From Nitrospirota bacterium (GTDB lineage Bacteria; Nitrospirota; Nitrospiria; SBBL01; JAADHI01): a DNA stretch of 64,000 bases. The stretch lies in NCBI GenBank assembly GCA_029261195.1, contig JAJDBU010000063.1, positions 1 through 64,000 on the forward strand. The letters are read 5' to 3'. The notes beneath the pieces were generated by a model. It worked only from the letters and a program-made list of their open reading frames with translations, made no database searches and was not told the origin of the DNA. Positions 1 to 64,000 of the stretch are shown one piece after another. Made by a program: the position numbers and the translations under genes. Positions within the stretch are counted from its first letter, which is position 1, and each line of letters begins with the position of its first letter.

Positions 1-100
1 AACAGAGAAAGCCTAGTGTGGGAAATCCACATGCTGGGTTTGATGAGGCGGGGGCTGGAAACGGACTCTTTGGGTACCGCGCCAGCCCTCGACCCTACCT
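1..100 (+). mobile_element. 3' end of a group II intron (domains V and VI)
   Basis: Positions 9-41 fold as a group II domain V. An AGC-containing lower stem (10-16 with 34-40, with the expected G-U pair in the AGC triad) is followed by a 5-bp upper stem (17-21 with 27-31), a GAAA-type loop at 22-26 and a two-base bulge at 32-33. Directly after it, 52-58 pairs with 82-88 as a domain VI-like hairpin. The reverse-transcriptase ORF and the 5' intron would lie upstream of the window. The exact 3' splice point is not certain. The open frame over 18-245 is explained by this RNA and is not called a gene. Confidence 0.6.
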
Positions 101-164
101 TAGGAGGGCTCATCTCAGTAATGGGATGGGCCTATCCGACAGCTACGCAATAAAAAAGGGGGAC

Positions 165-193
165 GTGGCAAGAGTGAGCTATGAGAACATAAT
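165..193 (+). promoter_or_regulatory. weak sigma70-like promoter before the lipoprotein operon
   Basis: GTGGCA (165-170) and CATAAT (188-193) are separated by 17 bases, about 90 bases ahead of the first lipoprotein start. The -35 matches only four of six consensus bases, so this is tentative. Nothing else is visible between the intron end and the gene. Confidence 0.25.
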
Positions 194-282
194 TTTAGGC
201 CCCATCGAACGAGCGAAATGCCGTTCAATCCGGACCGAGAGCTAAGTTGTGTAAGCAACACTTTAAATCAAGGAGGATGAGT

Positions 283-2007
283 GTGTTGAATCGTGTTGAA
301 AAGATGAGCCGTTTCTCTTTACTGGGCCTTGTATTTTTGATCGCTACGCTTTCGGGTTGTGCCACATATGGAAAAGGTACGATCACTGTGAGCCAAAGTC
401 TTTCGACGGGAGACTACGAAGGCGCAAGAACCTCAATCAAAGGTCAGCTGAATGCCGACGGCAAGGACCGATTACTCTATCATATGGAACTAGGTCTGAT
501 TGACCATCTGAGTGGGAACTATGAAGCCAGTAATCAGGCTTTGACCCTTGCGAGCGATATTGGAGAGAACTTAGAGACAACGCACGTCAGTGACGTAATG
601 AAAGTTGCCTTAACAAGCCCCAGGATGGGGGCCTACCGCGGCACGCTCTTTGAGCGGGCTTTCATTCATTACTACAAAACCTTGAACTATACCTTGTTAG
701 CGGCTGCTCATCCGGCCCGACGGCAGGAATATCTTGAAGGGGCCCGCATCGAATCGCGCAAGGTCGATATCATGTTAACCGCCTTGCGAAATGAGCAGGG
801 GAACTATCAGGACTTAGAGGACAAAAAAGGAAGTCTGTTCGTTCAATTATTGAAAATTTTAGACACCTTGCAGGGCAGGACGCTGGACAAAGATTGGTTG
901 GTCTATCGTGAGGATGCCTACATCCGCTATATGAGCGGCCTGAGCTATGAAGGCAATGGGGAGTTTGATGATGCCCGTGTCGCCTATCAGCTAGCCGCAA
1001 AACTATACGAAAAAGGCTACGCCAAGCAGTATCAACTGAAAAGTGATATTACTGAGCAAGCGTGGTTTGACACCATTCGCATGATGAAGCGAGCGGGCGG
1101 CTTTGAAAATGATTGGCCCGCTTTGGCAGAAAAAAAACTTTCGCCTACGATGCGTGAGCAACTCAAAGCCTTTACGCGTGACAGTTCTCAGTTGGTGGTC
1201 ATTACGCATACCGGCATGATTCCCGAACGTCAGGAAATGAATATTCAGATGACGCTGGATACCTCAACTAAAGAGCTGGTACTTCGCCCCGTTTTGACCG
1301 GCACGCCACAAGAAAAAAACGATCAGGCTTCGTGGTTTTACGCTATGTATTCCGATCGAGGTCTGCTGGGGCTACTCTCCAACTATCAGACCCGTGGACT
1401 TTATGGCTCTCTGGACGGACTGAGGTCTAAGCGAGTGTCGATTGCTGCAGTCTGGAAGTTGGCAGAAGAAACCAAGCTGACCAAAGCTGCTGCGGGACTG
1501 GGCGTACGCGTCACTGTTCCCTTTTACAGTCCCCATCCTGCCGACTTTTCAGAAACCGAACTTTGGCTGGATGGCAAAAAACATGGGACGATGATTAAAG
1601 CAGAGTCGCTCGCACAGTTGGCGCTGCAAGAACAACTCTTAGGTGCTGACAAAGATTTGAAGATGGCTCTGGCTCGAGAGCTGACAAAAAGTATTGCCTG
1701 TGAATGGTTGGGTAATGAGCTTTTCGTAAAAGCCTGTCAATTGACGGCGGCAGTGACGAGTCAGGCCGAGACGCGTAACTGGCTGACTTTGCCCTATGAT
1801 ATTGCCGTGCAACGCATTCCCCTCGAACCGGGCTTGCATCGTGTTAAATTGTTGACTCCAAAAGTTCAAGGGGGCGTCTACCATAACATCACCCGGGAAA
1901 TCGATGTAAAAAAGGGTGGGCTTGTTGTTCTGAGGGAAAGAGTGCTGCATCGTTTGGCCCCCACTCAAAAAGTTGCGGAGGCCGCTTTATTGCCCACGAT
2001 GAAGTAG
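283..2007 (+). CDS. COG3014-family outer-membrane lipoprotein
   Basis: This is a secreted lipoprotein: a short basic N-terminus, a hydrophobic stretch and the lipobox LSGC. I chose the GTG at 283 because AGGAGG (271-276) sits six bases ahead, whereas the in-frame ATG at 277 abuts the ribosome site. The remaining roughly 550 residues match what I know of COG3014 proteins, with a helical, TPR-like first half and a beta-rich second half. In gammaproteobacteria this family is commonly encoded just ahead of an LPP20 lipoprotein and an LpoB homologue, as here. Its biochemical role is not established. By context it may be part of an outer-membrane complex helping peptidoglycan synthesis. Confidence 0.75.
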   Translation: MLNRVEKMSRFSLLGLVFLIATLSGCATYGKGTITVSQSLSTGDYEGARTSIKGQLNADGKDRLLYHMELGLIDHLSGNYEASNQALTLASDIGENLETTHVSDVMKVALTSPRMGAYRGTLFERAFIHYYKTLNYTLLAAAHPARRQEYLEGARIESRKVDIMLTALRNEQGNYQDLEDKKGSLFVQLLKILDTLQGRTLDKDWLVYREDAYIRYMSGLSYEGNGEFDDARVAYQLAAKLYEKGYAKQYQLKSDITEQAWFDTIRMMKRAGGFENDWPALAEKKLSPTMREQLKAFTRDSSQLVVITHTGMIPERQEMNIQMTLDTSTKELVLRPVLTGTPQEKNDQASWFYAMYSDRGLLGLLSNYQTRGLYGSLDGLRSKRVSIAAVWKLAEETKLTKAAAGLGVRVTVPFYSPHPADFSETELWLDGKKHGTMIKAESLAQLALQEQLLGADKDLKMALARELTKSIACEWLGNELFVKACQLTAAVTSQAETRNWLTLPYDIAVQRIPLEPGLHRVKLLTPKVQGGVYHNITREIDVKKGGLVVLRERVLHRLAPTQKVAEAALLPTMK

Positions 2008-2066
2008 GAAAGGTTTTATATTCGGGTGCAGGACTCACCCTTCACTTTAGTCACAAGAGGTAAAAT

Positions 2067-3140
2067 GTGTTGAGATTAAACGAAAACTTATCTTTCTTTA
2101 TTTCGCCGCTGTGGGGAAGCAGAGTATTTCTTGTATTACTCATGGCCCTTGTTGTGACGGGCTGCATGTCTAAGGCCCCCGGTACAGTAAAAAGGGCTGG
2201 GGATGAACTCCAACCTGATTGGATACTCAATACCCCTGTGGAGCGTGGCTTTCTCTATGGTGTCGGTGCTGCAGAAATATTCGGTGGTAATGATGCCAGC
2301 GCTTTAAGCCGTGCAAAAGATATGGCGCGAGTTGAGTTAGTGAAACAGGTTGAAGTGCAAGTGAGTGGTGAAGTCGAGCAGGAAATTGAAGAAGTCACAC
2401 GAAACGAGTCGACGCAGTTGACGGAAAAGTTACGTCAAAGCGTTAAAAGCAGGGTGCCGGAGTTTAAGCTTTCACAGGTGACGGGCGTCGACAGCTACAA
2501 AGACGACAAGGGAAAGCGTGTCACGGTGATGGTGCGTTTAGATGTAATGAAAGAGTTGCAGTCCCTGGGACAGCAGATTGCGTCACTTGACGAACAGTTA
2601 GCGGACTATGCCCAGAAGTTGGCGCAGACCCCTCCCGGAGGCATGAGCACTTTACGGGTGGTTTCTCCTGCCCTGGTTTTATCCGAGCAGCGCGCAGGTC
2701 TGCAAGCCCGCTATAATGCGCTTGAGCCGAGTAAAAAAACAGCGCCCTTGCTTAGCCCGGAGATTCGAGACTTGCTCAGCCAAATATATCAGCGTATTGC
2801 CCAGCTCAAAATCTCGGTAAAAGCAGAAGATAGGGCTGCGCGTTCACTACAGACGGGATTGATTGCGCAACTCACAAAAAGAGGGCTTCAGATTTCAGAA
2901 AGCGGCCAGGGCGATATTCAGATTGTCTATAATCTTCATGTGAACACGGTTTCTCGCGGGGGGACACATTTTGCAATTACCGAGGGAGACATCTGGATCA
3001 AAGATGAAGCCGGGCGCGTCGTGCGTGCATTACAGGCAAAAGCGAAAGGCACCTCCGTTGACCCGGAGGAGGCCCGTTCACGTTCCATCGCAAAACTCTC
3101 AGGGCAACTGGGAAAGGCCTTGCTCGAAGCCTTGTTTTGA
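2067..3140 (+). CDS. LPP20-family lipoprotein
   Basis: Starts at a GTG with AAGAGG (2055-2060) ahead. The signal sequence ends in the lipobox VTGC. The following region, with a P-DWI motif and GVGAAE, is typical of the LPP20 (lipoprotein 20) fold, in which a helix-rich domain is built around repeated alanine/valine segments ending in a conserved valine-rich strand. The C-terminal third is a second small domain of unknown type. It is the middle gene of a COG3014-LPP20-LpoB operon, 59 bases after the first and 59 bases before the third. The precise function is unknown; an envelope-associated role in peptidoglycan or flagellar-type assemblies is inferred from relatives. Confidence 0.75.
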   Translation: MLRLNENLSFFISPLWGSRVFLVLLMALVVTGCMSKAPGTVKRAGDELQPDWILNTPVERGFLYGVGAAEIFGGNDASALSRAKDMARVELVKQVEVQVSGEVEQEIEEVTRNESTQLTEKLRQSVKSRVPEFKLSQVTGVDSYKDDKGKRVTVMVRLDVMKELQSLGQQIASLDEQLADYAQKLAQTPPGGMSTLRVVSPALVLSEQRAGLQARYNALEPSKKTAPLLSPEIRDLLSQIYQRIAQLKISVKAEDRAARSLQTGLIAQLTKRGLQISESGQGDIQIVYNLHVNTVSRGGTHFAITEGDIWIKDEAGRVVRALQAKAKGTSVDPEEARSRSIAKLSGQLGKALLEALF

Positions 3141-3199
3141 CCTTTTGGCGAGACATTCAGAAGGAAAAATGAGTCACTTAATTGGAATAGGAGAAGAGA

Positions 3200-3823
3200 A
3201 TGAAATCAGTCAGTATCGCTAAGATGTTCAAGACCACGGGAATGCTTGTTTTTTTAACCTTGCTTGCATCGGGCTGCGCGGGCGTCCAGGTCAGCAGGGT
3301 TGAGGCGGATAAAGAGATTGCATTGACAGATAAATGGAATGACGAAGATTCCCGCCTAGTGGCCACTGAGATGATCGAAGACATGATGGGGTTTCCGTGG
3401 TTACGACGTTTTAATAAGGAACACCCCGGTAAAGAACCGACTATTGTCGTCCAGCGTGTTAGAAACAAGTCCCACGAGCATATTGCCGTTGATACATTTA
3501 TCAACGATATCAAACGAGCGGTTATGCGTAGTGGTCTCGCCGGTTTTATCGTCAGCGGTGCGGAGCGTGAAGACACACGCCGGGAATTGAAAGAACAGGA
3601 CATGAGTGCCTCAGAAAAGAGTCGTATGGAGATGGGTGAAGAACAGGGGGCAAACTTTGCGCTCTCAGGCACGATCAACTCCATGGTGGACCAACTGGAT
3701 GGCAAGCGCGTCACCTCCTATCAAGTGGATCTCAAATTGATCAATGTCCAGACCACACGGGAAGAATGGAACGGCCAGAAAAAGATCAAAAAGTTTCAGC
3801 AGCGAAGTAAATTCAGCTTCTAA
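3200..3823 (+). CDS. lpoB: penicillin-binding protein activator LpoB
   Basis: A 207-residue lipoprotein with lipobox ASGC, preceded by an AGGAG ribosome site. After a linker it has the LpoB fold: a nucleotide-free TolB/CsgG-like alpha-beta domain with a typical strand (IVVQRVRNKS) and later GEEQGANFALSGTI and SYQVDLKLINVQT. In enterobacteria LpoB crosses the periplasm from the outer membrane and stimulates the bifunctional synthase PBP1b. The linker here is short, so reach would be less than in E. coli. It is the last gene of the lipoprotein operon. Its 3' end overlaps the convergent uup gene by 11 bases, and no terminator is visible between them. Confidence 0.85.
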   Translation: MKSVSIAKMFKTTGMLVFLTLLASGCAGVQVSRVEADKEIALTDKWNDEDSRLVATEMIEDMMGFPWLRRFNKEHPGKEPTIVVQRVRNKSHEHIAVDTFINDIKRAVMRSGLAGFIVSGAEREDTRRELKEQDMSASEKSRMEMGEEQGANFALSGTINSMVDQLDGKRVTSYQVDLKLINVQTTREEWNGQKKIKKFQQRSKFSF

Positions 3824-5627
3824 GATCAAGCGTTTCCCAGCGTTGATAGAGCTGATCGACGGCCTCTTCCGCATCACTTATTTTGCGGGAGAGGCCGAGA
3901 AGGCGTTCCGGATCACTCGTAATGTCAGGGGCTTCATATTCTCGTTTTAATTGCGCTACCTTGTTCTGTGCCTTCTCGATCTTGTCTGTAATTCGGCTGA
4001 GTTCCTTCCGCTCTTCATAGCTGAGCTTCTTTGTCTCAGGCTCCGAACCGTCTTTTGTCGATGAGGACTGCTTCTTTTTTGTTGTCTTTTCAGAAAAGGC
4101 CTGTTCTTGCGCCTGAATCCATTGATAATAATCTGCGTAAAATGCCGTTTTTCCAGTGCCATTACCCTCAAGGTGGAGTAGTTGATCACTTAGACGATCA
4201 AGCAAAAACCGGTCGTGGGTGATGAGGACAAGGGCACCTGGAAAATTGAGCAAACTGTCTTCCAGTACCTCCAGAGTTGGAATATCAAGATCGTTGGTCG
4301 GTTCATCAAGCAGCAGGATATCCGCCGGTTTCAACATCAGATTGGCGATGAGTACACGGGCCTGTTCTCCACCGGAAAGTTGTGCAACCGGGAGGGCGAG
4401 TTGTTCTTTTGAGAAGAGGAAACGTTTGGCCCATGCGGCAATATGGATGGGGCGACCTCGATACATCACCTGGTCACCTCCTTTTTCGGTAAGGGCTTCT
4501 TTCAGGCGCTGATTTTGATCGAGTTGCTCCCGCTTTTGCCCGAAGGTCACAATCTTTAGCCAGTCGGCCTGTTTAATCGTCCCGGCATCCGGTTTGATCT
4601 CACCGCTTAGCAGCTTAATGAGAGAGCTTTTTCCACTGCCGTTGCGACCCAGTACGCCGAGGCAGGTCCCGTGAGTCAGTGTGAGATTGAGATTTTCAAA
4701 AACATGCTTCTCTCCAAGCTTCAGTGCGACTGACCGGACACCGATTAATTTTTTCGTTCTTCGGCCGCTTGCTTCAAAATCGATCTGTGCAATCTGATTA
4801 GCTCGATTGCGCCCGCTGACTTCGCTGAGTTCTTTTTCGAGCGCCCCTGCCTGATCGATACGTGATTTTGCCTTGGTTGTTCTGGCTTTCGGGCCGCGTT
4901 GCAGCCATTCCCGTTCTCTCCGTACCTTGCTGGAAAGGGACTGCTCAAGCTGGGACTGAGCATTTTTCATTGCCTCCCGCTGCTCCAGAAAAGCGCTGTA
5001 GTTTCCTTCGACCTTGATATAGCCCTTGGGATACGCTTTGTTGAGTTCGAGTATACGATTACTTGTATTTTCTAAAAATACCCTGTCGTGGCTAACCAGC
5101 ACAAAGGCAAAGTCAGCGCGTTTAAGGCGATCCTCCAGCCACAAAATGCCTTCTAAATCGAGGTGGTTTGTCGGCTCATCCATGAACAGGAGATCGGGTT
5201 TTCGTATCAGCGCTTCCGCGATTGCGAGCCGCTTGCGCCATCCGCCTGACAGGGTCTCAACTTTTTGTTCCAGATCTGAGAAACCCATCTGCTCAACCGT
5301 TGTTCGTATATTTCGGTCTGATGCCCAGTTTTCGATTGCCGCAGGCATCGTCTGAAAAAGGGTTTCCTTGATCGTTAAGTTCGGATCGAGCAGGTCTTCC
5401 TGAGCAAGATAAACCAGTTGAAGGTTTCGTTTTCTTGAGACCTTTCCATCACTTGGAGACTCAAGTTCGGCAAGAATTTTCAACAAGGTGGTTTTCCCTG
5501 AACCGTTCGGACCGATCAGCCCCAAATGCTCATCAGAAAAAATGCCGAATGAAATATCGGAAAAGAGAGAAGTCGTGCCGTAAGATTTACAGAGTCCCTG
5601 ACAGGAGATGAGTACTTGAGAAGACAT
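3813..5627 (-). CDS. uup: ABC-F ATPase Uup
   Basis: A soluble protein with two ABC ATPase domains in one chain and no membrane segments, the hallmark of ABC-F proteins. Walker A motifs GPNGSGKTT and GRNGSGKSS and signatures LSGGWRKR and LSGGEQAR are present, with Walker B followed by DEPTN in both halves. A charged linker lies between the domains and the C-terminus is a coiled coil of about 80 residues, which distinguishes Uup from EttA. Uup acts on ribosomes and affects transposon excision and replication-fork events in E. coli. The ATG at 5627 was chosen because the longer frame to 5705 adds 26 non-conserved residues. It stands alone and is divergent from the next lipoprotein gene. Confidence 0.85.
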   Translation of the reverse strand: MSSQVLISCQGLCKSYGTTSLFSDISFGIFSDEHLGLIGPNGSGKTTLLKILAELESPSDGKVSRKRNLQLVYLAQEDLLDPNLTIKETLFQTMPAAIENWASDRNIRTTVEQMGFSDLEQKVETLSGGWRKRLAIAEALIRKPDLLFMDEPTNHLDLEGILWLEDRLKRADFAFVLVSHDRVFLENTSNRILELNKAYPKGYIKVEGNYSAFLEQREAMKNAQSQLEQSLSSKVRREREWLQRGPKARTTKAKSRIDQAGALEKELSEVSGRNRANQIAQIDFEASGRRTKKLIGVRSVALKLGEKHVFENLNLTLTHGTCLGVLGRNGSGKSSLIKLLSGEIKPDAGTIKQADWLKIVTFGQKREQLDQNQRLKEALTEKGGDQVMYRGRPIHIAAWAKRFLFSKEQLALPVAQLSGGEQARVLIANLMLKPADILLLDEPTNDLDIPTLEVLEDSLLNFPGALVLITHDRFLLDRLSDQLLHLEGNGTGKTAFYADYYQWIQAQEQAFSEKTTKKKQSSSTKDGSEPETKKLSYEERKELSRITDKIEKAQNKVAQLKREYEAPDITSDPERLLGLSRKISDAEEAVDQLYQRWETLDLRS

Positions 5628-5713
5628 AGTCCGACCATCGGTAAATAAAATCGTGACAGTGTACTCGATTTTTGCTGTCTCATGGGAATAAATTTTATTT
5701 CTCACTCGGCGAG

Positions 5714-5743
5714 TTGAAGCTAATACAGTATTCGATTTAGAAT
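5714..5743 (+). promoter_or_regulatory. possible sigma70 promoter for the SHOCT lipoprotein
   Basis: TTGAAG (5714-5719) and TAGAAT (5738-5743) with an 18-base spacer lie in the short gap between the divergent uup gene and the lipoprotein at 5779. Both boxes deviate modestly from consensus. Confidence 0.35.
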
Positions 5744-5778
5744 GCCGCTTTATAAACAGCTTTTTTGTATGGAGATAA

Positions 5779-6579
5779 ATGATGCGATATCAGGCCCTGT
5801 TGTTCCTGTCTTTTTTTCTGGTTTCTTGTGCTGGTAATGCGCATTTGCGTCGGGTGGTCCATCAAACACCCGAGTTTCTTGTAGAGTTGGACCAGGTCGA
5901 AATTGCCGCAAGTCCGGTTTTTCCCAGCCCCTACGACCATCCCTTTAGCATTTCTTCTGAGGGGCTTCAGGATGTTTTGCAGTCCCTGGAAGTGGTTCCC
6001 GGTGGCGGGTTTTTAAAGATGCTTTTTTCGGGAAAGGAAAAACAGCGGTCCATCTTTCATTCAAAGGATATCGCTTTGGTTTCAGAACAACTTTCTAAGG
6101 CGCTTGCAGAGGCTGGACCGTCCGAAAAAGTCCATTTCTACTACTCAATTCCAAAGGATGCCTCTAAAGTTTTGGTGAGTTCCGGGGTGCTGGTATTTAA
6201 AGATAAGCGTCTGCATCTTCGCTTGAAATATCATCGGATTCCAATGAGGAAGGGGAGTCCACTGCGGACAGCAGAGCGGAGCATCCCCCCTTCGGAAAAA
6301 GGAAGATACAGTTTTACATTATTTGAAGATGAATTGCGGCGACATCGGCGATATAAAAACGCTTTCGGCTTTGACGGAAGCGATGCACATTGGCTTGTGA
6401 TTGATTATCAGGGCATCGCAGCGGCAGCCTTGCTTCCCCCTGCCCCGGCTTTCTCTGGTCCGATCCCGGCGAAAACGCTGGAAGAACGCTTGAGGGCACT
6501 AAAACGGTTTAAAGACGAAGGCTTAATTTCTGAGGAGGAATACAGAAAAAAGAAAGCGTCCATGCTTAAGGCATTTTAA
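5779..6579 (+). CDS. lipoprotein with C-terminal SHOCT domain
   Basis: The N-terminus is a signal sequence ending in the lipobox LVSC. Two ATGs in tandem (5779 and 5782) follow GGAGA at 5771; spacing favours the second. The body of about 200 residues is unrecognised. The last 30 residues (LEERLRALKRFKDEGLISEEEY) form a SHOCT motif, a short helical module often found at protein ends and thought to mediate oligomerisation. It sits alone between uup and ftsK. I cannot assign a function beyond an outer-membrane-facing lipoprotein. Confidence 0.7.
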   Translation: MMRYQALLFLSFFLVSCAGNAHLRRVVHQTPEFLVELDQVEIAASPVFPSPYDHPFSISSEGLQDVLQSLEVVPGGGFLKMLFSGKEKQRSIFHSKDIALVSEQLSKALAEAGPSEKVHFYYSIPKDASKVLVSSGVLVFKDKRLHLRLKYHRIPMRKGSPLRTAERSIPPSEKGRYSFTLFEDELRRHRRYKNAFGFDGSDAHWLVIDYQGIAAAALLPPAPAFSGPIPAKTLEERLRALKRFKDEGLISEEEYRKKKASMLKAF

Positions 6580-6727
6580 GCGAGGTCGGCATGGCGATCA
6601 TTTGTCTTGAGCCGCCCGGCTTTCCCTTTTGATCTGTGATGAAATATCAAAATGAGTCTTCTTCTTCCATAAAACCCTACACTAAAGTGCTTGAATTGTC
6701 GCAGTAAAGTCGTTATTGTTTTCTCAA

Positions 6728-6790
6728 GGAAGTCCCTATCATCAATATGATCTGCCTTGTAGGCAGTCTGTCTTGGCTGGAGGGACTTTC
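6728..6790 (+). ncRNA. predicted three-way-junction leader RNA of ftsK
   Basis: An outer 10-bp stem (6728-6737 with 6781-6790, one G-U pair) encloses two hairpins that directly abut it and each other: 6738-6742 with 6747-6751 (loop CAAT) and 6752-6757 with 6761-6766 (loop TGT). A 14-base strand closes the junction. It ends 27 bases before the ftsK start. The tight packing of helices resembles a regulatory leader, but I match it to no known riboswitch or autogenous element. Confidence 0.35.
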
Positions 6791-6817
6791 AATAGATAAA
6801 GGCCAAGAGCAAAATTG

Positions 6818-8962
6818 ATGATGCAAAAGGGTGTCGCCAGGCACTATCTCTACGAGGTAATCGGAACCGGGTTGATTTTGCTGGGCTGTCTGATTGCGGC
6901 CAGTCTCTTCAGCTATCACAGTCATGATCCTTCGTTCTCAACCGTCTCCTCCTCGCCAAACGTTCAAAATGCCGTCGGAAAGATGGGCGCGGTTTTTTCA
7001 GACCTCGCGATGCAATTCTTAGGCATCAGTTCGCACCTCCTCACCCTTTTTTTGATTGTTTTAGGCATCAAAATGGTTCGGGCAAAAGAGGCTTCCCGGC
7101 ATCACAATGCCCTGATCGCAGGCTTTCTTATAATGGCGATTGCCCTTTCTTCACTCATCTCTCTCGGAGGCACAGACCCGCTTGGGGAAGGGATGAAGGG
7201 CGGGATCACCGGAGAATTGACATCGGTTTTTCTCCTTCGCTATTTCGCTGAAATCGGTACTTTTATCATCCTCTTTTCCCTTCTCTTGATCGGGGCGATG
7301 ATTGCCTTTCCCTTTTCACCGCATCGCGTTTTTATGAAGACGATGACGAAGGTTCGGGACTTCAATAAAAGGGAAGAAAAACCGACTCTAAAGAAAAAGA
7401 AAACCATCAAAATCGCTCTTCCGGCAGAAGCGGAATTACAGGAGAGAAGCTCCGCTGTCCCGGATGTCAGCCCGCCCCCGAAGGTTGTTGAGTCGAAACA
7501 GGTGGAAATTTTTGATTTTGAAAGAGAGGATATCGGGGACTACCGTTTGCCCACGCTCTCCCTGCTCTCGGACCCGGCGCTTCTGACAAACCGAACCACG
7601 CGACAGGAGTTGATCGAACAGTCGCGGATTCTTCAGAAAAAACTACGCGATTTCGGGATAGAGGGGCGGGTGTCGCAGGTCCATCCCGGTCCGGTGATTA
7701 CCATGTTTGAATTTGAACCGGCCCCGGGAATCAAGCTCAGCAAGATCACCAGCCTCTCAGATGATCTTGCCCTGGGAATGCGGGCGCTATCGGTTCGCAT
7801 CGTCGCGCCCCTACCGGGAAAGGCGGCGGTCGGCATTGAAATTCCGAACCTGAATCGTGAAGAGGTCTCTATGAAAGAGATTCTTTCCTCCCCCTCCTTC
7901 AACCGCCTGGACTCTAAACTGCGTCTTGCCCTGGGAAAGGACATTTTTGGAAGCCCGGTTTCTGCAGACCTGTCGAAGATGCCTCATCTTTTGATTGCCG
8001 GTGCAACGGGTGCGGGAAAGAGTGTCGGTTTGAATGCTATGATCCTTTCCCTGCTTTACACGGCGACACCCGCCGAAGTGAAACTAGTGATGATTGATCC
8101 AAAGATGCTTGAATTCACGCTTTACGAAGGGATTCCTCACTTGATCACACCGGTGATTGTAAAGCCGAAGGCCGCGTCTGCCGCTCTAAAAAAAATGGTT
8201 GCCGAGATGCAGCGCCGCTACGAACTGCTTTCTGAAAAAGGGGTGAGAAACATCACCGCATATAACAAACTGGCTGAAAAATCGGATGAGATGAATCCAC
8301 TTCCCTACATCGTGGTCTGTATCGATGAGCTGGCCGATTTGATGATTGTCGCTTCACGGGATATCGAAGACTCCATCGCACGGCTGGCCCAGATGGCCCG
8401 AGCCGCCGGCATCCACCTGATTCTTGCAACCCAGCGTCCTTCGGTCGATGTCTTGACCGGCTTAATCAAGGCGAACTTTCCCGCCCGTATTGCCTATTGC
8501 GTTGCCTCAAAGACAGATTCCAGAACCATACTTGATGAAAACGGTGCGGAAAAATTGCTGGGGAAAGGCGACATGCTCTATTCTGCCGGAACAGGCAAAA
8601 CCACCCGCGTTCACGGTTGTTATATCTCGGAGGAAGAAGTAAAAAAGGTCGTTGGCTTTATTAAGGAACAGTCCGACCCGCACTATGAAACTGAATTCAC
8701 CGAGGCGATTTCCAAGTTATCTGAATTGTCTGACGATTCCGAACTTTCCGATGAGCGCGATGAACTTTATGAAAAGGCAAGGGAACTTGTGATTTCCACA
8801 AAGCAGGCCTCAGCCTCCTTTATCCAACGGCGAATGCGAGTCGGATACCCTCGTGCAGCCAGGTTAATCGAAATGATGGAAGAGGATGGCCTGGTCGGTC
8901 CGGCCATAGGAAGCAAAGCGAGAGAAATACTCATCCGTAAGGAAGAAGGAGAAACGATTTAA
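6818..8962 (+). CDS. ftsK: DNA translocase FtsK
   Basis: A septal DNA pump that moves chromosome ends apart during division. The first 170 residues hold about four membrane segments, followed by a short charged linker, then the RecA-like motor with Walker A GATGAGKS near residue 395 and Walker B YIVVCIDELADLM. The C-terminal winged-helix gamma domain (QASASFIQRRMRVGYPRAAR) recognises KOPS-type sequences. At about 715 residues it is the compact form without the long proline/glutamine linker of E. coli FtsK. Start choice: TTG 6815 or ATG 6818, behind AAGAG at 6804. Its stop overlaps the lolA start by one base, so the two are probably co-translated, as in many diderms. Confidence 0.92.
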   Translation: MMQKGVARHYLYEVIGTGLILLGCLIAASLFSYHSHDPSFSTVSSSPNVQNAVGKMGAVFSDLAMQFLGISSHLLTLFLIVLGIKMVRAKEASRHHNALIAGFLIMAIALSSLISLGGTDPLGEGMKGGITGELTSVFLLRYFAEIGTFIILFSLLLIGAMIAFPFSPHRVFMKTMTKVRDFNKREEKPTLKKKKTIKIALPAEAELQERSSAVPDVSPPPKVVESKQVEIFDFEREDIGDYRLPTLSLLSDPALLTNRTTRQELIEQSRILQKKLRDFGIEGRVSQVHPGPVITMFEFEPAPGIKLSKITSLSDDLALGMRALSVRIVAPLPGKAAVGIEIPNLNREEVSMKEILSSPSFNRLDSKLRLALGKDIFGSPVSADLSKMPHLLIAGATGAGKSVGLNAMILSLLYTATPAEVKLVMIDPKMLEFTLYEGIPHLITPVIVKPKAASAALKKMVAEMQRRYELLSEKGVRNITAYNKLAEKSDEMNPLPYIVVCIDELADLMIVASRDIEDSIARLAQMARAAGIHLILATQRPSVDVLTGLIKANFPARIAYCVASKTDSRTILDENGAEKLLGKGDMLYSAGTGKTTRVHGCYISEEEVKKVVGFIKEQSDPHYETEFTEAISKLSELSDDSELSDERDELYEKARELVISTKQASASFIQRRMRVGYPRAARLIEMMEEDGLVGPAIGSKAREILIRKEEGETI

Positions 8963-9654
8963 TGAAACAGTGTTATCTGCGTATTTTGATGATCGCCCTG
9001 ATCACACTTGGCTCAGTCTTCATTCCTCAATTGTCAAAGGCAGAGCAGGTAGGTCTCGACCCGAAATTGCAAAAAATCGTCAGCCGGGTTCATGAGGCCT
9101 ATGAAAAAATAGATGATTTAAAAGCTCAATTTGTTCAGACCGTCGAAATTATGGACTTCAACACGCCCTATGTTTCAAAAGGGACGCTCTTTATTAAAAA
9201 AGGGAAGATGCTTTGGGACTACGTCGAACCGAGTCACCAACAGATTTTTGTGGATGGCGGTGGTTTTCTCTACTATGTGCCGGACCACAAGCAGGTCATT
9301 CGGAGCAAAGTCGGAGGTCGTTCAGATGCCCACCTTCCCTTAAAACTCCTGGCGGGTCGGGCCGAGCTTGAGCAGGATTTTGAAATTTCCTATGAAATAG
9401 AGGCCCCCTTGCCGGGAGAACCCATCCGGCTTCGGCTCATCCCCAAAAAGAAAATGGGTTTGATCAAGATCGTCATTACTCTGGTTCGGGTGCCCAATAT
9501 TGAGGGTTTGATGATTGATCAGGTGGTTCTTCACGAGGAAAACGGGAATATCTCGACATCGGCTTTTGAGGAAATCGAGATCAATCATGGCCTTGATGAC
9601 GCACTATTTGTCTTCACGGTCCCGGACGGAATTGAGGTGCTTGATGCACCCTAG
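8962..9654 (+). CDS. lolA: outer-membrane lipoprotein carrier LolA
   Basis: A periplasmic chaperone that takes lipoproteins from the LolCDE transporter and delivers them to the outer membrane. A clear signal peptide ends near residue 27 (LSKA-EQ). The LolA pattern follows: DLKAQFVQTV, a hydrophobic half-barrel strand set, and KGKMLWDYVEPSHQ, where the aromatic W-Y pair lines the lipid pocket. Length of 230 residues is normal. It starts at the last base of the ftsK stop codon, a frequent arrangement. The many lipoproteins in the window are its expected cargo. Confidence 0.9.
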   Translation: MKQCYLRILMIALITLGSVFIPQLSKAEQVGLDPKLQKIVSRVHEAYEKIDDLKAQFVQTVEIMDFNTPYVSKGTLFIKKGKMLWDYVEPSHQQIFVDGGGFLYYVPDHKQVIRSKVGGRSDAHLPLKLLAGRAELEQDFEISYEIEAPLPGEPIRLRLIPKKKMGLIKIVITLVRVPNIEGLMIDQVVLHEENGNISTSAFEEIEINHGLDDALFVFTVPDGIEVLDAP

Positions 9655-9683
9655 AGAAATATTTTTAGAGAGTTGAGGAGAAA

Positions 9684-10343
9684 ATGGACAAGGAAACCCG
9701 GGAATTCTTAGAGAAAAAGTTCGATGCCATTGATGGAAAGTTCGATGCCATTGATGGAAAGTTCAATGCCATTGATGGAAAGTTCGATGCCATTGATGAG
9801 AAGTTCGATGCCATTGATGGAAAGTTCGAGGAAAGCAAACAATATGTAGATCAAAAATTCAGAGAGAACAAACAAGATTCGGATCAAAAGTTTGAAAATA
9901 ATAAACAATATGTAGATCGAAAATTCGAGGAGAACAAACAAGATTCAGATCAAAAGTTTGAAAATAATAGACAATATGTAGATCAAAAATTCGGTGAGAA
10001 TATAGAATATGTAAATCAAAAGTTTGAGGAGAACCAACAATATGTAGATCAAAAGTTCGGCGAGAATATAGAATATGTAGATCAAAAGTTTGAAGAAAAC
10101 AAGCGTTACTTCGGTGTTGTCTCGGAAGGCCTGAGAAATGAAATTCGGCAGGTGGCGGAAGGGCACCAAGTCTTGTTGGACGGTCATGCACGGATCATCG
10201 AACGCTTGGGACAGATGGAAAGAGAGTTAGGCTCAATGATCAAATTCTCCCACGCTGAGCTGGATCAAAGAATCCGGATACTCGAAGGTAAATTTCAGGG
10301 CTTAAATGAGCGGCTTGAGCGTTTGGAGACCCTGCGGAATTAG
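9684..10343 (+). CDS. coiled-coil protein with 7- and 11-residue repeats
   Basis: A soluble 219-residue protein starting at an ATG with GAGGAG ahead. After an 11-residue lead come five repeats of KF-AID- (residues 12-46, seven residues each). Nine repeats of eleven residues with the pattern KFxEN-QYVDQ follow (residues 47-145), then a non-repeated helical tail. Seven-residue repeats favour left-handed and eleven-residue repeats right-handed or straight coiled coils, so the rod should change pitch at residue 47. No signal peptide or membrane segment is present. Function is unknown; it resembles small tropomyosin-like or filament-forming bacterial coiled coils. It lies 29 bases after lolA. Confidence 0.7.
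   Translation: MDKETREFLEKKFDAIDGKFDAIDGKFNAIDGKFDAIDEKFDAIDGKFEESKQYVDQKFRENKQDSDQKFENNKQYVDRKFEENKQDSDQKFENNRQYVDQKFGENIEYVNQKFEENQQYVDQKFGENIEYVDQKFEENKRYFGVVSEGLRNEIRQVAEGHQVLLDGHARIIERLGQMERELGSMIKFSHAELDQRIRILEGKFQGLNERLERLETLRN
9717..9821 (+). repeat. five tandem 21-bp repeats
   Basis: Five in-frame copies of a 21-base unit (consensus AAGTTCGATGCCATTGATGG plus one base) with very few substitutions. The near identity suggests recent slippage expansion. Confidence 0.9.
9822..10118 (+). repeat. nine tandem 33-bp repeats
   Basis: Nine in-frame 33-base units encoding eleven residues each, beginning with the Lys-Phe pair. Alternating subtypes (QYVDQ, QDSDQ and EYVDQ endings) show a two-unit higher-order pattern from duplications of pairs of units. 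Confidence 0.85.
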
Positions 10344-10412
10344 GAGGTTTCCTCTTTCGAAAAATAGTTACAGCGAATGCCTGCCGCAGTTGCTAGAAGA
10401 GGAAAAAGAAGC

Positions 10413-10828
10413 ATGAACAGCATCAAGACTGCGATCCCCGAGGTGGTGATCATCAAGCCCAGGGTCGTTGAGTACCCTCGTGGCTTTTTATGGAAACCTT
10501 CTAAAGCCGAAACTACTTCACTGTCGGGTAGCCAGCCCTCTTCGTGCAGGATAATTTTTCGCACTCTTGCCGCGGTGTATTGCGAGGCCTTCACTACCAG
10601 CTTCGCCAACCCCAGGACAAGCTAGTGCAGGTAATGCGTGGAGAAATATTCGACGTGGCAGTGGATATCCGTAAAGGCTCACCCTGGCTTGGGCAGTGGG
10701 TGGGGGATACATTGTCCGAGTCCAACAAGCGTCAACTCTATATTCCGCCAGGTTTTGCCCATGGATTCTGTGGGCTCAGTGAGTCTGCTGATTTCCTCTA
10801 TAAATGCCCCAGCGAAGAGCAAGCGTGA
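10413..10828 (+). pseudogene. rmlC: decayed dTDP-4-dehydrorhamnose 3,5-epimerase
   Basis: The frame from ATG 10413 encodes a typical RmlC N-terminus (KTAIPEVVIIKPRVVE then RGF). One T appears lost from the T run at 10485-10489, after which METF continues in another frame. That frame then carries stop codons TAA (10502-10504) and TAG (10529-10531) before resuming [18 protein letters not shown] and the IPPGFAHGF strand of the cupin. The C-terminal part after FLYKC is missing, and the frame stops at 10828 in a four-base overlap with the next gene. RmlC makes dTDP-L-rhamnose precursor; this copy cannot give a full enzyme. It marks the edge of the polysaccharide cluster. Confidence 0.85.
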
Positions 10829-11973
10829 GAAAAGAGTTTCTGGTTTATGGCTCCCCGGCCATTGAGAATGCCGAAATAGAAGAGGTTCTTTCCGTGATGA
10901 AAAGCGGCTGGCTTGGCACTGGTCCCAAGGTGGCACGGTTCGAGCGGGATTTTGCCCAGTACAAGGGGATAGAGCATTCCATAGCCCTCAACTCCTGTAC
11001 CGCCGCCCTACATCTGAGTATCCTGGCTGCAGGGATCGGGGAGGGGGACGAGGTGATTACCACACCGCTTACCTTTTGCGCAACGATCAACGCCATTATT
11101 CATGCCGGAGCCACCCCCGTGCTGGCTGACATCGATCCGCTTACCATGAATATTTCCCCTAGTGAGGTGGAAGTGAAAATCACCCCTAAAACCAAAGCAA
11201 TCCTCCCGGTCCATTTTTCAGGACGACCTTGCGACATGGATGCCCTGCGCCGGATCGCCGACAATCATAAACTCAAAATGATTGAGGATTGCGCCCACGC
11301 CATAGAGACCGAATACAAGGGACGCAAGGCAGGTACTTTCGGCGATTTCGGCTGTTTCAGTTTCTACGTGACCAAAAATATCGTCACCGGAGAAGGCGGC
11401 ATGGTGATCACAAAGAGTGAAGAGGATGCCGCACGCATTAAAATGCTGGGACTTCACGGCATGAGCAAAGACGCCTGGAAACGCTTTGGCGATGAAGGCT
11501 ACAAACATTATCAGGTGGTGGAGTGTGGTTATAAATACAACATGATGGATCTGCAAGCGGCCATCGGCATCCACCAGATGCAAAGAGTCGAGACCTACTG
11601 GCACAGACGGCAGGCAATTTGGCAGCGCTACCATGAGGCCTTTGCCGGTCTGCCCATCACCCTGCCGGCACCGGTTGAACAGAACACCCGCCATGCCTAC
11701 CATCTCTATACCATCCTGATCGATGAACAGCGTTGCGGTATCAGCCGGGATCGGTTTCTCGACGCCATGACGGCACAGAATATTGGCATCGGTGTGCATT
11801 ATCTGAGCATCCCGGAACACCCCTATTATCAACAGACATTCGGCTGGCAGCCGGAGGGCTATCCACATGCGATGCGTATCGGGCGGCAGACGGTGAGTCT
11901 GCCGCTATCGGCAAAGCTGTCGGACGAGGATGTGGGAGATGTGATTGAGGCGGTAAGGGGGATTTTATTATGA
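10825..11973 (+). CDS. DegT/DnrJ/EryC1/StrS sugar aminotransferase
   Basis: A PLP enzyme that transfers an amino group from glutamate to a keto sugar nucleotide. The start is GTG 10825 with AAGAG at 10814. Landmarks are the cofactor contacts [11 protein letters not shown], the acidic IEDCAHA pair and the Schiff-base lysine in [15 protein letters not shown]. Length (about 382 residues) fits ArnB/PglE/perosamine-synthase relatives; the exact sugar cannot be told. It overlaps the rmlC remnant and, by ATGA, the next acetyltransferase. An aminotransferase-acetyltransferase pair points to an N-acylated 4-amino sugar, possibly acylated by the next gene. Confidence 0.85.
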
Positions 11974-12587
11974 TGCGGCGATTTGCGGGGCTTCTTATAC
12001 CTAACAGATTGCGGCATTTGGTGCGCCTCCGTATCGATTCGATGATTCGGAGATTAAAGGCGCCGCGCATGGTGTGGGGATATAGGGATGCAAGTGGTAA
12101 CTGGCGGGCAAAAACCAGAATAAGTGATACGATATATTTTAATCATCCAGAAAATTGTTTTATTGGGGATAATGTCTACATTGGGCATTTCTCGATCTTG
12201 GATGGTACAGGAAAGTTGACTATTGAAGAAGGGGTTCAACTTGCCGGTTGGAATGGGATTTATACCCATAGTTCACATATCGCGATCCGTCTCTATGGAA
12301 AACATTATCAAGAAATTTCAGAAGAGGTAAAAAAAGGCTATAGAGTCAAACCTGTGAATATTTCTCGATACGCATTTATTGGAGCAGGAGCAATAATTTT
12401 ACCCGGTGCATCAATAGGTCGGGGTGCATTAGTTGCTGCTGGTTCAATTGTAAAGAATGATGTTGAGGATTTTCAAATTGTCTCCGGAAACCCTGCCACT
12501 CTTACGGGTACAACAAAAAGTATTGATGCAGAATACTTGAAAGATCCAACAATAAAATCCTGGTACGAAGAATGGCAAAAGACCTAA
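11970..12587 (+). CDS. hexapeptide-repeat acyltransferase
   Basis: A left-handed beta-helix enzyme of 205 residues. Hexapeptide turns are visible (FIGDNVYIGHFSIL, YAFIGAGAIILPGASIG, GALVAAGSIVKNDV) with an NPA motif near the end, typical of the sugar O- and N-acetyltransferases that use acetyl-CoA. It begins inside the stop of the preceding aminotransferase. The coding is more AT-rich than that gene, suggesting separate origins joined in the cluster. The acceptor sugar is unknown. Confidence 0.8.
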   Translation: MMRRFAGLLIPNRLRHLVRLRIDSMIRRLKAPRMVWGYRDASGNWRAKTRISDTIYFNHPENCFIGDNVYIGHFSILDGTGKLTIEEGVQLAGWNGIYTHSSHIAIRLYGKHYQEISEEVKKGYRVKPVNISRYAFIGAGAIILPGASIGRGALVAAGSIVKNDVEDFQIVSGNPATLTGTTKSIDAEYLKDPTIKSWYEEWQKT

Positions 12588-13231
12588 AAAATATCCTCAT
12601 AAATCGCATCCACGACAAACAGCTTCTTGACTATGCTGAACGCTATTTGTCAGAAAATTTGATAGATATCGGATGCGGCACCAAGCCATACAAAGACATG
12701 CTCTCGCCCTTTGTTGAGGAACACGTCGGTGTGGACCATGAAGAAACTTTTCATGACAAATCCAATGTTGATCTCTTTGGAACGGCCTATGAAATACCCT
12801 CTGATGATGGGCATTTTGATTCGGCGATCTGTACCGCCGTGCTGGAACACCTGGAAGAGCCGGAACAGGCGCTACGGGAATGTCACCGGGTTTTAAAACC
12901 CGGTGGCAACGCAATCTACAGTGTTCCATTTATTTGGCACCTGCACGAAGAGCCAAGAGACTTCTATCGTTATACGAAATACGGTCTCAAATATCTTTTT
13001 GAAAAAGCTGGATTCGAGGTGCTACAGATAACCCCTCTTTCTGGTTTTTGGGTGACATTCGGCCAGTTGTTCGTTTACAACATCTATCGATTCCATCAAG
13101 GCCCACTGCGGTATATCCCGCTCATTCCAGCATTAGGGCTGGTCATTCAAGGGATCAGTTATCTTCTGGATCGTATCGATAAGAGCGAACCATGGACCTG
13201 GATGTACATGGTCGTAGCCAGGAAACCATAG
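12572..13231 (+). CDS. class I SAM-dependent methyltransferase
   Basis: A Rossmann-type methyltransferase. The SAM-binding motif I is LIDIGCGTKPY, followed by VGVDHEE and the motif-IV region HFDSAICTAVLEHLEEPEQAL. VLKPGG and later RYTKYGLKYLFEKAGF are usual in cluster methyltransferases. It overlaps the upstream acetyltransferase by 16 bases. A role in methylating a sugar residue of the polysaccharide is inferred from position. No membrane anchor is seen. Confidence 0.8.
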   Translation: MAKDLKNILINRIHDKQLLDYAERYLSENLIDIGCGTKPYKDMLSPFVEEHVGVDHEETFHDKSNVDLFGTAYEIPSDDGHFDSAICTAVLEHLEEPEQALRECHRVLKPGGNAIYSVPFIWHLHEEPRDFYRYTKYGLKYLFEKAGFEVLQITPLSGFWVTFGQLFVYNIYRFHQGPLRYIPLIPALGLVIQGISYLLDRIDKSEPWTWMYMVVARKP

Positions 13232-14683
13232 ATGTCGCTTGCACAATCTGCGGCGAAGGGGATTCGCTGGAACACACTCTCCATGCTGTTGATCACCATG
13301 ACCCAGATGATACGCCTGGTGGTGCTGGGGCGTATCCTGATGCCGGAGACATTCGGTCTAATGGCGATGATACTGGTGGTGACAGGTTTTGCGGAACTGC
13401 TAGGGCAGATGGGGTTGAGTGAGGCAATCATCCAGCGCCCTGATCCAACGCAGATGGAATTATCCAGCCTCTACTGGTTGAACATTGCACTGGGCGGGCT
13501 GCTTTACGTAACCTTGCTGCTGGCAATACCGTTGATCGCCGCCCTCTACGCCACCCCAGAGCTGGAGCAGTTGCTGCCTTGGGTGGCACTGGCTTTTCTC
13601 ATTGCACCCTGGGGTGTTCAGTTCAAGGCGCTGCTGCAAAAGCGGCTTCATTTTAAGCCACTGGCCATTATTGAGAGCCTTGCAGCGATAATTGGTATGT
13701 TGCTGGCCATCGTGCTGGCATGGCAAGACTATGGGGTTTGGTCTCTGGTGTGGGGACAGTTGGCCCAAAGCACAGTGATGGCCTTGTTGCTGGTTCTGGT
13801 GGGATGGCAGCGGAAAATGCTGCCCGGGTTTTATTTTAGCTACATGGCAGTCAAGCCCTATCTATCATTTGGATTGTATCTGCTGGGTTCCAATATGCTG
13901 AATTATTTTAACGCCCGAATCGATCAATTGGTTGTGGGTGCGTTGTTGGGTTCCCAAGCACTGGGTTATTACAGCATGGCCTTCAATCTGGTGCTGCAAC
14001 CGGTTTCCAGAATCAACCCGGTGTTGAACCAGGTCGCCTTTCCTGTCCTGGCCAAGGTTCGATCCGATAAAATGCGGCTCAAACGGGGATATTTCAGGAT
14101 GCTGGATCTTTTGACCAGTATCAATGCTCCCATACTGATGGGGGTTGCCGTTGTTACGCCGCTGCTGATCCCTTTGGTACTGGGAGACCAATGGCTATCC
14201 ATTGTCCCCCTGATTCAAGTGCTCGCCCTGTTTTCACTGATTCGATCGACAGGTAATGCCGGGGGAAGTCTGATTCTTGCCTGTGGTCGAGCAGATCTGG
14301 CTTTCTGCTGGAATCTGATATTATTTGCATGTATTCCATTGGCAATCGTTGCTGGCGGTAAAATGAGTGGTCTTCAAGGAGTCGCATGGACTCTGCTGGG
14401 ATTGCAAATATTTTTCTTGTTTGCCTGGTATCATATTGTGGTTAAAAGGCTGCTTGGTGACTGCTTTTCGGGATTTATCGGTTCGATGAGTACGCCGGTT
14501 ATATTTTCCGTGGCAATGGCTGCGGCGGTGATCGGCATGGCACCGTTTTTATCGACACTTCCAGAGGCTTTGCAATTGACCGTGCAGGTTCTGTTGGGGG
14601 CGGCGGTCTATGTCGGTCTCTACCTTTTCTTCAGGAAAGAATTTGTCAAACAGCAGTTGCAACTATTCTTTAATCGACAGTAA
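13232..14683 (+). CDS. wzx: O-antigen or colanic-acid type flippase (Wzx)
   Basis: A polytopic protein of 483 residues with about 14 hydrophobic segments and the WzxC-branch start (SAAKGIRWNTLSMLL, then VVLGRILMPETFGLMAM). Members of this MOP-superfamily branch flip undecaprenyl-diphosphate-linked repeat units across the inner membrane. It starts at the base after the methyltransferase stop. With the polymerase at 18281 and the initiating transferase at 25222 it defines a Wzx/Wzy pathway. Confidence 0.85.
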   Translation: MSLAQSAAKGIRWNTLSMLLITMTQMIRLVVLGRILMPETFGLMAMILVVTGFAELLGQMGLSEAIIQRPDPTQMELSSLYWLNIALGGLLYVTLLLAIPLIAALYATPELEQLLPWVALAFLIAPWGVQFKALLQKRLHFKPLAIIESLAAIIGMLLAIVLAWQDYGVWSLVWGQLAQSTVMALLLVLVGWQRKMLPGFYFSYMAVKPYLSFGLYLLGSNMLNYFNARIDQLVVGALLGSQALGYYSMAFNLVLQPVSRINPVLNQVAFPVLAKVRSDKMRLKRGYFRMLDLLTSINAPILMGVAVVTPLLIPLVLGDQWLSIVPLIQVLALFSLIRSTGNAGGSLILACGRADLAFCWNLILFACIPLAIVAGGKMSGLQGVAWTLLGLQIFFLFAWYHIVVKRLLGDCFSGFIGSMSTPVIFSVAMAAAVIGMAPFLSTLPEALQLTVQVLLGAAVYVGLYLFFRKEFVKQQLQLFFNRQ

Positions 14684-14687
14684 AAAT

Positions 14688-15890
14688 ATGGCTGATTTGT
14701 TGATTAAAAATCAGGATAAAAGTCAGATGATGCCGAAGGTGATCCACTCCTTCCCCCTCTGGCTTCCGCAAACTCAGACCTGGATGTACAACCAGGTTAA
14801 ACAGTTACAGCGACTTGGTGTGGAAGCCCATGTGGTTTGTGAACGCACTGAAAATCTGGATCAGTTTGCAGTTGCCAATATCCATTGCTTTGAAAATGAG
14901 CCGCTCTTCAGGCAAGTATGGGATAAAGGGCTGCGTAAATTAAGAGTCCGTCGTCACTTAAATTATCTGGTCAAAATCAGCAGAAAAATAGACACACAGA
15001 TCATTCATTCTCACTTTGGAAACGTGGGGTGGGCCAACCTTGGAGCGGTTCGCAAACTCAAAGCGAAACACGTGGTGACCTTTTACGGACTGGATGTCAA
15101 CAAACTGCCGATTCAATATCCCGCTTGGCGGGGACGATACCGCAAACTGTTTGCCGAGGTGGATCGGGTTTTGTGTGAGGGTTCACACATGGCCAGTTGC
15201 GTGGTGAAACTCGGCTGCCCGGATCATAAGGTCAAAGTGCAGCATCTCGGTGTGGATGTGGATGATATTTCATTTCAGCCTCGACAATGGCAACCCGATG
15301 AGCCGCTGCGGGTGTTAATCGCCGCCTCGTTCCGTGAAAAAAAGGGTATTCCCTATGCTATTGAGGCCCTACAGATTGTTGACCGTGAGGTGCCGGTGAC
15401 ATTGACGATTATCGGCGATGCAGGGCAGGAACTGGAAAGCCAGGAGGAGAAGGCGCGCATCCTTGCCACCCTAGATCGTAGCGGTCTGAAAGCGAGTACC
15501 CGATTACTCGGTTATCAGACCCACCAGTCTATGTTGAAAGAGGCTTACAAGCACCATCTATTCCTGCAAGCGAGTATTACGGCACAGGATGGCGACACCG
15601 AAGGCGGCGCGCCGGTCGGCATTATCGAGATGCTCGCCACTGGTATGCCGGTGGTAGCAAGCACTCATTGCGATATACCCGAAGTCGTAGGACCTGCCTT
15701 TGCTCATTTACTGGCACCGGAACGTGATGCCGTGGAGCTGGCAAAGTGTATACAGTCCTTGCTAGAGGCAGCGGACAACTGGTCAAGCCTGGTGCAAGAA
15801 GGACGCAAGCGCATCGAGAAGGAGTATCACCAAATAAAGCAGGCAGAACGTTTGACCGAACATTACAACGAAATATTATGCAACGAATAA
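14688..15890 (+). CDS. GT4 glycosyltransferase, WcaL/AmsK-like
   Basis: A GT-B fold retaining glycosyltransferase of 400 residues. The C-terminal donor site carries the EX7E signature (EGGAPVGIIEML), preceded by LLGYQTHQSMLKEAYKHHLFLQAS. The N-terminal half has IIHSHFGNVGWANL and FYGLDVNK, a pattern seen in WcaL/AmsK-type exopolysaccharide transferases. The ATG at 14688, four bases past the wzx stop, is chosen over an upstream in-frame start that would run through wzx. Sugar specificity is unknown. Confidence 0.85.
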   Translation: MADLLIKNQDKSQMMPKVIHSFPLWLPQTQTWMYNQVKQLQRLGVEAHVVCERTENLDQFAVANIHCFENEPLFRQVWDKGLRKLRVRRHLNYLVKISRKIDTQIIHSHFGNVGWANLGAVRKLKAKHVVTFYGLDVNKLPIQYPAWRGRYRKLFAEVDRVLCEGSHMASCVVKLGCPDHKVKVQHLGVDVDDISFQPRQWQPDEPLRVLIAASFREKKGIPYAIEALQIVDREVPVTLTIIGDAGQELESQEEKARILATLDRSGLKASTRLLGYQTHQSMLKEAYKHHLFLQASITAQDGDTEGGAPVGIIEMLATGMPVVASTHCDIPEVVGPAFAHLLAPERDAVELAKCIQSLLEAADNWSSLVQEGRKRIEKEYHQIKQAERLTEHYNEILCNE

Positions 15891-17128
15891 AAAAAGTCGT
15901 TATTTTTGCCCCCTTCTGGCGGCAGCCGGGCCATGTGGGTAATTATCGGGTAGACCGTTTCGTACGTTGGCTGGAGGCGGATGGTTTTTATGTTGTACTG
16001 GTTCGCGCCGGTTCCACTACGGGGAAGTGCACCAAATCTTGGGGGATGGAACTGACCGTGCGGGACCCATTGGGACTCTATCGTGATGCCGTAACGGATA
16101 ACGCACGGATCAAAATACGTAAACCCAATCGAATGCGTCGCTTGCTGGCGTACTGGCTGTTCAACCCCGATCCGGGTATTTTGTGGGCCTGGGCAGCGGC
16201 CAGACATCCATCTGTGATAGAGCAAGCGGAAGGAGCCTCATTCATCCTTTCATCGAGTCCGCCGGAATCTGCACACATAGGGGCCGCTACTTTAGCCAGA
16301 AAACTGAAGGCTGAATTAATCATCGACATGCGGGATGGGTGGTTGGATGAGCCTCTAAAACCCCTTTTGCGAGATTCAAGGTTACAACGATTTCGGGAGG
16401 GGCGTCTCGAAAAGGCCGTACTTCAACAGGCAGACAAAATATTTGTCACCTCAGCTGTCTGGAAATTTCTTTTGGAAGACCGTTTGTCGTTTACTCAAAA
16501 TAAAACCGTTGTTTTGACCAATGGTTATCCTCCTGCTGCTTTGTTTAACTTAAAAAAAATAAAAACACGCTCGAGGGATGAACCTCTCAGATTAGTTCAT
16601 GCGGGACGATTTACCGGGTCTAGTCTATCCCGAAAGGTCAGTTATTTACTTGAGCCTTTATTATTGGGTTTGGAAAATTTAGACACTCAAGGCGTAGTCA
16701 CGCTACTTGGCCAGTTAGAGGTGGAAGACCTGGAAGAGATAAGGCTATGGCAGCCACAATTTAAATCCAGAGGATGGACAATAGAGGTGAGGGATGCGGT
16801 ACCACGTGATGAAATGATGTTCATGCTCGGACAGGCTGATGGCCTTTTGCTTTTGTCAGCATCGCAGGCAGCAATTCCCAGCAAGTTGTTTGAATATCTG
16901 TTGCTGGAAAAGCCGGTTTTTACCGCAACACCTCAATCAAGTGCTGTATGGAAGATAGGAGAATCATTAGGGCAACTCTTTTTGACGGACTATAGAAATC
17001 CCGATGCGCTTGTGGCCAGGTCATTTATTTCTGCCTGTGAAATGTCGGATAATAGTTATGAAATTCCATTTAAATTTTCTGAAGAAGCCCTTTCAAAAAT
17101 ATTTATTAAAAAGGTGTTGTCCATATGA
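15878..17128 (+). CDS. GT4-like glycosyltransferase
   Basis: A 416-residue GT-B protein, starting at ATG 15878 and overlapping the preceding transferase by 13 bases. The N-terminal half begins VVIFAPFWRQPGHVGNYR and contains ADKIFVTSAVW. The donor half has LVHAGRF and ends with AAIPSKLFEYLLLEKPVF, where the usual glutamate signature is shortened to SKLFEY, as in TuaH/WcaI-like relatives. It ends in an ATGA overlap with wecB. Specificity is unknown. Confidence 0.75.
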   Translation: MQRIKKVVIFAPFWRQPGHVGNYRVDRFVRWLEADGFYVVLVRAGSTTGKCTKSWGMELTVRDPLGLYRDAVTDNARIKIRKPNRMRRLLAYWLFNPDPGILWAWAAARHPSVIEQAEGASFILSSSPPESAHIGAATLARKLKAELIIDMRDGWLDEPLKPLLRDSRLQRFREGRLEKAVLQQADKIFVTSAVWKFLLEDRLSFTQNKTVVLTNGYPPAALFNLKKIKTRSRDEPLRLVHAGRFTGSSLSRKVSYLLEPLLLGLENLDTQGVVTLLGQLEVEDLEEIRLWQPQFKSRGWTIEVRDAVPRDEMMFMLGQADGLLLLSASQAAIPSKLFEYLLLEKPVFTATPQSSAVWKIGESLGQLFLTDYRNPDALVARSFISACEMSDNSYEIPFKFSEEALSKIFIKKVLSI

Positions 17129-18225
17129 AAAACAAGATTATTGATATTGTTGCCGGAGCGCGCCCGAATTTTATGAAAGTGGCGGCACTTTTTGCGGTGG
17201 CAGAAAAGTTTCCTTCTTTGAGTTTACGCCTTGTTCATACGGGGCAACATTATGACGAAGCCATGTCTGATGTTTTTTTTCGTGATCTTGGGTTGCCGGA
17301 ACCCTCGTGTCATTTAGGTGTTGGCTCGGATAGCCATGCGGTACAGACCGCAGAGATCATGAAGGGTTACGAGGCGTGGATTAACCGGAGTCAACCCGAT
17401 ATCTGTCTGGTTGTAGGCGATGTGAATTCCACATTGGCCTGTTCCCTAGTGGCGGCCAAATTCAATATTCAGGTGGCGCATGTAGAGGCGGGTCTACGCT
17501 CGTTTGATCGCACCATGCCGGAAGAGATTAATCGCGTGATCACTGATAGCATCAGCGATTTCATGTTTGTTACTGAATCCTCTGGACTACTCAATCTTGC
17601 GCGTGAAGGGAGACCCTCTTCTACAATCCATCTGGTTGGGCATGTGATGATTGATACCCTGTTGAGAAGGCTTCCAGAGGCAAAGGCAAGAGCGTTCTAT
17701 TCAACATTTGCTTTTAAAGCCGGGAAGTATGCCTTTGTTACACTCCATCGTCCGTCCAATGTTGACAACCATAAAGTGTTGACAGAGATCGTTGCGCAAA
17801 TTGTCTGGTTATCAAATATTATCCCTGTAGTTTTTGCCCTGCATCCGAGAACAAAAAAACAATTACAGCGGGCAGGCCTTTACTCAGATCTGCAATCCCC
17901 ACCTGCAATCCAACTGACAGAGCCTCTATCCTACATCAATGCCCTGTCACTCACTATGAATGCCAAAGTCGTGGTCACCGATAGTGGCGGTCTGCAAGAG
18001 GAAACTTCTGCGCTAGGCGTACCCTGTTTGACTTTGAGGGATACCACTGAGCGCCCAGTTACGATCACTGAGGGTACAAATACCCTGATTTCCGGGGATT
18101 GGGAGTTGTTCAGAAGATCCATCTCTCAGATCAAAGAGAATCGTTATCTACAAAACATTTCCGCCATTCCTCTGTGGGATGGCAAGGCGGGTGAGAGGAT
18201 CTTGCGGATATTGGAGGCGGGATGA
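17125..18225 (+). CDS. wecB: UDP-N-acetylglucosamine 2-epimerase
   Basis: A non-hydrolysing epimerase interconverting UDP-GlcNAc and UDP-ManNAc. Family motifs are GARPNFMK near the start, HVEAGLRSFDRTMPEEINR, VTDSGGLQEE and LRDTTERP; length of 366 residues is standard. No WecC-type ManNAc dehydrogenase is in the window. The product therefore goes either to ManNAc itself or to an enzyme elsewhere. Translation is coupled to the upstream glycosyltransferase through an ATGA overlap. Confidence 0.9.
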   Translation: MKNKIIDIVAGARPNFMKVAALFAVAEKFPSLSLRLVHTGQHYDEAMSDVFFRDLGLPEPSCHLGVGSDSHAVQTAEIMKGYEAWINRSQPDICLVVGDVNSTLACSLVAAKFNIQVAHVEAGLRSFDRTMPEEINRVITDSISDFMFVTESSGLLNLAREGRPSSTIHLVGHVMIDTLLRRLPEAKARAFYSTFAFKAGKYAFVTLHRPSNVDNHKVLTEIVAQIVWLSNIIPVVFALHPRTKKQLQRAGLYSDLQSPPAIQLTEPLSYINALSLTMNAKVVVTDSGGLQEETSALGVPCLTLRDTTERPVTITEGTNTLISGDWELFRRSISQIKENRYLQNISAIPLWDGKAGERILRILEAG

Positions 18226-18280
18226 ACATTAACATTCGACACGGAGTTTTCCAATATCACGAGATCGCCCGTTCTATGTG

Positions 18281-19501
18281 ATGACCACACGACAATTCAA
18301 AATGAATCCATTTACGATAAATGTTAATTCGTTTGCACACCTCCTTATTGCCGCCATGTTTACGGTGATTATGCTTGATATGGGAGGACAAATGGGGATA
18401 CGGAATATTGTTGTGCCTGTTTGTGTTGTGATGTTGGTCATTGTTCGGCGTATTGTTATCCCTCGGCAATTTATTCTTCTATTTGCACTATTTATGGTTT
18501 ATCCAACTTTTCTTTTATTGACCGGTGTTACGAAAGGAGCCGATCTTGCTGTTGCAAGATCTCAATATCAATCAACAGTATTAGCTTTTAGTTTGATAAT
18601 TATTCTGTCAAACGTATCATACTCTTTTTTTGCACAAGCCCTATATTCTTCTATCGCGTTAACGGCATTCGTTGCAATTCTCTTTGCAGTTTTGCTGAGT
18701 CTTGATATTGATCTCTTCGCTCGTCTAATTGGTAGTCTTCATGAAGATGGGGTAGGGTATTTTGGACTGAGAGGTTTTGGTGAATCACTGCTGCCAAATA
18801 TTTATTTCAAGTCGACATTGTTCTATGTTCCTGCTGCCTTGTTTTTTTTATGTAATGGCCGCTATATTTTATATTTAATTTGTGTGGTTGGATTGGTAGT
18901 TGCCGTCTCGAAAGCCGGAATGTTCTTTGTAAGTATAGGGACAATATTTTATGTCTTTAAGAATAGAAAGTTTTCGTCTGTTTTGATGGCCGGGGCAATG
19001 TTATGTATTTTGTATGTACTTGTTTTTCAATCTCCGCTTATTGAGTTATTTTCTGAGATTCAAGAAGGAAACAGTACTACGGTTGATGTTCGTCGTGGTC
19101 ATTTAACTTCAATACTTCAACTATTCTCAGATCAGCCATATGGTTTTTTGTTTGGCTACGGGCTTGGGACTGAGTTCTACTCCGAAGGTGCGGGTACATA
19201 TGTAACGAATATCGAACTGGATCACCTAAATACCATAAGAAAATATGGATTGATTTGGTCTAGTGCCTTTTTTGGAATGATTTTCTTCACAGCAATTTGT
19301 GCAATCAAAACCCCTCTCAAGGAAATTCGTATCTTAGGTGTTTGCCTGATTGTGGCCTTTGTTGTCGCGGGGACAAATCCAGTTTTAATTAGCCCGGCTT
19401 TTTTCTTGATTTTTATTGCGACGATGAGTGCGAATAACCAATACAAATCCAAGGTGACGATAATAAATAAAAGTATCAACTCCAAGGTAACTCATGGATA
19501 G
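18281..19501 (+). CDS. wzy: O-antigen polymerase-like membrane protein (Wzy)
   Basis: About ten to eleven hydrophobic segments in 406 residues with a large external loop (roughly residues 255-310), where FGYGLGTEFYSEG lies. This is the usual profile of Wzy polymerases and O-antigen ligases. Sequence is AT-rich and poorly conserved, which is normal for wzy. Two adjacent starts exist (GTG 18278, ATG 18281), neither with a strong ribosome site. As it is the only such protein in the cluster with a flippase, polymerase is more likely than ligase. Confidence 0.75.
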   Translation: MTTRQFKMNPFTINVNSFAHLLIAAMFTVIMLDMGGQMGIRNIVVPVCVVMLVIVRRIVIPRQFILLFALFMVYPTFLLLTGVTKGADLAVARSQYQSTVLAFSLIIILSNVSYSFFAQALYSSIALTAFVAILFAVLLSLDIDLFARLIGSLHEDGVGYFGLRGFGESLLPNIYFKSTLFYVPAALFFLCNGRYILYLICVVGLVVAVSKAGMFFVSIGTIFYVFKNRKFSSVLMAGAMLCILYVLVFQSPLIELFSEIQEGNSTTVDVRRGHLTSILQLFSDQPYGFLFGYGLGTEFYSEGAGTYVTNIELDHLNTIRKYGLIWSSAFFGMIFFTAICAIKTPLKEIRILGVCLIVAFVVAGTNPVLISPAFFLIFIATMSANNQYKSKVTIINKSINSKVTHG

Positions 19502-19572
19502 AATGCTAGAAGCTTTTGGCGAAAACCCTACCTTTCTAAGGGATGAATGTAGGCCTTCTATACAGGGGATTT

Positions 19573-20490
19573 ATGACTGTTCACGCTAAAGTGGCTGTCC
19601 TGCTGGCAACTTACAATGGTTCTCAATTTTTACCTTGTTTTCTTGAAAGTCTTACTAAGCAGAGTCATAGCGAATTTATTTTATTTGTCAGGGACGATTG
19701 TTCCACTGATGACACATTAGATATCCTTCAACGTTATTGTGGGCAAATTGATATTCGAGTTGTGCCCAATGAGGTGCGACTTGGAGCGGCAAAAAATTTT
19801 ATGGCGCTTCTAGAAAATTCTGGAGAGGGCTTTGAGTATTATTCTTTTGCTGACCAAGATGACTACTGGCATGAAAGTAAATTGGAGCGTGCGCTTAATC
19901 GGCTTTCTGATATAAAAGATATCCCTGCCTTATATTGCTCTCGGCTTGAATATGTTGACGAAAAATTACAGCACATTAAGTATTCTCGAAAGTTTAAGTT
20001 CATCGGCCTGGAAAATGCTCTTGTAGAGAATATAGCTACTGGCTGTACTACTGTGATTAACCAGGAAGCTAGGTCTTTAGTCTTAAGTTGCTTGCCACGA
20101 TTTTATATTATGCATGATTGGTGGTTATATCTCGTAGTTACATCCTTTGGGGAAGTTGTCTGCGACGATTTTCCAACGATTAAATATCGTCAACATGGAG
20201 GTAATACAATTGGTGCAGCTACTAATATTTTTCAGGATTTTTATCGAAGAATGAGAAGATTTTTATCACACGATAAAGGGATATTCGGTTTATATGCTCA
20301 AACTAATGAATTTAAAATTTGTTATTCAACGAGACTACGAGCGGAGCAGACATATTTAGTAGATAGGATTTTGTTTGGAAAAAAAGGCTTAATTGAAAGG
20401 TTTTATCTCTGTGTGTCATCCCCTTTTGTTAGGCAAAAATACCTTGATACATTGATACTAAGATTTTTATTTTTGATTAATCGTTATTAG
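19573..20490 (+). CDS. GT2 glycosyltransferase, rhamnosyltransferase-like
   Basis: A GT-A inverting transferase of about 305 residues. It begins VAVLLATYNGSQFL, with FVRDDCSTDDT binding the nucleotide and FADQDDYWHESKLERA as the metal-binding DXD region. The later MHDWWLYL and KYRQHGGNTIG motifs are common in rhamnosyltransferases of the RgpB/WbbL kind. ATG 19573 is chosen because AGGGGA lies five bases ahead; the ATG at 19543 lacks this. If the acceptor chemistry is rhamnose, the donor would have to come from another locus, as the rml genes here are broken. Confidence 0.8.
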   Translation: MTVHAKVAVLLATYNGSQFLPCFLESLTKQSHSEFILFVRDDCSTDDTLDILQRYCGQIDIRVVPNEVRLGAAKNFMALLENSGEGFEYYSFADQDDYWHESKLERALNRLSDIKDIPALYCSRLEYVDEKLQHIKYSRKFKFIGLENALVENIATGCTTVINQEARSLVLSCLPRFYIMHDWWLYLVVTSFGEVVCDDFPTIKYRQHGGNTIGAATNIFQDFYRRMRRFLSHDKGIFGLYAQTNEFKICYSTRLRAEQTYLVDRILFGKKGLIERFYLCVSSPFVRQKYLDTLILRFLFLINRY

Positions 20491-20528
20491 GTGATTGAAT
20501 TATTTAGGATTAGTTCAGGAGAAAATTA

Positions 20529-22481
20529 GTGTGCGGGTTTATAGGTTTTCTGGGCGGAAAAGCCCTACATGGAGCATTAGGCGAGGAAGCTGTGATTCAA
20601 CGTATGGCCGATTCCATCCTCCACCGTGGCCCGGACGATGTTGGTTATTGGTGTGATGTTGATCAGCATGTCAGCTTGGGCCATCGGCGTCTGGCGGTTG
20701 TCGATTTGTCGCCCGCTGGACATCAGCCCATGCATTCTGCTTCTGGTCGTTATGTCATCGCCTATAATGGAGAGGTCTATAATTTTCCGGCCCTCCGCCT
20801 AAAACTGGAGCACCTGGGACAGCGTTTCCGGGGCCACTCCGATACAGAAGTTGTCTTGGCCGCAATTGACGCTTGGGGTTTGGAGGGGGCAATCACACAA
20901 TTCGTTGGAATGTTTGCCTTTGCCCTCTGGGATTGCCGTGAGCGACGGCTGTCTCTGGTCCGAGATAGGCTTGGCATCAAGCCACTTTATTACGGACGGG
21001 TGAACGGGGCTTTTGTCTTCGGCTCGGAGTTGAAGGCCATCCGGGCCTTTCCGGGCTTTAAACAGCCGGTTGACCGGGGGGCTTTGGCGCTTCTGATGCG
21101 GCACAATTATGTGCCTGCGCCTTACTCTATTTACCAGGATATCTATAAACTTTCCCCTGGGCATATACTAACTTTGGATAGAAATGACCCGGCAGGAAAA
21201 CCGGAAATAAATGCCTATTGGTCTGCGAAGGAGGTGGCGGAGGCTGGTGTCGCCTCACCCTTTGAGGGATCGGATTCCGAAGCGATTGAAGCGCTGGATG
21301 GACTATTGCGTGATGCAGTCGGCAGCCGTATGGTGTCGGACGTGCCGCTGGGGGCTTTTCTATCCGGCGGCTACGACTCTTCTTTGGTCGTGGCTCAGAT
21401 GCAGGCCCAAAGCAGCCGACCAGTACGTACCTTTTCCATCGGATTTCACGAAAAACAATACAATGAAGCAAATCATGCCAAGGCGGTCGCGGTACATCTG
21501 GGAACTGATCACACCGAGCTTTATGTGACATCGAAAGAGGCAATGGACGTCATCCCCCGACTGCCAACGCTCTATGATGAGCCATTTTCGGATTCTTCAC
21601 AGATTCCGGCATTTCTAGTTTCTCAGTTAGCACGGCAACATGTCACTGTAAGCCTCTCAGGCGATGGTGGCGATGAACTTTTCTCCGGGTATAACCGTTA
21701 TTTTTGGGGAAGAAGCATCTGGAACAGAATTGGCTGGCTCCCCATTGGTACCCGAAAGTTGATGTGTACAGCCCTAACGGCGGTTTCTCCCGAAAGGTGG
21801 GATCGGGTGTTTGATCACTTGAGTCCGATCCTCCCTTCCATGGTAAAGCAGAGAATGCCGGGTGATCGACTGCATAAGTTGGCTGAAATTCTAAGGGCAT
21901 CATCCCCTGATGCGATGTATCATACATTAATCTCCCATTGGAAAGATCCTGCTTCCATGATCCTTTGTGCAAAGGAGCCGAAGACGGTTCTTACTGATAG
22001 AAGCCGCTGGGCAAATCTAGAGGATTTCACCCAGAGAATGATGTATCTCGACACTGTGAGTTATTTGCCTGACGACATTCTAGTCAAGGTTGACCGTGCC
22101 AGCATGGGCGTGAGCCTGGAAGCCCGCGTTCCACTACTGGATCATCGCATTGTAGAATTTGCCTGGCGGCTTCCCCTTTCGATGAAATTACGGGACGGAC
22201 AGGGAAAGTGGATCTTGAGACAAGTGCTCTACAAATATGTCCCCCGAAAATTAGTCGACCGTCCAAAAATGGGCTTCGGCGTCCCAATTGATTCCTGGTT
22301 GCGGGGGCCACTAAGGGACTGGGCAGAATCACTTCTGGATGAAAAACGCTTGCTCCATGAAGGTTTTTTTAAACCGCAGCCGATCCGGCAGCTTTGGGCC
22401 GAACATCTCTCAGGAAAACGCAACTGGCAATATCATTTATGGGATGTGTTGATGTTTCAGGCGTGGTTGGAAAATCAGTAA
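20529..22481 (+). CDS. asnB: glutamine-hydrolysing asparagine synthase family
   Basis: Class-II glutamine amidotransferase fused to an AMP-forming synthetase. The protein starts GTG-Cys-Gly, so the nucleophile is Cys2 after methionine removal; AGGAGAA lies ahead of the GTG. HRGPDD and YNGEVYNF mark the glutaminase, SGGYDSS the pyrophosphate loop and SLSGDGGDELFSGYNRY the synthetase. Such genes are frequent in O-antigen clusters, where they are thought to amidate uronic acids. True asparagine synthesis remains possible. It converges on the toxin gene eight bases downstream. Confidence 0.9.
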   Translation: MCGFIGFLGGKALHGALGEEAVIQRMADSILHRGPDDVGYWCDVDQHVSLGHRRLAVVDLSPAGHQPMHSASGRYVIAYNGEVYNFPALRLKLEHLGQRFRGHSDTEVVLAAIDAWGLEGAITQFVGMFAFALWDCRERRLSLVRDRLGIKPLYYGRVNGAFVFGSELKAIRAFPGFKQPVDRGALALLMRHNYVPAPYSIYQDIYKLSPGHILTLDRNDPAGKPEINAYWSAKEVAEAGVASPFEGSDSEAIEALDGLLRDAVGSRMVSDVPLGAFLSGGYDSSLVVAQMQAQSSRPVRTFSIGFHEKQYNEANHAKAVAVHLGTDHTELYVTSKEAMDVIPRLPTLYDEPFSDSSQIPAFLVSQLARQHVTVSLSGDGGDELFSGYNRYFWGRSIWNRIGWLPIGTRKLMCTALTAVSPERWDRVFDHLSPILPSMVKQRMPGDRLHKLAEILRASSPDAMYHTLISHWKDPASMILCAKEPKTVLTDRSRWANLEDFTQRMMYLDTVSYLPDDILVKVDRASMGVSLEARVPLLDHRIVEFAWRLPLSMKLRDGQGKWILRQVLYKYVPRKLVDRPKMGFGVPIDSWLRGPLRDWAESLLDEKRLLHEGFFKPQPIRQLWAEHLSGKRNWQYHLWDVLMFQAWLENQ

Positions 22482-22489
22482 AGCTGCGC

Positions 22490-22819
22490 TCAAAAGAGAC
22501 AGGCACGGAGCTGGAGAGATGTTTCTTCTTTGTCTCGTTTTGAAAGATACCCGATTATTTTTATGATGAGTCGATTGTCTAGCGTAAATAACTTTAGACG
22601 GACAATACACGCAACATGTAGCCCGGCTGCATCGAGGTTTGTAATTACGGTATCGCCAGGCCACGGGCTGTGGGACTGGGATGTGATCATTGCCAGGAGT
22701 GTATGGCCACTACGATTAAATTCTTGTTTACTGATAACCACGGCAGGGCGCCGCTTGTTCTCTTGTTTCTCAGTAAAAGGGAAAGGGACCACTACCACAT
22801 CCCATCGCTCACAGGTCAC
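22490..22819 (-). CDS. MazF/PemK-family toxin, probable endoribonuclease
   Basis: The reading begins at GTG 22819, placed seven bases after GAGGAGG and 11 bases inside the antitoxin gene. This gives 109 residues, the family norm. It opens WDVVVVPFPFT and KRRPAVVIS, the ribosome-like SH3 barrel strands of MazF/PemK, and contains VRLKLFTLDNRLI. Members cut mRNA at short sequences when the antitoxin is lost. It lies antisense to the surrounding sugar genes. Confidence 0.85.
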   Translation of the reverse strand: MTCERWDVVVVPFPFTEKQENKRRPAVVISKQEFNRSGHTLLAMITSQSHSPWPGDTVITNLDAAGLHVACIVRLKLFTLDNRLIIKIIGYLSKRDKEETSLQLRACLF

Positions 22820-23033
22820 GGAATGCCTCCTCGTCTTCAGAGCTGCCCCACTCATCCAGTGTGCTGGAGAGGGCCGCATGAAAGACTGCATCGAAAGGGG
22901 CAACACGCTTAAGGATAACAGCCCCGTTTTCAACTTCATAGGCGATGATGTCTCCAGGTTCAACGTTCAGGCTCTTCCGGATTTCTTTGGGAATAGTGAT
23001 TTGTCCTTTACTCGATATCCGACTGGTTTTCAT
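22809..23033 (-). CDS. AbrB/MazE-family antitoxin
   Basis: A 74-residue protein with the swapped-hairpin AbrB DNA-binding domain (ISSKGQITIPKEIRKSLNVEPGD), followed by an acidic tail that would bind and neutralise the toxin. A strong AAAGGAGG precedes the ATG. A consensus promoter and an inverted repeat lie upstream, consistent with autorepression by the toxin-antitoxin complex. Confidence 0.88.
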   Translation of the reverse strand: MKTSRISSKGQITIPKEIRKSLNVEPGDIIAYEVENGAVILKRVAPFDAVFHAALSSTLDEWGSSEDEEAFRDL

Positions 23034-23044
23034 TTCCCCGCCTC

Positions 23045-23092
23045 CTTTACTTCACTATAGTAAAGAATAAAAGGAAGCGTATTTCCTGTCAA
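23045..23092 (-). promoter_or_regulatory. antitoxin-toxin promoter and operator
   Basis: On the minus strand TTGACA (23092-23087) and TATTCT (23069-23064) are 17 bases apart, a near-consensus sigma70 promoter. A perfect 7-bp inverted repeat, CTTTACT at 23045-23051 and AGTAAAG at 23059-23065, overlaps the -10 edge and start point. It is ideally placed for autorepression by the AbrB-type antitoxin. Confidence 0.75.
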
Positions 23093-23100
23093 GTAGAATA

Positions 23101-24258
23101 ATGGTTGGAACAGTGAAACCAAAGAAGCCTAAAGTTTTGTTTCTGATCACTGAAGATTGGTATTTTTGGTCACACCGGTTGCCATTGGCAAGGGCTGCGC
23201 GTGATGCGGGATTTCAGGTGATTGTCGCAACGAGAATAAACAAGCATGGAAGTTTAATTCAAAAGGAAGGTTTCAAACTTCTTCCGATTAAACTTCTAAG
23301 ACGAAGTAAAAACCTTTTCAAGGAATGCGCTGCATTAATAGACCTGATAAGAATTTACCGCGAAGAAAGGCCGGACTTGGTCCATCACGTGGCAATCAAA
23401 CCCGTTCTCTATGGTTCCGTGGCAGCAAAGTTTGCAAAGGTTCCTGCAGTTGTGAATGCTTTAGCGGGGCTTGGCCATATATTTATTGCGAAGGGTTGGC
23501 GGGACAATATATTAAAGAAGTGCATTTGTTTTGCTTATAAAACAGCTTTTAGTTTAAAAAACCTAAGCGTGATTTTTCAGAACCCGGATGATATTGCAAT
23601 CTTTCTTGGCCGAGGTTTAGTCTCCGAAGAGAAAACTGTTTTGATCAAGGGTTCCGGGGTTGATCCCTCCACATTTAAACTCTGCCTGGAGGCAAATGGT
23701 ATTCCGCTAGTGATACTCCCTTCCCGTATGCTTTGGGCCAAAGGGGTCAAAGAGTTTGTGGATGCGGCTCAGATCCTTCGTCATTCGGGTATTAAAGCGC
23801 GCTTTGCCCTTGTGGGGAAGAGTGATCAGGCCAATCCTTCTGCGGTTTCAACCGCTCAACTTCAAGCCTGGGATACCAAGGGTTCTGTTGAATGGTGGGG
23901 GCATCGTGCTGACATGCCCAGCGTATTTGCCCGGTCCCACATTGTTTGTTTGCCGTCATTTTATGGCGAAGGCGTTCCCAAGGTACTCATTGAGGCGGCT
24001 GCATGTGGCCGAGCGATTGTCACAACAGACACACCCGGTTGTCGGGAAATTGTGCGTCACGGAGAAAATGGTCTTTTGGTCCCTGTTCGTGATAGTAATG
24101 CCTTGGCTGAAGCATTGCGGATACTCATTGAAAATCCGACCATGCGGGCTGAAATGGGGGCTCGGGGGAGAGAAATCGCAGTTGCAGAATTTTCTGAAGA
24201 GAAAGTCATAGAACAGACACTTTCTGTTTATCGAGACTTGTTATCCCAGAAGGTATAA
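23101..24258 (+). CDS. GT4 glycosyltransferase, PglA/WbpH-like
   Basis: A retaining GT-B transferase of 385 residues. The N-terminal half starts VLFLITEDWYFWSHRLPLA with HHVAIKPVLYGS. The donor half has LPSRMLWAKGVKEFV and EX7E as EGVPKVLIE. Its closest-looking relatives add an N-acetylated hexose to the first lipid-linked sugar. It is followed by a 4-keto-sugar reductase and the initiating transferase, the standard trio in QuiNAc- or FucNAc-initiated clusters. The start lies eight bases past the antitoxin promoter's -35, so the toxin-antitoxin insert abuts this gene. Confidence 0.82.
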   Translation: MVGTVKPKKPKVLFLITEDWYFWSHRLPLARAARDAGFQVIVATRINKHGSLIQKEGFKLLPIKLLRRSKNLFKECAALIDLIRIYREERPDLVHHVAIKPVLYGSVAAKFAKVPAVVNALAGLGHIFIAKGWRDNILKKCICFAYKTAFSLKNLSVIFQNPDDIAIFLGRGLVSEEKTVLIKGSGVDPSTFKLCLEANGIPLVILPSRMLWAKGVKEFVDAAQILRHSGIKARFALVGKSDQANPSAVSTAQLQAWDTKGSVEWWGHRADMPSVFARSHIVCLPSFYGEGVPKVLIEAAACGRAIVTTDTPGCREIVRHGENGLLVPVRDSNALAEALRILIENPTMRAEMGARGREIAVAEFSEEKVIEQTLSVYRDLLSQKV

Positions 24259-24259
24259 A

Positions 24260-25225
24260 GTGAAAAATCTTCTTATCACAGGAGGTTCTGGATTCGTTGC
24301 TCAGGCCTTGTTTCCTAAGCTGATTTCTGAAAACTGGAAGATCCGAACGACGCTGAGGCATGAAAAGCAACAGGACCGATTACTAAAAGAGGTATCCAGT
24401 TTTGTCACGGGTAACTTGGAAGGCTGCGCAGATTGGAAACCGCTTGTAGATGGGGTGGATGTTATTGTCCACTTGGCGGCGCGTGTTCATCAAATGAGGG
24501 AACAGGAAGAAAACATCGAAGCAGCGTACCAACAAATGAATGTAGAAGTCACACGGGATTTAGCCGAAGCGGCCGTCAAAGCTAAAGTGAAAAGATTTGT
24601 ATTTATAAGCTCGATAAAGGCAATGGGAGAAGAAACCGAAGCTCACCTTACATGGAATGAATCTTCACCCTGCAAGCCACAAGATGCTTACGGACGAAGC
24701 AAGTATGATGCAGAGCGAGCCTTAATCGATATTGCTCAAAAGACCGGTCTTGAAGTTGTTATTTTACGACTTCCTTTAGTCTATGGGCCGTGGCTTAAGG
24801 CGAACATGTCCAGGCTTTTTAGAATTGTGAATTATGGACTGCCTCTTCCCTTTGGCATGGTTCAAAATGCAAGAAGTCTGCTCTTTGTCGGCAACCTGGT
24901 CGATGCCATTCGTCTGACATTGGATCATCCGAAGGCTGCCGGACAAACATTTTTACTCAGCGATAGAGAGAGCGTCTCTACCCCGGAATTGATTCGCCGC
25001 ATTGCCCATGCCTTAGGTCGTCCGGCCAGATTACTGCCCCTTCCTCCCACCGTTCTGCAATGGGTCGGCAAGATCACTGGAAAATCGTCAATAATGAATC
25101 GCCTACTCAATTCTTTGGTGATTGATAACAGTTTGATCCAACGCGAGTTGAATTGGAGCCCTCCTTTTTCGATGGCCCAGGGTCTTCAAGAGACTGCAGA
25201 GTGGTATCGATCACAGATAAAATGA
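24260..25225 (+). CDS. NAD-dependent sugar epimerase/reductase, WbpV-like
   Basis: An extended short-chain dehydrogenase. The NAD-binding motif TGGSGFV is at the start, with VHLAARVHQ and the catalytic pair YGRSK. GTG start one base after the glycosyltransferase stop. In Pseudomonas and Rhizobium, relatives (WbpV, WreQ) reduce a UDP-4-keto-6-deoxy-GlcNAc at C4 to give the first sugar, UDP-FucNAc or UDP-QuiNAc. The matching 4,6-dehydratase (WbpM type) is not in this window. The family call is secure; the substrate is inferred. Confidence 0.82.
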   Translation: MKNLLITGGSGFVAQALFPKLISENWKIRTTLRHEKQQDRLLKEVSSFVTGNLEGCADWKPLVDGVDVIVHLAARVHQMREQEENIEAAYQQMNVEVTRDLAEAAVKAKVKRFVFISSIKAMGEETEAHLTWNESSPCKPQDAYGRSKYDAERALIDIAQKTGLEVVILRLPLVYGPWLKANMSRLFRIVNYGLPLPFGMVQNARSLLFVGNLVDAIRLTLDHPKAAGQTFLLSDRESVSTPELIRRIAHALGRPARLLPLPPTVLQWVGKITGKSSIMNRLLNSLVIDNSLIQRELNWSPPFSMAQGLQETAEWYRSQIK

Positions 25226-25782
25226 AACGATTTTTTGATTTCCTGCTGGCATTTGTTTTGATTGTGTTTCTCCTCACACCGATGCTCTTCATTGCGCTTC
25301 TAGTGAAAATAACTTCAGAAGGACCAGCGCTATACTGGTCGGATCGCGTGGGTCGAAACAATTGTATTTTTAAAATGCCTAAGTTTAGAACCATGCAGAT
25401 CAATACCCCGGCTGTCGCAACACATCTCCTGAGTCATTCAGAGCAGTATTTGACCCCGGTCGGTGGTTTCCTGAGAAAATCGAGCCTTGATGAACTTCCT
25501 CAACTTTTTAACATCCTGAAAGGTGATATTAGCTTTGTCGGACCCAGACCGGCCCTTTTTAACCAGGAGGATTTAATCGCACTGCGTACAAAAAAAGGAA
25601 TACACACACTCATTCCGGGCCTGACCGGTTGGGCTCAGATCAATGGACGGGATGATTTGCCTATTCCTGCTAAAGTTGATTTCGACGAATACTATCTCAA
25701 GAATGGATCTTTTCTTTTTGATCTGAAGATATTATGGATGACCCCCTTTAAAGTGATCCGCCTGGAAGGGGTAAAACATTGA
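25222..25782 (+). CDS. initiating phosphoglycosyl transferase, PglC type
   Basis: A small monotopic transferase of 186 residues. One N-terminal re-entrant hydrophobic helix (FDFLLAFVLIVFLLTPMLF) is followed by KFRTM and the catalytic KSSLDELPQL region, with SFVGPRPAL and PGLTGWAQINGR. It transfers a sugar phosphate from UDP-sugar to undecaprenyl phosphate, the first step of the repeat unit. It lacks the extra transmembrane bundle of WcaJ-type enzymes. ATG 25222 makes an ATGA overlap with the reductase; the ORF upstream of that is out of phase with family starts. It ends 13 bases before the convergent redox operon. Confidence 0.88.
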   Translation: MKRFFDFLLAFVLIVFLLTPMLFIALLVKITSEGPALYWSDRVGRNNCIFKMPKFRTMQINTPAVATHLLSHSEQYLTPVGGFLRKSSLDELPQLFNILKGDISFVGPRPALFNQEDLIALRTKKGIHTLIPGLTGWAQINGRDDLPIPAKVDFDEYYLKNGSFLFDLKILWMTPFKVIRLEGVKH

Positions 25783-25795
25783 ATCGTAGCCACGA

Positions 25796-28126
25796 TTAAC
25801 TTTTAACAATCTCAACCTCAACGGGACCCTTTATCGTACTCATGCAGGCTAGACGGTATTCTCCCGGTTTGAGATCACAAATATCCTCAAGGGTTTCGGT
25901 CTCCTGATCGCTCAGCGCATTTGAAAAATTATGGCTGCCCTTTAGAACCCGGAGTGGATCGCTTCCACAAATTCCGGCATGGCATTCAGCGGTAATATCC
26001 AAGCCATTCTCTTCAGCCGCTTCGCAAATGTTTTGTCCTTCTTTCAATAAAATCTTTTTTCCAAGATCTTTGAAGGTTACGAATAGACTGGTTTCATCAC
26101 TTGATGAACTCGCAGGTGGAAGATTTTCTTCGATGTGCTCAGAATGAATTTGGGGGGAAACCGGAGCCGGGGCGGAGGCTTGAGGTGGAGTAGTAGGGGG
26201 ACGCACTGGAGCAGGCCGGGTGTCCGTGTGGCCCGGGTCGATTACAACTCCGGATTGAAGACTGAAGATGAAATGCTGCTGACCCACTCGAAACTGATCG
26301 CCATGTGTCATCCGGAATGGATTCCGCACCCTCAAGTAGGAGCCGTTAATGCTCTTAAGGTCTTTCACGGCAACAGTCCCACCCTCAACAGATAATGCGA
26401 TATGGCGTCGAGATAAAGTCATGTCTTGACTGTCGAGCGGAATTTCAGGCGCACATCTTCCAAAGACAATCGCTTTGTTTCCCAAGTCATAGGACCCTAT
26501 TTCAGAGCCGAGATGGTTATAATGTATTGCGATAAATTTGTTTTGGTCGGTAGAAATCTGAAGAAACTGCCGACCAAGGTGGAGTAAATCCCCATGAGCA
26601 AGATCCACTTTCTTTGCCTCAGGTATCTGAAAAAAAATACCGGAGGGCGTTCCTTCATCACTTAATAAATACCCCTCCCGATTGTGAGAAATCGAAGCCG
26701 CTTTGTCGGATATTGTGTTGTCCTGGGGGAAGTCAATATCGCAGCCTTGCCGACCGATTGTCGTGGCGCCGTTGATCTTTAGAGGATATTCCCCTTCAGC
26801 AACACCACTCGGAAGCATTCGAATCAAAAAAGCGTCCTCTTTAGGGGCCTGAGGAGACGCGGACATTTCATTCTCTTTGGGAAGCTCGGGCTCTTTTGGA
26901 GGATCAAACAGGTTTTTCCGGCTCTCATCGCTTAAGGTCTCCGCATCGAGCACCCCTGTGTCGATCTCTTGCACACCCTCTATTTTTTGCTTGACGACTT
27001 GTGCGACCAGAACGCCGTCGCGCATACCCGTTTTAATATTTCCCGCATGTTTGATTTCTTTAAATTGAGAGGGATCGGCATTAAAATCATCTGTTTCAAA
27101 ATAGGCCTGGCTCAGAAGGTCCCCAATGAGATAGACATTTTTACGCTGAGTCTCAAGGCAGCGGGTCACCACCATTCTTTTTTTGTTTTTAGGGCCACCG
27201 ACAAGCATCCGGATGCCGATGGTATTCAAGAGACTTTCAGGGATATCTTCGCCAATACAGGCGATGCAACTTTCTTTCAGGAATTCAAGATGGGTCGTTT
27301 CTGTGGGTCTTCCTTCAATCACACGCCGGTCTACACGAATGGATAGGGATTCTTTGCGATCCTCCCCGGTGACAATGGCTGCGGGATCACTTTTCGGGTA
27401 ATATCGAATATTCCCATTAATTAAATAGGCTTCGAAAAAAACATCTGAAAGCGCCTTGGAGACACGCGGCATTCGGTCTCCACGGTAAAACCAACACACA
27501 GCCGTTGTATCCTTCGCCGCGACTTTCGCATTGGAGATGGCAATCACAGCCTCGGCAGCGGATGTGCCTCCACCGATCACGCAAGCGGGACGACCGACAT
27601 AGTACTCAGGGTCAGACAATCGAAATGCGATGCCGTCCATGTTGCCGGGAATATCGAAACGCCGCGGCACCCCGCGGCCAATCGCAACAACGATGTGTTT
27701 CGCCAGGATGAATAAGTTTTTTCGATTCACATGATCATAGGTTCTTACGCGATAAATCCCCGCGTCCGCCTCTTCAAGATCTCTTAATTCCACACCGATA
27801 CGTGATTTGACGCCATGTTGTTGATAGAGGGCTTTCCATTGAATGCACATGTCATCTTTGTCGATGGGGGAGAAATAGAGCGTTGAAAGCAGTTCTCCAC
27901 CCAGGGGGAATTTCATTTTATCTCCACCACCAAAACCGGGTAAAATTGATTTGTTTTTCGGGTAGTCTCGAATCCGCTTCATCAAGTCATCATAATCAAT
28001 TACGAGCGCTTTAAGGCCGAGTTCGGTGGCCCGAAATGCAGCAGTGGTGCCTGCGGGTCCTCCTCCGACAATTAGCAGATCAAAGATTTCATTTAGAGAT
28101 TCATCGCTTTGAGCCTGTTCTATCAT
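25796..28126 (-). CDS. FAD oxidoreductase - FHA - FHA - [2Fe-2S] ferredoxin fusion
   Basis: Residues 15-370 are a pyridine-nucleotide-disulphide type oxidoreductase with FAD loop GGGPAG and NAD(P) loop GGGTSA. The paired redox cysteines of thioredoxin reductase are absent, as in YpdA-like proteins. Two FHA domains follow (about 430-525 and 530-620); the second keeps the phosphothreonine-binding pattern FGR, SRRH and NGS, the first is degenerate. After a proline-rich linker the last 90 residues are a plant/adrenodoxin-like ferredoxin with C715, C720 and C761, but the third ligand position is Asp723. No membrane segment, so it is cytoplasmic. It is the last gene of the redox operon and could pass electrons from NAD(P)H to its partners; that role is inferred. 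Confidence 0.85.
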   Translation of the reverse strand: MIEQAQSDESLNEIFDLLIVGGGPAGTTAAFRATELGLKALVIDYDDLMKRIRDYPKNKSILPGFGGGDKMKFPLGGELLSTLYFSPIDKDDMCIQWKALYQQHGVKSRIGVELRDLEEADAGIYRVRTYDHVNRKNLFILAKHIVVAIGRGVPRRFDIPGNMDGIAFRLSDPEYYVGRPACVIGGGTSAAEAVIAISNAKVAAKDTTAVCWFYRGDRMPRVSKALSDVFFEAYLINGNIRYYPKSDPAAIVTGEDRKESLSIRVDRRVIEGRPTETTHLEFLKESCIACIGEDIPESLLNTIGIRMLVGGPKNKKRMVVTRCLETQRKNVYLIGDLLSQAYFETDDFNADPSQFKEIKHAGNIKTGMRDGVLVAQVVKQKIEGVQEIDTGVLDAETLSDESRKNLFDPPKEPELPKENEMSASPQAPKEDAFLIRMLPSGVAEGEYPLKINGATTIGRQGCDIDFPQDNTISDKAASISHNREGYLLSDEGTPSGIFFQIPEAKKVDLAHGDLLHLGRQFLQISTDQNKFIAIHYNHLGSEIGSYDLGNKAIVFGRCAPEIPLDSQDMTLSRRHIALSVEGGTVAVKDLKSINGSYLRVRNPFRMTHGDQFRVGQQHFIFSLQSGVVIDPGHTDTRPAPVRPPTTPPQASAPAPVSPQIHSEHIEENLPPASSSSDETSLFVTFKDLGKKILLKEGQNICEAAEENGLDITAECHAGICGSDPLRVLKGSHNFSNALSDQETETLEDICDLKPGEYRLACMSTIKGPVEVEIVKS

Positions 28127-28148
28127 TTCCTGTTTCCTTTAATGATTT

Positions 28149-29198
28149 TCACTCCGCAACAACCCTTGCTTTGATCAGTCCGAATCGGAGTTCATGTCTT
28201 GGCTGGATCTCAAGGATTTCGTTGATTTCTTCTCCATCGACAAAGGTTTTATTCTTGCTGCCGGAGTCTTTTAAATAAACCGATCTGTTTTTAAGGGTCA
28301 ATATGGCATGTTGCCTTGAGACCTCTTTCTGTTCAATGATGATATGAGCAGGGGCTTTACGACCGACAATATTTTCTCCCTCTTTTAATGGAAATTGTCG
28401 CTTGAGTGTCCCATCTATACAAATCTCAAGGAATAATCTCTGCCTTGAAGGTGGAGGTTTTTGAGGTAAATGGCTATCCGCTTTATTCAATTGGATCGTT
28501 TCAAGCCTGCTTTCCGGAAAGACGGTTTCGGCCTTGTCTTCTTTCACCTTTCCAAGTTCCGGAGGGAGTGCAAAAGCGCTTTCTCCAACTACAGTCTTCG
28601 AATGGTCCGAGATTGATGCTTCTTTCGTTTTTCCAAGTTCCGGAGGGAGGACGAAAGCGCTTTCTCCAACTACAGTCTCCGGCTGATCCGGTCTGGATTT
28701 TTCTTGTGTCTTTCCAAGTTCCGGAGGCAGCGTGAAAGGACCCTCTGCAACGACTGTTTTTGAGTGATCTCCGACCGCTTCTTTCGTTTTTCCAAGTTCG
28801 GGAGGGAGTACGAAAGCCCCTTGTTGAACAATTGTCTGCGGCTGTTGTTTTAATGTGGACTCTCTCTGTTTTAGATTAGGGTGCCGATTTTTACAGAGAT
28901 GGCTGTCTTGAAAAATGAAATCATACAATCCTGCAATTGAAATGACATTAAGGTGTCTTAGCTGTTCTTTTCCATCCACGCGGATATTGTCGAGATGCGT
29001 TCCATTTGCGCTGCCGAAGTCTTCCAGTATGAAACACTTTTGATTTTCATCGAAAAAAATCCTTAAGTGTTTTTTTGAAACTTCATTTTTGTCAAGGACG
29101 ACTTTATTTTGCCGTCCACGACCAATTGTTATTTCTTGATCAAAGGAAAGATCCACGCCTTTGATCGTTTTCTGCCTGGAATAGAGTTTTGCTCTCAC
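28149..29198 (-). CDS. twin-FHA adaptor with four threonine repeats
   Basis: FHA domains occupy residues 20-100 (GRG, SKKH, NGT all present) and 275-345 (GR, SRQH; the NG pair is replaced by NK). Between them lie four copies of a 20-residue repeat, TVVxE-AFVLPPELGKTKE, at residues 121-140, 147-166, 174-193 and 201-220, and a partial fifth near 224. Each repeat carries a threonine followed by two aliphatic residues, a plausible kinase site and FHA target. No signal or membrane segment is seen. A scaffold role, binding phosphorylated partners or itself, is inferred. Lies 22 bases ahead of the oxidoreductase gene. Confidence 0.85.
   Translation of the reverse strand: MRAKLYSRQKTIKGVDLSFDQEITIGRGRQNKVVLDKNEVSKKHLRIFFDENQKCFILEDFGSANGTHLDNIRVDGKEQLRHLNVISIAGLYDFIFQDSHLCKNRHPNLKQRESTLKQQPQTIVQQGAFVLPPELGKTKEAVGDHSKTVVAEGPFTLPPELGKTQEKSRPDQPETVVGESAFVLPPELGKTKEASISDHSKTVVGESAFALPPELGKVKEDKAETVFPESRLETIQLNKADSHLPQKPPPSRQRLFLEICIDGTLKRQFPLKEGENIVGRKAPAHIIIEQKEVSRQHAILTLKNRSVYLKDSGSKNKTFVDGEEINEILEIQPRHELRFGLIKARVVAE
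28539..28838 (-). repeat. four degenerate repeats of 78-81 bp in the FHA adaptor
   Basis: Tandem units of 26-27 codons encoding TVV...LPPELGK...E. The third and fourth copies are the most alike, pointing to recent duplication inside the gene. Confidence 0.85.
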
Positions 29199-29219
29199 CG
29201 CTTTACTCTCACAGTTAAC

Positions 29220-30836
29220 TCAATTTAAATAACGCAGCAAAGTGGATCGGTGCGTTTTGTTCGCATGAAAATCGTGACAGGTAGTACAATGTGTTGATGC
29301 GCCGTCAGTTTTATGGCATTTCTGGCATGATTCGATTGTTGGAATATTTTGTATTTCGGCATGATCCCGGGGGTTATTATCCAAAATTTTTCCGACGATA
29401 CCTTTTTCAATGGGAATTTCGGTATGACAGTCCAGGCATTTACTCTGAAGAATATGGGCACGATGATCAAATCGGGCTCTACGAAGAAGACGCTGGTCTT
29501 TTTGTACTCGGGCGATTGTTGCTTTGTTAATGTAGTGGCATTCCTGACAGTTTTTGCTTAGTTCATTGACAAGATTTAGAATTTTCTTGCCTTCTCCGGT
29601 TGATACTTGAAGGGGCATTTTTTGAAATTTTTCCGTCAGGGTCGTCCCGTCAATCTGCACATACGGATCTTTTAGACCTTGACTCAGCTGATTCAGCGCT
29701 TCGTCAATTTTCTTCAACTCTTTTTGAGCTTTCCCTCCCTTTGTCTGAGACAGGAGTTCCCTTGAACGATTGCTTAAGGTCTCCAGCGCTTCCATATAGA
29801 TTTCATGATAGAGTCCCCGATAGAGCTTGTTATAGCGCTCCCGCTCCTCCTTTGATCCGTAAGGGGGTAGTTCAGGAGAAGCATCCAGCAGGTCGGCAAG
29901 GCCTGCATCTTGATAAAGCATCTTCCGTAGGCCTCTCAAGTTTTCCAGTACCCAGGGGTCTCGGTGGACAATCCGGTTTTTTAAAACCTCGCCATCTTCT
30001 ATCTCAAACTCTTTCTTATTTGCATGAAAGGCCCAGAGGGTGCCTGGGGCTCTGCTTTTTTGCAAGGATTCCAATGTTTCCATGCCTGGAGAATGCTTTG
30101 TTTTTATTGGAAGAAAGTCTGTTGCTGTGTCTTTAGGAAGATGACAGGCAGCACAATGTTGATCAAAGTCGGTGACTTGGAAACTTTTTCCGTCAGTCTG
30201 CGGATTATGGCAAAAAAGACAAGCTTCTTCAGGATCAGTTAGTTTTTTCTTTTTGACTAACTCTTTGACATGTCGAATATGTGTGAATTTCAAACCGGGA
30301 GATTCTTCATTCCTCTGTCCGTGCTCCGCAAAGTCAAATTGAGGGTGGCCGTCGTTGAATGATTTAAATTTGTGACAGCTGACACAATAAGGATCTGCTG
30401 TCGACCTCAATTTCGATTCACGTCCCCCATGTTCAGCGTGGCAGGAAAAACAGGCGGGTTCAGCTTGTTTTTCTAAGGGGCGGCTATTATCATTTGACTG
30501 GTAAAGGTAATGTGCTTTGTAGGTGTAAACACCCCGTTCATCACCTTGTTTTTCGTGACATACAGAACAGGCCTTATTTGTGACGGGAGAAAAGGCTTCA
30601 TGGCAGGACTGGCAATCGTTTTCCAGAAAAGCGTGTTTTGAAGAAAGTAAACCTTTCGAAGCGAAACTGGCATTTTGTTTATTAAAGTTAAAGCTTGCAG
30701 CAAGCAGGAAGAGAAGAATTGCAACGCCCCCGATATAGAACATGCGTCGACGTGAGTCTGGAACGAGGTACTTTTTTGAAACGCTCAGGGAGACCTCACC
30801 AAAACTTCCTTTCTTTGCAGCCTTTTTTTTACTCAT
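29220..30836 (-). CDS. membrane-anchored decaheme cytochrome c
   Basis: Ten CXXCH sites are present: six between about residues 75 and 245 (CQSCH, CSVCH, CFSCH, CVSCH, CLFCH, CAACH) and four after residue 415 (CQECH, CLDCH, CQKCH, CTTCH). A charged helical stretch of about 170 residues separates the two groups. A basic N-terminus and one hydrophobic segment near residues 32-48 form an uncleaved inner-membrane anchor, placing the hemes in the periplasm. The heme spacing is of the cytochrome c3 / c7 type. It is the fourth gene of the operon, next to the ferredoxin-cytochrome b fusion from which it could accept electrons. Confidence 0.88.
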   Translation of the reverse strand: MSKKKAAKKGSFGEVSLSVSKKYLVPDSRRRMFYIGGVAILLFLLAASFNFNKQNASFASKGLLSSKHAFLENDCQSCHEAFSPVTNKACSVCHEKQGDERGVYTYKAHYLYQSNDNSRPLEKQAEPACFSCHAEHGGRESKLRSTADPYCVSCHKFKSFNDGHPQFDFAEHGQRNEESPGLKFTHIRHVKELVKKKKLTDPEEACLFCHNPQTDGKSFQVTDFDQHCAACHLPKDTATDFLPIKTKHSPGMETLESLQKSRAPGTLWAFHANKKEFEIEDGEVLKNRIVHRDPWVLENLRGLRKMLYQDAGLADLLDASPELPPYGSKEERERYNKLYRGLYHEIYMEALETLSNRSRELLSQTKGGKAQKELKKIDEALNQLSQGLKDPYVQIDGTTLTEKFQKMPLQVSTGEGKKILNLVNELSKNCQECHYINKATIARVQKDQRLLRRARFDHRAHILQSKCLDCHTEIPIEKGIVGKILDNNPRDHAEIQNIPTIESCQKCHKTDGASTHCTTCHDFHANKTHRSTLLRYLN

Positions 30837-30884
30837 AGAGAGACCAAGATGAAAAGTATTACCCTCTGAATGTCTTGAAAAAGA

Positions 30885-33371
30885 TTAATAATAGCTCACC
30901 GCCAGGATATGAATAAAGACGAGTACAATGAGGAGCATGGAGATCGGAAGGTGGGCATAGAGCCACCAGCGTAAGGGCCTTTGCAGGGTGTAGTGCGCAT
31001 CAATCTTTAACTTTGATTTATACAATTGCAGGAGCGCTTGCAATTTATCCTTTTCCTCGCCCCCTAACAAAGTCTTCAAATAATCGAATTCCCGTAATTT
31101 TGACTGGAGACCTCCGGTGATATCAAAAAAATAGACAAAGCGTGCCTGGGGTCGCTGTAATTCCGGGAGTACTTTTTTCTCATAAAAACTTTTGACCGGG
31201 TCCTGGCACTTGCTTAAATATTTTTCCGCACGTTCTCGAATCTCATCAACCAATTCCTGAACACGTCCATGATGAATTTCTGTAGAAAGTCCTGATGAGA
31301 GTACTCTTGGCATCCACTTTTGCAAAGCCCACCCAAGCAGGCCGGAAAGGAAGACAATCAGGCTGACCCACCAGACAGAAGCATTTAAGACACCTGTAGG
31401 GAGTTTGAAGCCCACGTGCATGAGCATGAGCAAAAAAAACAGTATCCCGCTATAGAGATGAAAGGTGCGCCAGGTGACGGCTCTTCCCAGACGGAGTCGT
31501 GTCGAAAGCTTCATCGTCCGGCGTCTCGCTCCCAGAAGGGCAGCACCCACAAGCAAGAGCGTCGCCGCCGCACCGTAAGAAAAACCCCAGATATTATTCG
31601 GACGGACTTGAGAAACCATCAGATTGACAATAAACACCACAACACTCGAAATCATACCGAGAAAGAATCCTGCTTTTAAAAGGGGTGATTCTGTTTTATT
31701 TTTGGGTGTTGAAGCTGTTGTTCCATTCGCCGGTTTCGATAATAAGGCCTGAAAACCTTCAATCGAGTTGACGCGGGAGGCGGAACCTTGCGGACAGTTG
31801 ATGACACATGCGGGTTCATGGCCTGTGTCATGACAAAGGTTGCACTTGCTAGCTACTTTTTGGGACTTCCCTCTGAGTACGGAGGGAAGCATGTCGTTCG
31901 GCCAGGTCTGACCTGTTGTGTGCATGACAATGGAATCATAAGGACAGTTGTTGGCGCAGGCGCCGCAACCAATGCAGATTTGATCGTTAATCTCTACCAA
32001 AGCGCCGATTCCCCCACGTTGTATTGCACCTGTGGGGCAACCGACCATACAAACGGGGTCCTGACAGTGATAACAGGATTTTGGAATGAGTAGATTGTCG
32101 ACCTTATCACCCTCCCGGACAAAGCGGGGGCGGCCACTATGTGTTGCAGCGCAGGCTCTCACACAGTCGTCACAGCGCGTACAGGTCTCAAGATCCATCA
32201 CTAAAAGGCTATTCGCCTGAACAAGGCCGCGCGTCAGCGCCAACTGTGTAAATGCCGATGAGCTGATATTCCGACGACTGTAGCCGGCCTCCCTGATGCG
32301 ATCCACTGCCGTTTTCCAAAGACATTCTTCAATGTCGGGGCGCTGATCCAGGAGGGCGCTAAAATGTTGCTTCGGGATTTTAATTAATTCAGCATATTCA
32401 ACTGAAACGGCCGTCATCTCCCAGCCGGTGATATCGTCCAAGAGGAGTTCGGCTTCACCAAAGGACATGCCCTTGGAAAGGTAGGAGACGACGATATCTC
32501 CTTCACTGAATTTCTGCAGCAGTTTGACAAAGCCTGAGCGCACCAGGTAGATCGCATCAACTGCGCCACCTTCTTTCGCGATGACATCGCCAGGCCCTGC
32601 AGAGACCAGTTCGACCTGCTCCTTGAGGGTATTAATGAATTTAGCGTCGCAGTTTTGCAGCATGGGTGTCACTTTTAATTGTGCAACAAGGAACCGGCTT
32701 CGATAAAGTTTGTCGATCCAATTTTTTAATGCACTTGATTTTCGCTTCATTGCACGCAAGGCAGCAACCCGAATTTGAACTAAAGTACAGTTGCTTGAGG
32801 TTCGTGCAGTCACAGACTGAGGCCAACCGCTCATGGCTCCGATTTCACCAAAAATCTCACCATGGCTTAGCATCGAGCCGGCTCCTTTTGGAAAATCAAC
32901 ATTTGAGGAAAGTAAGTGAATCGCATTCCCCTTATGTTTTTTTGGGGAGGCGGGTTGTGACGCTTTTTCCAGATCTTTAGAAAGACCGGAAGAGAGGGTA
33001 TCCCGAGACATGACGATTGTCCGCAGTGGATCAAAAATAGGTGCGGCTTCATGATGGCTGTCATTCAATGAGTGTTGAAAAGTCTCAACCTCACCATCGA
33101 CAAGAAAAAAGGCAAGATCAATATAGGCGCCTTCTTCAAAAAGGACGGCATTTTTCGACCATTCGGCGACTGAAATATCGGGGCTGATCTTTTCCAAAAA
33201 CTGATCATCGTAGTCCTTAAAACAATCATATTGCCTAAGTTTTTTTGGGGACAATTTCTGGGAGATCGACCGGATGCCGACATTGCCTTCGTAAGAACTC
33301 CAACGGTCTTTATACTGTTCGATGCGTCGTAGCATCGTTTTATCGGACTGAATGTCTATTGTTTCGCTCAT
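30885..33371 (-). CDS. dual cyclic-nucleotide-binding, 4x[4Fe-4S], b-type membrane fusion
   Basis: Domains in order are as follows. The first cyclic-nucleotide-binding fold is at about 50-205 (GEIFGEIGAMSG) and contains an inserted loop. The second is at about 235-345 (GMSFGEAELLLDD). A ferredoxin part at 395-530 has sixteen cysteines in four CX2CX2-4CX3C-like groups (C397-C407, C433-C445, C466-C476, C510-C526), as in DmsB/HybA. A membrane part has about five helices. Histidines 638/652 and 807/821, each pair 13 apart on a helix, could bind two b hemes. A charged cytoplasmic segment of about 100 residues precedes the last helix. Neither nucleotide domain shows the classic phosphate-binding arginine clearly. 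Electron transfer across the inner membrane under small-molecule control is inferred. Confidence 0.85.
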   Translation of the reverse strand: MSETIDIQSDKTMLRRIEQYKDRWSSYEGNVGIRSISQKLSPKKLRQYDCFKDYDDQFLEKISPDISVAEWSKNAVLFEEGAYIDLAFFLVDGEVETFQHSLNDSHHEAAPIFDPLRTIVMSRDTLSSGLSKDLEKASQPASPKKHKGNAIHLLSSNVDFPKGAGSMLSHGEIFGEIGAMSGWPQSVTARTSSNCTLVQIRVAALRAMKRKSSALKNWIDKLYRSRFLVAQLKVTPMLQNCDAKFINTLKEQVELVSAGPGDVIAKEGGAVDAIYLVRSGFVKLLQKFSEGDIVVSYLSKGMSFGEAELLLDDITGWEMTAVSVEYAELIKIPKQHFSALLDQRPDIEECLWKTAVDRIREAGYSRRNISSSAFTQLALTRGLVQANSLLVMDLETCTRCDDCVRACAATHSGRPRFVREGDKVDNLLIPKSCYHCQDPVCMVGCPTGAIQRGGIGALVEINDQICIGCGACANNCPYDSIVMHTTGQTWPNDMLPSVLRGKSQKVASKCNLCHDTGHEPACVINCPQGSASRVNSIEGFQALLSKPANGTTASTPKNKTESPLLKAGFFLGMISSVVVFIVNLMVSQVRPNNIWGFSYGAAATLLLVGAALLGARRRTMKLSTRLRLGRAVTWRTFHLYSGILFFLLMLMHVGFKLPTGVLNASVWWVSLIVFLSGLLGWALQKWMPRVLSSGLSTEIHHGRVQELVDEIRERAEKYLSKCQDPVKSFYEKKVLPELQRPQARFVYFFDITGGLQSKLREFDYLKTLLGGEEKDKLQALLQLYKSKLKIDAHYTLQRPLRWWLYAHLPISMLLIVLVFIHILAVSYY

Positions 33372-33379
33372 TACGGTTT

Positions 33380-33802
33380 TTAAGATTCCTGGTTTAGGAC
33401 GTGATGGAGGTTGTCAAGTCTCTTCTTTAGCATTAAAAGGCTGTCTTCAATGGAATCTTTCTCTGTCATTTCAGGAAAGGCCGGGAGTTCTGGATCCTTT
33501 TTTTCGACATATTCCGGGATTTCCGGACTGGAAGGCCCCTTGTGTTTTGTTATTTGTCGGGAAAGACGATCCAAGCGTTCTTTTAGAATTAAAAAACTTT
33601 TTTCTTCAATTGCTTCTCCCAGAGTGGATTTTGGTTCTTGAAATGTTGGTTTTTCCCTTGAGGGAAAAGGAGCATCTTTCCCCCAACTCGTCAGCGGGGC
33701 AGTAATACTCATAAAAAAGAAAAATAGCAGGAGAAGTAAACTAGAAGAAAGGCCTTCCAAGGGATCATCAAGGTTTGTTTTTTTTTTGGTGACTTTATTC
33801 AT
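33380..33802 (-). CDS. small membrane-anchored protein with paired helices
   Basis: A 140-residue protein not recognised as any family. A charged N-terminus precedes one very hydrophobic segment ending APLTSWGKDA, similar to the signal region of the neighbouring eight-heme protein (SPLSSWGQDA). The remainder holds two related amphipathic helices (FLILKERLDRLSRQ and LLMLKKRLDNLHH) joined by a proline-rich linker. The start is uncertain: ATG 33802 is 38 bases after the upstream stop, and a longer frame from 33871 would overlap it. It ends eight bases before the fusion gene, so it is part of the operon and may be a periplasmic partner subunit. Confidence 0.6.
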   Translation of the reverse strand: MNKVTKKKTNLDDPLEGLSSSLLLLLFFFFMSITAPLTSWGKDAPFPSREKPTFQEPKSTLGEAIEEKSFLILKERLDRLSRQITKHKGPSSPEIPEYVEKKDPELPAFPEMTEKDSIEDSLLMLKKRLDNLHHVLNQES

Positions 33803-33839
33803 GATGGTGGGTGCCCAATTAATAGTGGCATAAGAGACT

Positions 33840-36800
33840 TTATGCCGATTTTTTCCCTCGCCACCAGGCAATACCTGAAAAAAATGCGATGGCCCAAATC
33901 CATTGCCAATTGTTTAAGAAATAATTTTTCGCTTTCCGGGCAAAACCTGCACTAATTTCAACTTTTTGATCAAATGTTCTAATTTTTTTAGGAGTCGATT
34001 TTCCCCCGATGTTGATCAATGCGGATAAGCTTAAATGAAGGTTCTGTGCCCCCTCTTTTGTGGGTGTCACCTCCCACTTCCATTCTGTTGCTCCCCCTTC
34101 ACTGAGTGCTTGTGTTTCCGGGGTGATTGTTGAAATTGAAAAATTTCGACCCGATAGACTGGCCTCTAGACTACCAACAACATTGATATCGACGCCCATC
34201 CTATCTGCATCTTTTTTGATCATATTATTGAGATCTTTAATCGTTTTGCCAGGGGGAAGGGTTAAGGTAACTGGGTGGGCTTCATTCACTTGAATAGTAA
34301 GTGGCGCATCAAAAGTGATGTCTCCAAAATCCAGTTTTTTAATGGCTTCATTAATGGCAATCAAAGAATCACGGATGATCAGTTCTTGCACGGCCTGGAC
34401 TTGTTCCGGCTCAAGCGCTTCTTTTTCAGCTTCCCCAGCTCCCTCCTCTTCGGCTTCGTCGATTTCCGAGCTGGCCGGGCGAATTGGTTCCTGCTTTTTC
34501 GCAGGCTTTGGAATCGGTGAAACCCTGCTGGGGCTCTGAGTAGGTGTTTTGAAAGCTTGCGGCTGTGATTTCGAGGGAGTTGCGCTTTCCGCAAGTCTTG
34601 GTTCTTGCCGAGGAATTGGAGAGACCGGGGCCCTTGTCGTCGGAGTCGTCTCACTCAAAGCGATTTCCTCAGGAATTTGTGCCTCCGGCTTTGTTGGCGT
34701 TTGTACTGGGGCAGGAACAATGGGGGATGATGCGACTCGGGGTGGCGCAGAAGGTACCTTCTTTCTTGGAACCGACGGAGATTTTTGTGCCGGCCGATTT
34801 TCAGATTCCGGGACAGAGACCATTGCGAATTTTGGTACAGGCCCTCTTGCTGCAAGGACCTTTTCGTAGGCTTTTGTCATCACTGCCGGAGAAGCCAAGC
34901 CACTTTCCCAATGTTTTATTTCCTTTACCCTCTCTGCATACTTGAATTTTTCACCTGATGAATGACCGGAGGAGATCAAACGTTGATCCGTAATGTAGTG
35001 ACAGCTCGCGCAATTCTCGGCCCGAACAGCCTCGTCTTTCAGTTTGACCAGGCCGAGCTTTAGGCCTTTGATATAACCCGGTCTCTTTGCCCCTAAGTCT
35101 TTCTCTCCGTCCTCATGCGGTTTGAGATAAGCCTTTGCAGGTCCGTGGCAGGACTCGCAACTGACCCCGGACCGGACTTTTTTCTTATTTTTTTTAGAAA
35201 TGACTGTTCCGTGGCAATTCATGCAAACCTGAGTGCCCTTTGCCATTTCAGAGGGCTTCACTCCATACAGCTTTGCAATTTTTACGGCTTTTTCGTGATC
35301 CTTTCCTTTTGTTGCTATAAAAGGTTTATGTGTATTTTTATGCTTGTCCTCTAACCACCACTCAGTTTGCTCAGAATGACATTTACCGCAAGAACGGGGG
35401 CCGAGGGTAAGATGTTTTGATCCGGGACGAATCGTCGCTCTACGCTTGCCGACAACCTGTGGTTTAGGCGTTTGTCTTGGGGGTTTTGAGGGTGGACGCA
35501 CTTGAGGCGCTTTGGGGATCGTTTCCCGGAGAGGAGTATTTATTTTTGGCGCTACTGGAGCCACTGAGACTGAAGGCCTGAGTTCACTCTGAATCGGAGT
35601 GTTCGTGTTTTTGCGTTTAGGCAGAACGGAGGCAAGCTGATCACTTTTTTGGGGGGGCTTTTGAATGGCTGGGGATGACTCGACGGGAACAGGACTTTGA
35701 CTCAAGTCCGCTTGAATCTCTGCCTCCCTATTTTTTGTCCCGGCTTGCGGCTCAACAGCTTCTTCCTGCTCTTCAGGGGTATTGAGGGCGACTTCGCTCT
35801 GTGCTTCCTCTTTAGGACTGGCATCAGGAGGGCTATCGTCAATCTCATTTTCAATCTTGTCTTCAGCGGCTTCAGTATCAAAAATTTCAGAGTCGAGTGC
35901 GCCAAGCTTGGAACCGTCATGATTTTTGAGAAAAAGTTTTGTCGCCTCAGAAACCGTATTTGCCGCCTTAAGCAATAGCGACTTATTGTTTGGCTTAAGC
36001 GCTTCTTCCTCTACGATCTCCCCCAAATTTTTAAGTTCTGAGACTTCTAGCAGGGAGCTAAGATCACTCATATCAGCCATTGCATCTGCAACGCGGTCTA
36101 TCATTGAACTGGCATAGGTTCCATTTTTTGTTGCGATGGACAGACTTCTCAAGACATACTCCAGTTGGACCGTTTGGCCGACAACATACATAAGACGAAG
36201 TCGTTCTACAGGCCTGACGACATTCTCTTTGCCTCCGTCCTGCGCAGCCAGCAAAAAATTATGACGAATTTTATTCGCCATTTTTACAAATTCAAAATCT
36301 CCGGTCCCGGTGCCATGCCCTCCGACATTGACCAGTTTCTCATTCGGGACAAGATGACACTGGAAGCAGTTTTCGATGACAGGATAAAGGTCTGAGGGTC
36401 GCATCATACCTGCCTGACGACTTTCCTTAATTCGTTTGGCCCTATGCTCAGGGGACTCCGTCTTGTAATCAATCCCTTTGCCACCATAATCACTATGTAT
36501 GTTTATCCAGTCTTTCCCCGGACCATGACAGGCTTCACATGAGACACCGGATGTGCTGGTTACCTTCCCTCTTTTGAGGGTGGGCGTGTAATGGCAGGCG
36601 ATGCACTCACTGTTTCGTTTAATCACCCTATAGCCGAGTTTTTTTGCTATTTCCTTGGCCTTTGATTTCATGTGCATTGCGGTAGGCTTGCCTTCAACAA
36701 ATGCTTTAACAAATCCTTTGGCGTGTTTCGTTTTTTCCCATGCCTCAAATTCGAGTTCATGGCATTCTCCGCACTCTTTAGCTGACATGTATTTATCCGG

Positions 36801-36947
36801 ATCACCCTTTGAAAATTTTATAGACGAAGCATCCTGCCCCCAACTCGACAATGGCGAAAAAATGATTAGGAGGAGAAGCGGCATCACAAAAGCAGCTGAT
36901 TTAAAAAGAGATTCAATGTTCCGGATGGCAAAAGATTTAAGAGGCAT
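33840..36947 (-). CDS. eight-heme cytochrome c554-like protein with C-terminal anchor
   Basis: A 1035-residue exported protein. The signal peptide ends SSWGQDA. There are two homologous tetraheme modules: residues about 50-215 (CGECH, CIACH, CEACH, CFQCH) and about 545-700 (CGKCH, CMNCH, CESCH, CASCH). Both carry VSCE-CHGP and related spacing, matching the cytochrome c554 / NapC-NirT-associated fold. Between and after them are long proline- and glutamate-rich linkers. A beta-rich domain (about 855-1000) precedes a single C-terminal membrane helix with a positive tail, so the protein is tethered to the inner membrane from its C-terminus. It is the first gene of the minus-strand operon. Confidence 0.88.
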   Translation of the reverse strand: MPLKSFAIRNIESLFKSAAFVMPLLLLIIFSPLSSWGQDASSIKFSKGDPDKYMSAKECGECHELEFEAWEKTKHAKGFVKAFVEGKPTAMHMKSKAKEIAKKLGYRVIKRNSECIACHYTPTLKRGKVTSTSGVSCEACHGPGKDWINIHSDYGGKGIDYKTESPEHRAKRIKESRQAGMMRPSDLYPVIENCFQCHLVPNEKLVNVGGHGTGTGDFEFVKMANKIRHNFLLAAQDGGKENVVRPVERLRLMYVVGQTVQLEYVLRSLSIATKNGTYASSMIDRVADAMADMSDLSSLLEVSELKNLGEIVEEEALKPNNKSLLLKAANTVSEATKLFLKNHDGSKLGALDSEIFDTEAAEDKIENEIDDSPPDASPKEEAQSEVALNTPEEQEEAVEPQAGTKNREAEIQADLSQSPVPVESSPAIQKPPQKSDQLASVLPKRKNTNTPIQSELRPSVSVAPVAPKINTPLRETIPKAPQVRPPSKPPRQTPKPQVVGKRRATIRPGSKHLTLGPRSCGKCHSEQTEWWLEDKHKNTHKPFIATKGKDHEKAVKIAKLYGVKPSEMAKGTQVCMNCHGTVISKKNKKKVRSGVSCESCHGPAKAYLKPHEDGEKDLGAKRPGYIKGLKLGLVKLKDEAVRAENCASCHYITDQRLISSGHSSGEKFKYAERVKEIKHWESGLASPAVMTKAYEKVLAARGPVPKFAMVSVPESENRPAQKSPSVPRKKVPSAPPRVASSPIVPAPVQTPTKPEAQIPEEIALSETTPTTRAPVSPIPRQEPRLAESATPSKSQPQAFKTPTQSPSRVSPIPKPAKKQEPIRPASSEIDEAEEEGAGEAEKEALEPEQVQAVQELIIRDSLIAINEAIKKLDFGDITFDAPLTIQVNEAHPVTLTLPPGKTIKDLNNMIKKDADRMGVDINVVGSLEASLSGRNFSISTITPETQALSEGGATEWKWEVTPTKEGAQNLHLSLSALINIGGKSTPKKIRTFDQKVEISAGFARKAKNYFLNNWQWIWAIAFFSGIAWWRGKKSA

Positions 36948-37085
36948 ATTTAAGATTTTGTAGAATATGGAAGGTCAAGGCTTGCCCTAAATAACTAACT
37001 TTTTAGTGAATTTTATACATGACAGGGGACTTGATATTAGACGACCTGACTATAACCAATGAACGTTAATGTTTGCAAATTTCCC

Positions 37086-37114
37086 TTGACATAAACATAA
37101 AAAGGAAATAAGTT
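37086..37114 (+). promoter_or_regulatory. sigma70-like promoter of the cytochrome-porin pair
   Basis: TTGACA (37086-37091) and TAAGTT (37109-37114) are exactly 17 bases apart in the 289-base divergent gap between the two cytochrome transcription units. The leader to the start codon would be about 115 bases. No clear promoter for the minus-strand operon was found in the same gap. Confidence 0.5.
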
Positions 37115-37236
37115 TTGACCCGAAAGTCTTTTTCCAAGCAGCATTCGGCTGTATGCGATCAAGATGTTTACGCGTTTGTTTGCTACTCACCCAATGAAAA
37201 CCAAATCGAAATGAATAAAGCCATTAGCAGAGGGAT

Positions 37237-39051
37237 ATGATGACTATTAACTTCAATGCTCGCTCAGAAAGTTCGGAACAAGCCCCTGGGATGTTGAGGG
37301 CCTGGACTGGAATGCCAGGTATGACAATAATCTTTACGCTCACGCTCAGTGTTTTTCTGTCCTTCAGTGGAGGCGCTCAGGCGGGTGAAGCGAGCTCAGA
37401 TCCTCATGTAGAGGCTTACGCAAAAAGCCAATTTCCCTCTGCAAAGGTTTGTGCAGGTTGTCACAAGAAAATCTACAAAGAATGGTCTAGCTCTGCACAC
37501 GCCTATTCATCGGTTTCACCCATGTTTTCAAAATTTGAACAGCTCATCTCCAACCTGACACAAGGCACACTGGGCTCCTTTTGCATGCGGTGTCATTCTA
37601 CTGTCGCCACGATTTTTGAAGAACCGAGGGAACTTGTCCTTTGGGATCGACCGCAAGTCTCTCAGGAAGGGATTACCTGCGTGACTTGTCACCGTGTGAA
37701 TGAACACTACGGGCGGTCATCCGGTGAGCGTCGACTTGTACCGGGAGATATTTTTTCTCCGGTCTATGGCCCTTTTGAAGGGGATGGCGTAGAAGAAGTT
37801 ATTGAAAATAAAAGTTTTTTTAAAGTGAAGACTTCAGAAGATGAAAAAGGACTCGGAAAGCGCATCCATGCCAAAGCGATTAAGTTCGAGCAAATAGACA
37901 AAAGCGAGTTTTGTGTTGCCTGCCACCAGGTTGCCGTGGCGCCAGGCATTAAACTTGAAGTCGTTTGGGATCAATTCAGGGCTTCACCTGCCAGAAAGGA
38001 AGGCACGACCTGTCAGGATTGCCATATGGGCAAAGTGCCCGGCTTGAACAAGGGCTATGAAAAAGGGCCGGCGGCCCAATTTATCGGGAAGTCCGTTAAA
38101 GAAGATCGCAGACATTCAAATCACGCCTTTTATGGACCGGGTTATTCAATGGCACATCCTGGTGTCTTCCCTCAAAACCCTAAGAACGCAGAGTTTGCGA
38201 TGAAGGATTGGCTCAGCTACGACTATCGTGCCGGGTGGGGAAGGGATAAATTCGAGACTGCGGTGAATGACGGAAAAATAAAGGTTGATTTCCCGAAGGT
38301 ATGGGCTGATGTAGAGGATCGATATACAGCTAGAGATATTATCGAAGAAAATCTGGAGGCAATCAAAGCCGAAGGAAAACTCCGCAAACAACTCATGTCA
38401 AACGGTTCCCACATCGACGGTCCTTTTTTCTCTGGAAAGCCGACGGAAGGAGAGGCGCTCAAATTCAAGTATCGTGTAAAAAACATGAACAAAGGGCATA
38501 ATATGCCCAGCGGATCACTAGGGATGCAACCGCAATTATGGCTCAATGTCGCACTGATTGATCCTAATGGAAGGCGTATATGGGAGTCAGGCTATCTTGA
38601 TTCAAATGGCGACCTTGCTGATCAGCATTCATTGGACGTCCTGGCTGGAAAGATCGAACGCGATGCTCAGTTATTCAATTTACAAACAAAGTTTCTGACC
38701 ACAAATGTTAAAGGAACCGATCGTGAAATGTACTTGCCGGTCAACTTTGATATAGACCAACGTCCCTTTATTCGCCCGGATGGCAGACCGAACACCGTAA
38801 TGAACCACCCGCCATTTATCCGTATGGAAGCCCGGAGCATTCCACCCTTAGGCACAAAAGAAGCGGAATACAAGGTGCCTGCTGCTTTGATGAAGCTGCC
38901 GGGCAAGTATCGCCTTGCCTTAAGGCTGCGCCACAGATCAGAGCCTGTTTATTTCATGAAGTTTATCGGGGCGACCGACGAAATGCTGAAAAATGTAAAT
39001 GAAAGGATGATTGATGTGCACAGTTATACGGTGGAATTCGATGTCAAATAA
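37237..39051 (+). CDS. five-heme cytochrome c554-type protein
   Basis: An exported 604-residue protein. A signal peptide is present after an N-terminal extension (hydrophobic core TIIFTLTLSVFLSF, cleavage near AQAG). Five CXXCH sites (CAGCH, CMRCH, CVTCH, CVACH, CQDCH) fall in the first 270 residues, with further histidines as possible distal ligands (AHAY, RRHSNHAF). The C-terminal half has no heme sites and appears beta-rich (GHNMPSGSLGMQPQLWLNV), as in periplasmic multiheme proteins that dock to other subunits. AGAGGG precedes tandem ATGs. Its end overlaps the outer-membrane barrel gene by 11 bases, strongly suggesting a shared complex. Confidence 0.87.
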   Translation: MMTINFNARSESSEQAPGMLRAWTGMPGMTIIFTLTLSVFLSFSGGAQAGEASSDPHVEAYAKSQFPSAKVCAGCHKKIYKEWSSSAHAYSSVSPMFSKFEQLISNLTQGTLGSFCMRCHSTVATIFEEPRELVLWDRPQVSQEGITCVTCHRVNEHYGRSSGERRLVPGDIFSPVYGPFEGDGVEEVIENKSFFKVKTSEDEKGLGKRIHAKAIKFEQIDKSEFCVACHQVAVAPGIKLEVVWDQFRASPARKEGTTCQDCHMGKVPGLNKGYEKGPAAQFIGKSVKEDRRHSNHAFYGPGYSMAHPGVFPQNPKNAEFAMKDWLSYDYRAGWGRDKFETAVNDGKIKVDFPKVWADVEDRYTARDIIEENLEAIKAEGKLRKQLMSNGSHIDGPFFSGKPTEGEALKFKYRVKNMNKGHNMPSGSLGMQPQLWLNVALIDPNGRRIWESGYLDSNGDLADQHSLDVLAGKIERDAQLFNLQTKFLTTNVKGTDREMYLPVNFDIDQRPFIRPDGRPNTVMNHPPFIRMEARSIPPLGTKEAEYKVPAALMKLPGKYRLALRLRHRSEPVYFMKFIGATDEMLKNVNERMIDVHSYTVEFDVK

Positions 39052-40591
39052 ACTCACACAATATTTATTCATTAGCGTTTTTTTCGCCATATTACTTCCT
39101 CAGCCCCTTTTTGCAACAGAAGGGGAGGATCCGCCTAAAGTCGGAAGCGGTGCATCCATTGTTCCGCATGTTGATTCAGTCTTTAGTGAAGGTCCTCAGT
39201 ATTCACCGGACTATAATGCCGAAGCCGAACAGAAGACCTATTCAGGGAGGACTGCGGTTCCGAAAATACAACGACCCCTTCTGGAAATAGGGCGTCGTCT
39301 TTATGATGACGGCCCCCTCCAAGCCTCATCTAATTTAATGGGAGAGAAGAATCCAAGCATGTTTCATCTGATGGTCTTCGGTGATCTTCGAACGGCAGTT
39401 GCGTATAGCGACAATGCTGGAGCCGATCTAGGGGAAGCGGCTGCCCAACTGAACCTGAATGTAGATATCAAACTGACTTCAACGGAAAGGCTGCATGCAT
39501 TCTTCCGACCACTGACGGATGAGGGAAATACCCGTTGCGAGTTTTCCGGTAGCATTGCCGATGCCAACGAAGACGATTGTCAGTTTGAATCCGATTTAGA
39601 ACCGCTCACTTATTTTTTTGAAGGTGATCTCGGCGCAATTGTCGGTGGCATCATCGGCAGACAAAACCCCTTTGATCTCCCCATTACCTTTGGAAAGATT
39701 CCCCTGCTTTTTCAAAACGGGATCTGGGTTGAAGACGCTTTTCTAGGGGCGGCCTTTACCATCCCTGCTCGAAATAGTCCCGCACTCGACATTTCGAATT
39801 TTGATGTTACTTTTTTTGCCGGTGTTGATGACGTGACAAGTGACGCACTCGAGGGAACGGCAGATGACGGTGAGGGTCAGATCTATGGTGTGACCGCATT
39901 TCTCGAAGCGATGAAAGGTTATTTTGAAATAGGTTACGGACTGACTGTTGATGGACAGGAAGGCTGTGAACGGGATTACCATAATGCAACAATCTCATTT
40001 ACCCGTCGCTACGCCGGTAAGGTTTCAAACTCTGTTCGAGTGATTGGAAATTTTGGGCAAGAGGAAGTGAAAACCACAGTATTGTCCGCATGTCGCACGG
40101 GTATTGGGGCAAAAGAGACTCAGACTGCTGACGGAATTATGGTGCTTTTGGAAAACTCCTGGATTACCAGTAACCCGACTTTTGTTGTGCCTTATCTGAA
40201 CCTGTTCTACGGACAAGATCGACCTCAGGCATTGGCAAAAAACCAGGGCCTTCTCCAGAACACCGGCATCCTTTTTGAGGGTGACGGCGCACTAACGCGT
40301 TTCCCCGCCATAAACGATGCAGGCGCTTTTTCCTATGGTGGTGCCTTAGGACTCGAAATACTTGGTCCAGCCCTCAACTGGCAGGTCGTCCTTGAAGTAG
40401 CGACATCAATGAAAAACGATGACTTGGCGGATGACCCAAAATCAGGAGTCGAAGAAGCGACCGGAGTGGGTATTCGAGCTCAGATGCCGCTGACTAATGC
40501 ACTGATTGTCCGTGTGAATGGGATGTTTGCAGATGTCAAGGATGGAGAAGATAAATCCGGTGCGACACTTGAGTTCCGTCATAAGTTCTAA
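39041..40591 (+). CDS. outer-membrane beta-barrel paired with the cytochrome
   Basis: Starting at ATG 39041 the protein has a signal peptide (cleavage near LFATEG). The roughly 490-residue body contains many short alternating strands with aromatic girdles and acidic loops. The final residues LEFRHKF end in phenylalanine, the usual barrel assembly signal. I do not recognise the family; it is not an obvious MtrB. The 11-base overlap with the cytochrome gene and the terminator 68 bases downstream mark a two-gene unit. This is consistent with a porin that holds or serves a heme protein. An alternative is a substrate porin for a periplasmic reductase. Confidence 0.7.
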   Translation: MSNKLTQYLFISVFFAILLPQPLFATEGEDPPKVGSGASIVPHVDSVFSEGPQYSPDYNAEAEQKTYSGRTAVPKIQRPLLEIGRRLYDDGPLQASSNLMGEKNPSMFHLMVFGDLRTAVAYSDNAGADLGEAAAQLNLNVDIKLTSTERLHAFFRPLTDEGNTRCEFSGSIADANEDDCQFESDLEPLTYFFEGDLGAIVGGIIGRQNPFDLPITFGKIPLLFQNGIWVEDAFLGAAFTIPARNSPALDISNFDVTFFAGVDDVTSDALEGTADDGEGQIYGVTAFLEAMKGYFEIGYGLTVDGQEGCERDYHNATISFTRRYAGKVSNSVRVIGNFGQEEVKTTVLSACRTGIGAKETQTADGIMVLLENSWITSNPTFVVPYLNLFYGQDRPQALAKNQGLLQNTGILFEGDGALTRFPAINDAGAFSYGGALGLEILGPALNWQVVLEVATSMKNDDLADDPKSGVEEATGVGIRAQMPLTNALIVRVNGMFADVKDGEDKSGATLEFRHKF

Positions 40592-40658
40592 CTCCGGTTC
40601 TATCTCTTTCCGACATGGGCGGTTTTTAACCCTGATGATGAACTGATAAAATTTTCAT

Positions 40659-40691
40659 ATACCCCTCTCTTTGTAGAGGGGTATTATTATT
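40659..40691 (+). terminator. Rho-independent terminator after the cytochrome-porin pair
   Basis: A perfect 10-bp stem (40659-40668 with 40675-40684) with a six-base loop is followed by a T-rich tail (TATTATTATT). It separates the cytochrome-porin unit from the protease-kinase operon. Confidence 0.85.
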
Positions 40692-40924
40692 CCGAATGAG
40701 ACCTAACTTTAGTCTGCTAGACTTTCCAGATTACAAAATAACTTTCAGGGAATTGAAAACATCATCGCCAAATTAAGTCCTCAGCCACTAAAAGTCATTC
40801 CTTGCTAATATCGGGCTTTGTCGGGATATTCCTAAACAGGACTGACTTCATTATCCTATCCTGCCCCCCCCCCGCATAGGAGGGGGTTGACGCTCAAGCA
40901 AAAATGGTCATAAGGTAAGCTCAT
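40692..40924 (+). other. intergenic region with C10 tract
   Basis: No gene is visible. Positions 40864-40873 are ten consecutive cytosines followed by GCATAGGA and five guanines, able to fold as a short GC hairpin. A weaker inverted repeat pairs 40807-40812 with 40825-40830. TTGACG follows at 40887, but the only -10-like hexamer at the right distance lies on the ribosome site of the next gene, so no promoter is called. Confidence 0.5.
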
Positions 40925-42052
40925 ATGAAAATAATCCTGTCTATTGTATTTACATTTGTGGGCCTAAGTTTAGTAGCAGACTGTTTGCCAGAAATATCAG
41001 CGAACGGCATTGATCAACCGGCATACTTGAAGCAAGCCATCGTCTCTGGTAATTCAGGCAAGTTGTTATTTAATAAAAAGAAAGTGCAACTCTCCCGGTT
41101 TTCAGAAACACCCTACAAACCCGTAAACATCTCCTATGAAGTTATAAGTTCGAGCTCTGTTTCCCCCTTTTCTTTCCGTCAAATTGTTTGTATTAGAGGG
41201 CAGGTCGGTCAAAAAAAGATTGAAGGAAGCGGTTTTGTCATTGCTGAAAATGGTTATATCCTCGCGAGCAAGCATCAGGTAAAAAATGCAAAGCACCTGA
41301 CGGCGTACTTTCAGGATGGATCCAGCCATGCTGCAAAACTGCTTTCTGTCAGTGAATCGCTTGATTTGGCTCTTTTACAGATCTCCTTTCGGGAGGTCAA
41401 ACCCCTCTTATTTGATCCGACGGGATTGACACAGGTCGGAGATCCCGTCATTGCACTAGGTTGTCCGCTTGGCCTCAGTCATTCTGCATCACAAGGTATT
41501 ATCAGTGCGCCAGAACGGAAATTAGATGGCATGCGTTTACTCCAAACTGATGTTGCAATCAATCCGGGAAACAGCGGGGGGCCGCTTTTGAACAGATCCG
41601 GAAAGGTTGCCGGTGTAGTTGTCGGTATTTTCCAAAATGCCAAAGGTATTTCCTTTGCTTTGCCAGCCGAAGAAGCACGTCGTTTTCTCGGAGCAAGCTT
41701 TTTTAAAATTGGAACGCTCTTAGCGAAGGAGAACCGACATGGAGATGCCCTGAATGCGCTCTTGATGAGCATCAACTTCTGGTACGAATCAGCACAGACA
41801 CATAGCAACCTTGGGGAAGTCTATCGCCGTATGGAGAAATACCAGGTGTCGGAAGCGTCTTTTCTTAATGCACTCTCCTTTGATTCGCAAAATGCCAATG
41901 CCCATTACAATCTTGGCATTCTTTACGGCAATCACTTAAATAATCAGAAAAAAGCAGCCTTACATTATCGCAAATATCTAAAATTGCATCCAAACTCAGT
42001 AGATGCCGCAGAGGTTTCTCGATGGTTGAGTATTGCAGAGGCAAAACAATGA
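40925..42052 (+). CDS. HtrA-like serine protease with TPR tail
   Basis: An exported trypsin-fold protease. The catalytic triad is visible as His117 (ASKHQV), Asp147 (SLDLALLQ) and Ser217 (NPGNSGGPL). Unlike DegP/DegS there is no PDZ domain; instead residues about 250-365 are TPR repeats (AHYNLGILYG, KYLKLHPNS). The N-terminus is a cleavable-type signal; the VADC segment does not fit a lipobox. It heads the kinase-CsgG series, 31 bases before the kinase start. Processing of an envelope protein in the same pathway is inferred. Confidence 0.82.
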   Translation: MKIILSIVFTFVGLSLVADCLPEISANGIDQPAYLKQAIVSGNSGKLLFNKKKVQLSRFSETPYKPVNISYEVISSSSVSPFSFRQIVCIRGQVGQKKIEGSGFVIAENGYILASKHQVKNAKHLTAYFQDGSSHAAKLLSVSESLDLALLQISFREVKPLLFDPTGLTQVGDPVIALGCPLGLSHSASQGIISAPERKLDGMRLLQTDVAINPGNSGGPLLNRSGKVAGVVVGIFQNAKGISFALPAEEARRFLGASFFKIGTLLAKENRHGDALNALLMSINFWYESAQTHSNLGEVYRRMEKYQVSEASFLNALSFDSQNANAHYNLGILYGNHLNNQKKAALHYRKYLKLHPNSVDAAEVSRWLSIAEAKQ

Positions 42053-42083
42053 ACGATCCAATTCTATTGATTAGGATGAAATA

Positions 42084-43559
42084 GTGAACTCTTTAGGACG
42101 TTACGAAATTGTAGAAGAACTGGGTCGAGGTGCAATGGGCATTGTCTACCGGGGGAGCGATCCAAAAATAAACCGAACCGTTGCCTTGAAATGTCTTCAT
42201 GCCAACTTACTTGAGGGCGATACGGGTATCGGAGAGCGCTTTCATCAAGAAATGCGTGCACTCGGTCGTTTGGTTCATCCTAATATTGTGACGATATTTG
42301 ACGCTGGAGAAGCGGCCGATTCCGGACAGGCCTACATCGTCATGGAGTATGTGGAAGGGATTTCCCTGGCAGAGGTCATCAAAAAAAAACGAACACTTTC
42401 AATCGATCAGATTGTTCATATCGGCGTACAGATTTGTCGTGGACTCGATTTTGCTCACTCAAAAGGGGTGGTTCATCGGGATATTAAACCGGGGAATATC
42501 CTGCTTTCAGAAGATTTAATCAACGTCAAGATCGCAGATTTCGGCATTGCCAGATTAGACGATACCTCCTTAACACAAACTGATTGCCTCACAGGAACCC
42601 CACAGTATATGTCTCCGGAACAATGCCGAGGCGATAAGCTGGATGGTCGCTCCGATCTTTTTGCTCTCGGTGTTTTGCTTTATGAACTTCTGGCCCAGGA
42701 AAAGGCCTTTCAGGGCGATTCCTTCACAAGTATCCTGCTTCAGGTACTCAGTGATACGCCAAAACCCCCTTCCACCGTTTCATCTCATATTCCGGAATCT
42801 CTAAGTGAAGTGGTGATGCATGCTTTGGAAAAGAAACCGGAACAGCGATTTGCTTCAGGAAATGAAATGGCGGATGCCCTGCTGAATGGCATTAAAATGC
42901 CTGTACCCCTGGCTCCTCCGGAAGAAGATGAAAATGAAAATGAAGATGAAGACGACGCGACAAGAGTGCTTACACCTCTTGATGCTCGAGTTCTAGATAA
43001 GAGGAAGGTGTCAGACGAAAAGTCGAAATCACCCCAGACTCGCTATCTTGTAGTGATTTCCGTCTTATTGGTGATTGCAGCGGGGCTTTTCTTTGCCCTT
43101 CGGAAGTCTCCTCAAATGGCTGAACCTGAAAAGGTGGACATCGAAGCCGGGCGTAAAAAAATTGACGATATAAATACTAAAGCTGAGGCAGAGGCCAAGG
43201 CAAAAGAAGCAGCCAGAGTTAAAGCAGAAGCCAAGGCAAAATCAAAAGAAACAGCCAGAGCTAAGGCTGAAGCCAAAGTAAAAGAAACCGCCAGGGTTAA
43301 GGCTTTGGCTTTGGCTGAGGCTGATCGCTTAAGAATTAAAAAACTTTCTGCCGGCCTCTTGCATTTTAATACAAGCCCTAGCGGCGCCGATATTTTAATC
43401 AATGGTGAGCTGAAGGGTATCAGTCCAGTGTCGATAGAATTGGTGGGCGGAAAACCCTATGACCTAGTGATCAGGAAGGCGGGCTATCACGCTTTAGAGG
43501 CAACGATTGATGTCCCTGTAGGAGAAACACCCATGAACCTCACATTATTAGAGGAGTAA
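42084..43559 (+). CDS. membrane Ser/Thr protein kinase with PEGA domain
   Basis: A Hanks-type kinase of the PknB group. The glycine loop is LGRGAMGIVYRG, with Lys36, the catalytic His131-Arg-Asp133 loop, Asp152 of DFG and activation-loop threonines before GTPQYMSPEQ. An acidic juxtamembrane run ends in DDATRVLTP, a plausible autophosphorylation and FHA-binding site. One membrane helix lies near residues 318-340. Outside, an alanine/lysine/glutamate-rich helix with internal repeats is followed by a PEGA domain (FNTSPSGADILINGE). GTG start with AGGATG ahead. It is tightly linked to the CsgG-like genes, and it is the only kinase of this type in the window, about 13 kb from the FHA proteins. Confidence 0.9.
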   Translation: MNSLGRYEIVEELGRGAMGIVYRGSDPKINRTVALKCLHANLLEGDTGIGERFHQEMRALGRLVHPNIVTIFDAGEAADSGQAYIVMEYVEGISLAEVIKKKRTLSIDQIVHIGVQICRGLDFAHSKGVVHRDIKPGNILLSEDLINVKIADFGIARLDDTSLTQTDCLTGTPQYMSPEQCRGDKLDGRSDLFALGVLLYELLAQEKAFQGDSFTSILLQVLSDTPKPPSTVSSHIPESLSEVVMHALEKKPEQRFASGNEMADALLNGIKMPVPLAPPEEDENENEDEDDATRVLTPLDARVLDKRKVSDEKSKSPQTRYLVVISVLLVIAAGLFFALRKSPQMAEPEKVDIEAGRKKIDDINTKAEAEAKAKEAARVKAEAKAKSKETARAKAEAKVKETARVKALALAEADRLRIKKLSAGLLHFNTSPSGADILINGELKGISPVSIELVGGKPYDLVIRKAGYHALEATIDVPVGETPMNLTLLEE

Positions 43560-43564
43560 AACCC

Positions 43565-45475
43565 ATGAAAATGACTAAGATGACGACCTTAATCGCCTTG
43601 TTTACCTTTCTTCTTCTCAAGGTCTCAATCGGGGAGGCAGCCCTTCAAAAAGGGGCGCTCGCTCCCTCTTTCCCGGCTTTAGACTCAGAAGAAAAGGCTC
43701 AGATGGCGATTCTTTATTTTTTTAAACACAGTTCCAAGTCGTCGATAAAAGGTTTGGAGCATCTCAAAACACAACACCTTGAATATCAAAATTCTGGCAT
43801 TGAAATTTATGCAATCAGTCAGTCCGCTTCAAAGGAACTTAATGAATATCTCAAGATGTCTCCGCTTCCTTTCACAGTGATTAAGGAAGGTGGAAAAATA
43901 TTCAAGGACTACGGTGTGCAGATTATTCTTCCGACAACCTATGTCCTGAGTGCCGGGGGACGTGTGTCCGATATTCTCGAAGGAGGCGGGCCGACATCCA
44001 ATCAATTTATGACAACTGTGGCTCAACGAAGCCTGCAATTGAAAAAGCCCGCCCTGGCAAAAAAACTTTACGTAAAGGCTCTGGAAAAAATGCCGGATGA
44101 TCTTTCCACCCAGGCCGGACTGGGGCATGCTCTCTTAGTTGAGGGGGAATTCGATCAGGCTGAAGCGGTTTTTACCAAAGTTGCACATCAGAGTTCGCCT
44201 GATGCGGTACTGGGTCAGGAAGGTTTGGCAGCGGTCCATTTGAAGAAAGGCGAAAACGATAAAGCGCTTGCAATTGCTGAAGAAATCAATAAGGCAGATC
44301 CTGAAAACGGACTGGTTTATTTAATTAAGGGAAATATCCTCGCCGGGCAGGGGGATCAGGATGGCGCTTTAGCCTCCTATGATCAAGCCATTGAAGGCAA
44401 GCTCAGTCAGGATTGGCAAGAAGCGGAAGTTTTTAATCAAGCGGGCCGCATCCATTCGGAACAAGGACAATACAAACAAGCAGAAGCAATGTATCTTCAA
44501 GCCTATAACAACAATCCTTTCTCTTCTGAAATACTGACCAACCGGGGGGCACTTTACGAAAAACAGGGCAAAGCTCAAGCGGCGCTTGCATTTTACGAAG
44601 AGGCCTTGCTGACCGATCCGAAGGACGATGTCGCCGTCCTCCTCGCAAAACGTGTTATGCAGAACCTGGCATTTAAAGAAGATCTGGAACGCCAGAAACG
44701 CGTGGATACCCTGGTGAGTGAGTTGAGTGAGCGTTTTAAAAAAGGAAGCGTTGCCAGTACGGAAGTCTCTGACTCCTGGTCTTCCCGACCGATGACCCTT
44801 GCCTTTTTGGGTTTGAAATCTTTGGGAGGCGGTCTGCTCCGTGAAGGCATGCTGGAAGTGTTTCAACAGGAAATTGCGCAAAATTTGATGGCTTCCGGAC
44901 GGGTTTCAGTTGTTGAGCGCGAGATTATGGAAAAACTGCTCTTAGAACTCAAACTGGGTTCATCTGAGCTGGCTGACCAGGAAACGGCGCTTAAATTAGG
45001 AAAACTACTTGCTGCTCGTTTGATTGTGACAGGCAGTCTTGTGCAGACACGAGGAGGTGCCCGCCTCAGCCTACGATTGATTGACCCCGAGACTTCGGCC
45101 ATTAAAATCACCTATTCCGGTGAAATCGGTCCTGATAAAAACCTGATTGCCCTTGGCGATGAGACGGGGAGCGGCATACAAAAACGAATTCAGTCACTCT
45201 ATCCGCTTCGAGGAAAAATTGCGCTGGTTGAAGAGGATGGACAGGTCATCATCAATCTTGGCAAAAAACACGGCATCCTTCCGGGGACGGAAATGAAGAT
45301 CATTTCTGAGGGAGAGGCCATTATGATGGATGGCAAGATCATCGGACATCGCAAGAAAAAAGTGGGTTTACTTGAAATTGTTGAAGTGGAAGATCGGCTT
45401 TCCTATGGAAAGTTGATTGAAAAAACAGCAAACATTGAAAAAGATCAGAAGGTATTGGAAAGTGCAAAGAAGTAA
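43565..45475 (+). CDS. thioredoxin-like / TPR / CsgG-like / FlgT-C-like protein
   Basis: A secreted 636-residue protein with a signal peptide ending near GEAA. Residues 30-150 resemble a peroxiredoxin or thioredoxin fold (ILYFFKHSSKSS) without the CXXC pair. Residues about 155-380 are TPR repeats. Residues about 415-545 form a CsgG/FlgO-like domain (VVEREIMEKLLLELKL, LGKLLAARLIVTGS). The C-terminus (VIINLGKKHGILPGTEM) looks like the SH3-like end of FlgT. It starts six bases after the kinase. I infer a periplasmic or outer-membrane assembly role; no enzyme activity is evident. Confidence 0.75.
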   Translation: MKMTKMTTLIALFTFLLLKVSIGEAALQKGALAPSFPALDSEEKAQMAILYFFKHSSKSSIKGLEHLKTQHLEYQNSGIEIYAISQSASKELNEYLKMSPLPFTVIKEGGKIFKDYGVQIILPTTYVLSAGGRVSDILEGGGPTSNQFMTTVAQRSLQLKKPALAKKLYVKALEKMPDDLSTQAGLGHALLVEGEFDQAEAVFTKVAHQSSPDAVLGQEGLAAVHLKKGENDKALAIAEEINKADPENGLVYLIKGNILAGQGDQDGALASYDQAIEGKLSQDWQEAEVFNQAGRIHSEQGQYKQAEAMYLQAYNNNPFSSEILTNRGALYEKQGKAQAALAFYEEALLTDPKDDVAVLLAKRVMQNLAFKEDLERQKRVDTLVSELSERFKKGSVASTEVSDSWSSRPMTLAFLGLKSLGGGLLREGMLEVFQQEIAQNLMASGRVSVVEREIMEKLLLELKLGSSELADQETALKLGKLLAARLIVTGSLVQTRGGARLSLRLIDPETSAIKITYSGEIGPDKNLIALGDETGSGIQKRIQSLYPLRGKIALVEEDGQVIINLGKKHGILPGTEMKIISEGEAIMMDGKIIGHRKKKVGLLEIVEVEDRLSYGKLIEKTANIEKDQKVLESAKK

Positions 45476-46196
45476 TCTCCAATATTCCAATTTCTCTAGG
45501 ACATTGACGATCATAGCTCTGTTGTCATGGCTAGGTGCTTGTGCGAGTAAAGCACCTAGCCAAGCTCCTGACCTTCGGCCCGCCACCGAAAAACCTGAAA
45601 TTTTAACAGTGGCAGTACTGGATTTTGAGAACAATAGTATCGGGCCTGCTTCAGTAACATCAGGCTTAGGACAAGTCTTTGCTGACCGGATTTTTGAGCG
45701 TTTGTCCGGGCAGCCGGGAATTATTGTTGTTGATCGGGAATCCATAGAAAAAATTTTAGAGGAACTTTCCCTCTCCAGTCAGGGGCTGACTGAGGCAGAA
45801 GGGCGATTGCGACTTGGGAAATTATTGGGAGCACAATACCTGATTTTCGGGAGTTATATGTCCATCGGGGAAGCAATTCGGATTGATGCCAGGGTGATTG
45901 AAGTGGAACGGGGTACCGTCGAAGGCATCGCGCAGGAGGGGATGCTTTCCGACCGGCAGCAATTGACGATGGCTTTGTCTGAAAAAGTGGCCGACAAACT
46001 ATTTGATAAAGCCAGTGCTTTCGCAGCGCAAATGCCGGAATCGAGTCAAGGTCATTTTCAACGCGGGCTTTCCTTTGAAAGAAAAAATAAATTGGACAAA
46101 GCATTAAAATATTACCAAAAGGCCCTTGCGCTTGATCCACAGAATCAGGGGGCACGAGATCGAATGGAAGCCTTATTACTCAAGGAGATGGAATGA
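45462..46196 (+). CDS. CsgG-family lipoprotein with TPR tail
   Basis: GTG 45462 follows AGAAGG and overlaps the preceding gene. The signal ends in the lipobox LGAC. The central domain has the CsgG fold (VAVLDFENNS, ADRIFERLS, VDRESIEKILEEL, LGKLLGAQYLIFGSY). The last 60 residues are a single TPR hairpin. CsgG forms the outer-membrane channel of curli export, and HfaB-like relatives anchor holdfast. This copy lacks an obvious long membrane-inserted beta insertion, so pore formation is doubtful. Confidence 0.78.
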   Translation: MQRSNLQYSNFSRTLTIIALLSWLGACASKAPSQAPDLRPATEKPEILTVAVLDFENNSIGPASVTSGLGQVFADRIFERLSGQPGIIVVDRESIEKILEELSLSSQGLTEAEGRLRLGKLLGAQYLIFGSYMSIGEAIRIDARVIEVERGTVEGIAQEGMLSDRQQLTMALSEKVADKLFDKASAFAAQMPESSQGHFQRGLSFERKNKLDKALKYYQKALALDPQNQGARDRMEALLLKEME

Positions 46197-47473
46197 AACC
46201 CTATAATAATACGAAATCATCGAAAAAAATGCTTCAAGAAAATGTGTCAGGACGGGTCATTTTTCGCTACTGCACCACAATCATATTAAGCCTCATTTTT
46301 GCCCTGCCGGTTGTGGCATGGTCCGCTGATATGCTGGGGAAAAAGGCGCTTAAAGGCCTTTATCAAACGAACAGTTACAAAGAAATTGTCAAGACCTTAG
46401 ATGGGCTTGAAGAATGGAAAAACTATCAGTCCTTCTACCTGGGCTTGAGTCATTTACGTCTGGGAAATACAAATTCAGCCATACAGGCATGGAAAAACTA
46501 TGTCGATTTAGAACAGGGGAGCGAAGGCGGAAGAAAGATTTCCAAATATCTAAGTATTCTGATACAGCAAGAGGCAAAAGAGACCGCTAAAATGGCGGTG
46601 AATCAGGAAAAGTCTTTATCAACAAATTTCGATCCCAAGGCCATCGCTGTCCTGCCCTTTCAGAATTTAGGCGATCAAAACTACAATTCCTTGTCAAAGG
46701 GATTAGCCGAAATGGTCATCACTGATTTATCGAACGTCAAAGGTTTGATGGTTGTTGAACGGATTAAAATGCAAGCGATCTTAAACGAATTGAAGCTATC
46801 AAAATCGGCTCTTGTCGATCAAAAGAGTGCTCCGCGACTTGGAAAGCTTGTGGGTGCGGGAAAGATCACTACTGGCAGTTTTTTAGACCTTAAAGATGAA
46901 AAAATGCGTCTTGATGCCACAGTGACGCGCACCGAAAATGGCAAACGCCTGACTTCGAGTGATGCCAGCGGTTCACTTTCCAGCTTTTATCAGTTGGAAA
47001 AAACATTGGTGATTAAGATTTTAAATGGGCTTGGATATAGTCTGCAAAGCCTGGATAGCCGGACACGACTCGCAATCGAAAAGGTGCATACCAAAAATTT
47101 AAAGGCATTTCATCACTATTCAGATGGACTTAATCTTTTCGATCAAGGGAAATACCCTGAAGCTTCACGATCATTTTTTCTTGCCCTTGAGGAAGACCCT
47201 CAGTTTAGCCTGGCAAGAAAATCCCTTTTAAATACACCCATCGCACAAATTAATTTGACTGCAATGGTGGCAGGAGCAGAGGGAGTCGAGAAGGGCGGGG
47301 CAGCCCCAGAGATTAAAATAAGTGTCGGTGCCGCTCGACTTGTAAAATCAACCGGGGCATCTAATTCACCCATACCCACCCTGCCTCAAATTACGCAACA
47401 ACCGGTGGGTAATGGAAGGGGTGCCGGATCGACAACAAGCGTACCGGTTACGATTCAGCTTCAATTGCCATAG
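46193..47473 (+). CDS. CsgG/FlgO-like secreted protein
   Basis: An exported 426-residue protein (signal cleavage near AWSA). An N-terminal helical part precedes the CsgG/FlgO-like domain (IAVLPFQNLG, MVVERIKMQAILNELKL, LGKLVGAGKITTGSF). A TPR-like unit follows (GLNLFDQGKYPEASRSFFLALEEDP) and a low-complexity tail. ATGA overlap with the upstream lipoprotein. It is the third consecutive paralogous domain of this kind, which suggests a hetero-oligomer. Confidence 0.75.
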   Translation: MKPYNNTKSSKKMLQENVSGRVIFRYCTTIILSLIFALPVVAWSADMLGKKALKGLYQTNSYKEIVKTLDGLEEWKNYQSFYLGLSHLRLGNTNSAIQAWKNYVDLEQGSEGGRKISKYLSILIQQEAKETAKMAVNQEKSLSTNFDPKAIAVLPFQNLGDQNYNSLSKGLAEMVITDLSNVKGLMVVERIKMQAILNELKLSKSALVDQKSAPRLGKLVGAGKITTGSFLDLKDEKMRLDATVTRTENGKRLTSSDASGSLSSFYQLEKTLVIKILNGLGYSLQSLDSRTRLAIEKVHTKNLKAFHHYSDGLNLFDQGKYPEASRSFFLALEEDPQFSLARKSLLNTPIAQINLTAMVAGAEGVEKGGAAPEIKISVGAARLVKSTGASNSPIPTLPQITQQPVGNGRGAGSTTSVPVTIQLQLP

Positions 47474-47492
47474 TCAAGGGAGAGGACTTCAA

Positions 47493-49187
47493 ATGAATAA
47501 TATCATCCATAAACGCTTCTTTATATTTTCACTTTTTCTGGCACTGGTTTTTTCAGGGTGCAGTGTTTCTTCCTCGAACCAGGACACAGAAAACACATCA
47601 TCTCTCGATTTTACTCTGCAATTTCCTGAAATCATTACACCCCAGGCCGCAAAGGCAGTCAAAGCCCTGAATGCCGATCCCAATAGCGTGGCCTCTTTAA
47701 CCCTGGGTGTCACGGACCAAGCGGGAACCTTACTCACTTCAACCACAATATCTGTTACACCCAATGCCCTTGTGTCTATCTCCTTTGATGTCCCCCTGGG
47801 TCGTGCCCTCTCCATCAATGCAACACTTTTGAATGTTGCAGGTAAACCGCTCTTTAAGGGCCGGAGCATTCCGCTTGATTTTGAACGGGGCCGTTCACAA
47901 TCGCTGACCATCGTCATGAATTTCATTCAATCTTTACTGGGGAGCTGGTTACTTGTTGAAGATAATGGACTCCCTGTCGGAGGGGGCGCTGACCCTGGTG
48001 TGCTCACTTTTATTAGTAGTACTGAGTATTTTATGGCAGATGATAATGCCAGATTTCAGGACTGCTCCGTTGGGATGGAGCATGGTTTCTATTCCTGGAA
48101 CGTCTTTAACGATATCTTGAATGTCACCGGTAACATCGTAGATACAAGCGGCGGTTGCGGATTAAATGATCCTACCGAAGGTCTATTGAGCAATGTGAAG
48201 TTAACTGTCAACAATGACACCTTGCTTCTAGTGGATTCCGATGGTGAGTCAGCGAAACTCACAAGGGTTAAATCCGATACAAACCCTTTGATCGGTGTTT
48301 GGGTAGGCACTAACGATGTTTCCTCAAGCGTCATCACTTTTGTGAGTGATACAGAATATTTTTTCGCCGACGATCATTCTAAAGACCCTGTGAGCTGTGG
48401 AGGGGTATCCCCGAAAAATAGCGGCATGGAGCATGGGACTTACACCCATAACCCCACGACAGGTGCCTTCAGTGTCACCAGTAATATTTTTGATACGAAC
48501 GGGGCTTGCGGATTGAACAACCCTCCGACAAACTCCTTTGCGAATGCGACGCTGACGATTCAGAATGACACTTTAGTTTTAACCGATCCTCTACTAAATG
48601 AAACATTTCATTTCTCAAGAGTTAATTTTGCTGATTATTTTCCGATTGCTTTGGGAAAATCCTGGAAGTATCAAAATGCTGCCGATCCGACAGACACTTT
48701 TACCGATACCGTTGAAGCGATTAGCTTCGGGGGAAAGGCGGCTTTCAAAGTTGGAGAGACACAAGAATACCTTATCGTTGATAACGACGGCACTTCTTTT
48801 AATATCCTTGCTTTATTCGATGAAGGACTCCTGGTCAATATTCCTGATGTGTCGATGGGCATCATATCGGATCAGATGGTCTTCAATTTGGATTCCGGTA
48901 TCTCAGGATCTACTGATACGGTCTTTCGTTTCTGGGATAATATCAACCCGGCGGTCAAAGGTATTTACGGAATCGATCCATCTCTAAATGACCTGATCGT
49001 CTGGGTTTTTCTTGATAAAAATCATCCGGCGAACAGCCATAATAACGCTTTGGGTATTCCAGCCTCTCTTGGTGCCGTGACCGATATTAGCTGGTATCAA
49101 AAAGGTGTCGGAGGCATTGTCTATATTGATATTGATGCGGCGGCAGGGACCATTGTCAGTCATTATGACTTGGTTGATTCCGGTTAA
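47493..49187 (+). CDS. lipoprotein with duplicated beta module
   Basis: Start ATG 47493 (AGAGGAC ahead); signal ends in lipobox FSGC. After a transthyretin-like stretch, two homologous modules of about 110 residues follow. Each has a TEYF-ADD motif, GMEHG-Y, and a cysteine pair closed by GxCGLN-P, probably disulphide-linked. The C-terminal third (YFPIALGKSWKYQNAADPTDTF) is another beta domain. The protein family is not recognised. It lies 19 bases after the CsgG-like gene, so it may be a surface-exposed client or adhesin of that system. Confidence 0.7.
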   Translation: MNNIIHKRFFIFSLFLALVFSGCSVSSSNQDTENTSSLDFTLQFPEIITPQAAKAVKALNADPNSVASLTLGVTDQAGTLLTSTTISVTPNALVSISFDVPLGRALSINATLLNVAGKPLFKGRSIPLDFERGRSQSLTIVMNFIQSLLGSWLLVEDNGLPVGGGADPGVLTFISSTEYFMADDNARFQDCSVGMEHGFYSWNVFNDILNVTGNIVDTSGGCGLNDPTEGLLSNVKLTVNNDTLLLVDSDGESAKLTRVKSDTNPLIGVWVGTNDVSSSVITFVSDTEYFFADDHSKDPVSCGGVSPKNSGMEHGTYTHNPTTGAFSVTSNIFDTNGACGLNNPPTNSFANATLTIQNDTLVLTDPLLNETFHFSRVNFADYFPIALGKSWKYQNAADPTDTFTDTVEAISFGGKAAFKVGETQEYLIVDNDGTSFNILALFDEGLLVNIPDVSMGIISDQMVFNLDSGISGSTDTVFRFWDNINPAVKGIYGIDPSLNDLIVWVFLDKNHPANSHNNALGIPASLGAVTDISWYQKGVGGIVYIDIDAAAGTIVSHYDLVDSG

Positions 49188-49284
49188 AATGGAGAGGCAT
49201 ATCGATTAATGAAACTTATTAAATTTAATGTGTTAATGAATTATCCATGAACGAAAAAACGACTGACTTATGAAAGAGGTGAAC

Positions 49285-50835
49285 ATGCAGGGAATCAACT
49301 GGAATCTCACCATCATTTTCTTTATTACCATTATCGCCCTGGCAAGCCCTCGCGTGTCATTCGGGCAGATTGATGCAGATTACGACGCCCTGTTGTCAAA
49401 AGGGATAACTGAGTTAGAACAGAATGACTTGGAGACGGCTCTACACGATTTCGAGGCCGCCCGACGAAAAAAAAACGGCCGAGTGCAAGCTCATTATTAC
49501 ATTGCCGTAACCCATGCGCGGGCGAATCGTGTTAAAGAAGCAGAAGAAAATTTTGAGAAAGTCCTTGAAATAGAACGCACTTTCATCCCAGCCCACTTCG
49601 ATTTAGGGGTGCTCTACTATCAAACTCGGGAGGATGAAAAAGCCCTGAAGTCTTTCGAGTTGGTTGAAAGTATCGACCCGGAACGGGCTCGGGTCTACTT
49701 TTATCAAGGGGTCATCCTGAAGCGAAATGGAAATGAAAAAGAAGGGGAACTGAAACTTGAAAAAGCGGTGTCTCTTGATCCTGCGCTTGCAGCTGAAATC
49801 CACTTTCTGTCGGGGGCTTCTAATTTTCAATCCGGAGATCTCGATTCAGCAATAAAAGAGTTTCAGGGGGTCATTACGCTTACCCCTGAAGGGGAACTCG
49901 CAGACTCAGCGCGAGACTTTATCACCCAGATTGAGACCAAGCCAAAACAGGAAAAACGCTTATTACTGACTTTTTCTCTCGGCCTTCAGTACGATGACAA
50001 TGTGATTCTGGAGCCGAGGCAGTCTTCTGCTGCTTCGACAGGCATTTCATCAAAATCCGATTTTGTCGGCATGCTTTATTTTCGTGGAAAGTATCAATGG
50101 CTGAAGCGCGGCGACTGGAGTGGAGATTTGGCATTGAGTTACTTCCTTAATTTTCATCAGGATGAGACGCTGGTTGATTTTGATATTCAAGACAATCATC
50201 TCTCAACAAGTTTCGGTCGCCGATTTGGAAAGAATCAATTGGAACTGAGATATGAAGTTCAATTTGCGTCACTTGCAGGGGAATCTTTTCTCTTTAGCCA
50301 CAAAGCGGGCCCTCGGTTTATCAGGCGCCATTCAAAAAAACAGATTACTGAGCTTTCTTATTCCTACGGCGATAAAGATTTTAAGGATGTTCCTCTTCTA
50401 TTTCCCCGTAATTCAGAACGGGATGTAAAAACGCATCAGGTCGTCCTGACCCACTACCATCGTTTGGATAAAGAGGGAAGTCTGTATGGCGGTTATTCCT
50501 TTGACAAAGAGAGTGCTGGAGATTCAGCGGCAGAAGATGACTGGAGCTTTGATGCTCACCACATCAAAGCAGGCATGGTCTTGCCGGCCTGGCGAGATAT
50601 TACAACGCGCTTTGAGGCCAATGTCACACAACGCCAATTCAGCAATAATAACCAGCTGGTGCTAACAACAAAACGAAAAGATGATGACCTCCTCTTCGTT
50701 CTGAGCTTTTCAAAACCACTCAGTGGACACCTCGACTTGACGGCACAGTATCTCTATCAGGATAATGACTCGAATATTTCTGTTTTTGCTTATCGGAGAA
50801 GTATTATCGGATTAATTGCCACGGCCACATATTAA
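49285..50835 (+). CDS. TPR domain fused to an outer-membrane beta-barrel
   Basis: ATG 49285 is preceded by AGAGGTG at the right spacing. After a signal peptide (cleavage near SFGQ), residues about 35-215 are TPR repeats. The remaining 300 residues are alternating amphipathic strands ending in tyrosine, an outer-membrane barrel signature. The layout resembles Slam/DUF560-type surface lipoprotein translocators and BcsC/PgaA-like export pores, where periplasmic TPRs feed a barrel. It sits among lipoproteins, so lipoprotein surface display or polymer export are both possible. Confidence 0.72.
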   Translation: MQGINWNLTIIFFITIIALASPRVSFGQIDADYDALLSKGITELEQNDLETALHDFEAARRKKNGRVQAHYYIAVTHARANRVKEAEENFEKVLEIERTFIPAHFDLGVLYYQTREDEKALKSFELVESIDPERARVYFYQGVILKRNGNEKEGELKLEKAVSLDPALAAEIHFLSGASNFQSGDLDSAIKEFQGVITLTPEGELADSARDFITQIETKPKQEKRLLLTFSLGLQYDDNVILEPRQSSAASTGISSKSDFVGMLYFRGKYQWLKRGDWSGDLALSYFLNFHQDETLVDFDIQDNHLSTSFGRRFGKNQLELRYEVQFASLAGESFLFSHKAGPRFIRRHSKKQITELSYSYGDKDFKDVPLLFPRNSERDVKTHQVVLTHYHRLDKEGSLYGGYSFDKESAGDSAAEDDWSFDAHHIKAGMVLPAWRDITTRFEANVTQRQFSNNNQLVLTTKRKDDDLLFVLSFSKPLSGHLDLTAQYLYQDNDSNISVFAYRRSIIGLIATATY

Positions 50836-50895
50836 TAAAGTATATTTTTTGGTCTCCCAGGTGATGATTTTAGGAATACTCAAAAAGGATGTGGA

Positions 50896-51894
50896 ATGAA
50901 AACAAAATATTTTAGCGCATTATTTTTTACCGTCTTTCTTTTTTCTGGGTGTGCCCCCGCATATTATGAGTCCGTTTTTAAAAATGAAAACGAGATCTCC
51001 TCAAAAGATCAACTCCGTTTAAAGGGTTTTATTGAGGCCAGAGAATGGGACTCGGCCTACAAAATTGCGAATACATATCCCCAGGTTCAAAATACTTTTC
51101 ATGATATCGGGCGTATCCAGGACGCTATACAGCATTATGATGTTTGTAAGAAAGGAAGCAAAAGAAAACTTTTTCGCTGCCTGGATTCGCAGAGCGAAAT
51201 CTTTAATCAGGTTCCCGAAAAGACTCACCTGGGAAAGCCGACACGTCGGTTTGTCAGTGGATTTTTGGCTAGCGTAAGAAGTGAGATAAAGGCGTCTAAA
51301 AAAGAGATCAAGAAAAAAAGAAAAGTAGAACTGGTAAAAATAAAAAAACAGGACAAAGCACGTCAAAGAAGGAATGCCGAAAAAAAACGCCTCCTAGAGA
51401 AAGCGCTTGTCGCAAAGAACAAACAGAAAGCGACCAAGAAGTTTAAACCGGGAAAGCTAAAGAGACGTCTGTACGAAATCAATTGGACTCAAGAGGTTGG
51501 AGAGGCGGGAATACGCGGTGAAATGGCCGTAGCAGATCTCCCCTTCGAAAAAATATTTTTTGATATGAAGGAAAATAAAGATAAATCTTACAATTTTAGT
51601 TTGGTGATTATGCGTCCAAAGGGTGTAGACATTACCCCCAAGGATCTTGCAGTTAAAAAGTCATTGGAAATTATCCTCAAAAATATTGGAGATGTGACTC
51701 GACAAACAAAGCTTAGAAGTCGGCATTTGTTTGTCACTTACAAAACGGCCAATAATAATTTACAATACCAATTTGAAACAAAAGAGGCTCGGACTTACTT
51801 GAAAAAATTAGAATCAAAGCATTTGATTTCGGCGCAAAAATATATTAAGTCGGTATCAAAAAAAGCTCTGGACCGGCACAAAAAGGGTATGTAG
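50896..51894 (+). CDS. lysine-rich lipoprotein of unknown function
   Basis: Signal with lipobox FSGC. Residues about 30-125 are helical. Residues about 125-205 are a highly basic coiled stretch, and the last 130 residues form an alpha-beta domain. No family is recognised. The strong positive charge suggests contact with peptidoglycan, LPS or another anionic polymer. AAAGGATG-type ribosome site ahead; separated from the barrel gene by 60 bases. Confidence 0.6.
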   Translation: MKTKYFSALFFTVFLFSGCAPAYYESVFKNENEISSKDQLRLKGFIEAREWDSAYKIANTYPQVQNTFHDIGRIQDAIQHYDVCKKGSKRKLFRCLDSQSEIFNQVPEKTHLGKPTRRFVSGFLASVRSEIKASKKEIKKKRKVELVKIKKQDKARQRRNAEKKRLLEKALVAKNKQKATKKFKPGKLKRRLYEINWTQEVGEAGIRGEMAVADLPFEKIFFDMKENKDKSYNFSLVIMRPKGVDITPKDLAVKKSLEIILKNIGDVTRQTKLRSRHLFVTYKTANNNLQYQFETKEARTYLKKLESKHLISAQKYIKSVSKKALDRHKKGM

Positions 51895-51971
51895 TTTAAT
51901 CGGTCGATTTTTTCTAAATTTACCGGATACGAGAAGCTTACCCCATTTCAGTCAATGGATGGAGAAGACCT

Positions 51972-52475
51972 GTGAAAAGATTCATTATGTTGACTGCCCT
52001 CGTTATGGCCTTGGCTTTTACTTTTACTTCAAATGGACTCTCAGCAGGATACGGGGTCACTGGATGTGGTCTTGGAGGGATGCTTGTCAAAGACAATGGG
52101 ACACTCGCTCAAATTGGTGCATGGTTTTTAAATACGATTTTAGGAAATCAAACCTTTGGTATGACATCGGGTACTTCCGGCTGTGGTGAGGAGAGTGGCT
52201 TAGTTTTATCCAAAAGCGAACAGAAAATCTTTGTGGAAAATAATTACGAAAATCTTTTAAAAGAAATGGCCGCCGGTCAAGGTGAAAACCTGAAAACCCT
52301 GGCCGCTCTTATAGGCTGTTCTGCAGAGCAGAGTGAAGACTTCGGTCGCTTTGCACAAGAACGTTATGCCTCTATTTTTAAAACAGCCGAAACAACCCCG
52401 ACTGAAATGCTGGTGGCTTTAGAAGTCGAGCTATCAAAAAACACAAGGCGATCCACATCATGCCACGGGATTTAA
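51972..52475 (+). CDS. DUF3015-family secreted protein (copy 1)
   Basis: GTG start. A signal peptide ends at LSAGYG, after which the family pattern GYG-GCGLG and, further on, FGMTSGTSGC are seen. A helical C-terminal part with two more cysteines follows. DUF3015 proteins are small periplasmic or outer-membrane-associated proteins with no known function. It is paralogous to the next gene. Confidence 0.8.
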   Translation: MKRFIMLTALVMALAFTFTSNGLSAGYGVTGCGLGGMLVKDNGTLAQIGAWFLNTILGNQTFGMTSGTSGCGEESGLVLSKSEQKIFVENNYENLLKEMAAGQGENLKTLAALIGCSAEQSEDFGRFAQERYASIFKTAETTPTEMLVALEVELSKNTRRSTSCHGI

Positions 52476-52543
52476 TATGCAGGCTTATTGGAAAGAGTTC
52501 ATCCTATGAAGAATGATCCAAGTTGCTGAGCAGAGAGGGTAGG

Positions 52544-53029
52544 ATGAAAAAAGTTGTTTTTTCATTTTTAGGGGTCATGATCTTCACTTCGCCCGCATTT
52601 TCAACAGGATATGGAGATGCAGGGTGTGGCTTAGGTTCTATTATTATTGGTGATGAATCCGGACCGGTACAAATTCTTGCCGCAACATTGAACGGGGTTT
52701 CCTATAACCAGGTATTTGGGGTTTCATCGGGCACCTCGAACTGTGATCCCGATGGAATTGTCCTTGCTGAACAAGAAAGACATCGCTTTGTCGTTCAAAA
52801 CTTTGCCAGCCTCGAAAAAGAAATGGCGAGTGGAGGAGGGGAGCATATCAGAACATTGGCAAGTCTGTTAGGCTGTCCGTCTGAAAAAAGAGTGCAGTTT
52901 ATTTCTTATACGCAGCAGAACTACGAAAGCATTTTTGAAAATGAAAAGACAACACCGAAAGAAATGTTGAACACCCTCAGAAAAGGCTTGTCAACCCATC
53001 CCGAACTTACGGCATCTTGTGTCAGTTAA
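52544..53029 (+). CDS. DUF3015-family secreted protein (copy 2)
   Basis: ATG 52544 is chosen because GAGGGTAGG lies directly ahead; the longer frame adds seven residues that are not signal-like. Signal cleavage near FSTGYG, then GCGLG and FGVSSGTSNC. The spacing of the cysteines and the KTTPKEML motif matches copy 1, so the pair arose by tandem duplication. Confidence 0.8.
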   Translation: MKKVVFSFLGVMIFTSPAFSTGYGDAGCGLGSIIIGDESGPVQILAATLNGVSYNQVFGVSSGTSNCDPDGIVLAEQERHRFVVQNFASLEKEMASGGGEHIRTLASLLGCPSEKRVQFISYTQQNYESIFENEKTTPKEMLNTLRKGLSTHPELTASCVS

Positions 53030-53376
53030 AAATACTCTGATCAGCTCAAGACTTGTTTGTAGAGCAAAATTCCCCGCTTCTTTGTTCCAAATCTTGTTTA
53101 TAGCGAGCTATTCTCTGTAATTTTCGCCTTGAATCGAATGTTTTATCTCCGGAAAACCCAATCCAGACTCAATCAGACACCTCTTAGAATATTAATTGCA
53201 TTGCGGGCGTGTCCAGCCTATAATCCTGTGCTGTTTTCTTGAAAAATGGTCAAAGATCTAAAAGGAATGTATCAAGAGAGAAGTGGTGGAAGTCCTTCTT
53301 CTGTTGCCCTGTGTGTGGCATGTTCACCACGACTTAAATTGAAAATGGAGGTATGGTGAGGGAAGGAGAAAATACG
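53030..53376 (+). promoter_or_regulatory. intergenic region with sigma70 promoter for the fused sugar enzyme
   Basis: TTGCAT (53196-53201) and a consensus TATAAT (53219-53224) are 17 bases apart, predicting a leader of about 145 bases before the start at 53377. No gene remnant or strong terminator is seen elsewhere in this gap. Confidence 0.6.
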
Positions 53377-54954
53377 ATGTTACCTGGGGTCGCGGTCATC
53401 GGAGGTGGACACTGGGGTAAAAATTTGATCAGGAACTTTCACGGACTTAAATCGCTTGCTGCGATCTGTGATTGCGACGAAGAACGACTTTCAAATTATA
53501 AAGAACAATATCCGGATTGTAAGATCCTTTCATTTTTTGAAATTCTGAAAGATGAGACAATTCCGGCAATAGTGATTGCAACACCAGCCGAAACGCATAG
53601 GGCCTTCGTCGAAGAAGCGATCTTAGCCGGTAAGGATGTTTTTGTGGAAAAACCACTCTGCCTTTCGGTAAAAGAAGGAAAAGAACTTGTGGCCTTGGCT
53701 CGTGAAAAAGAACGAATCTTAATGGTAGGACACCTCCTATGGTATCACCCGGCTGTCCTTAAATTGAAGGAATTGATTGATTCCGGAGAACTCGGGAGAA
53801 TTCAATATATCTATTCAAACCGACTCAATCTTGGAAAAATCCGGCGAGAGGAGAATATCCTCTGGTCCTTCGCCCCCCACGATATTTCCGTTATTCTGGG
53901 CTTGCTAGGGGAAGTACCTGAAAATGTTGAAGCCCAGGGGGGAAACTATCTTCATCCTCAGATTGCTGATGTCACAGTGAGTCTCCTTTCCTTTGCAAGC
54001 GGAATTAAGGCGCATGTTTTTGTTTCCTGGCTCCATCCTTTTAAAGAACAGAAGTTAATTGTCGTCGGCGATAAAAAGATGGCGGTCTTCGATGACATGG
54101 AGAAGAAGGACAAACTTCTGCTTTATCCTCACTCGATTGAATGGAAAAACCATCTGCCCGTTCCCAATAAAGCTGAGGCACAGACAGTACAGCTCCCGGA
54201 AGGAGAACCCCTTCGGGCCGAGTGCCTTCACTTTCTTAAAGCAGTCGAGACAAGAACGAAACCTCGCACTGACGGAGAAGAGGGCCTGCGTGTCCTCAAA
54301 GTCCTACAACAGTGCCAGGAATCCTTAGGGGTAAAAGCACAAGCTCAAACTCAATCAGTATCGGAAAGCCCTTCTACTCCTTTTTTTGCCCATAAATCGG
54401 TCTATGTTGATGAAGAAGTTGCTGTGGGGCAAGGGACACGCATCTGGCATTTTTCACATATTCTGAAAGGCTCCTCTATTGGCAAAGGGTGTAAAATTGG
54501 TCAAAATTGCGTGATTGGCCCTAATGTGAATATTGGCAATAATGTTAAGATTCAAAATAATGTCTCTGTCTATGAGGGCGTGACGCTTGAAGATCATGTC
54601 TTTTGTGGCCCTTCAATGGTTTTTACTAATGTTTTTAACCCGCGAAGCGAAATTCCAAGAATGGACGCTCTTAGAAAAACGCTCCTGAAACAAGGCGCAA
54701 CCATTGGTGCAAACGCCACGATACTTTGCGGAATTACGGTTGGCAGATATGCCTTCATCGGGGCAGGAGCTGTTGTGATCAAAGATGTTCCCGACTATGC
54801 TGTCGTCGTTGGAAACCCGGCCAGGCTTACAGGCTCGATATGTAGATGCGGAATAAAACTGGTCTTTGCCGGAAATAAAGCCACCTGCCTTGACTGTGGA
54901 CAGTCTTACGAAAAAGAAGAAAACCTTGTTCACTCGGTTGTAAACGATCAATAA
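53377..54954 (+). CDS. fused WbpB-type dehydrogenase and WbpD-type N-acetyltransferase
   Basis: Residues 1-320 are a Gfo/Idh/MocA oxidoreductase: VIGGGHWGKNLIRNF, then the EKPLCLS motif with its catalytic lysine and the APHDISVI histidine region. After a short linker, residues about 340-490 are a left-handed beta-helix acyltransferase (IGPNVNIGNNVKIQNNVSVYEGV). The C-terminus carries a CXC/CXXC zinc-ribbon-like tail. In Pseudomonas the separate enzymes WbpB and WbpD act on UDP-GlcNAcA to form a 2,3-diacetamido uronic acid. Start ATG 53377 (AAGGAGAA ahead) is preferred to ATG 53353. The partner aminotransferase follows; wbpA and wbpI are not in the window. Confidence 0.82.
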   Translation: MLPGVAVIGGGHWGKNLIRNFHGLKSLAAICDCDEERLSNYKEQYPDCKILSFFEILKDETIPAIVIATPAETHRAFVEEAILAGKDVFVEKPLCLSVKEGKELVALAREKERILMVGHLLWYHPAVLKLKELIDSGELGRIQYIYSNRLNLGKIRREENILWSFAPHDISVILGLLGEVPENVEAQGGNYLHPQIADVTVSLLSFASGIKAHVFVSWLHPFKEQKLIVVGDKKMAVFDDMEKKDKLLLYPHSIEWKNHLPVPNKAEAQTVQLPEGEPLRAECLHFLKAVETRTKPRTDGEEGLRVLKVLQQCQESLGVKAQAQTQSVSESPSTPFFAHKSVYVDEEVAVGQGTRIWHFSHILKGSSIGKGCKIGQNCVIGPNVNIGNNVKIQNNVSVYEGVTLEDHVFCGPSMVFTNVFNPRSEIPRMDALRKTLLKQGATIGANATILCGITVGRYAFIGAGAVVIKDVPDYAVVVGNPARLTGSICRCGIKLVFAGNKATCLDCGQSYEKEENLVHSVVNDQ

Positions 54955-54968
54955 ATAGGAGATTCTCT

Positions 54969-56108
54969 GTGAAAATACCTTTATTAGACTTAAAAGCACA
55001 CCACACTCCGATTGAAAAAGAATTGCTTGCTGCAATTGGAGAGGTCTTGCGTAGTCAGGCTTTTATCCTTGGCCCTACAGTAAAAAATCTGGAAGAGAGA
55101 ATCGCATCTTATTCACACACAGCACATGCGATCGGTGTTTCTTCCGGCACGGATGCACTGCTGGTCTCTCTCATGGCCCTTGATATTGGTCCGGGTGATG
55201 AAGTGATTACGACTGCATACTCCTTTTTTGCGACAGCCGGTGTCATTTCACGACTTGGCGCTAAACCGGTATTTGTTGACATTGATCCCACGAGTTACAA
55301 CATTGATCCGGACAAAATTGAGCCTGCAATTACAGCAAAAACAAAAGCGATCATCGCTGTCCATTTATATGGTCAGATTGCCGATATGTCAGCAATCCAG
55401 GCTGTGGCTGACCGTCATAGCCTTAAGGTTGTTGAAGATGCGGCACAAGCAATCGGTGCGGAAAACCAGGAGGGGAAACGGGCAGGGGAACTGGGAGATC
55501 TGGGTTGTTTTTCCTTCTTCCCAAGCAAGAACCTGGGTGCCCTGGGAGACGGCGGTATGGTTGTCACGAACGATGCAGCCCTTGCCGAGAAGGTTCGCAT
55601 GTTGCGGGTTCATGGCGGTAAGCCGAAGTACTACCATAGTATTGTCGGTGGAAACTTTCGTCTTGATGCGATCCAGGCTGCTGTTGTGAATGTAAAATTG
55701 AATTATCTTGATGGCTGGACTGCGGCACGCCAGGAAAATGCAAAACGCTATACTGAACTTTTCATAAAGAGCGGGCTTGTTGAGAAAATGGGAGTGAAGC
55801 TTCCAAAGCCCATCTACAAAGATTCCGGGACAGCGCATTTTCACATCTATAACCAGTATGTCATTCGTGTCCCAAACCGGGACAAGCTTCGTGCCTATCT
55901 TAAGGAGAATGAAATCGGGCATGATGTCTATTACCCGATTCCTTTTCATCTTCAGGAATGTTTTCAAGACCTTGGTTACAAAAAAGGTGATTTTCCGGAA
56001 TCAGAGCGGGCAGCTAATGAGACAATTGCCCTGCCAATATATCCTGAACTGACAGCCGAAATGCAGGAGGAAGTTGTCAGCCGAATCGCTCAGTTTCTCA
56101 TTGCATGA
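54969..56108 (+). CDS. WbpE/WlbC-type sugar 3-aminotransferase
   Basis: A DegT-fold PLP enzyme of 379 residues. The Schiff-base lysine is in FFPSKNLGALGDGG, with SSGTDALLVSLMAL and VVEDAAQAIGA. WbpE relatives convert the 3-keto-UDP-GlcNAcA formed by the dehydrogenase into the 3-amino sugar. GTG start with AGGAG ahead, 14 bases after the fused enzyme. Together they give three of the usual activities for 2,3-diacetamido sugars. Confidence 0.85.
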   Translation: MKIPLLDLKAHHTPIEKELLAAIGEVLRSQAFILGPTVKNLEERIASYSHTAHAIGVSSGTDALLVSLMALDIGPGDEVITTAYSFFATAGVISRLGAKPVFVDIDPTSYNIDPDKIEPAITAKTKAIIAVHLYGQIADMSAIQAVADRHSLKVVEDAAQAIGAENQEGKRAGELGDLGCFSFFPSKNLGALGDGGMVVTNDAALAEKVRMLRVHGGKPKYYHSIVGGNFRLDAIQAAVVNVKLNYLDGWTAARQENAKRYTELFIKSGLVEKMGVKLPKPIYKDSGTAHFHIYNQYVIRVPNRDKLRAYLKENEIGHDVYYPIPFHLQECFQDLGYKKGDFPESERAANETIALPIYPELTAEMQEEVVSRIAQFLIA

Positions 56109-56194
56109 AGATCGTCTCTTTGGCTAATTCAAATTAAGGTATCGCTAAACACCGCCGGTTATTCATTTTAATCACTTGGAAGAAGGAAAAAGGG

Positions 56195-56424
56195 GTGAAA
56201 GCCTTAATCACTGCGGGAGGACGTGAAATACGTCTTTGTCCTATTACCTCTGCGAGTAATAAACATCTGATCCCGATTTCAGCAAGCCGATGATCTTTTA
56301 CGCAATTAAAACGCCTGCTATCATTGGCATGAAAGAGCCCGAGGCTGTTGTAAACCCTCAGACGAGTAACGTGCTTCTGCTTATAATCAACTTGGCGGCC
56401 CATACCTCCATGGTCATAAGGTAA
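56195..56424 (+). pseudogene. rmlA: remnant of a glucose-1-phosphate thymidylyltransferase
   Basis: GTG 56195 behind an AAGG-type ribosome site encodes KALITAGGREIRL-PIT--SNKHLIPI, the nucleotide-binding start of an RmlA-like enzyme. The frame meets TGA at 56291. A shift from about 56285 restores PMIFYAIK (from 56287), after which homology ends. Only about the first 40 residues are present. The tail to 56424 and a 20-codon open frame at 56433-56495 are not recognised. It fills most of the 393-base gap between the aminotransferase and the exporter genes. Confidence 0.75.
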
Positions 56425-56501
56425 CATGAGTCATGAATTCAGAATTTATCAGTCGGATAGAAAGCTATAATTTAGATGCGATCTCTGAGAAGTAGTATTC
56501 G

Positions 56502-57296
56502 GTGAAAAACCTTCTATTGGCTACCTGGTTCTACAGGCAGTTCATTATCTCGTCTATCAAAAATGATTTTAAGGCCCGTTTTGCGCGGAGCAGGCTTGGT
56601 GGAGCCTGGATGGTATTACATCCTCTTTCCACGGTTTTAATGTATGCGCTGGTTCTTTCTGCTGTGCTTTCAGCTAAGATGCCCGGAATTAATAATCGTT
56701 TTTCTTACGCCATTTATCTTACAGCTGGGACCTTATCCTGGTCTCTCTTTTCAGAAGTCCTGTCACGTTGTCTGACCATCTTTATTGACAACGGCAACTT
56801 AATGAAAAAAATAGTCTTTCCGAGAACCTGCTTGCCATTAATCGTGACCGGCTCCGCATTGGTCAACAATGCTCTGTTGCTACTCTCTATTATTGTTATC
56901 TTTGCATTGCTTGGCCATTATCCCGGGGTGGATGCCCTTTGGCTGCCGCTATTATTTGTCATTACTATCGCTTTCGGATTGGGTATAGGTCTTATCTTGG
57001 GAGTGCTTAATGTGTTTGTTCGTGATATTGGGCAGGTTGTACCGATCATATTGCAGTTTTCCTTTTGGTTTACACCCATTGTTTATACGGTGGACATCAT
57101 CCCCGAGCACTATCGGTACTTATTGCAATACAACCCCATGTATCACATTGTAAGTGCTTACCATAATGTATTGGTGTATCTCCGGCCACCAGAATGGCAT
57201 GGATTGTTGGTTGTCACTGCAGTGAGTATCATTCTTCTCGCTTTTTCCTTGTTTTTGTTTCGCCGTGCCGGTGCTGAAATGGTGGATGTTTTATGA
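56502..57296 (+). CDS. wzm: O-polysaccharide ABC exporter permease
   Basis: A six-helix ABC-2 type permease of 264 residues. The start has the Wzm pattern DFKARFARSRLGGAWMVLHPL and KKIVFPR, with FSFWFTPIVY later. It moves lipid-linked O-polysaccharide across the inner membrane with the ATPase encoded next, with which it overlaps by ATGA. GTG start with a weak GAGAAG site. Confidence 0.9.
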   Translation: MKNLLLATWFYRQFIISSIKNDFKARFARSRLGGAWMVLHPLSTVLMYALVLSAVLSAKMPGINNRFSYAIYLTAGTLSWSLFSEVLSRCLTIFIDNGNLMKKIVFPRTCLPLIVTGSALVNNALLLLSIIVIFALLGHYPGVDALWLPLLFVITIAFGLGIGLILGVLNVFVRDIGQVVPIILQFSFWFTPIVYTVDIIPEHYRYLLQYNPMYHIVSAYHNVLVYLRPPEWHGLLVVTAVSIILLAFSLFLFRRAGAEMVDVL

Positions 57297-58597
57297 GTGT
57301 TGTCCTGGAAGTTGTCGACTTAGGAAAGGCCTATCGACATTACAGCTCGCAACTTTACCGCATACTTTCCTGGTTTGGGCTGAGGGTTAAGCCTATCGAA
57401 GAACACTGGGTGTTGCAGAATATCAGCTTTTCTCTACACTCAGGAGAAGCAATAGGAATCGTCGGGCAGAATGGTGCGGGAAAAAGTACGCTACTCAAAC
57501 TCATCACTGGTACTCAACGTGCCACAACTGGTCAGATACATACTAAGGGTCGTATCGCCGCTATCCTAGAATTGGGAATGGGTTTTAATCCCGAATTTAC
57601 CGGGCGTCAAAATGCATTTCATGGCTTAGGGCTAATGGGATTTAGCAATGAAGAAATAGAAAAGGTGCTTCCAGAACTGGAGACTTTTGCCGAAATCGGT
57701 GAATACTTCGACCAGCCCTTGCGTACATATTCCAGTGGCATGCAGATGCGTGTTGCATTTGCAGTGGTGACAGCGTTTCGCCCTGATATTTTAATCGTAG
57801 ACGAAGCTCTTTCTGTCGGTGATGCTTACTTTCAGGCAAAGTGCTATGAACTCATTATTTCTTACAAGAAACAGGGTACAACTTTGATTTTAGTTACGCA
57901 TTCTATTGGCGACATCGTTAAACACTGTACTCGTGCGTTGTATATTCGTGATGGCCGACTCACCGTGGATGGTAGTCCACGTGATGTTAGTAATTTTTAC
58001 CTGGATGACTTATTTGGTAATAGTAAAGAGAAGTCAGGAAAGCAGGGACTCTCGAAATCTGTAAGCGATGCCACCGAAGTTATGAATGGTACGGAGGATA
58101 AGTTTCATACTCGTCTCGGCTACCGCAAAGAAGAACACCGCTGGGGTAATGGTGGCGCACGTATTCTGGATTACCTGGTGCATGTCAATGGACAAGACTA
58201 TCCGGCTATCATTGAGAGCAATGCCAAAGCCGAATTCTCCTTCAAGGTGATATTTGATGCTGGGTTTGACGAGATCACTGCAGGCTTTCTTCTTAAAACA
58301 CACGATGGTGTATTTCTATATGGCACTAACTCGTTTCTTGTAACCGAAGGAAAACAAGCTATATCTGCGGACAAAGGGGAGGGCATTGTTTTTAAGTTTG
58401 AAGTGCCCATGACCCTAAATGCCGGTCACTATATGGTGTCTTTCGGCATTGCCACCGGTCCACAGGAAATGCTGAAACCACTAGACAGGCGCTATGATTC
58501 CATCCTTCTGACTGTCGTGCGGCCGATGGGGTTTTGGGGCTTGGTTGACCTTCGGGCAGAATTCGGCATGACCAGGGAAACTATCAATGTCTCGTAA
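57293..58597 (+). CDS. wzt: O-polysaccharide ABC exporter ATPase with carbohydrate-binding domain
   Basis: Walker A GQNGAGKST (58-66), signature YSSGMQMR (146-153) and Walker B ILIVDE (166-171) give a complete nucleotide-binding domain. The C-terminal 170 residues after about 265 form a Wzt-C beta-sandwich (AEFSFKVIFDA, GHYMVSFGIA). In E. coli O8/O9a this domain recognises the modified non-reducing end made by WbdD. Its presence matches the WbdD-like terminator fused in the next gene, which overlaps by 11 bases. Confidence 0.92.
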   Translation: MSVVLEVVDLGKAYRHYSSQLYRILSWFGLRVKPIEEHWVLQNISFSLHSGEAIGIVGQNGAGKSTLLKLITGTQRATTGQIHTKGRIAAILELGMGFNPEFTGRQNAFHGLGLMGFSNEEIEKVLPELETFAEIGEYFDQPLRTYSSGMQMRVAFAVVTAFRPDILIVDEALSVGDAYFQAKCYELIISYKKQGTTLILVTHSIGDIVKHCTRALYIRDGRLTVDGSPRDVSNFYLDDLFGNSKEKSGKQGLSKSVSDATEVMNGTEDKFHTRLGYRKEEHRWGNGGARILDYLVHVNGQDYPAIIESNAKAEFSFKVIFDAGFDEITAGFLLKTHDGVFLYGTNSFLVTEGKQAISADKGEGIVFKFEVPMTLNAGHYMVSFGIATGPQEMLKPLDRRYDSILLTVVRPMGFWGLVDLRAEFGMTRETINVS

Positions 58598-61500
58598 AGT
58601 TACCAAGAGCAACCTTCAATGCCTGGTTGCGGCGCTACCAGAAGTCTATCAGCCTATTTACACCCATCCGGAACTTTCCCGTAGTGTATCGCGTGCCTGC
58701 CGGGATAGGCTTGAGTATATAGTCCAGGTGTACGAATCGCTTGTTGCCCAATTGCAGCGCCCCTTGCGCGTACTTGATCTGGGATCTGCGCAAGGCTTCT
58801 TCAGCTTTAGTCTGGCTGAGCTTGGTGCCAGCGTACATGGTGTGGATTATCTTGATGATAATGTAGCTGTTTGCAAGGAACTTGCAGATGAGCATAAAAA
58901 CCTGAATGTCAGCTTTCAAGTTGGACGCATTGAGGATGTATTACAACAGCTTGAGAGGGGGCAGTATGACCTAGTACTTGGCCTGAGCGTGTTCCACCAT
59001 ATTGTGCAGGAAAAAAGTGCGGCAGCGGTTGGTCAAATGTTGAGCGAGTTAGCTGGCAACGTGGAGGTAGGCATTTTCGAATTCGCCCAGGCCTCAGAAC
59101 CTTTGTACTGGGCGGAGGCACAACCAGAACAACCCCGGCAATTACTTAATGGTTTTGCCTTTGTGCATGAATTGTCACGGCACGAAACACACCTGTCGTC
59201 CATCGCACGGCCTTTGTACTTTTCCAGCAATCACTACTGGTACTTGAACGCCCGAGGGGGCGTTTTTGATTCAACACAAACATATTCAAACGCACTTGCA
59301 CAGGGTGTTCATCAAGGCACAAGGCAGTATTACTTCGGCAATGGGTTACTTGTAAAGCAATATCGACTGGATAACGCGGAATGTTTAGAGGGTAATCTTG
59401 AGGAGTACCACAACGAAGCCACCTTCTTGACTGATCCGCCATCGGGATTCAATGTCCCAGAGCTTGTGTTACACGGCCAGCATGAAAGTGAAGCGTGGAT
59501 AGTGCGGGCACTACTACCCGGTGAACTGTTGCTTGATGTCATATGCCATAAAAAAAAATATAACCCCACTCAGGTACTGGGCGATATCCTGACACAACTG
59601 GCTGTACTCGAAGCCGATGGATTGTATCACAACGATGTGCGCGTCTGGAACGTGCTAATAAATGCTGATGGCGCTGCAACGCTTTTTGACTATGGGGCAA
59701 TATCTGCAAGAGCCAATGACTGTGTATGGCCGAATGATATCTTTCTTTCATTTTTGATTTTTGTGCATGAAGTGACAACAGGTAATGTCGGTTCGCCAGT
59801 GCCGTTACGTGCTACCCGAATAAGTCCTTTTGGATTGACTGAGCCATATCTGAAATGGACTATGGCTTTCTGGTCGCGGCCTGTCGGCGAATGGAACTTC
59901 AGTCTTCTACACGAATTATTTATGCAAAGGGATACACTCTCCGATAGCAATACGTACAGCGATACATCGACCCAGCTTTGGGTACAAACTATGGAAGAGG
60001 CTCTTGATGGCGAAATTTCAAAAACACAGCATCTGGAGTCGCAACTCGGCAGAAGGAGCGAACAGCTGGCAGATCTGGAGTCGCAACTCGGCAGAAGGAG
60101 CGAACAGCTGGCAGATAGTGAAGCCGCACTTGGGACGGTCAGTCTTGAGTTGAAATCTGTTTACAATAGCAAATCTTGGTACCTTACCAAACCGATACGA
60201 GAATTGAAGTCGTTCTGCAAGCGTCTGTTTGCTCTGAGAAACCGAACCATGCTATGGCTCGCCCATCTGTCCAAACGCTCAGTCCTCTGGGTGCTACTCA
60301 AGGCCATGGCCTATATTACTAAACGTTCTGGGCTGCAAATACGGGCCAAGACTTGGCTGCTGAAATATCCGAGACTTAAAACAAAATTACGACGGCTATT
60401 GGAGCAGGGTCTGACTACTAAACGACCGAGTAAAACTTCTTATCCTGATCATCACGAAACTAAACTATTTGACCGCTTCAAGCAAAGTATTCACTGCCAA
60501 AATACTGATGCTTCTTTTGTCTTGCCGCTTCCATCGGGTGCACGAAATATTTATATCTACGTTGATCATACTGTTCTCTGTTCAACGAATACGGGAATAC
60601 AGCGTGTTACTCGTGGCGTTGCAGCGAGTCTTCGATCGCTTGGAGAGAATGTTCATTATGTGAAATGGGATGCCGTCGAAGGTCAATGTGTATTGATCAA
60701 TATAGAGGAACGTCGGTTCCTTGCGGAATGGAATGGTCCTTCTGTCCACGAGACCGAGCTTAAATACTATCCATCTAGCGATGGAGAACAGATTTCAGTT
60801 GCACCACATGTCCTAGGCGAAAACAATTGGTTGATTGTCCCTGAAGTTACCCATATTACCTACCACGAGCACCCCGTTACATTGAATCTGTTGCAGTGGT
60901 CTCGCAGTGCTGGGCTTAAAACAGGATTTATCTTTTACGATTCCATCCCGTTAAGACGCGATGAGTTGCACGAAATGTCTTCTAGACACGCAAAGTACAT
61001 GCGACATCTCTTGCTGGCAGACGTTGTCTGGCCCATATCGCAATGGTCAGCTGACGATCTCATTGCATACTGGGTGAGGAATGAGTGTGCAAGCATGAAA
61101 ACGATGCCTGAAATAGAGGTGCTTCATTTGTCCGGAGAGTCATTACTTTGTGAGCGAATCCGAGAGCCGAAAGACGGGGAAAAATTGATTCTTTCCGTCG
61201 GTTCCATTGAGCCGAGAAAAAATCAGGTTATGCTTATCAGGGCTTTTGAAGCCTATCGTAAGCTTCACCCAGACAGTGAATGGCGTTTGACTCTAGTCGG
61301 GAATATCCATCCCTTGGTCGCAGAGGAAGTTACCCGCGCTCAAGGTGCAGATAAGGCAATCTTGCATGTTGGGAATGTTTCCAACCAGAAGCTTGATTCG
61401 CTATATCGTTCGTGTGCGTTTACCGTTTTTCCATCAGTTGAAGAAGGCTTTGGTCTGCCGATCCTCGAGAGTTTATGGTACGCAAAGCCATGCATCTGCG

Positions 61501-63989
61501 CCAACTTTGGGTCTATGGCAGAAGTTGCCGGAGACAGAGGTTGTTATACGGTGGATACGAGGGATCAAGCAATACTTGAAGAAGCCGTCATACGCCTAAT
61601 TGACGATGAGGCGTTTCGTCATACACTAGCGGTTCAGGCTGCAGCACGTCCTATGAGTTCATGGATTGATTATGGTGCTGCAATCCAGGCACGAGTGGAA
61701 AAAGAGGGTCACCCCGAAGCTTGTCTTGGTCGAGTTTATTACTGGATAGATTCGACTATTCAATTCCCAAAAAACACAGGCATTCAACGAGTAGCGCGTC
61801 AACTTGCATGTGAATTAATAGAGATGGGGGTATCTCTTATCCCAGTTAAGTGGGATAAATCGCAGTCGGGATTGTGCTCGGTTACCTGTGATGAGCTTAC
61901 GCATTTTTCAAAATGGAATGGACCAAATGAAGAATCATGGCATGATTGGAGCGCACCGGATACCAAGAGGAAACTTGATTGGTTTATTCTGCCGGATTTG
62001 CCACTTAACCACTCCACTGCAGAGCAGGTGCAGTTGCTGGAATATTTGCACAGGGTTGGCTTGCATTCTGCGGCTATTTTTTACGACACGATTCCCTGGA
62101 AGATGAGAGACATTTACCCTCCACACTTTTCTCAGGCCCATCGCGAATATATGATCGGTTTGGCAGAATATGATCTTATTTTCCCTATTTCCTTTTTTAG
62201 TCGAGAAGATTTGATTGATTTTCTAGGGGGATTAGTACTTTCTTGCCCCCAAGGGATAGATAAAAGGATAAAATCCGTAGTCTTACCTGGGGAGTTTCCT
62301 GAGAGTCCTCGAGTTACTACTATCGTGCCGAGTGCGGATGGAGTCATTACGGTCTTATGTGTGGGCACGGTTGAACCACGTAAGAACCATGAGACTCTAC
62401 TCCAAGCTTTTGAACTTGCAACCCAACACTGTGGTGAGCCATTACGTCTCGTTATCGCGGGTGGCAAACATAGTATTGAACCTGAGTTGGGAAAGCGCGT
62501 GAGAGCTTTTATCGGAAATTCTCCGAACGTGACCTGGGAGGAAGACGTTGATGACAACCGGTTACGGGAACTACAACTCGCTTGTGATTTTACGGTATAC
62601 CCTTCCATAGAGGAGGGGTTTGGCTTGCCAATCCTGGAAAGCCTGTGGTATGCCAAACCCAGCATCTGCGCGAATTTTGGTGCCATGCGGGAAGCAGCTG
62701 AAGGAGGCGGATGCCTCATGGTTGATGTGAGCAGCGTTGAAACATTAGCTGGAGCCATCCAGCGCATGGTTGAAGATATATCGTTGCGAGAGGCTTTAAC
62801 AATTGAAGCGGTGGAGCGTCCTTTCAAGACTTGGAATGACTATGCTGTGGAAGTGGCTACACGGCTAGCGGAAGCGACTCCCGTCCAATTTTCTGAATTA
62901 AAGCTTACTCAAAGTGAGATCGAGTCGCGTGCACAGTCGATGAATCTTGTACCTCGCCCCAAGCTCTCAATCTGTATCAGCACCTACAACCGTGCTGATT
63001 GGCTGGCGACTAGTTTAAAGAACTGGTCGAGCCTATATCCTGAGCCTCTTCCAGGTGTGGAGTTTCTAGTGTGCGATAACGCGTCTACAGACCACACTCC
63101 GGAAATTGTCAAGCCATATTTGGAACGGATGGATTTCTCCTACCACCGTAATGTACATAATGTCGGAATGCTCGGTAACTTGCGGGAAACCACACATCGC
63201 ACTCGCGGTGAATATGTGTGGATTCTTGGTGATGATGACCTGCTGATGCCAAATGCCATCGAACGAGTGATGGGTATTCTCCAGTCGAATTTGGGTGTGG
63301 CGCTGGTCTATTTGAATTATGCTTTTACTCGAGTAGAAGATGCGCGTACTCTTACCGATTTTGATGCTTTTTTCCGTGCGAGTACCCCCATCGTGCCTGC
63401 CGAACCAGATCTAGAAGGCCCGATCTATACGATCTGTGCACGCAACGAGAATTTCTTTACTGCGATCTATGCGCTGGTTTTTAGACGTGATCACGCAATA
63501 AAGGCTTACTCACAAGATACCAGCGGCCGTCCCTTCTCGACCATGCTTACCTGCATCCCTACCACCTATTATGTGCTCAATTATATGATGTATGAGCCTG
63601 GTTTTTGGATTGGTGAACCTATGGTGGTGGTTAATATGAATGTATCCTGGCTCAGATACGCGCCACTTTGGATTTTAGAACGAATTCCAGAAGTATACGA
63701 CTTTGCTGAAAAACAAGGCGTCCCCAAGGATCAGATGGATCGATGGAGGAGCCACACTCTTCCAGGGGTTGTAAATTATTTCAAGATTATTTTTGAAGAC
63801 GACCCTTTGAATAATGCCGAATATTTTAGGCCGGATAGAGTTATACGCCGATTTAAGCATCTGCCCGAGTTTGCAGCAGTATCAAAGGAACTCCGTGATA
63901 TCTACTCATACGCTCATGCCAAAGGACATCCGGCGGCAACTAAACCAGTTTCAGTTGTTTTTCCGGAAAACCAAGAAGGCCACTTCTAA
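58587..63989 (+). CDS. WbdD-like methyltransferase-kinase fused to GT4-GT4-GT2
   Basis: One 1800-residue chain. Residues 20-230 are a SAM methyltransferase (motif I VLDLGSAQG, 62-70). About 245-440 is a small-molecule kinase with catalytic H348-N-D350, N355 and metal-binding D368 (FDYG). Residues 465-530 are a coiled coil with a perfect 14-residue duplication. About 650-1040 is a GT4 domain (EX7E at E953/E961) and about 1050-1440 a second, related GT4 (E1343/E1351). Residues 1457-1700 are a GT2 transferase (STYNRADW, DDD1549-1551). In E. coli O8/O9a the terminator WbdD caps the chain and is a separate protein from the polymerase WbdA. Here they appear joined. Located with Wzm/Wzt, it probably builds, measures and caps the exported polymer. 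Confidence 0.88.
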   Translation: MSRKVTKSNLQCLVAALPEVYQPIYTHPELSRSVSRACRDRLEYIVQVYESLVAQLQRPLRVLDLGSAQGFFSFSLAELGASVHGVDYLDDNVAVCKELADEHKNLNVSFQVGRIEDVLQQLERGQYDLVLGLSVFHHIVQEKSAAAVGQMLSELAGNVEVGIFEFAQASEPLYWAEAQPEQPRQLLNGFAFVHELSRHETHLSSIARPLYFSSNHYWYLNARGGVFDSTQTYSNALAQGVHQGTRQYYFGNGLLVKQYRLDNAECLEGNLEEYHNEATFLTDPPSGFNVPELVLHGQHESEAWIVRALLPGELLLDVICHKKKYNPTQVLGDILTQLAVLEADGLYHNDVRVWNVLINADGAATLFDYGAISARANDCVWPNDIFLSFLIFVHEVTTGNVGSPVPLRATRISPFGLTEPYLKWTMAFWSRPVGEWNFSLLHELFMQRDTLSDSNTYSDTSTQLWVQTMEEALDGEISKTQHLESQLGRRSEQLADLESQLGRRSEQLADSEAALGTVSLELKSVYNSKSWYLTKPIRELKSFCKRLFALRNRTMLWLAHLSKRSVLWVLLKAMAYITKRSGLQIRAKTWLLKYPRLKTKLRRLLEQGLTTKRPSKTSYPDHHETKLFDRFKQSIHCQNTDASFVLPLPSGARNIYIYVDHTVLCSTNTGIQRVTRGVAASLRSLGENVHYVKWDAVEGQCVLINIEERRFLAEWNGPSVHETELKYYPSSDGEQISVAPHVLGENNWLIVPEVTHITYHEHPVTLNLLQWSRSAGLKTGFIFYDSIPLRRDELHEMSSRHAKYMRHLLLADVVWPISQWSADDLIAYWVRNECASMKTMPEIEVLHLSGESLLCERIREPKDGEKLILSVGSIEPRKNQVMLIRAFEAYRKLHPDSEWRLTLVGNIHPLVAEEVTRAQGADKAILHVGNVSNQKLDSLYRSCAFTVFPSVEEGFGLPILESLWYAKPCICANFGSMAEVAGDRGCYTVDTRDQAILEEAVIRLIDDEAFRHTLAVQAAARPMSSWIDYGAAIQARVEKEGHPEACLGRVYYWIDSTIQFPKNTGIQRVARQLACELIEMGVSLIPVKWDKSQSGLCSVTCDELTHFSKWNGPNEESWHDWSAPDTKRKLDWFILPDLPLNHSTAEQVQLLEYLHRVGLHSAAIFYDTIPWKMRDIYPPHFSQAHREYMIGLAEYDLIFPISFFSREDLIDFLGGLVLSCPQGIDKRIKSVVLPGEFPESPRVTTIVPSADGVITVLCVGTVEPRKNHETLLQAFELATQHCGEPLRLVIAGGKHSIEPELGKRVRAFIGNSPNVTWEEDVDDNRLRELQLACDFTVYPSIEEGFGLPILESLWYAKPSICANFGAMREAAEGGGCLMVDVSSVETLAGAIQRMVEDISLREALTIEAVERPFKTWNDYAVEVATRLAEATPVQFSELKLTQSEIESRAQSMNLVPRPKLSICISTYNRADWLATSLKNWSSLYPEPLPGVEFLVCDNASTDHTPEIVKPYLERMDFSYHRNVHNVGMLGNLRETTHRTRGEYVWILGDDDLLMPNAIERVMGILQSNLGVALVYLNYAFTRVEDARTLTDFDAFFRASTPIVPAEPDLEGPIYTICARNENFFTAIYALVFRRDHAIKAYSQDTSGRPFSTMLTCIPTTYYVLNYMMYEPGFWIGEPMVVVNMNVSWLRYAPLWILERIPEVYDFAEKQGVPKDQMDRWRSHTLPGVVNYFKIIFEDDPLNNAEYFRPDRVIRRFKHLPEFAAVSKELRDIYSYAHAKGHPAATKPVSVVFPENQEGHF
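60033..60116 (+). repeat. perfect 42-bp tandem duplication in the coiled coil
   Basis: Two identical in-frame copies of 42 bases (60033-60074 and 60075-60116), each coding LESQLGRRSEQLAD (residues 483-510). Fourteen residues equal two heptads, so the coiled-coil register is kept. Confidence 0.95.
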
Positions 63990-64000
63990 CGACTATTATT

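Follow-up and report, generated by a model that had tools for sequence, protein, structure and literature searches.

A variant of the putative porin-cytochrome gene cluster PCC4 with FHA domains, an NAD(P)H-reductase module and Arg-less tandem CNB domains

We analyzed a 64,000-nucleotide stretch of a Nitrospirota bacterium contig (JAJDBU010000063.1; hereafter, the window) and found that a block of eight genes is a variant of PCC4, a putative porin-cytochrome gene cluster described in 2017 from genome reading (He et al. 2017, PMC5566968). To the core of that cluster it adds FHA domains, an NAD(P)H-reductase module and a tandem pair of CNB domains without the phosphate-binding Arg. Gene content, conservation, residue patterns, predicted folds and the co-location of a kinase gene form the basis for our preferred reading: the block probably encodes a conduit from NAD(P)H across both membranes, with an input tuned by FHA domains and a kinase, and with CNB domains that do not serve cAMP or cGMP.

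Results

The gene block matches the features of PCC4

The eight open reading frames of the block (25796-40591) were all confirmed at their coordinates. They are listed here with a kinase gene that lies nearby.

25796..28126, minus strand: 776-aa FAD/NAD(P)-binding oxidoreductase with Pyr_redox_2, two FHA domains and a C-terminal Fer2 domain (Pfam); proposed NAD(P)H entry point
28149..29198, minus strand: 349-aa tandem FHA protein with two FHA domains (Pfam) and the GR, SxxH and N residues in both (residue alignment)
29220..30836, minus strand: 538-aa decaheme c-type cytochrome with 10 CXXCH and an N-terminal membrane anchor; the 10-heme MHC of PCC4
30885..33371, minus strand: 828-aa membrane protein with two CNB domains (residues ~50-350), four [4Fe-4S] motifs (397-526) and a five-helix di-heme cytochrome b domain (~563-827)
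33380..33871, minus strand: 163-aa small protein, secreted or anchored
33840..36947, minus strand: 1035-aa octaheme cytochrome with two c554-type tetraheme modules, a C-terminal domain and a membrane anchor
37237..39051, plus strand: 604-aa pentaheme cytochrome with 5 CXXCH and a signal peptide; the 5-heme MHC of PCC4
39011..40591, plus strand: predicted outer-membrane beta barrel with ~18 strands and a C-terminal Phe; the porin of PCC4
42084..43559, plus strand: 491-aa Ser/Thr protein kinase with a PEGA domain (Pfam), two genes downstream of the block

Over the block we counted 23 CXXCH motifs (10+8+5), four FHA domains, two CNB domains and four [4Fe-4S] motifs, together with the five-helix di-heme b membrane domain and the predicted 18-strand barrel. 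The lone CXXCH of the 828-aa protein belongs to a 4Fe-4S motif and is excluded from this total. The gene inventory of an earlier sequence-only reading (23 CXXCH, FHA, CNB and barrel) was thus borne out by coordinates, motif counts, Pfam and AlphaFold2.

By its sequence features, the core of the block is a match to every main-text feature of putative PCC4 (PMC5566968); the assignment rests on a comparison of features with the published description. The porin corresponds to the predicted ~18-strand barrel (AlphaFold2 and Foldseek). The 5- and 10-heme MHCs match exactly, and the 4-heme MHC is represented by the 1035-aa protein, in which the c554 module is duplicated (8 CXXCH); the homologue in relative L037 has 356 aa and a single module with 4 CXXCH. 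The inner-membrane protein of PCC4 is found in the 828-aa protein, with five TM helices, two WX3HX13H motifs and SGXXG on TM4. In PCC4 subgroup II a PF13247 Fe-S gene adjoins the gene for this protein, and the two are annotated as a single gene in Oceanospirillum beijerinckii (PMC5566968). In the window PF13247 (34.2 bits against a cut-off of 26.2) is likewise fused upstream of the membrane domain, so that both PCC4 products form one chain.

Given this match, we rejected a wholly new kind of system, and the earlier statement that no characterized system with this combination was known needs correcting for the core, which is that of PCC4, itself putative. As to the additions, the main text of He et al. 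(PMC5566968) uses none of the terms FHA, cNMP, cyclic nucleotide, FAD and ferredoxin, and a literature search for FHA or CNB domains combined with multiheme cytochromes found nothing relevant.

Cytochromes and the predicted outer-membrane barrel

Pfam assigned c554/c7 cytochrome domains to the three cytochromes. The decaheme protein matched c7, paired-CXXCH and MtrC-domain models only, with no MtrA/DmsE family match. The 163-aa protein matched no Pfam model; it seems to be a C-terminal part that has split off from the neighboring cytochrome, since in L037, L045, L046 and L049 the corresponding sequence is joined to the C-terminus of the tetraheme cytochrome. In the divergent intergenic region, a scan for promoters and terminators found none that exceeded shuffled sequences.

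The alignment places the start of the barrel gene probably at an internal ATG at 39041. Modeled alone with AlphaFold2, the protein is predicted to form a long-stranded beta barrel (pTM 0.76), which Foldseek matched best to MOMP/OprD-type porins in the PDB. It matched no Pfam model, and a PDB sequence search with its profile returned no credible relative. Neither family nor PDB search gave an MtrB-type match, and the MtrAB type of PCC was therefore not recovered. The MtrB barrel has 26 strands. The barrel of the window may not enclose a multiheme protein, because it has ~18 predicted strands and resembles MOMP/OprD rather than MtrB.

The likeness to substrate-specific 18-strand porins would also suit a reductase of the periplasm or outer membrane, for instance one acting on a soluble substrate that enters through the porin, in place of a conduit to acceptors that are solid or lie outside the cell. 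He et al. report no extracellular cytochrome in PCC4 (PMC5566968), which is consistent with such an enzyme. However, natural fusions of the pentaheme cytochrome to the barrel (L056 and L057) put the cytochrome at the outer membrane, and in three window-type loci the pentaheme/barrel module is replaced by another outer-membrane protein and a decaheme protein of ~1200-1300 aa. We consider the reductase reading rather unlikely.

Conservation and the proposed NAD(P)H input

The core is kept in 19 relatives from several phyla, mostly in the same gene order, which rules out chance clustering. Among relatives whose sequence spans 15 kb or more, cytochrome b and the decaheme protein were each present in 11/11 loci of the window-type clade and in 41/42 of the other group. 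The corresponding counts were 11/11 and 39/42 for c554, and 10/11 and 38/42 for a reductase-module match. Scattered genes were looked for in the class of the host and were not seen; wherever a gene occurs there and its locus was read, it sits in a cluster. This comparison bears out the earlier proposal to the extent that the genes make up a single conserved unit, for which electron transfer from NAD(P)H through FAD, Fe-S, heme b and heme c to an outer-membrane module is plausible.

Three layouts fill the input position: a TrxR-like FAD+FHA+Fer2 protein, an FNR-type FAD+NAD+Fer2 protein, and FAD fused to CNB-CNB-Fe-S. The recurrence of a reductase in different layouts favors an NAD(P)H link over a quinone-only model. 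Loci with no reductase match (5/19 window-type and 9/62 other; several, though not all, on short contigs or near a contig end) count against an NAD(P)H conduit.

The published model of PCC4 is a metal-oxidation conduit that carries electrons from an extracellular donor to quinone (PMC5566968), and this inward direction counts against an outward conduit. Applied to the window, it would describe lithotrophic intake, in which extracellular Fe(II), Mn(II) or minerals feed the quinone pool and reducing power is generated in the NAD(P)H modules through reverse electron flow; clusters were reported from Fe(II)-oxidizers and a drinking-water filter (PMC5566968). However, most clusters have dedicated NAD(P)H reductase modules. 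The flavoprotein is also patchy (present in the window genome and one other among 144 relatives, absent from a same-genus genome), and with such a distribution the system is not the core metabolism of the lineage. Among the relatives are isolates named Nisaea, Hwanghaeella, Lacipirellula and Sphingobium, which are aerobic heterotrophs. Lithotrophic intake therefore appears unlikely to us.

The closest NCBIfam model to the 776-aa flavoprotein is YpdA-like, with a score under the cut-off. Its C-terminal plant-type ferredoxin-like domain carries the motif C-x4-C-x2-D (motif conservation in 16 homologues) in place of the C-x4-C-x2-C plus distant C of plant-type [2Fe-2S] proteins. With Asp as the third ligand in the window, a plant-type cluster may be absent or atypical; among the homologues aligned, Cys occupies this position only in L061.

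CNB domains without the phosphate-binding Arg

The architecture of the 828-aa protein was derived from Pfam (cNMP_binding twice and 4Fe-4S), AlphaFold2, Foldseek and Cys/His conservation; a PDB sequence search with its cytochrome b profile found no credible relative. Of the cassette Glu and Arg that mark cAMP- or cGMP-binding CNB domains, the window has the Glu and lacks the Arg. In CNB-A the Glu is kept in 19/19 members of the window clade and Gln takes the place of the phosphate-binding Arg in the same 19, against Arg in 64/65 other relatives. CNB-B also lacks the Arg. Since the replacement extends through the clade, cyclic-nucleotide gating is unsupported in the window. The CNB pair most likely either binds something other than cAMP or cGMP or is purely structural. 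A nucleoside is one precedent: the cAMP-independent PKA-R of trypanosomes has a polar residue where the phosphate-binding Arg would be and takes nucleosides as ligands (PMC10959531).

FHA domains and neighboring kinases

Three of the four FHA domains in the window keep the phosphothreonine-binding residues (GR, SxxH and N), and they do so across phyla (residue alignment). The degenerate one is the first of the flavoprotein, where His is missing in the window and Asn in nearly all homologues. In relatives, FHA recurs at varied places: on the reductase, inside it, on CNB-Fe-S and on the decaheme protein.

A Ser/Thr kinase gene lies near 12/19 FHA-bearing systems versus 4/57 others (p=1.9e-6, 76 loci, uncorrected for relatedness). 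This adjacency lends independent support to a phosphothreonine input, but it is confounded by relatedness, which counts against the proposed conduit. The kinase at 42084..43559 is a candidate writer of the phosphothreonine that the FHA domains would read.

The sequence-only reading had built two signals, phosphothreonine and cyclic nucleotide, into an outward conduit. Both domain types do lie physically on the carriers (Pfam), CNB-A outside the window clade nearly always has its Arg, and in an Acidobacteria locus (L065) an FHA-GAF-cyclase gene follows ~3.2 kb downstream of the CNB gene. However, a motif scan found cyclase candidates in only 3/86 loci, none of them window-type. The phosphothreonine input gained support from the FHA residues and from kinase neighbors, including the one in the window beyond the genes that reading had grouped; the cyclic-nucleotide input lost its support with the loss of the Arg. 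Gating by both signals is thus very unlikely.

Alternatively, FHA and CNB domains could be structural adaptors that assemble the complex with no signal-dependent gating. The lost CNB signature and the degenerate FHA domain are consistent with this, as are relatives such as L042, which has the cytochrome/barrel core with no detected CNB or FHA domain. The conserved binding residues of the other three FHA domains and the tracking of FHA with kinase neighbors argue against it, and we hold it to be somewhat improbable.

Discussion

Proposed mechanism and significance

In the preferred reading, a PCC4-variant conduit, NAD(P)H would reduce the FAD of the 776-aa flavoprotein. Electrons would then pass through its ferredoxin-like domain into the 828-aa protein, with its four [4Fe-4S] clusters and two b hemes. 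From there they may move outward to the anchored decaheme protein, the c554-type tetraheme modules and finally the pentaheme cytochrome, which would be attached to the 18-strand barrel in the outer membrane and might be surface-exposed. Phosphorylation of a threonine by the nearby Ser/Thr kinase would be the trigger on which the FHA domains, those of the flavoprotein and those of the separate FHA protein, bind partner proteins or adjust the input complex.

A bolder version is possible but doubtful. In it, one clade of PCC4 clusters would have become a signal-gated NAD(P)H-to-outer-membrane conduit in which Ser/Thr phosphorylation controls the flavoprotein via FHA, and a PKA-like CNB pair, switched to a new ligand such as a nucleoside or other metabolite, directly regulates the Fe-S/cytochrome b carrier.

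The presence of an NAD(P)H reductase in most clusters, in three different layouts, suggests that PCC4 is linked to NAD(P)H in the cytoplasm. If control by FHA and kinase is real, a transmembrane electron carrier would itself be under built-in phosphorylation control. This can already be put to the test, because related systems are encoded by strains in culture, namely Nisaea denitrificans, Hwanghaeella grinnelliae, Lacipirellula limnantheis and Sphingobium herbicidovorans. The Arg-to-Gln change also offers a clean biochemical handle on ligand switching in CNB domains.

Comparison with known systems

MtrCAB and MtoAB share multiheme cytochromes and an outer-membrane barrel with the window, which differs in having no MtrA or MtrB family match and a barrel of ~18 predicted strands. 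NADPH oxidases and ferric reductases (FRD, PF01794) work in an analogous way, from NAD(P)H through FAD to two b hemes across the membrane, with HX13H pairs on TM3 and TM5. FRD is not among the Pfam families listed for the block, which, unlike these enzymes, also has Fe-S clusters and multihemes in the periplasm.

In its fold, the tandem CNB unit is similar to the regulatory subunits of PKA and PKG (Foldseek). However, the ribose-binding Glu of trypanosome PKA-R (PMC10959531) is Gly in the window CNB, and the window CNB sits on an Fe-S/cytochrome b electron carrier, whereas PKA-R controls a kinase.

The inner-membrane protein of PCC3 has motifs similar to those of the window (PMC5566968), and a "Forkhead-associated protein" with 10 hemes, listed in 27 Gallionellaceae (PMC10734462), resembles the FHA-decaheme fusions of L039 and L044. 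We found no discussion of signaling in these two sources, and the PCC3 and Gallionellaceae MHC systems differ from the window in their porin and in having a long extracellular MHC.

PCC4 subgroup II shares with the window the porin, the MHCs of 4, 5 and 10 hemes, the five-TM protein, PF13247 and further redox genes. The window departs from it in its FHA domains, its CNB tandem without the phosphate-binding Arg, its TrxR-like reductase, its kinase neighbor and its doubled tetraheme module.

Gene content of the cluster

The kinase-adjacent porin-cytochrome cluster comprises eight genes. FHA denotes a phosphothreonine-reading domain and CNB a cyclic-nucleotide-binding-fold domain.

Genes of the cluster in the window
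Minus strand: octaheme cytochrome, 1035 aa, 8 CXXCH
Minus strand: small protein, 163 aa
Minus strand: CNB/Fe-S/cytochrome b protein, 828 aa
Minus strand: decaheme cytochrome, 538 aa, 10 CXXCH
Minus strand: FHA protein, 349 aa
25796-28126, minus strand: flavoprotein, 776 aa
Plus strand, divergent from the minus-strand genes: pentaheme cytochrome, 604 aa, 5 CXXCH
39011-40591, plus strand, likewise divergent: barrel, 526 aa

These counts (8, 10 and 5) confirmed the three multiheme cytochromes with 23 CXXCH motifs of the sequence-only reading. The lone CXXCH of the 828-aa protein is part of its fourth Fe-S motif; the sixteen Fe-S cysteines are near-invariant among 85 homologues. Elsewhere in the window, an ORF at 22490-22963 (minus strand) has a MazF/PemK-like motif, recognized by eye, and two adjacent, similar small secreted proteins (51972-52475 and 52523-53029) form an apparent duplication.

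Conservation and distribution

We scanned one genome per species for relatives, confirmed at least 459 and analyzed the best 80 loci; domains in unannotated loci were assigned from mechanical ORF calls and profiles made from those same loci. In the tree, the window, L037 and 17 others formed a well-supported clade of 19 (the window clade), spanning Acidobacteriota, Myxococcota, Calditrichota, Chlorobiota, Ignavibacteriota, Zixibacteria and KSB1 and consisting almost entirely of metagenome-assembled genomes. Its gene order is mostly preserved: pentaheme, barrel, c554 (a tetraheme-module cytochrome), CNB/Fe-S, cytochrome b, decaheme, FHA and flavoprotein. When the count is restricted to loci of 15 kb or more, genes for cytochrome b and for the decaheme were present in 11/11 of the window clade and 41/42 of the remaining relatives. 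A reductase module matched in 10/11 and 38/42, respectively, although the FNR/2Fe-2S profile also matches window-type flavoproteins because they share the ferredoxin domain.

Scattered genes in related genomes would argue against a single unit; in the host's class, where we looked for them, the genes were patchy, not scattered. The flavoprotein occurred in 2 of 144 genomes (the window genome and G008). The pentaheme cytochrome occurred in the window genome and five others, all of one genus, four of which carry it within a few kb of a cytochrome b match on the same contig. In genome G089 (160 contigs), the two matches are on separate contigs. The relative L042, examined over the full length of its locus, is a cluster.

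Alternative reductases at the input position

The input position is filled by one of three reductase layouts. In the window clade it holds a TrxR-like FAD protein that carries tandem FHA and Fer2; in Planctomycetota, Verrucomicrobiota, Alphaproteobacteria and others, an FNR-type FAD/NAD protein that carries Fer2; and in L038, L039 and L044, FAD joined to the CNB-CNB-Fe-S chain. We take these alternatives as evidence for a link to cytoplasmic NAD(P)H. We favor outward electron flow, which we infer by analogy with NADPH oxidases and from the membrane potential.

The C-terminal ferredoxin motif of the flavoprotein has Asp in place of its third cysteine in almost the whole clade, whereas L061 retains Cys. 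An Asp-ligated [2Fe-2S] cluster in this domain is possible.

FHA domains and Ser/Thr kinases

Of the two FHA domains of the flavoprotein, the second keeps the canonical residues and the first does not; both FHA domains of the 349-aa protein keep them. In other clusters, FHA domains occur on the reductase (L071, L089 and L099) or within it (L070), on CNB-Fe-S proteins (L070, L071 and L099) and on the decaheme protein (L039 and, by sequence reading, L044).

In loci no shorter than 9 kb, a Ser/Thr kinase gene was present in 12 of 19 with FHA on a system protein versus 4 of 57 without (Fisher p=1.9e-6; kinase and cyclase scans covered the fetched flanks), an association inflated by relatedness because one clade contributes most FHA cases. 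FHA and kinase are likewise paired in L071 and L099 (Planctomycetota, outside the window clade), which count as one event because they are sisters in the tree. The window kinase, with a PEGA domain (42084-43559), is two genes beyond the barrel on the same strand. In L060, the flavoprotein gene is directly adjoined by a PP2C phosphatase gene and then a kinase gene. PEGA-domain Ser/Thr kinases were also seen close to the system in L052, L060 and L062.

CNB domains

The AlphaFold2 model of the first half of the 828-aa protein is a tandem CNB unit, which Foldseek matched to PKA/PKG regulatory subunits, including the cAMP-independent trypanosome PKA-R. At the position of the phosphate-binding Arg, every window-clade sequence that has a residue carries Gln (19/19), whereas 64/65 other sequences carry Arg; this position was absent from the patterns used to scan for relatives. 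The window CNB-B also lacks its Arg, and the proposed cyclic-nucleotide input is therefore unsupported at the window locus. In trypanosome PKA-R, polar residues replace the same Arg and nucleosides are bound (PMC10959531), but a neighboring key position is glutamate there and Gly in the window.

In an Acidobacteria MAG, the CNB-CNB-Fe-S gene, whose CNB pair retains both phosphate-binding arginines, is followed ~3.2 kb downstream by an FHA-GAF-class III nucleotide cyclase gene (L065:7653-9278).

Membrane and outer-membrane modules

Four histidines, arranged as two HX13H pairs, are invariant in the cytochrome b domain (31 sequences), for which no sequence relative was found in the PDB. The 828-aa model has low confidence across the Fe-S region. 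The barrel is predicted to have ~18 strands and its model matches MOMP/OprD porins. Natural pentaheme-barrel fusions occur (L056:4366-7737 and L057:4250-7666), and three window-type loci have a different outer-membrane protein and a ~1200-1300-aa decaheme protein in place of the pentaheme-barrel module. The window barrel is only 21-25% identical to the barrels of its core clade but shares 40-49% identity with those of Alphaproteobacteria, Elusimicrobia and a few other groups. This pattern suggests that the outer-membrane module has been exchanged.

Comparison with PCC4

The published description of PCC4, a porin-cytochrome cluster type, includes a porin with periplasmic cytochromes of 4, 5 and 10 hemes, an inner-membrane protein with five helices, two WX3HX13H motifs and SGXXG, and a PF13247 Fe-S gene with other redox genes (He et al. 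2017, PMC5566968). The words FHA, cNMP and cyclic nucleotide were not found in the main text of that paper. By its description of PCC4 features, every feature tested is present in the window.

Follow-up and report, generated by a model that had tools for sequence, protein, structure and literature searches.

Can a single polypeptide of this Nitrospirota bacterium terminate, measure and polymerise an O-polysaccharide? In E. coli O9a, whose glycan terminates in methyl phosphate (PMC3482155), and in Klebsiella O3, the terminator WbdD consists of a methyltransferase, a eukaryotic-type kinase, a coiled coil and a membrane-near C-terminal part, is encoded beside wzm-wzt and exists as a protein of its own, to which WbdA is recruited non-covalently. 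The window analyzed here is the stretch of 64,000 nucleotides formed by bases 1-64000 of one contig, and it contains a gene that the original prediction had read as methyltransferase, kinase, coiled coil, GT4, GT4 and GT2, in this order. Pfam, PDB sequence matches and a heptad test bear out this order. Pfam placed a methyltransferase at residues 60-151, a weak kinase match at 289-371, GT4 domains at 861-1018 and ~1243-1400, and a GT2 at 1461-1572. The gene and its parts are as follows.

58587..63989, plus strand, whole fused gene, 1800 aa, one open frame with ATG start
58611..59222, plus strand, WbdD-type methyltransferase (residues 9-212), PDB match to WbdD, E 7e-58
59229..59981, plus strand, WbdD-type kinase (residues 215-465), PDB match to WbdD, E 2e-47
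59982..60164, plus strand, short coiled coil, the presumed ruler (residues 466-526), by heptad test
60031..60114, plus strand, exact 42-bp tandem duplication in the ruler, LESQLGRRSEQLAD twice, two heptads in each copy
60168..60413, plus strand, WbdD C-terminal region including the SxSW motif (residues 528-609), by similarity to the Delftia WbdD C-terminus
60414..60551, plus strand, linker at the junction (residues 610-655), where a coding/start scan gave no internal start that has a Shine-Dalgarno site
60552..61721, plus strand, GT4 module a (residues 656-1045), EX7E at 952 and TGIQRV at 669, by Pfam and motifs
61722..62906, plus strand, GT4 module b (residues 1046-1440), EX7E at 1342 and TGIQRV at 1064, by Pfam and motifs
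62907..63986, plus strand, GT2 module (residues 1441-1800), DDD motif at 1549, 42% to a Rhodovastum GT2

Judged by its sequence, 58587-63989 encodes an entire WbdD followed in the same chain by a glycosyltransferase of three modules. Both enzyme domains, the coiled coil and the C-terminal region share one frame with GT4-GT4-GT2, in keeping with the covalent union that had been predicted, and the gene was therefore filed as a fused variant and not as a plain WbdD. The chain combines a terminator, a coiled coil and at least two glycosyltransferase modules beside an ABC exporter, and, unlike in WbdD, the polymerase candidate is attached covalently.

The ORF analysis found zero internal stops over the 1800 codons following the ATG. 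Since the contig runs on to 156 kb (in a genome of 3.04 Mb, 99% complete), the fused ORF is not an artefact of the window edge. It is collinear with genes that are usually neighbors: the order is wzm-wzt-wbdD-wbdA in E. coli HS, wzm-wzt-WbdD-triple GT4 in Delftia acidovorans and wzm-wzt-WbdD-(GT4-GT2-GT4-methyltransferase) in a genome of the same class (G023), so that the C-terminal half of the fusion occupies the polymerase position. The gene after the stand-alone WbdD of G023 (L031:8857-13191) is itself a fusion, of 1,444 residues. WbdD-type genes were rare, found in 2 of 269 genomes of the organism's own class, 2 of 395 in a phylum sample and, in three sets of genomes around Delftia, 1 of 369, 2 of 399 and 1 of 398. 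The search for the same domain order that had been proposed located the fusion only in the window, and ~1,800 genome look-ups gave no second fused WbdD, although the samples are small and overlapping and other fusions may exist. The open frame of the window copy, the sole fused one in the samples, has a length of 1805 versus 744-844 for the others. No relatives were found among viral contigs, and phage records gave weak glycosyltransferase matches only. This singularity, together with the separate occurrence of both halves (WbdD in E. coli, Delftia and G023, GT4-GT4-GT2 in Rhodovastum), is what an assembly or sequencing error joining two genes that are separate in the cell would produce. However, the frame is unbroken through the junction, the coding score of the fusion frame is the best of six in each 75-codon block, junction included, residues 600-660 contain no start codon that has a Shine-Dalgarno site, and the single 156-kb contig has an even base composition, all of which makes such an error very improbable. 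A search for an internal start at the junction gave its first Shine-Dalgarno-like candidate not before residue 692, inside the GT4 fold, and this start was rejected.

The terminator half resembles WbdD, as had been claimed, and does so in each of its parts. For residues 9-481, the PDB sequence search ranked WbdD crystal structures first (E 9e-114), as it did for the methyltransferase and the kinase searched alone, with PAK4 (1e-6) as the runner-up for the latter. Identity to the WbdD of E. coli O9a/Klebsiella O3 was 39% over 505 residues. In an alignment with the WbdD of E. coli HS as the reference, the methyltransferase pocket keeps Y16, R31, C33, R36 and H197, and the kinase keeps the equivalents of D351 (D350 in the fusion), R353, W355, N356, D369 and E274, while D350 is changed to N349, Y230 to N235 and R270 to G269. 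In E. coli, Y230 and R270 touch the acceptor sugars or help to place them (PMC3482155); their replacement suggests that the acceptor sugar of the fusion kinase differs from that of E. coli, and it counts against the reading favored below. The same losses, with N in place of D350, could also mean that the fusion is real but its kinase inactive, the cap then being a methyl group alone, as it is in E. coli O8. We regard this as most unlikely, given the residues kept, the O9-like binding domain of the neighboring Wzt and the behavior of the E. coli mutants, of which D351A is kinase-dead but D350A retains activity (PMC3482155). Beyond the enzymes, the C-terminal end of Delftia WbdD has its counterpart in residues ~524-609 (28% over 85 aa, E 6e-9, two-sequence comparison), from which it appears that the whole of WbdD is inside the fusion. 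The putative membrane-associated helix of this region has a weaker amphipathic moment than in E. coli WbdD. A predicted structure of the N-terminal half, made from only two aligned sequences, had a mean pLDDT of 46; Foldseek placed WbdD entries first for it (E 4e-21) with TM-scores of only ~0.3, a ranking that seems to add little beyond the sequence match. The model of the GT4-GT4 stretch (pLDDT 34) was set aside.

Between the kinase and the C-terminal region, the coil at residues 466-526 has hydrophobic residues at 72% of a/d positions versus 16% elsewhere (p = 0.0006 by shuffling), and the low-confidence structure model shows one continuous helix from 459 to 526. From the motif at the end of the kinase to SxSW there are 64 residues in the fusion, 71 in G023, 128 in E. 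coli HS and 159 in Delftia. At 0.15 nm per residue, this gives a ruler of ~10 nm for the fusion versus 19 nm for E. coli, where about 20 nm has been reported (PMC5082667). The 42-bp duplication codes for LESQLGRRSEQLAD twice and adds two heptads in register. It might point to a self-contained glycan synthase whose product length depends on nothing but the geometry of a single molecule and whose ruler has grown through exact tandem duplications (of two heptads in the fusion, and of 51 residues once or twice in the plasmid-borne WbdD described next), so that repeat copy number would set polymer length. We put this generalization forward only tentatively and consider it rather doubtful.

Variation of the ruler was also found in plasmid-borne wbdD genes of the O9 type, hosted by Enterobacter, E. 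coli and Klebsiella. In their alleles of 708, 759 and 810 residues, a unit of 153 bp (51 residues) is present in one, two and three exact copies; it sits at the boundary of kinase and coil, and its length is not a multiple of seven residues. The alleles otherwise differ by 0-2 mismatches and their wzt genes are nearly identical. The copies located are these.

L042:6992-9424, L045:1492-3924 and L046:1492-3924, three-copy wbdD
L047:1492-3771, two-copy wbdD
L048:1492-3618 and L049:1492-3618, one-copy wbdD

The chromosomal full-length E. coli wbdD genes among the matches listed were 2127 bp each. The allele series is natural variation of ruler length, and by analogy with engineered rulers (PMC5082667) the one-, two- and three-copy versions would be expected to alter chain length. 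Incidentally, IncX5, IncR and IncFIA plasmids, some of them conjugative, carry whole O9-type loci with wzm, wzt, wbdD and wbdA (L042, L045-L049).

The genes around the fusion bear on what it might make.

53353..54954, plus strand, oxidoreductase fused to a hexapeptide acyltransferase (probable amino-sugar step), by domain search
54969..56108, plus strand, DegT-type sugar aminotransferase, by domain search
56502..57296, plus strand, wzm, ABC-2 permease, PF01061
57293..58597, plus strand, wzt, ATPase with carbohydrate-binding domain, PF14524 (Wzt_C) E 8e-25
contig 64009-65253 (L028:12010-13254), past the window end, C-methyltransferase, 69% to a Rhodovastum neighbor

As the original prediction stated, wzm and a wzt with a matching binding domain lie immediately upstream of the fusion. 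The Wzm product is 46% identical to E. coli O9 Wzm and 56% to that of a same-class relative, and the carbohydrate-binding domain of Wzt shares 51% identity with its E. coli O9 counterpart. The product of 53353-54954 resembles WbpB fused to WbpD, and its DegT neighbor resembles WbpE, a set that would serve a diacetamido sugar. Downstream, outside the window, follow the C-methyltransferase, a GT4, gmd (TIGR01472 above cut-off) and another GT4; the first of these GT4s is 31% identical to the adapter enzyme WbdB over its full length (366 residues). These genes suggest a locus for a heteropolymer of a GDP-6-deoxyhexose, probably C-methylated, and amino sugars, rather than for a plain mannan. Further upstream, 51972-52475 and 52523-53029 encode adjacent secreted DUF3015 proteins, an apparent tandem duplication.

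Both GT4 modules of the fusion carry EX7E, EPRK and TGIQRV, the GT2 carries GDDDLL, and the two GT4s, compared along their whole length, share 34% identity. E. coli O9 WbdA likewise has two GT4 modules with EPRK motifs, and its C-terminal module shares the GIQRV signature, but it has no GT2 module. The description of this half as WbdA-like stands as far as the presence of two GT4 modules. As to orthology, the fusion modules are only about 24-29% identical to those of WbdA, no better than to WbdB, and the sugar genes of the cluster are not those of a mannan. The closest relatives of the GT4s are each other and a stand-alone GT4-GT4-GT2 protein encoded on a plasmid of Rhodovastum atsumiense (WP_250265836.1, 1,310 residues), which has the same module order without a fused terminator and is 35, 34 and 42% identical to the fusion modules. 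The similarity starts at fusion residue 656, where GT4a begins, and the Rhodovastum protein has an extra spacer between its GT4s. A C-methyltransferase encoded nearby shares 69% identity with the one whose gene immediately follows the fusion, far over the 34-42% of the glycosyltransferase modules, which hints at a shared C-methylated sugar.

The genomic context of this homologue raises the question of whether the cassette is the polymerase at all. It lies near flagellin, FkbM and DUF4214 genes, and neither WbdD nor Wzm/Wzt is annotated within ~23 kb on each side, so that GT4-GT4-GT2 need not be a polymerase. The N-terminal half could then be a working WbdD with GT4-GT4-GT2 building an adapter, primer or side chain and the true polymerase being another enzyme. 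Two GT4 genes lie downstream of the fusion, and a shorter relative in Azospirillum thermophilum, GT4-x-GT2 beside gmd, has a single full GT4 plus the GT2 only. However, the other GT4s of the cluster are all single-module, one of them the WbdB-like protein, a search with the fusion protein found no comparable separate multi-module glycosyltransferase in the organism's own genome, and in characterized relatives the multi-glycosyltransferase part beside the terminator is the polymerase (PMC11231755). We therefore consider an adapter, primer or side-chain role unlikely, if clearly less so than a joining error or an inactive kinase.

The likely reading is that the gene encodes a one-polypeptide O-polysaccharide assembly enzyme, with a WbdD-type cap, a ruler and a polymerase. 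By analogy with E. coli O9a and Klebsiella O12 and O7 (PMC3482155, PMC11231755, PMC5082667), the GT4-GT4-GT2 part would extend an undecaprenyl-linked glycan at the membrane, where the adjacent WbdD C-terminal region would anchor the protein, while the coil (~61 residues, ~9 nm, half the E. coli O9a length) would carry the kinase-methyltransferase off the membrane. Upon arrival of the growing end, the kinase would phosphorylate the terminal sugar, the methyltransferase would cap the phosphate and growth would stop; the capped chain would then be selected by the Wzt binding domain and exported via Wzm/Wzt. That the fusion caps, polymerises and controls length, and that its cassette is a polymerase and not the builder of another glycan, is inferred, as are its oligomeric state and the structure and chain length of its polymer. 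The fixed 1:1 ratio of cap to polymerase and the altered length control that had been predicted would reasonably follow.

The single-polypeptide principle has already been published. In both Klebsiella O12 WbbB and O7 ORF6, one chain unites the terminator with the ruler and the polymerase (PMC11231755). In WbbB, an N-terminal terminator, a coiled-coil ruler and polymerase glycosyltransferases follow each other as in the fusion, but the cap is beta-Kdo and the three glycosyltransferase modules founded GT99, GT102 and GT103 (PMC11231755). O7 ORF6 also has a methyltransferase-kinase terminator and a coiled coil in the same chain as its polymerase modules, and it uses methyl phosphate too, one glycosyltransferase being supplied separately; ORF6-type orthologs joined to additional glycosyltransferase modules are also mentioned (PMC11231755). 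It differs in its AmiN-like kinase, 'quite different' from that of WbdD, an extra carbohydrate-binding domain and a GT2-GT2 end (PMC11231755). Compared with this published description of O7, the fusion falls outside the ORF6 subtype, with a kinase matching WbdD and GT4-GT4-GT2 modules. Lcin_0519 of Legionella was also considered and discarded, its authors calling it a clearly different kinase-methyltransferase family (PMC9758233). No WbdD-type fusion was found in the open-access papers searched, and a WbdD-type cap within the single-polypeptide principle was not found elsewhere, as far as we could establish.

If the proposed reading is true, this would be, as far as we have found, the first case of a covalent link between a WbdD-type methyl-phosphate terminator and its presumed polymerase, and the one-polypeptide design would have arisen more than once, from different parts. 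With the ratio of terminator to polymerase no longer variable, the ruler hypothesis would become testable on a single protein, and the one-, two- and three-copy plasmid alleles of wbdD offer a natural length series for testing it.

Follow-up and report, generated by a model that had tools for sequence, protein, structure and literature searches.

An exact in-frame tandem repeat in the predicted coiled-coil ruler of a WbdD-type chain terminator from a Nitrospirota bacterium

WbdD of Escherichia coli O9/O9a and Klebsiella pneumoniae O3 is a bifunctional chain terminator with a kinase, a methyltransferase, and a coiled coil. For the E. coli enzyme, coil length is described as setting chain length (PMC5082667, PMC11231755), with coil insertions raising and truncations lowering the modal chain length (PMC5082667). 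As described in PMC3482155, H132, H133, and R203 are needed for phosphate methylation, R36 and D82 for SAM binding, and Y230 for kinase activity in vitro, while the helix formed by residues 459–473 is responsible for trimerisation, and without it kinase activity drops severely.

Two further terminators from K. pneumoniae, both described in PMC11231755, resemble the protein reported here in being joined to glycosyltransferases. WbbB (serotype O12) carries a distal terminator, a coil, and C-terminal glycosyltransferases in one polypeptide, but its terminator is a glycosyltransferase module rather than a WbdD-type kinase–methyltransferase. ORF6 (serotype O7) combines a methyltransferase–kinase, a coiled coil, and two C-terminal glycosyltransferase modules in one chain; its kinase is said to be quite unlike that of WbdD, and its glycosyltransferases are GT2, whereas the protein studied here has a WbdD-like kinase and a GT4-GT4 polymerase plus GT2.

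A WbdD-type terminator fused to a polymerase

The window, the whole 64,000-nucleotide stretch of Nitrospirota DNA that was analysed, encodes this protein together with an ABC transporter. The relevant features, all on the forward strand, are the following:

56502..57296, +, Wzm, ABC-2 permease (PF01061, E=5e-24)
57293..58597, +, Wzt, ABC ATPase with a C-terminal glycan-binding domain (Wzt_C; PF14524, E=8e-25)
58587..63989, +, open reading frame of 1800 aa: WbdD-type terminator, coiled coil, WbdA-like GT4-GT4 polymerase, and GT2 in a single polypeptide
58587..59216, +, methyltransferase domain, residues 1-210 (borders transferred from E. coli WbdD)
59217..59963, +, kinase domain, residues 211-459 (borders transferred from E. 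coli WbdD)
59979..60179, +, predicted ruler, W465 to W531 of the S-x-S-W-x-x-T landmark; 66 residues, heptad-like, 98 Å if a straight single helix
60189..60506, +, region aligned with the C-terminal membrane- and polymerase-recruiting part of WbdD, at low identity (26/105 to E. coli)
61167..61640, +, glycosyltransferase family 4 domain, residues 861-1018
62313..62660, +, second GT4-type domain, residues 1243-1358
62967..63302, +, GT2 domain, residues 1461-1572

Both the domain order and the wzm-wzt-wbdD gene order are those of the E. coli O9/O9a and K. pneumoniae O3 systems, with wzm and wzt upstream of the WbdD-type gene and a GDP-mannose 4,6-dehydratase gene (gmd, E=1.6e-144) downstream. Residues 9-481 align to the solved E. 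coli WbdD structures 4uw0 (E=6.7e-115) and 4azs (E=5e-114), and the aligned residues identical to the E. coli enzyme number 98 of 210 in the methyltransferase and 89 of 243 in the kinase. The methyltransferase residues R36, D82, H132, H133, and R203 are identical in the window protein and in its homologues from Delftia, genome G023, and K. pneumoniae; in the alignment, the window protein also conserves the kinase residues E274, D351, and W355, and its coiled coil ends in S-x-S-W as in WbdD. All NCBIfam matches of the 1,800-aa protein fall below the curated cut-off. The alignments identify the protein as a genuine WbdD relative, a bifunctional chain terminator of the WbdD type whose activity is predicted.

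Y230 is not kept. In the poorly aligned loop that holds this position (59240-59310, residues ~220-240), the window protein has an asparagine, with a tyrosine two residues away, and the Delftia and G023 homologues have a histidine. As the nearest homologues also lack it, Y230 is an active-site detail of the O9a enzyme and not a family-defining residue; its replacement may reflect a different acceptor sugar.

WbdD systems have a separate wbdA, whereas the window protein carries a WbdA-like polymerase and a GT2 domain fused at its C terminus. Beyond the coil, the protein shares 25% identity with the WbdA encoded on an O9-type E. coli plasmid (E=3e-28). In Delftia (L002) and G023 (L049), the WbdD homologue occupies its own open reading frame and is followed by a separate large multi-glycosyltransferase frame; the window therefore shows the fused form. 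From this gene content, the polymer can be inferred as an ABC-transporter-exported glycan, and not specifically as LPS or O antigen.

The gene is rare in its lineage. At E<=1e-40, WbdD is found in two of 269 genomes of the class, namely the window genome and one with a 45% homologue, and the same two are recovered from 395 genomes sampled from the phylum. The congener genome searched has no WbdD-type gene, and no second carrier of the window's gene from its own species was found in the class, the phylum sample, or the congener. Delftia is the sole named chromosomal homologue found. This distribution makes horizontal gain of the gene likely. A search of phages and viral contigs for WbdD gave no match.

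The 42-bp array in the predicted ruler

The repeat is placed after the kinase and ahead of the S-x-S-W landmark at which the coiled coil ends:

60031..60116, +, exact tandem array, period 42 bp, two copies (TRF and lag-identity scan)
60033..60074 and 60075..60116, +, in-frame units, residues 483-496 and 497-510, each encoding LESQLGRRSEQLAD
60117..60158, +, possible decayed third unit SEAALGTVSLELKS (weak)

A preliminary description of this DNA had reported an exact 42-bp duplication encoding two heptads in frame, placed it in the coiled-coil length ruler of a WbdD-like protein, and noted that coil length determines polysaccharide length in WbdD. The duplication is real. Lag-42 identity is unbroken over 44 bases (60031-60074), which gives the array extent of 60031-60116, and TRF reports a period of 42, 2.0 copies, and 100% matches. 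Positions 60033-60116 comprise exactly two 14-codon units, identical at every base, so that residues 483-510 hold LESQLGRRSEQLAD twice with the heptad register kept. Across lags 10-300, the longest exact runs in 20 mononucleotide shuffles of the window reach 10-15 bases, against the 44 observed. When an exact run of at least its own period and at least 24 bases is required over the same lags, two arrays remain in the window, the 42-bp array and a 21-bp array at 9716. The two units agree at all 14 third codon positions, and because no synonymous position differs between them, the duplication is either recent or homogenised. Just 2 bp of end homology are left at the unit.

SEAALGTVSLELKS, directly after the array, matches the unit at 5 of 14 residues. 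Its similarity ranks third among 1,786 protein positions outside both copies, ties apart, and 131 of 20,000 shuffles reach its score, which is suggestive of an older, decayed third unit.

Repeats of other kinds occur elsewhere in the window (TRF). At 9716-10096, the 21-bp array (5.4 copies, 93%) is followed by 33/66-bp repeats and is repetitive-protein-like; an 81-bp tandem repeat lies at 28538-28817 (3.5 copies, 71% matches), and an imperfect 42-bp repeat of ~3 copies at 43188-43300.

The ruler was measured from the conserved tryptophan after the kinase to the S-x-S-W-x-x-T motif, a measure that leaves out the divergent alleles of K. pneumoniae OW969824 and E. coli ET650, where the first tryptophan landmark was not found. 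The 66 residues of the window compare with 73 in G023, 130 in E. coli, and 161 in Delftia, so the window ruler is about half as long as that of E. coli WbdD. As a straight helix, the E. coli ruler would span 193 Å, comparable to the published coil of ~200 Å (PMC5082667). Without the duplication, the window ruler would have 52 residues; the 14 residues therefore add 27%, or ~21 Å. By a home-made heptad score, the three top 28-residue windows in the 1,800-aa protein start at residues 481-483, and none of 5,000 shuffles matches the score of the ruler segment. An AlphaFold2 model of residues 1-640, built with one homologue in the alignment, has a mean pLDDT of 36 and is unusable for judging helix continuity. 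The location of the array between kinase and S-x-S-W, together with the heptad-like pattern on the home-made score, supports its earlier placement within the predicted coil of a WbdD relative, and the literature bears out the link between coil length and chain length for the E. coli enzyme (PMC5082667, PMC11231755).

Copy number in plasmid-borne and chromosomal wbdD

The preliminary description had also proposed that slippage could change the copy number of the repeat and so vary polymer length between strains. This mechanism is partly supported. Copy-number change does occur in O9-type relatives on plasmids, which carry one, two, or three copies of a ruler repeat, but ruler length looks fixed on E. 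coli chromosomes among the matches listed.

WbdD was found on nine plasmid records (tblastn). Eight enterobacterial records carry a gene at least 99.3% identical to that of E. coli (nucleotide search), and the remaining one, OW969824, holds a divergent 693-aa allele with no array. The wbdD frame is intact in six of the eight and frameshifted in two, which were excluded from the intact-frame count:

MF062700 and CP056131: one 153-bp unit, 708 aa
CP060739: two 153-bp units, 759 aa
CP056437, AP023451, and CP022158: three 153-bp units, 810 aa
CP138909 (Apirhabdus): two units, frameshifted
CP049262 (Cronobacter sakazakii, pCsaCS09b, L041:3501-5944): frameshifted, with a different event, a 318-bp duplication

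The Cronobacter duplication is in tandem, contains 170 bp of uninterrupted identity, has lost a short internal segment, and has an origin separate from the 153-bp series; the frameshifts in this gene represent either gene damage or sequencing error.

In the multi-copy plasmid alleles, the 153-bp units are identical and lie at the same ruler site. Each unit is 51 codons long and covers residues ~455-505, taking in the trimer helix 459-473. These alleles share with the window gene an exact tandem duplication that keeps the frame and sits where the ruler begins, immediately behind the kinase. The two differ in that the plasmid unit of 51 residues is not a multiple of seven and is associated with a 10-bp direct repeat, whereas the window unit has 14 residues and 2 bp of end homology. 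In the one-copy plasmid allele, a perfect 10-bp repeat flanks the 153 bp on either side; in the nearest E. coli chromosomal allele 9 of the 10 bases match, and two other chromosomal alleles lack the repeat. These direct repeats suggest a route for the first plasmid duplication, which probably arose between them. In the K. pneumoniae (L033), Delftia (L002), and G023 (L004) homologues, TRF detected just short arrays with scores <50.

Outside the array, 7,984 bp of cluster sequence show 0-1 substitutions between plasmids that differ in copy number. Relative to MF062700, an identical set of seven substitutions occurs in CP060739 (two units) and AP023451 (three), and apart from a 2-bp deletion in the AP023451 wzt these two do not differ there. 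One substitution, present in MF062700 alone, separates that one-unit plasmid from CP056437 and CP022158 (three units each). From this substitution pattern, copy number has changed at least two times, and faster than point substitution. Assembly error was considered as a source of the copy differences and rejected, as the three-copy records differ in country and host and one of them, CP022158, was assembled from PacBio reads (PMC5571413). Ruler repeats expand and contract in frame in nature on O9-type wbdD plasmids. On the Enterobacter roggenkampii plasmid pN260-4, the three-unit wbdD lies beside a wzt with a 2-bp deletion; unless this is a sequencing error, glycan export may have been lost there.

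On E. coli chromosomes, the picture is one of constancy. At least 80% of the wbdD gene is matched in 210 E. coli records. Among the matches listed, a 2127-bp span occurs in 60 of 60, 60 of 60, and 59 of 60 rows of three overlapping listings, and the lone length exception among the chromosomal matches listed is an annotated frameshift. The full-cover matches listed number 48, of which 47 are chromosomal and one is plasmid-borne. A query for the junction of the 153-bp duplication is matched in one piece over its whole length only by ABWA45, where it lies on a plasmid, among the best 45 of 211 matching E. coli genomes. In the same best 45, the match is split into two pieces, covering 163 bp in 32 genomes and 153 bp in three, a pattern that fits one copy, and the remaining junction matches listed cover about half of the query. 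Chromosomal wbdD alleles differ by ~8-10%, and the constancy of ruler length despite this divergence suggests that length matters. Because the E. coli chromosomes are constant among the matches listed, variability is so far a trait of one mobile allele family, not of WbdD generally.

Partial genes also occur in this species: of the 263 E. coli genomes that match an O9-type wbdD, 52 carry less than 80% of the gene, and in E. coli GZ04-0086 (L050:4295-5266) an IS1 stands in place of the front of wbdD while wbdA is intact.

A proposed longer ruler and its alternatives

The best explanation for the window repeat, and one we consider reasonably probable, is a recent in-frame tandem duplication that lengthens the coiled-coil ruler of a WbdD-type terminator by two heptads. 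The coil helix would keep the kinase–methyltransferase apart from the membrane-bound polymerase, such that a chain would be capped only on reaching the cap site and would then be exported via recognition by Wzt_C. The additional 14 residues would shift the cap site ~21 Å outward as the ruler grows from 52 to 66 residues (+27%), and with the cap site further out, the capped polymer should be longer. By analogy with engineered WbdD, a longer coil would give a longer capped polymer in both the window and the plasmid repeat alleles. Slippage or recombination could plausibly add or remove further units.

A doubtful but weightier alternative is that the duplication is recent and neutral, caught before decay or loss in a coiled coil that tolerates whole heptads, with chain length set elsewhere, by stoichiometry or kinase rate, and insensitive to 14 residues. 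The 42-bp repeat is known from a single genome and bears no sign of selection, and its weakly similar third unit fits repeated gain and decay. Polymerase-site occupancy is also described as setting the size distribution (PMC11231755), and lower kinase activity as giving longer chains (PMC3482155). Engineered coil insertions, however, alter chain length (PMC5082667), and the chromosomal ruler of E. coli keeps its length among the matches listed even in alleles ~8-10% apart; both argue against insensitivity to coil length.

The coil of the fused protein could instead serve mainly in oligomer formation and kinase folding, having no ruler role because polymerase and terminator already share one chain. 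This appears improbable. The window coil is indeed very short (66 residues against 130 in E. coli), and the trimerising function of helix 459-473, with its effect on kinase activity (PMC3482155), would fit such a role. The 42-bp repeat, however, lies past the residues aligned with the trimer helix, and WbbB of K. pneumoniae O12 is also a single chain, yet its coil is termed a ruler (PMC11231755).

A wrong unit number in the assembly is very improbable: the genome is a 77-contig draft with copy number read from the assembly alone, and collapse of a higher copy number is harder to exclude, but the usual short reads are longer than the 86-bp array. Long-read data also back the analogous, longer array in CP022158 (PMC5571413).

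Beyond the favoured reading of a lengthened window ruler, a wider proposal can be put forward tentatively, as possible rather than probable: WbdD-type rulers may be naturally length-variable, gaining and losing units faster than point mutation and so allowing graded, reversible change in polymer length, unlike on/off phase variation. The cases that would belong to it, at the same tentative level, are the plasmid proteins of 708, 759, and 810 aa, the 318-bp duplication of Cronobacter, and the 42-bp repeat of the window in a distant class. No report of natural copy-number variation in the WbdD ruler was found in the open-access literature searched.

The role of coil length as a ruler for O-polysaccharide has so far rested on engineered WbdD variants. 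Alleles that vary naturally in unit number within near-identical clusters would allow the ruler model to be tested without design, and they would also show whether bacteria alter polymer length through repeat number. From a distant lineage, the window contributes a duplication of independent origin, as well as a terminator–polymerase fusion that brings the ruler and both kinds of active site together in a single chain.
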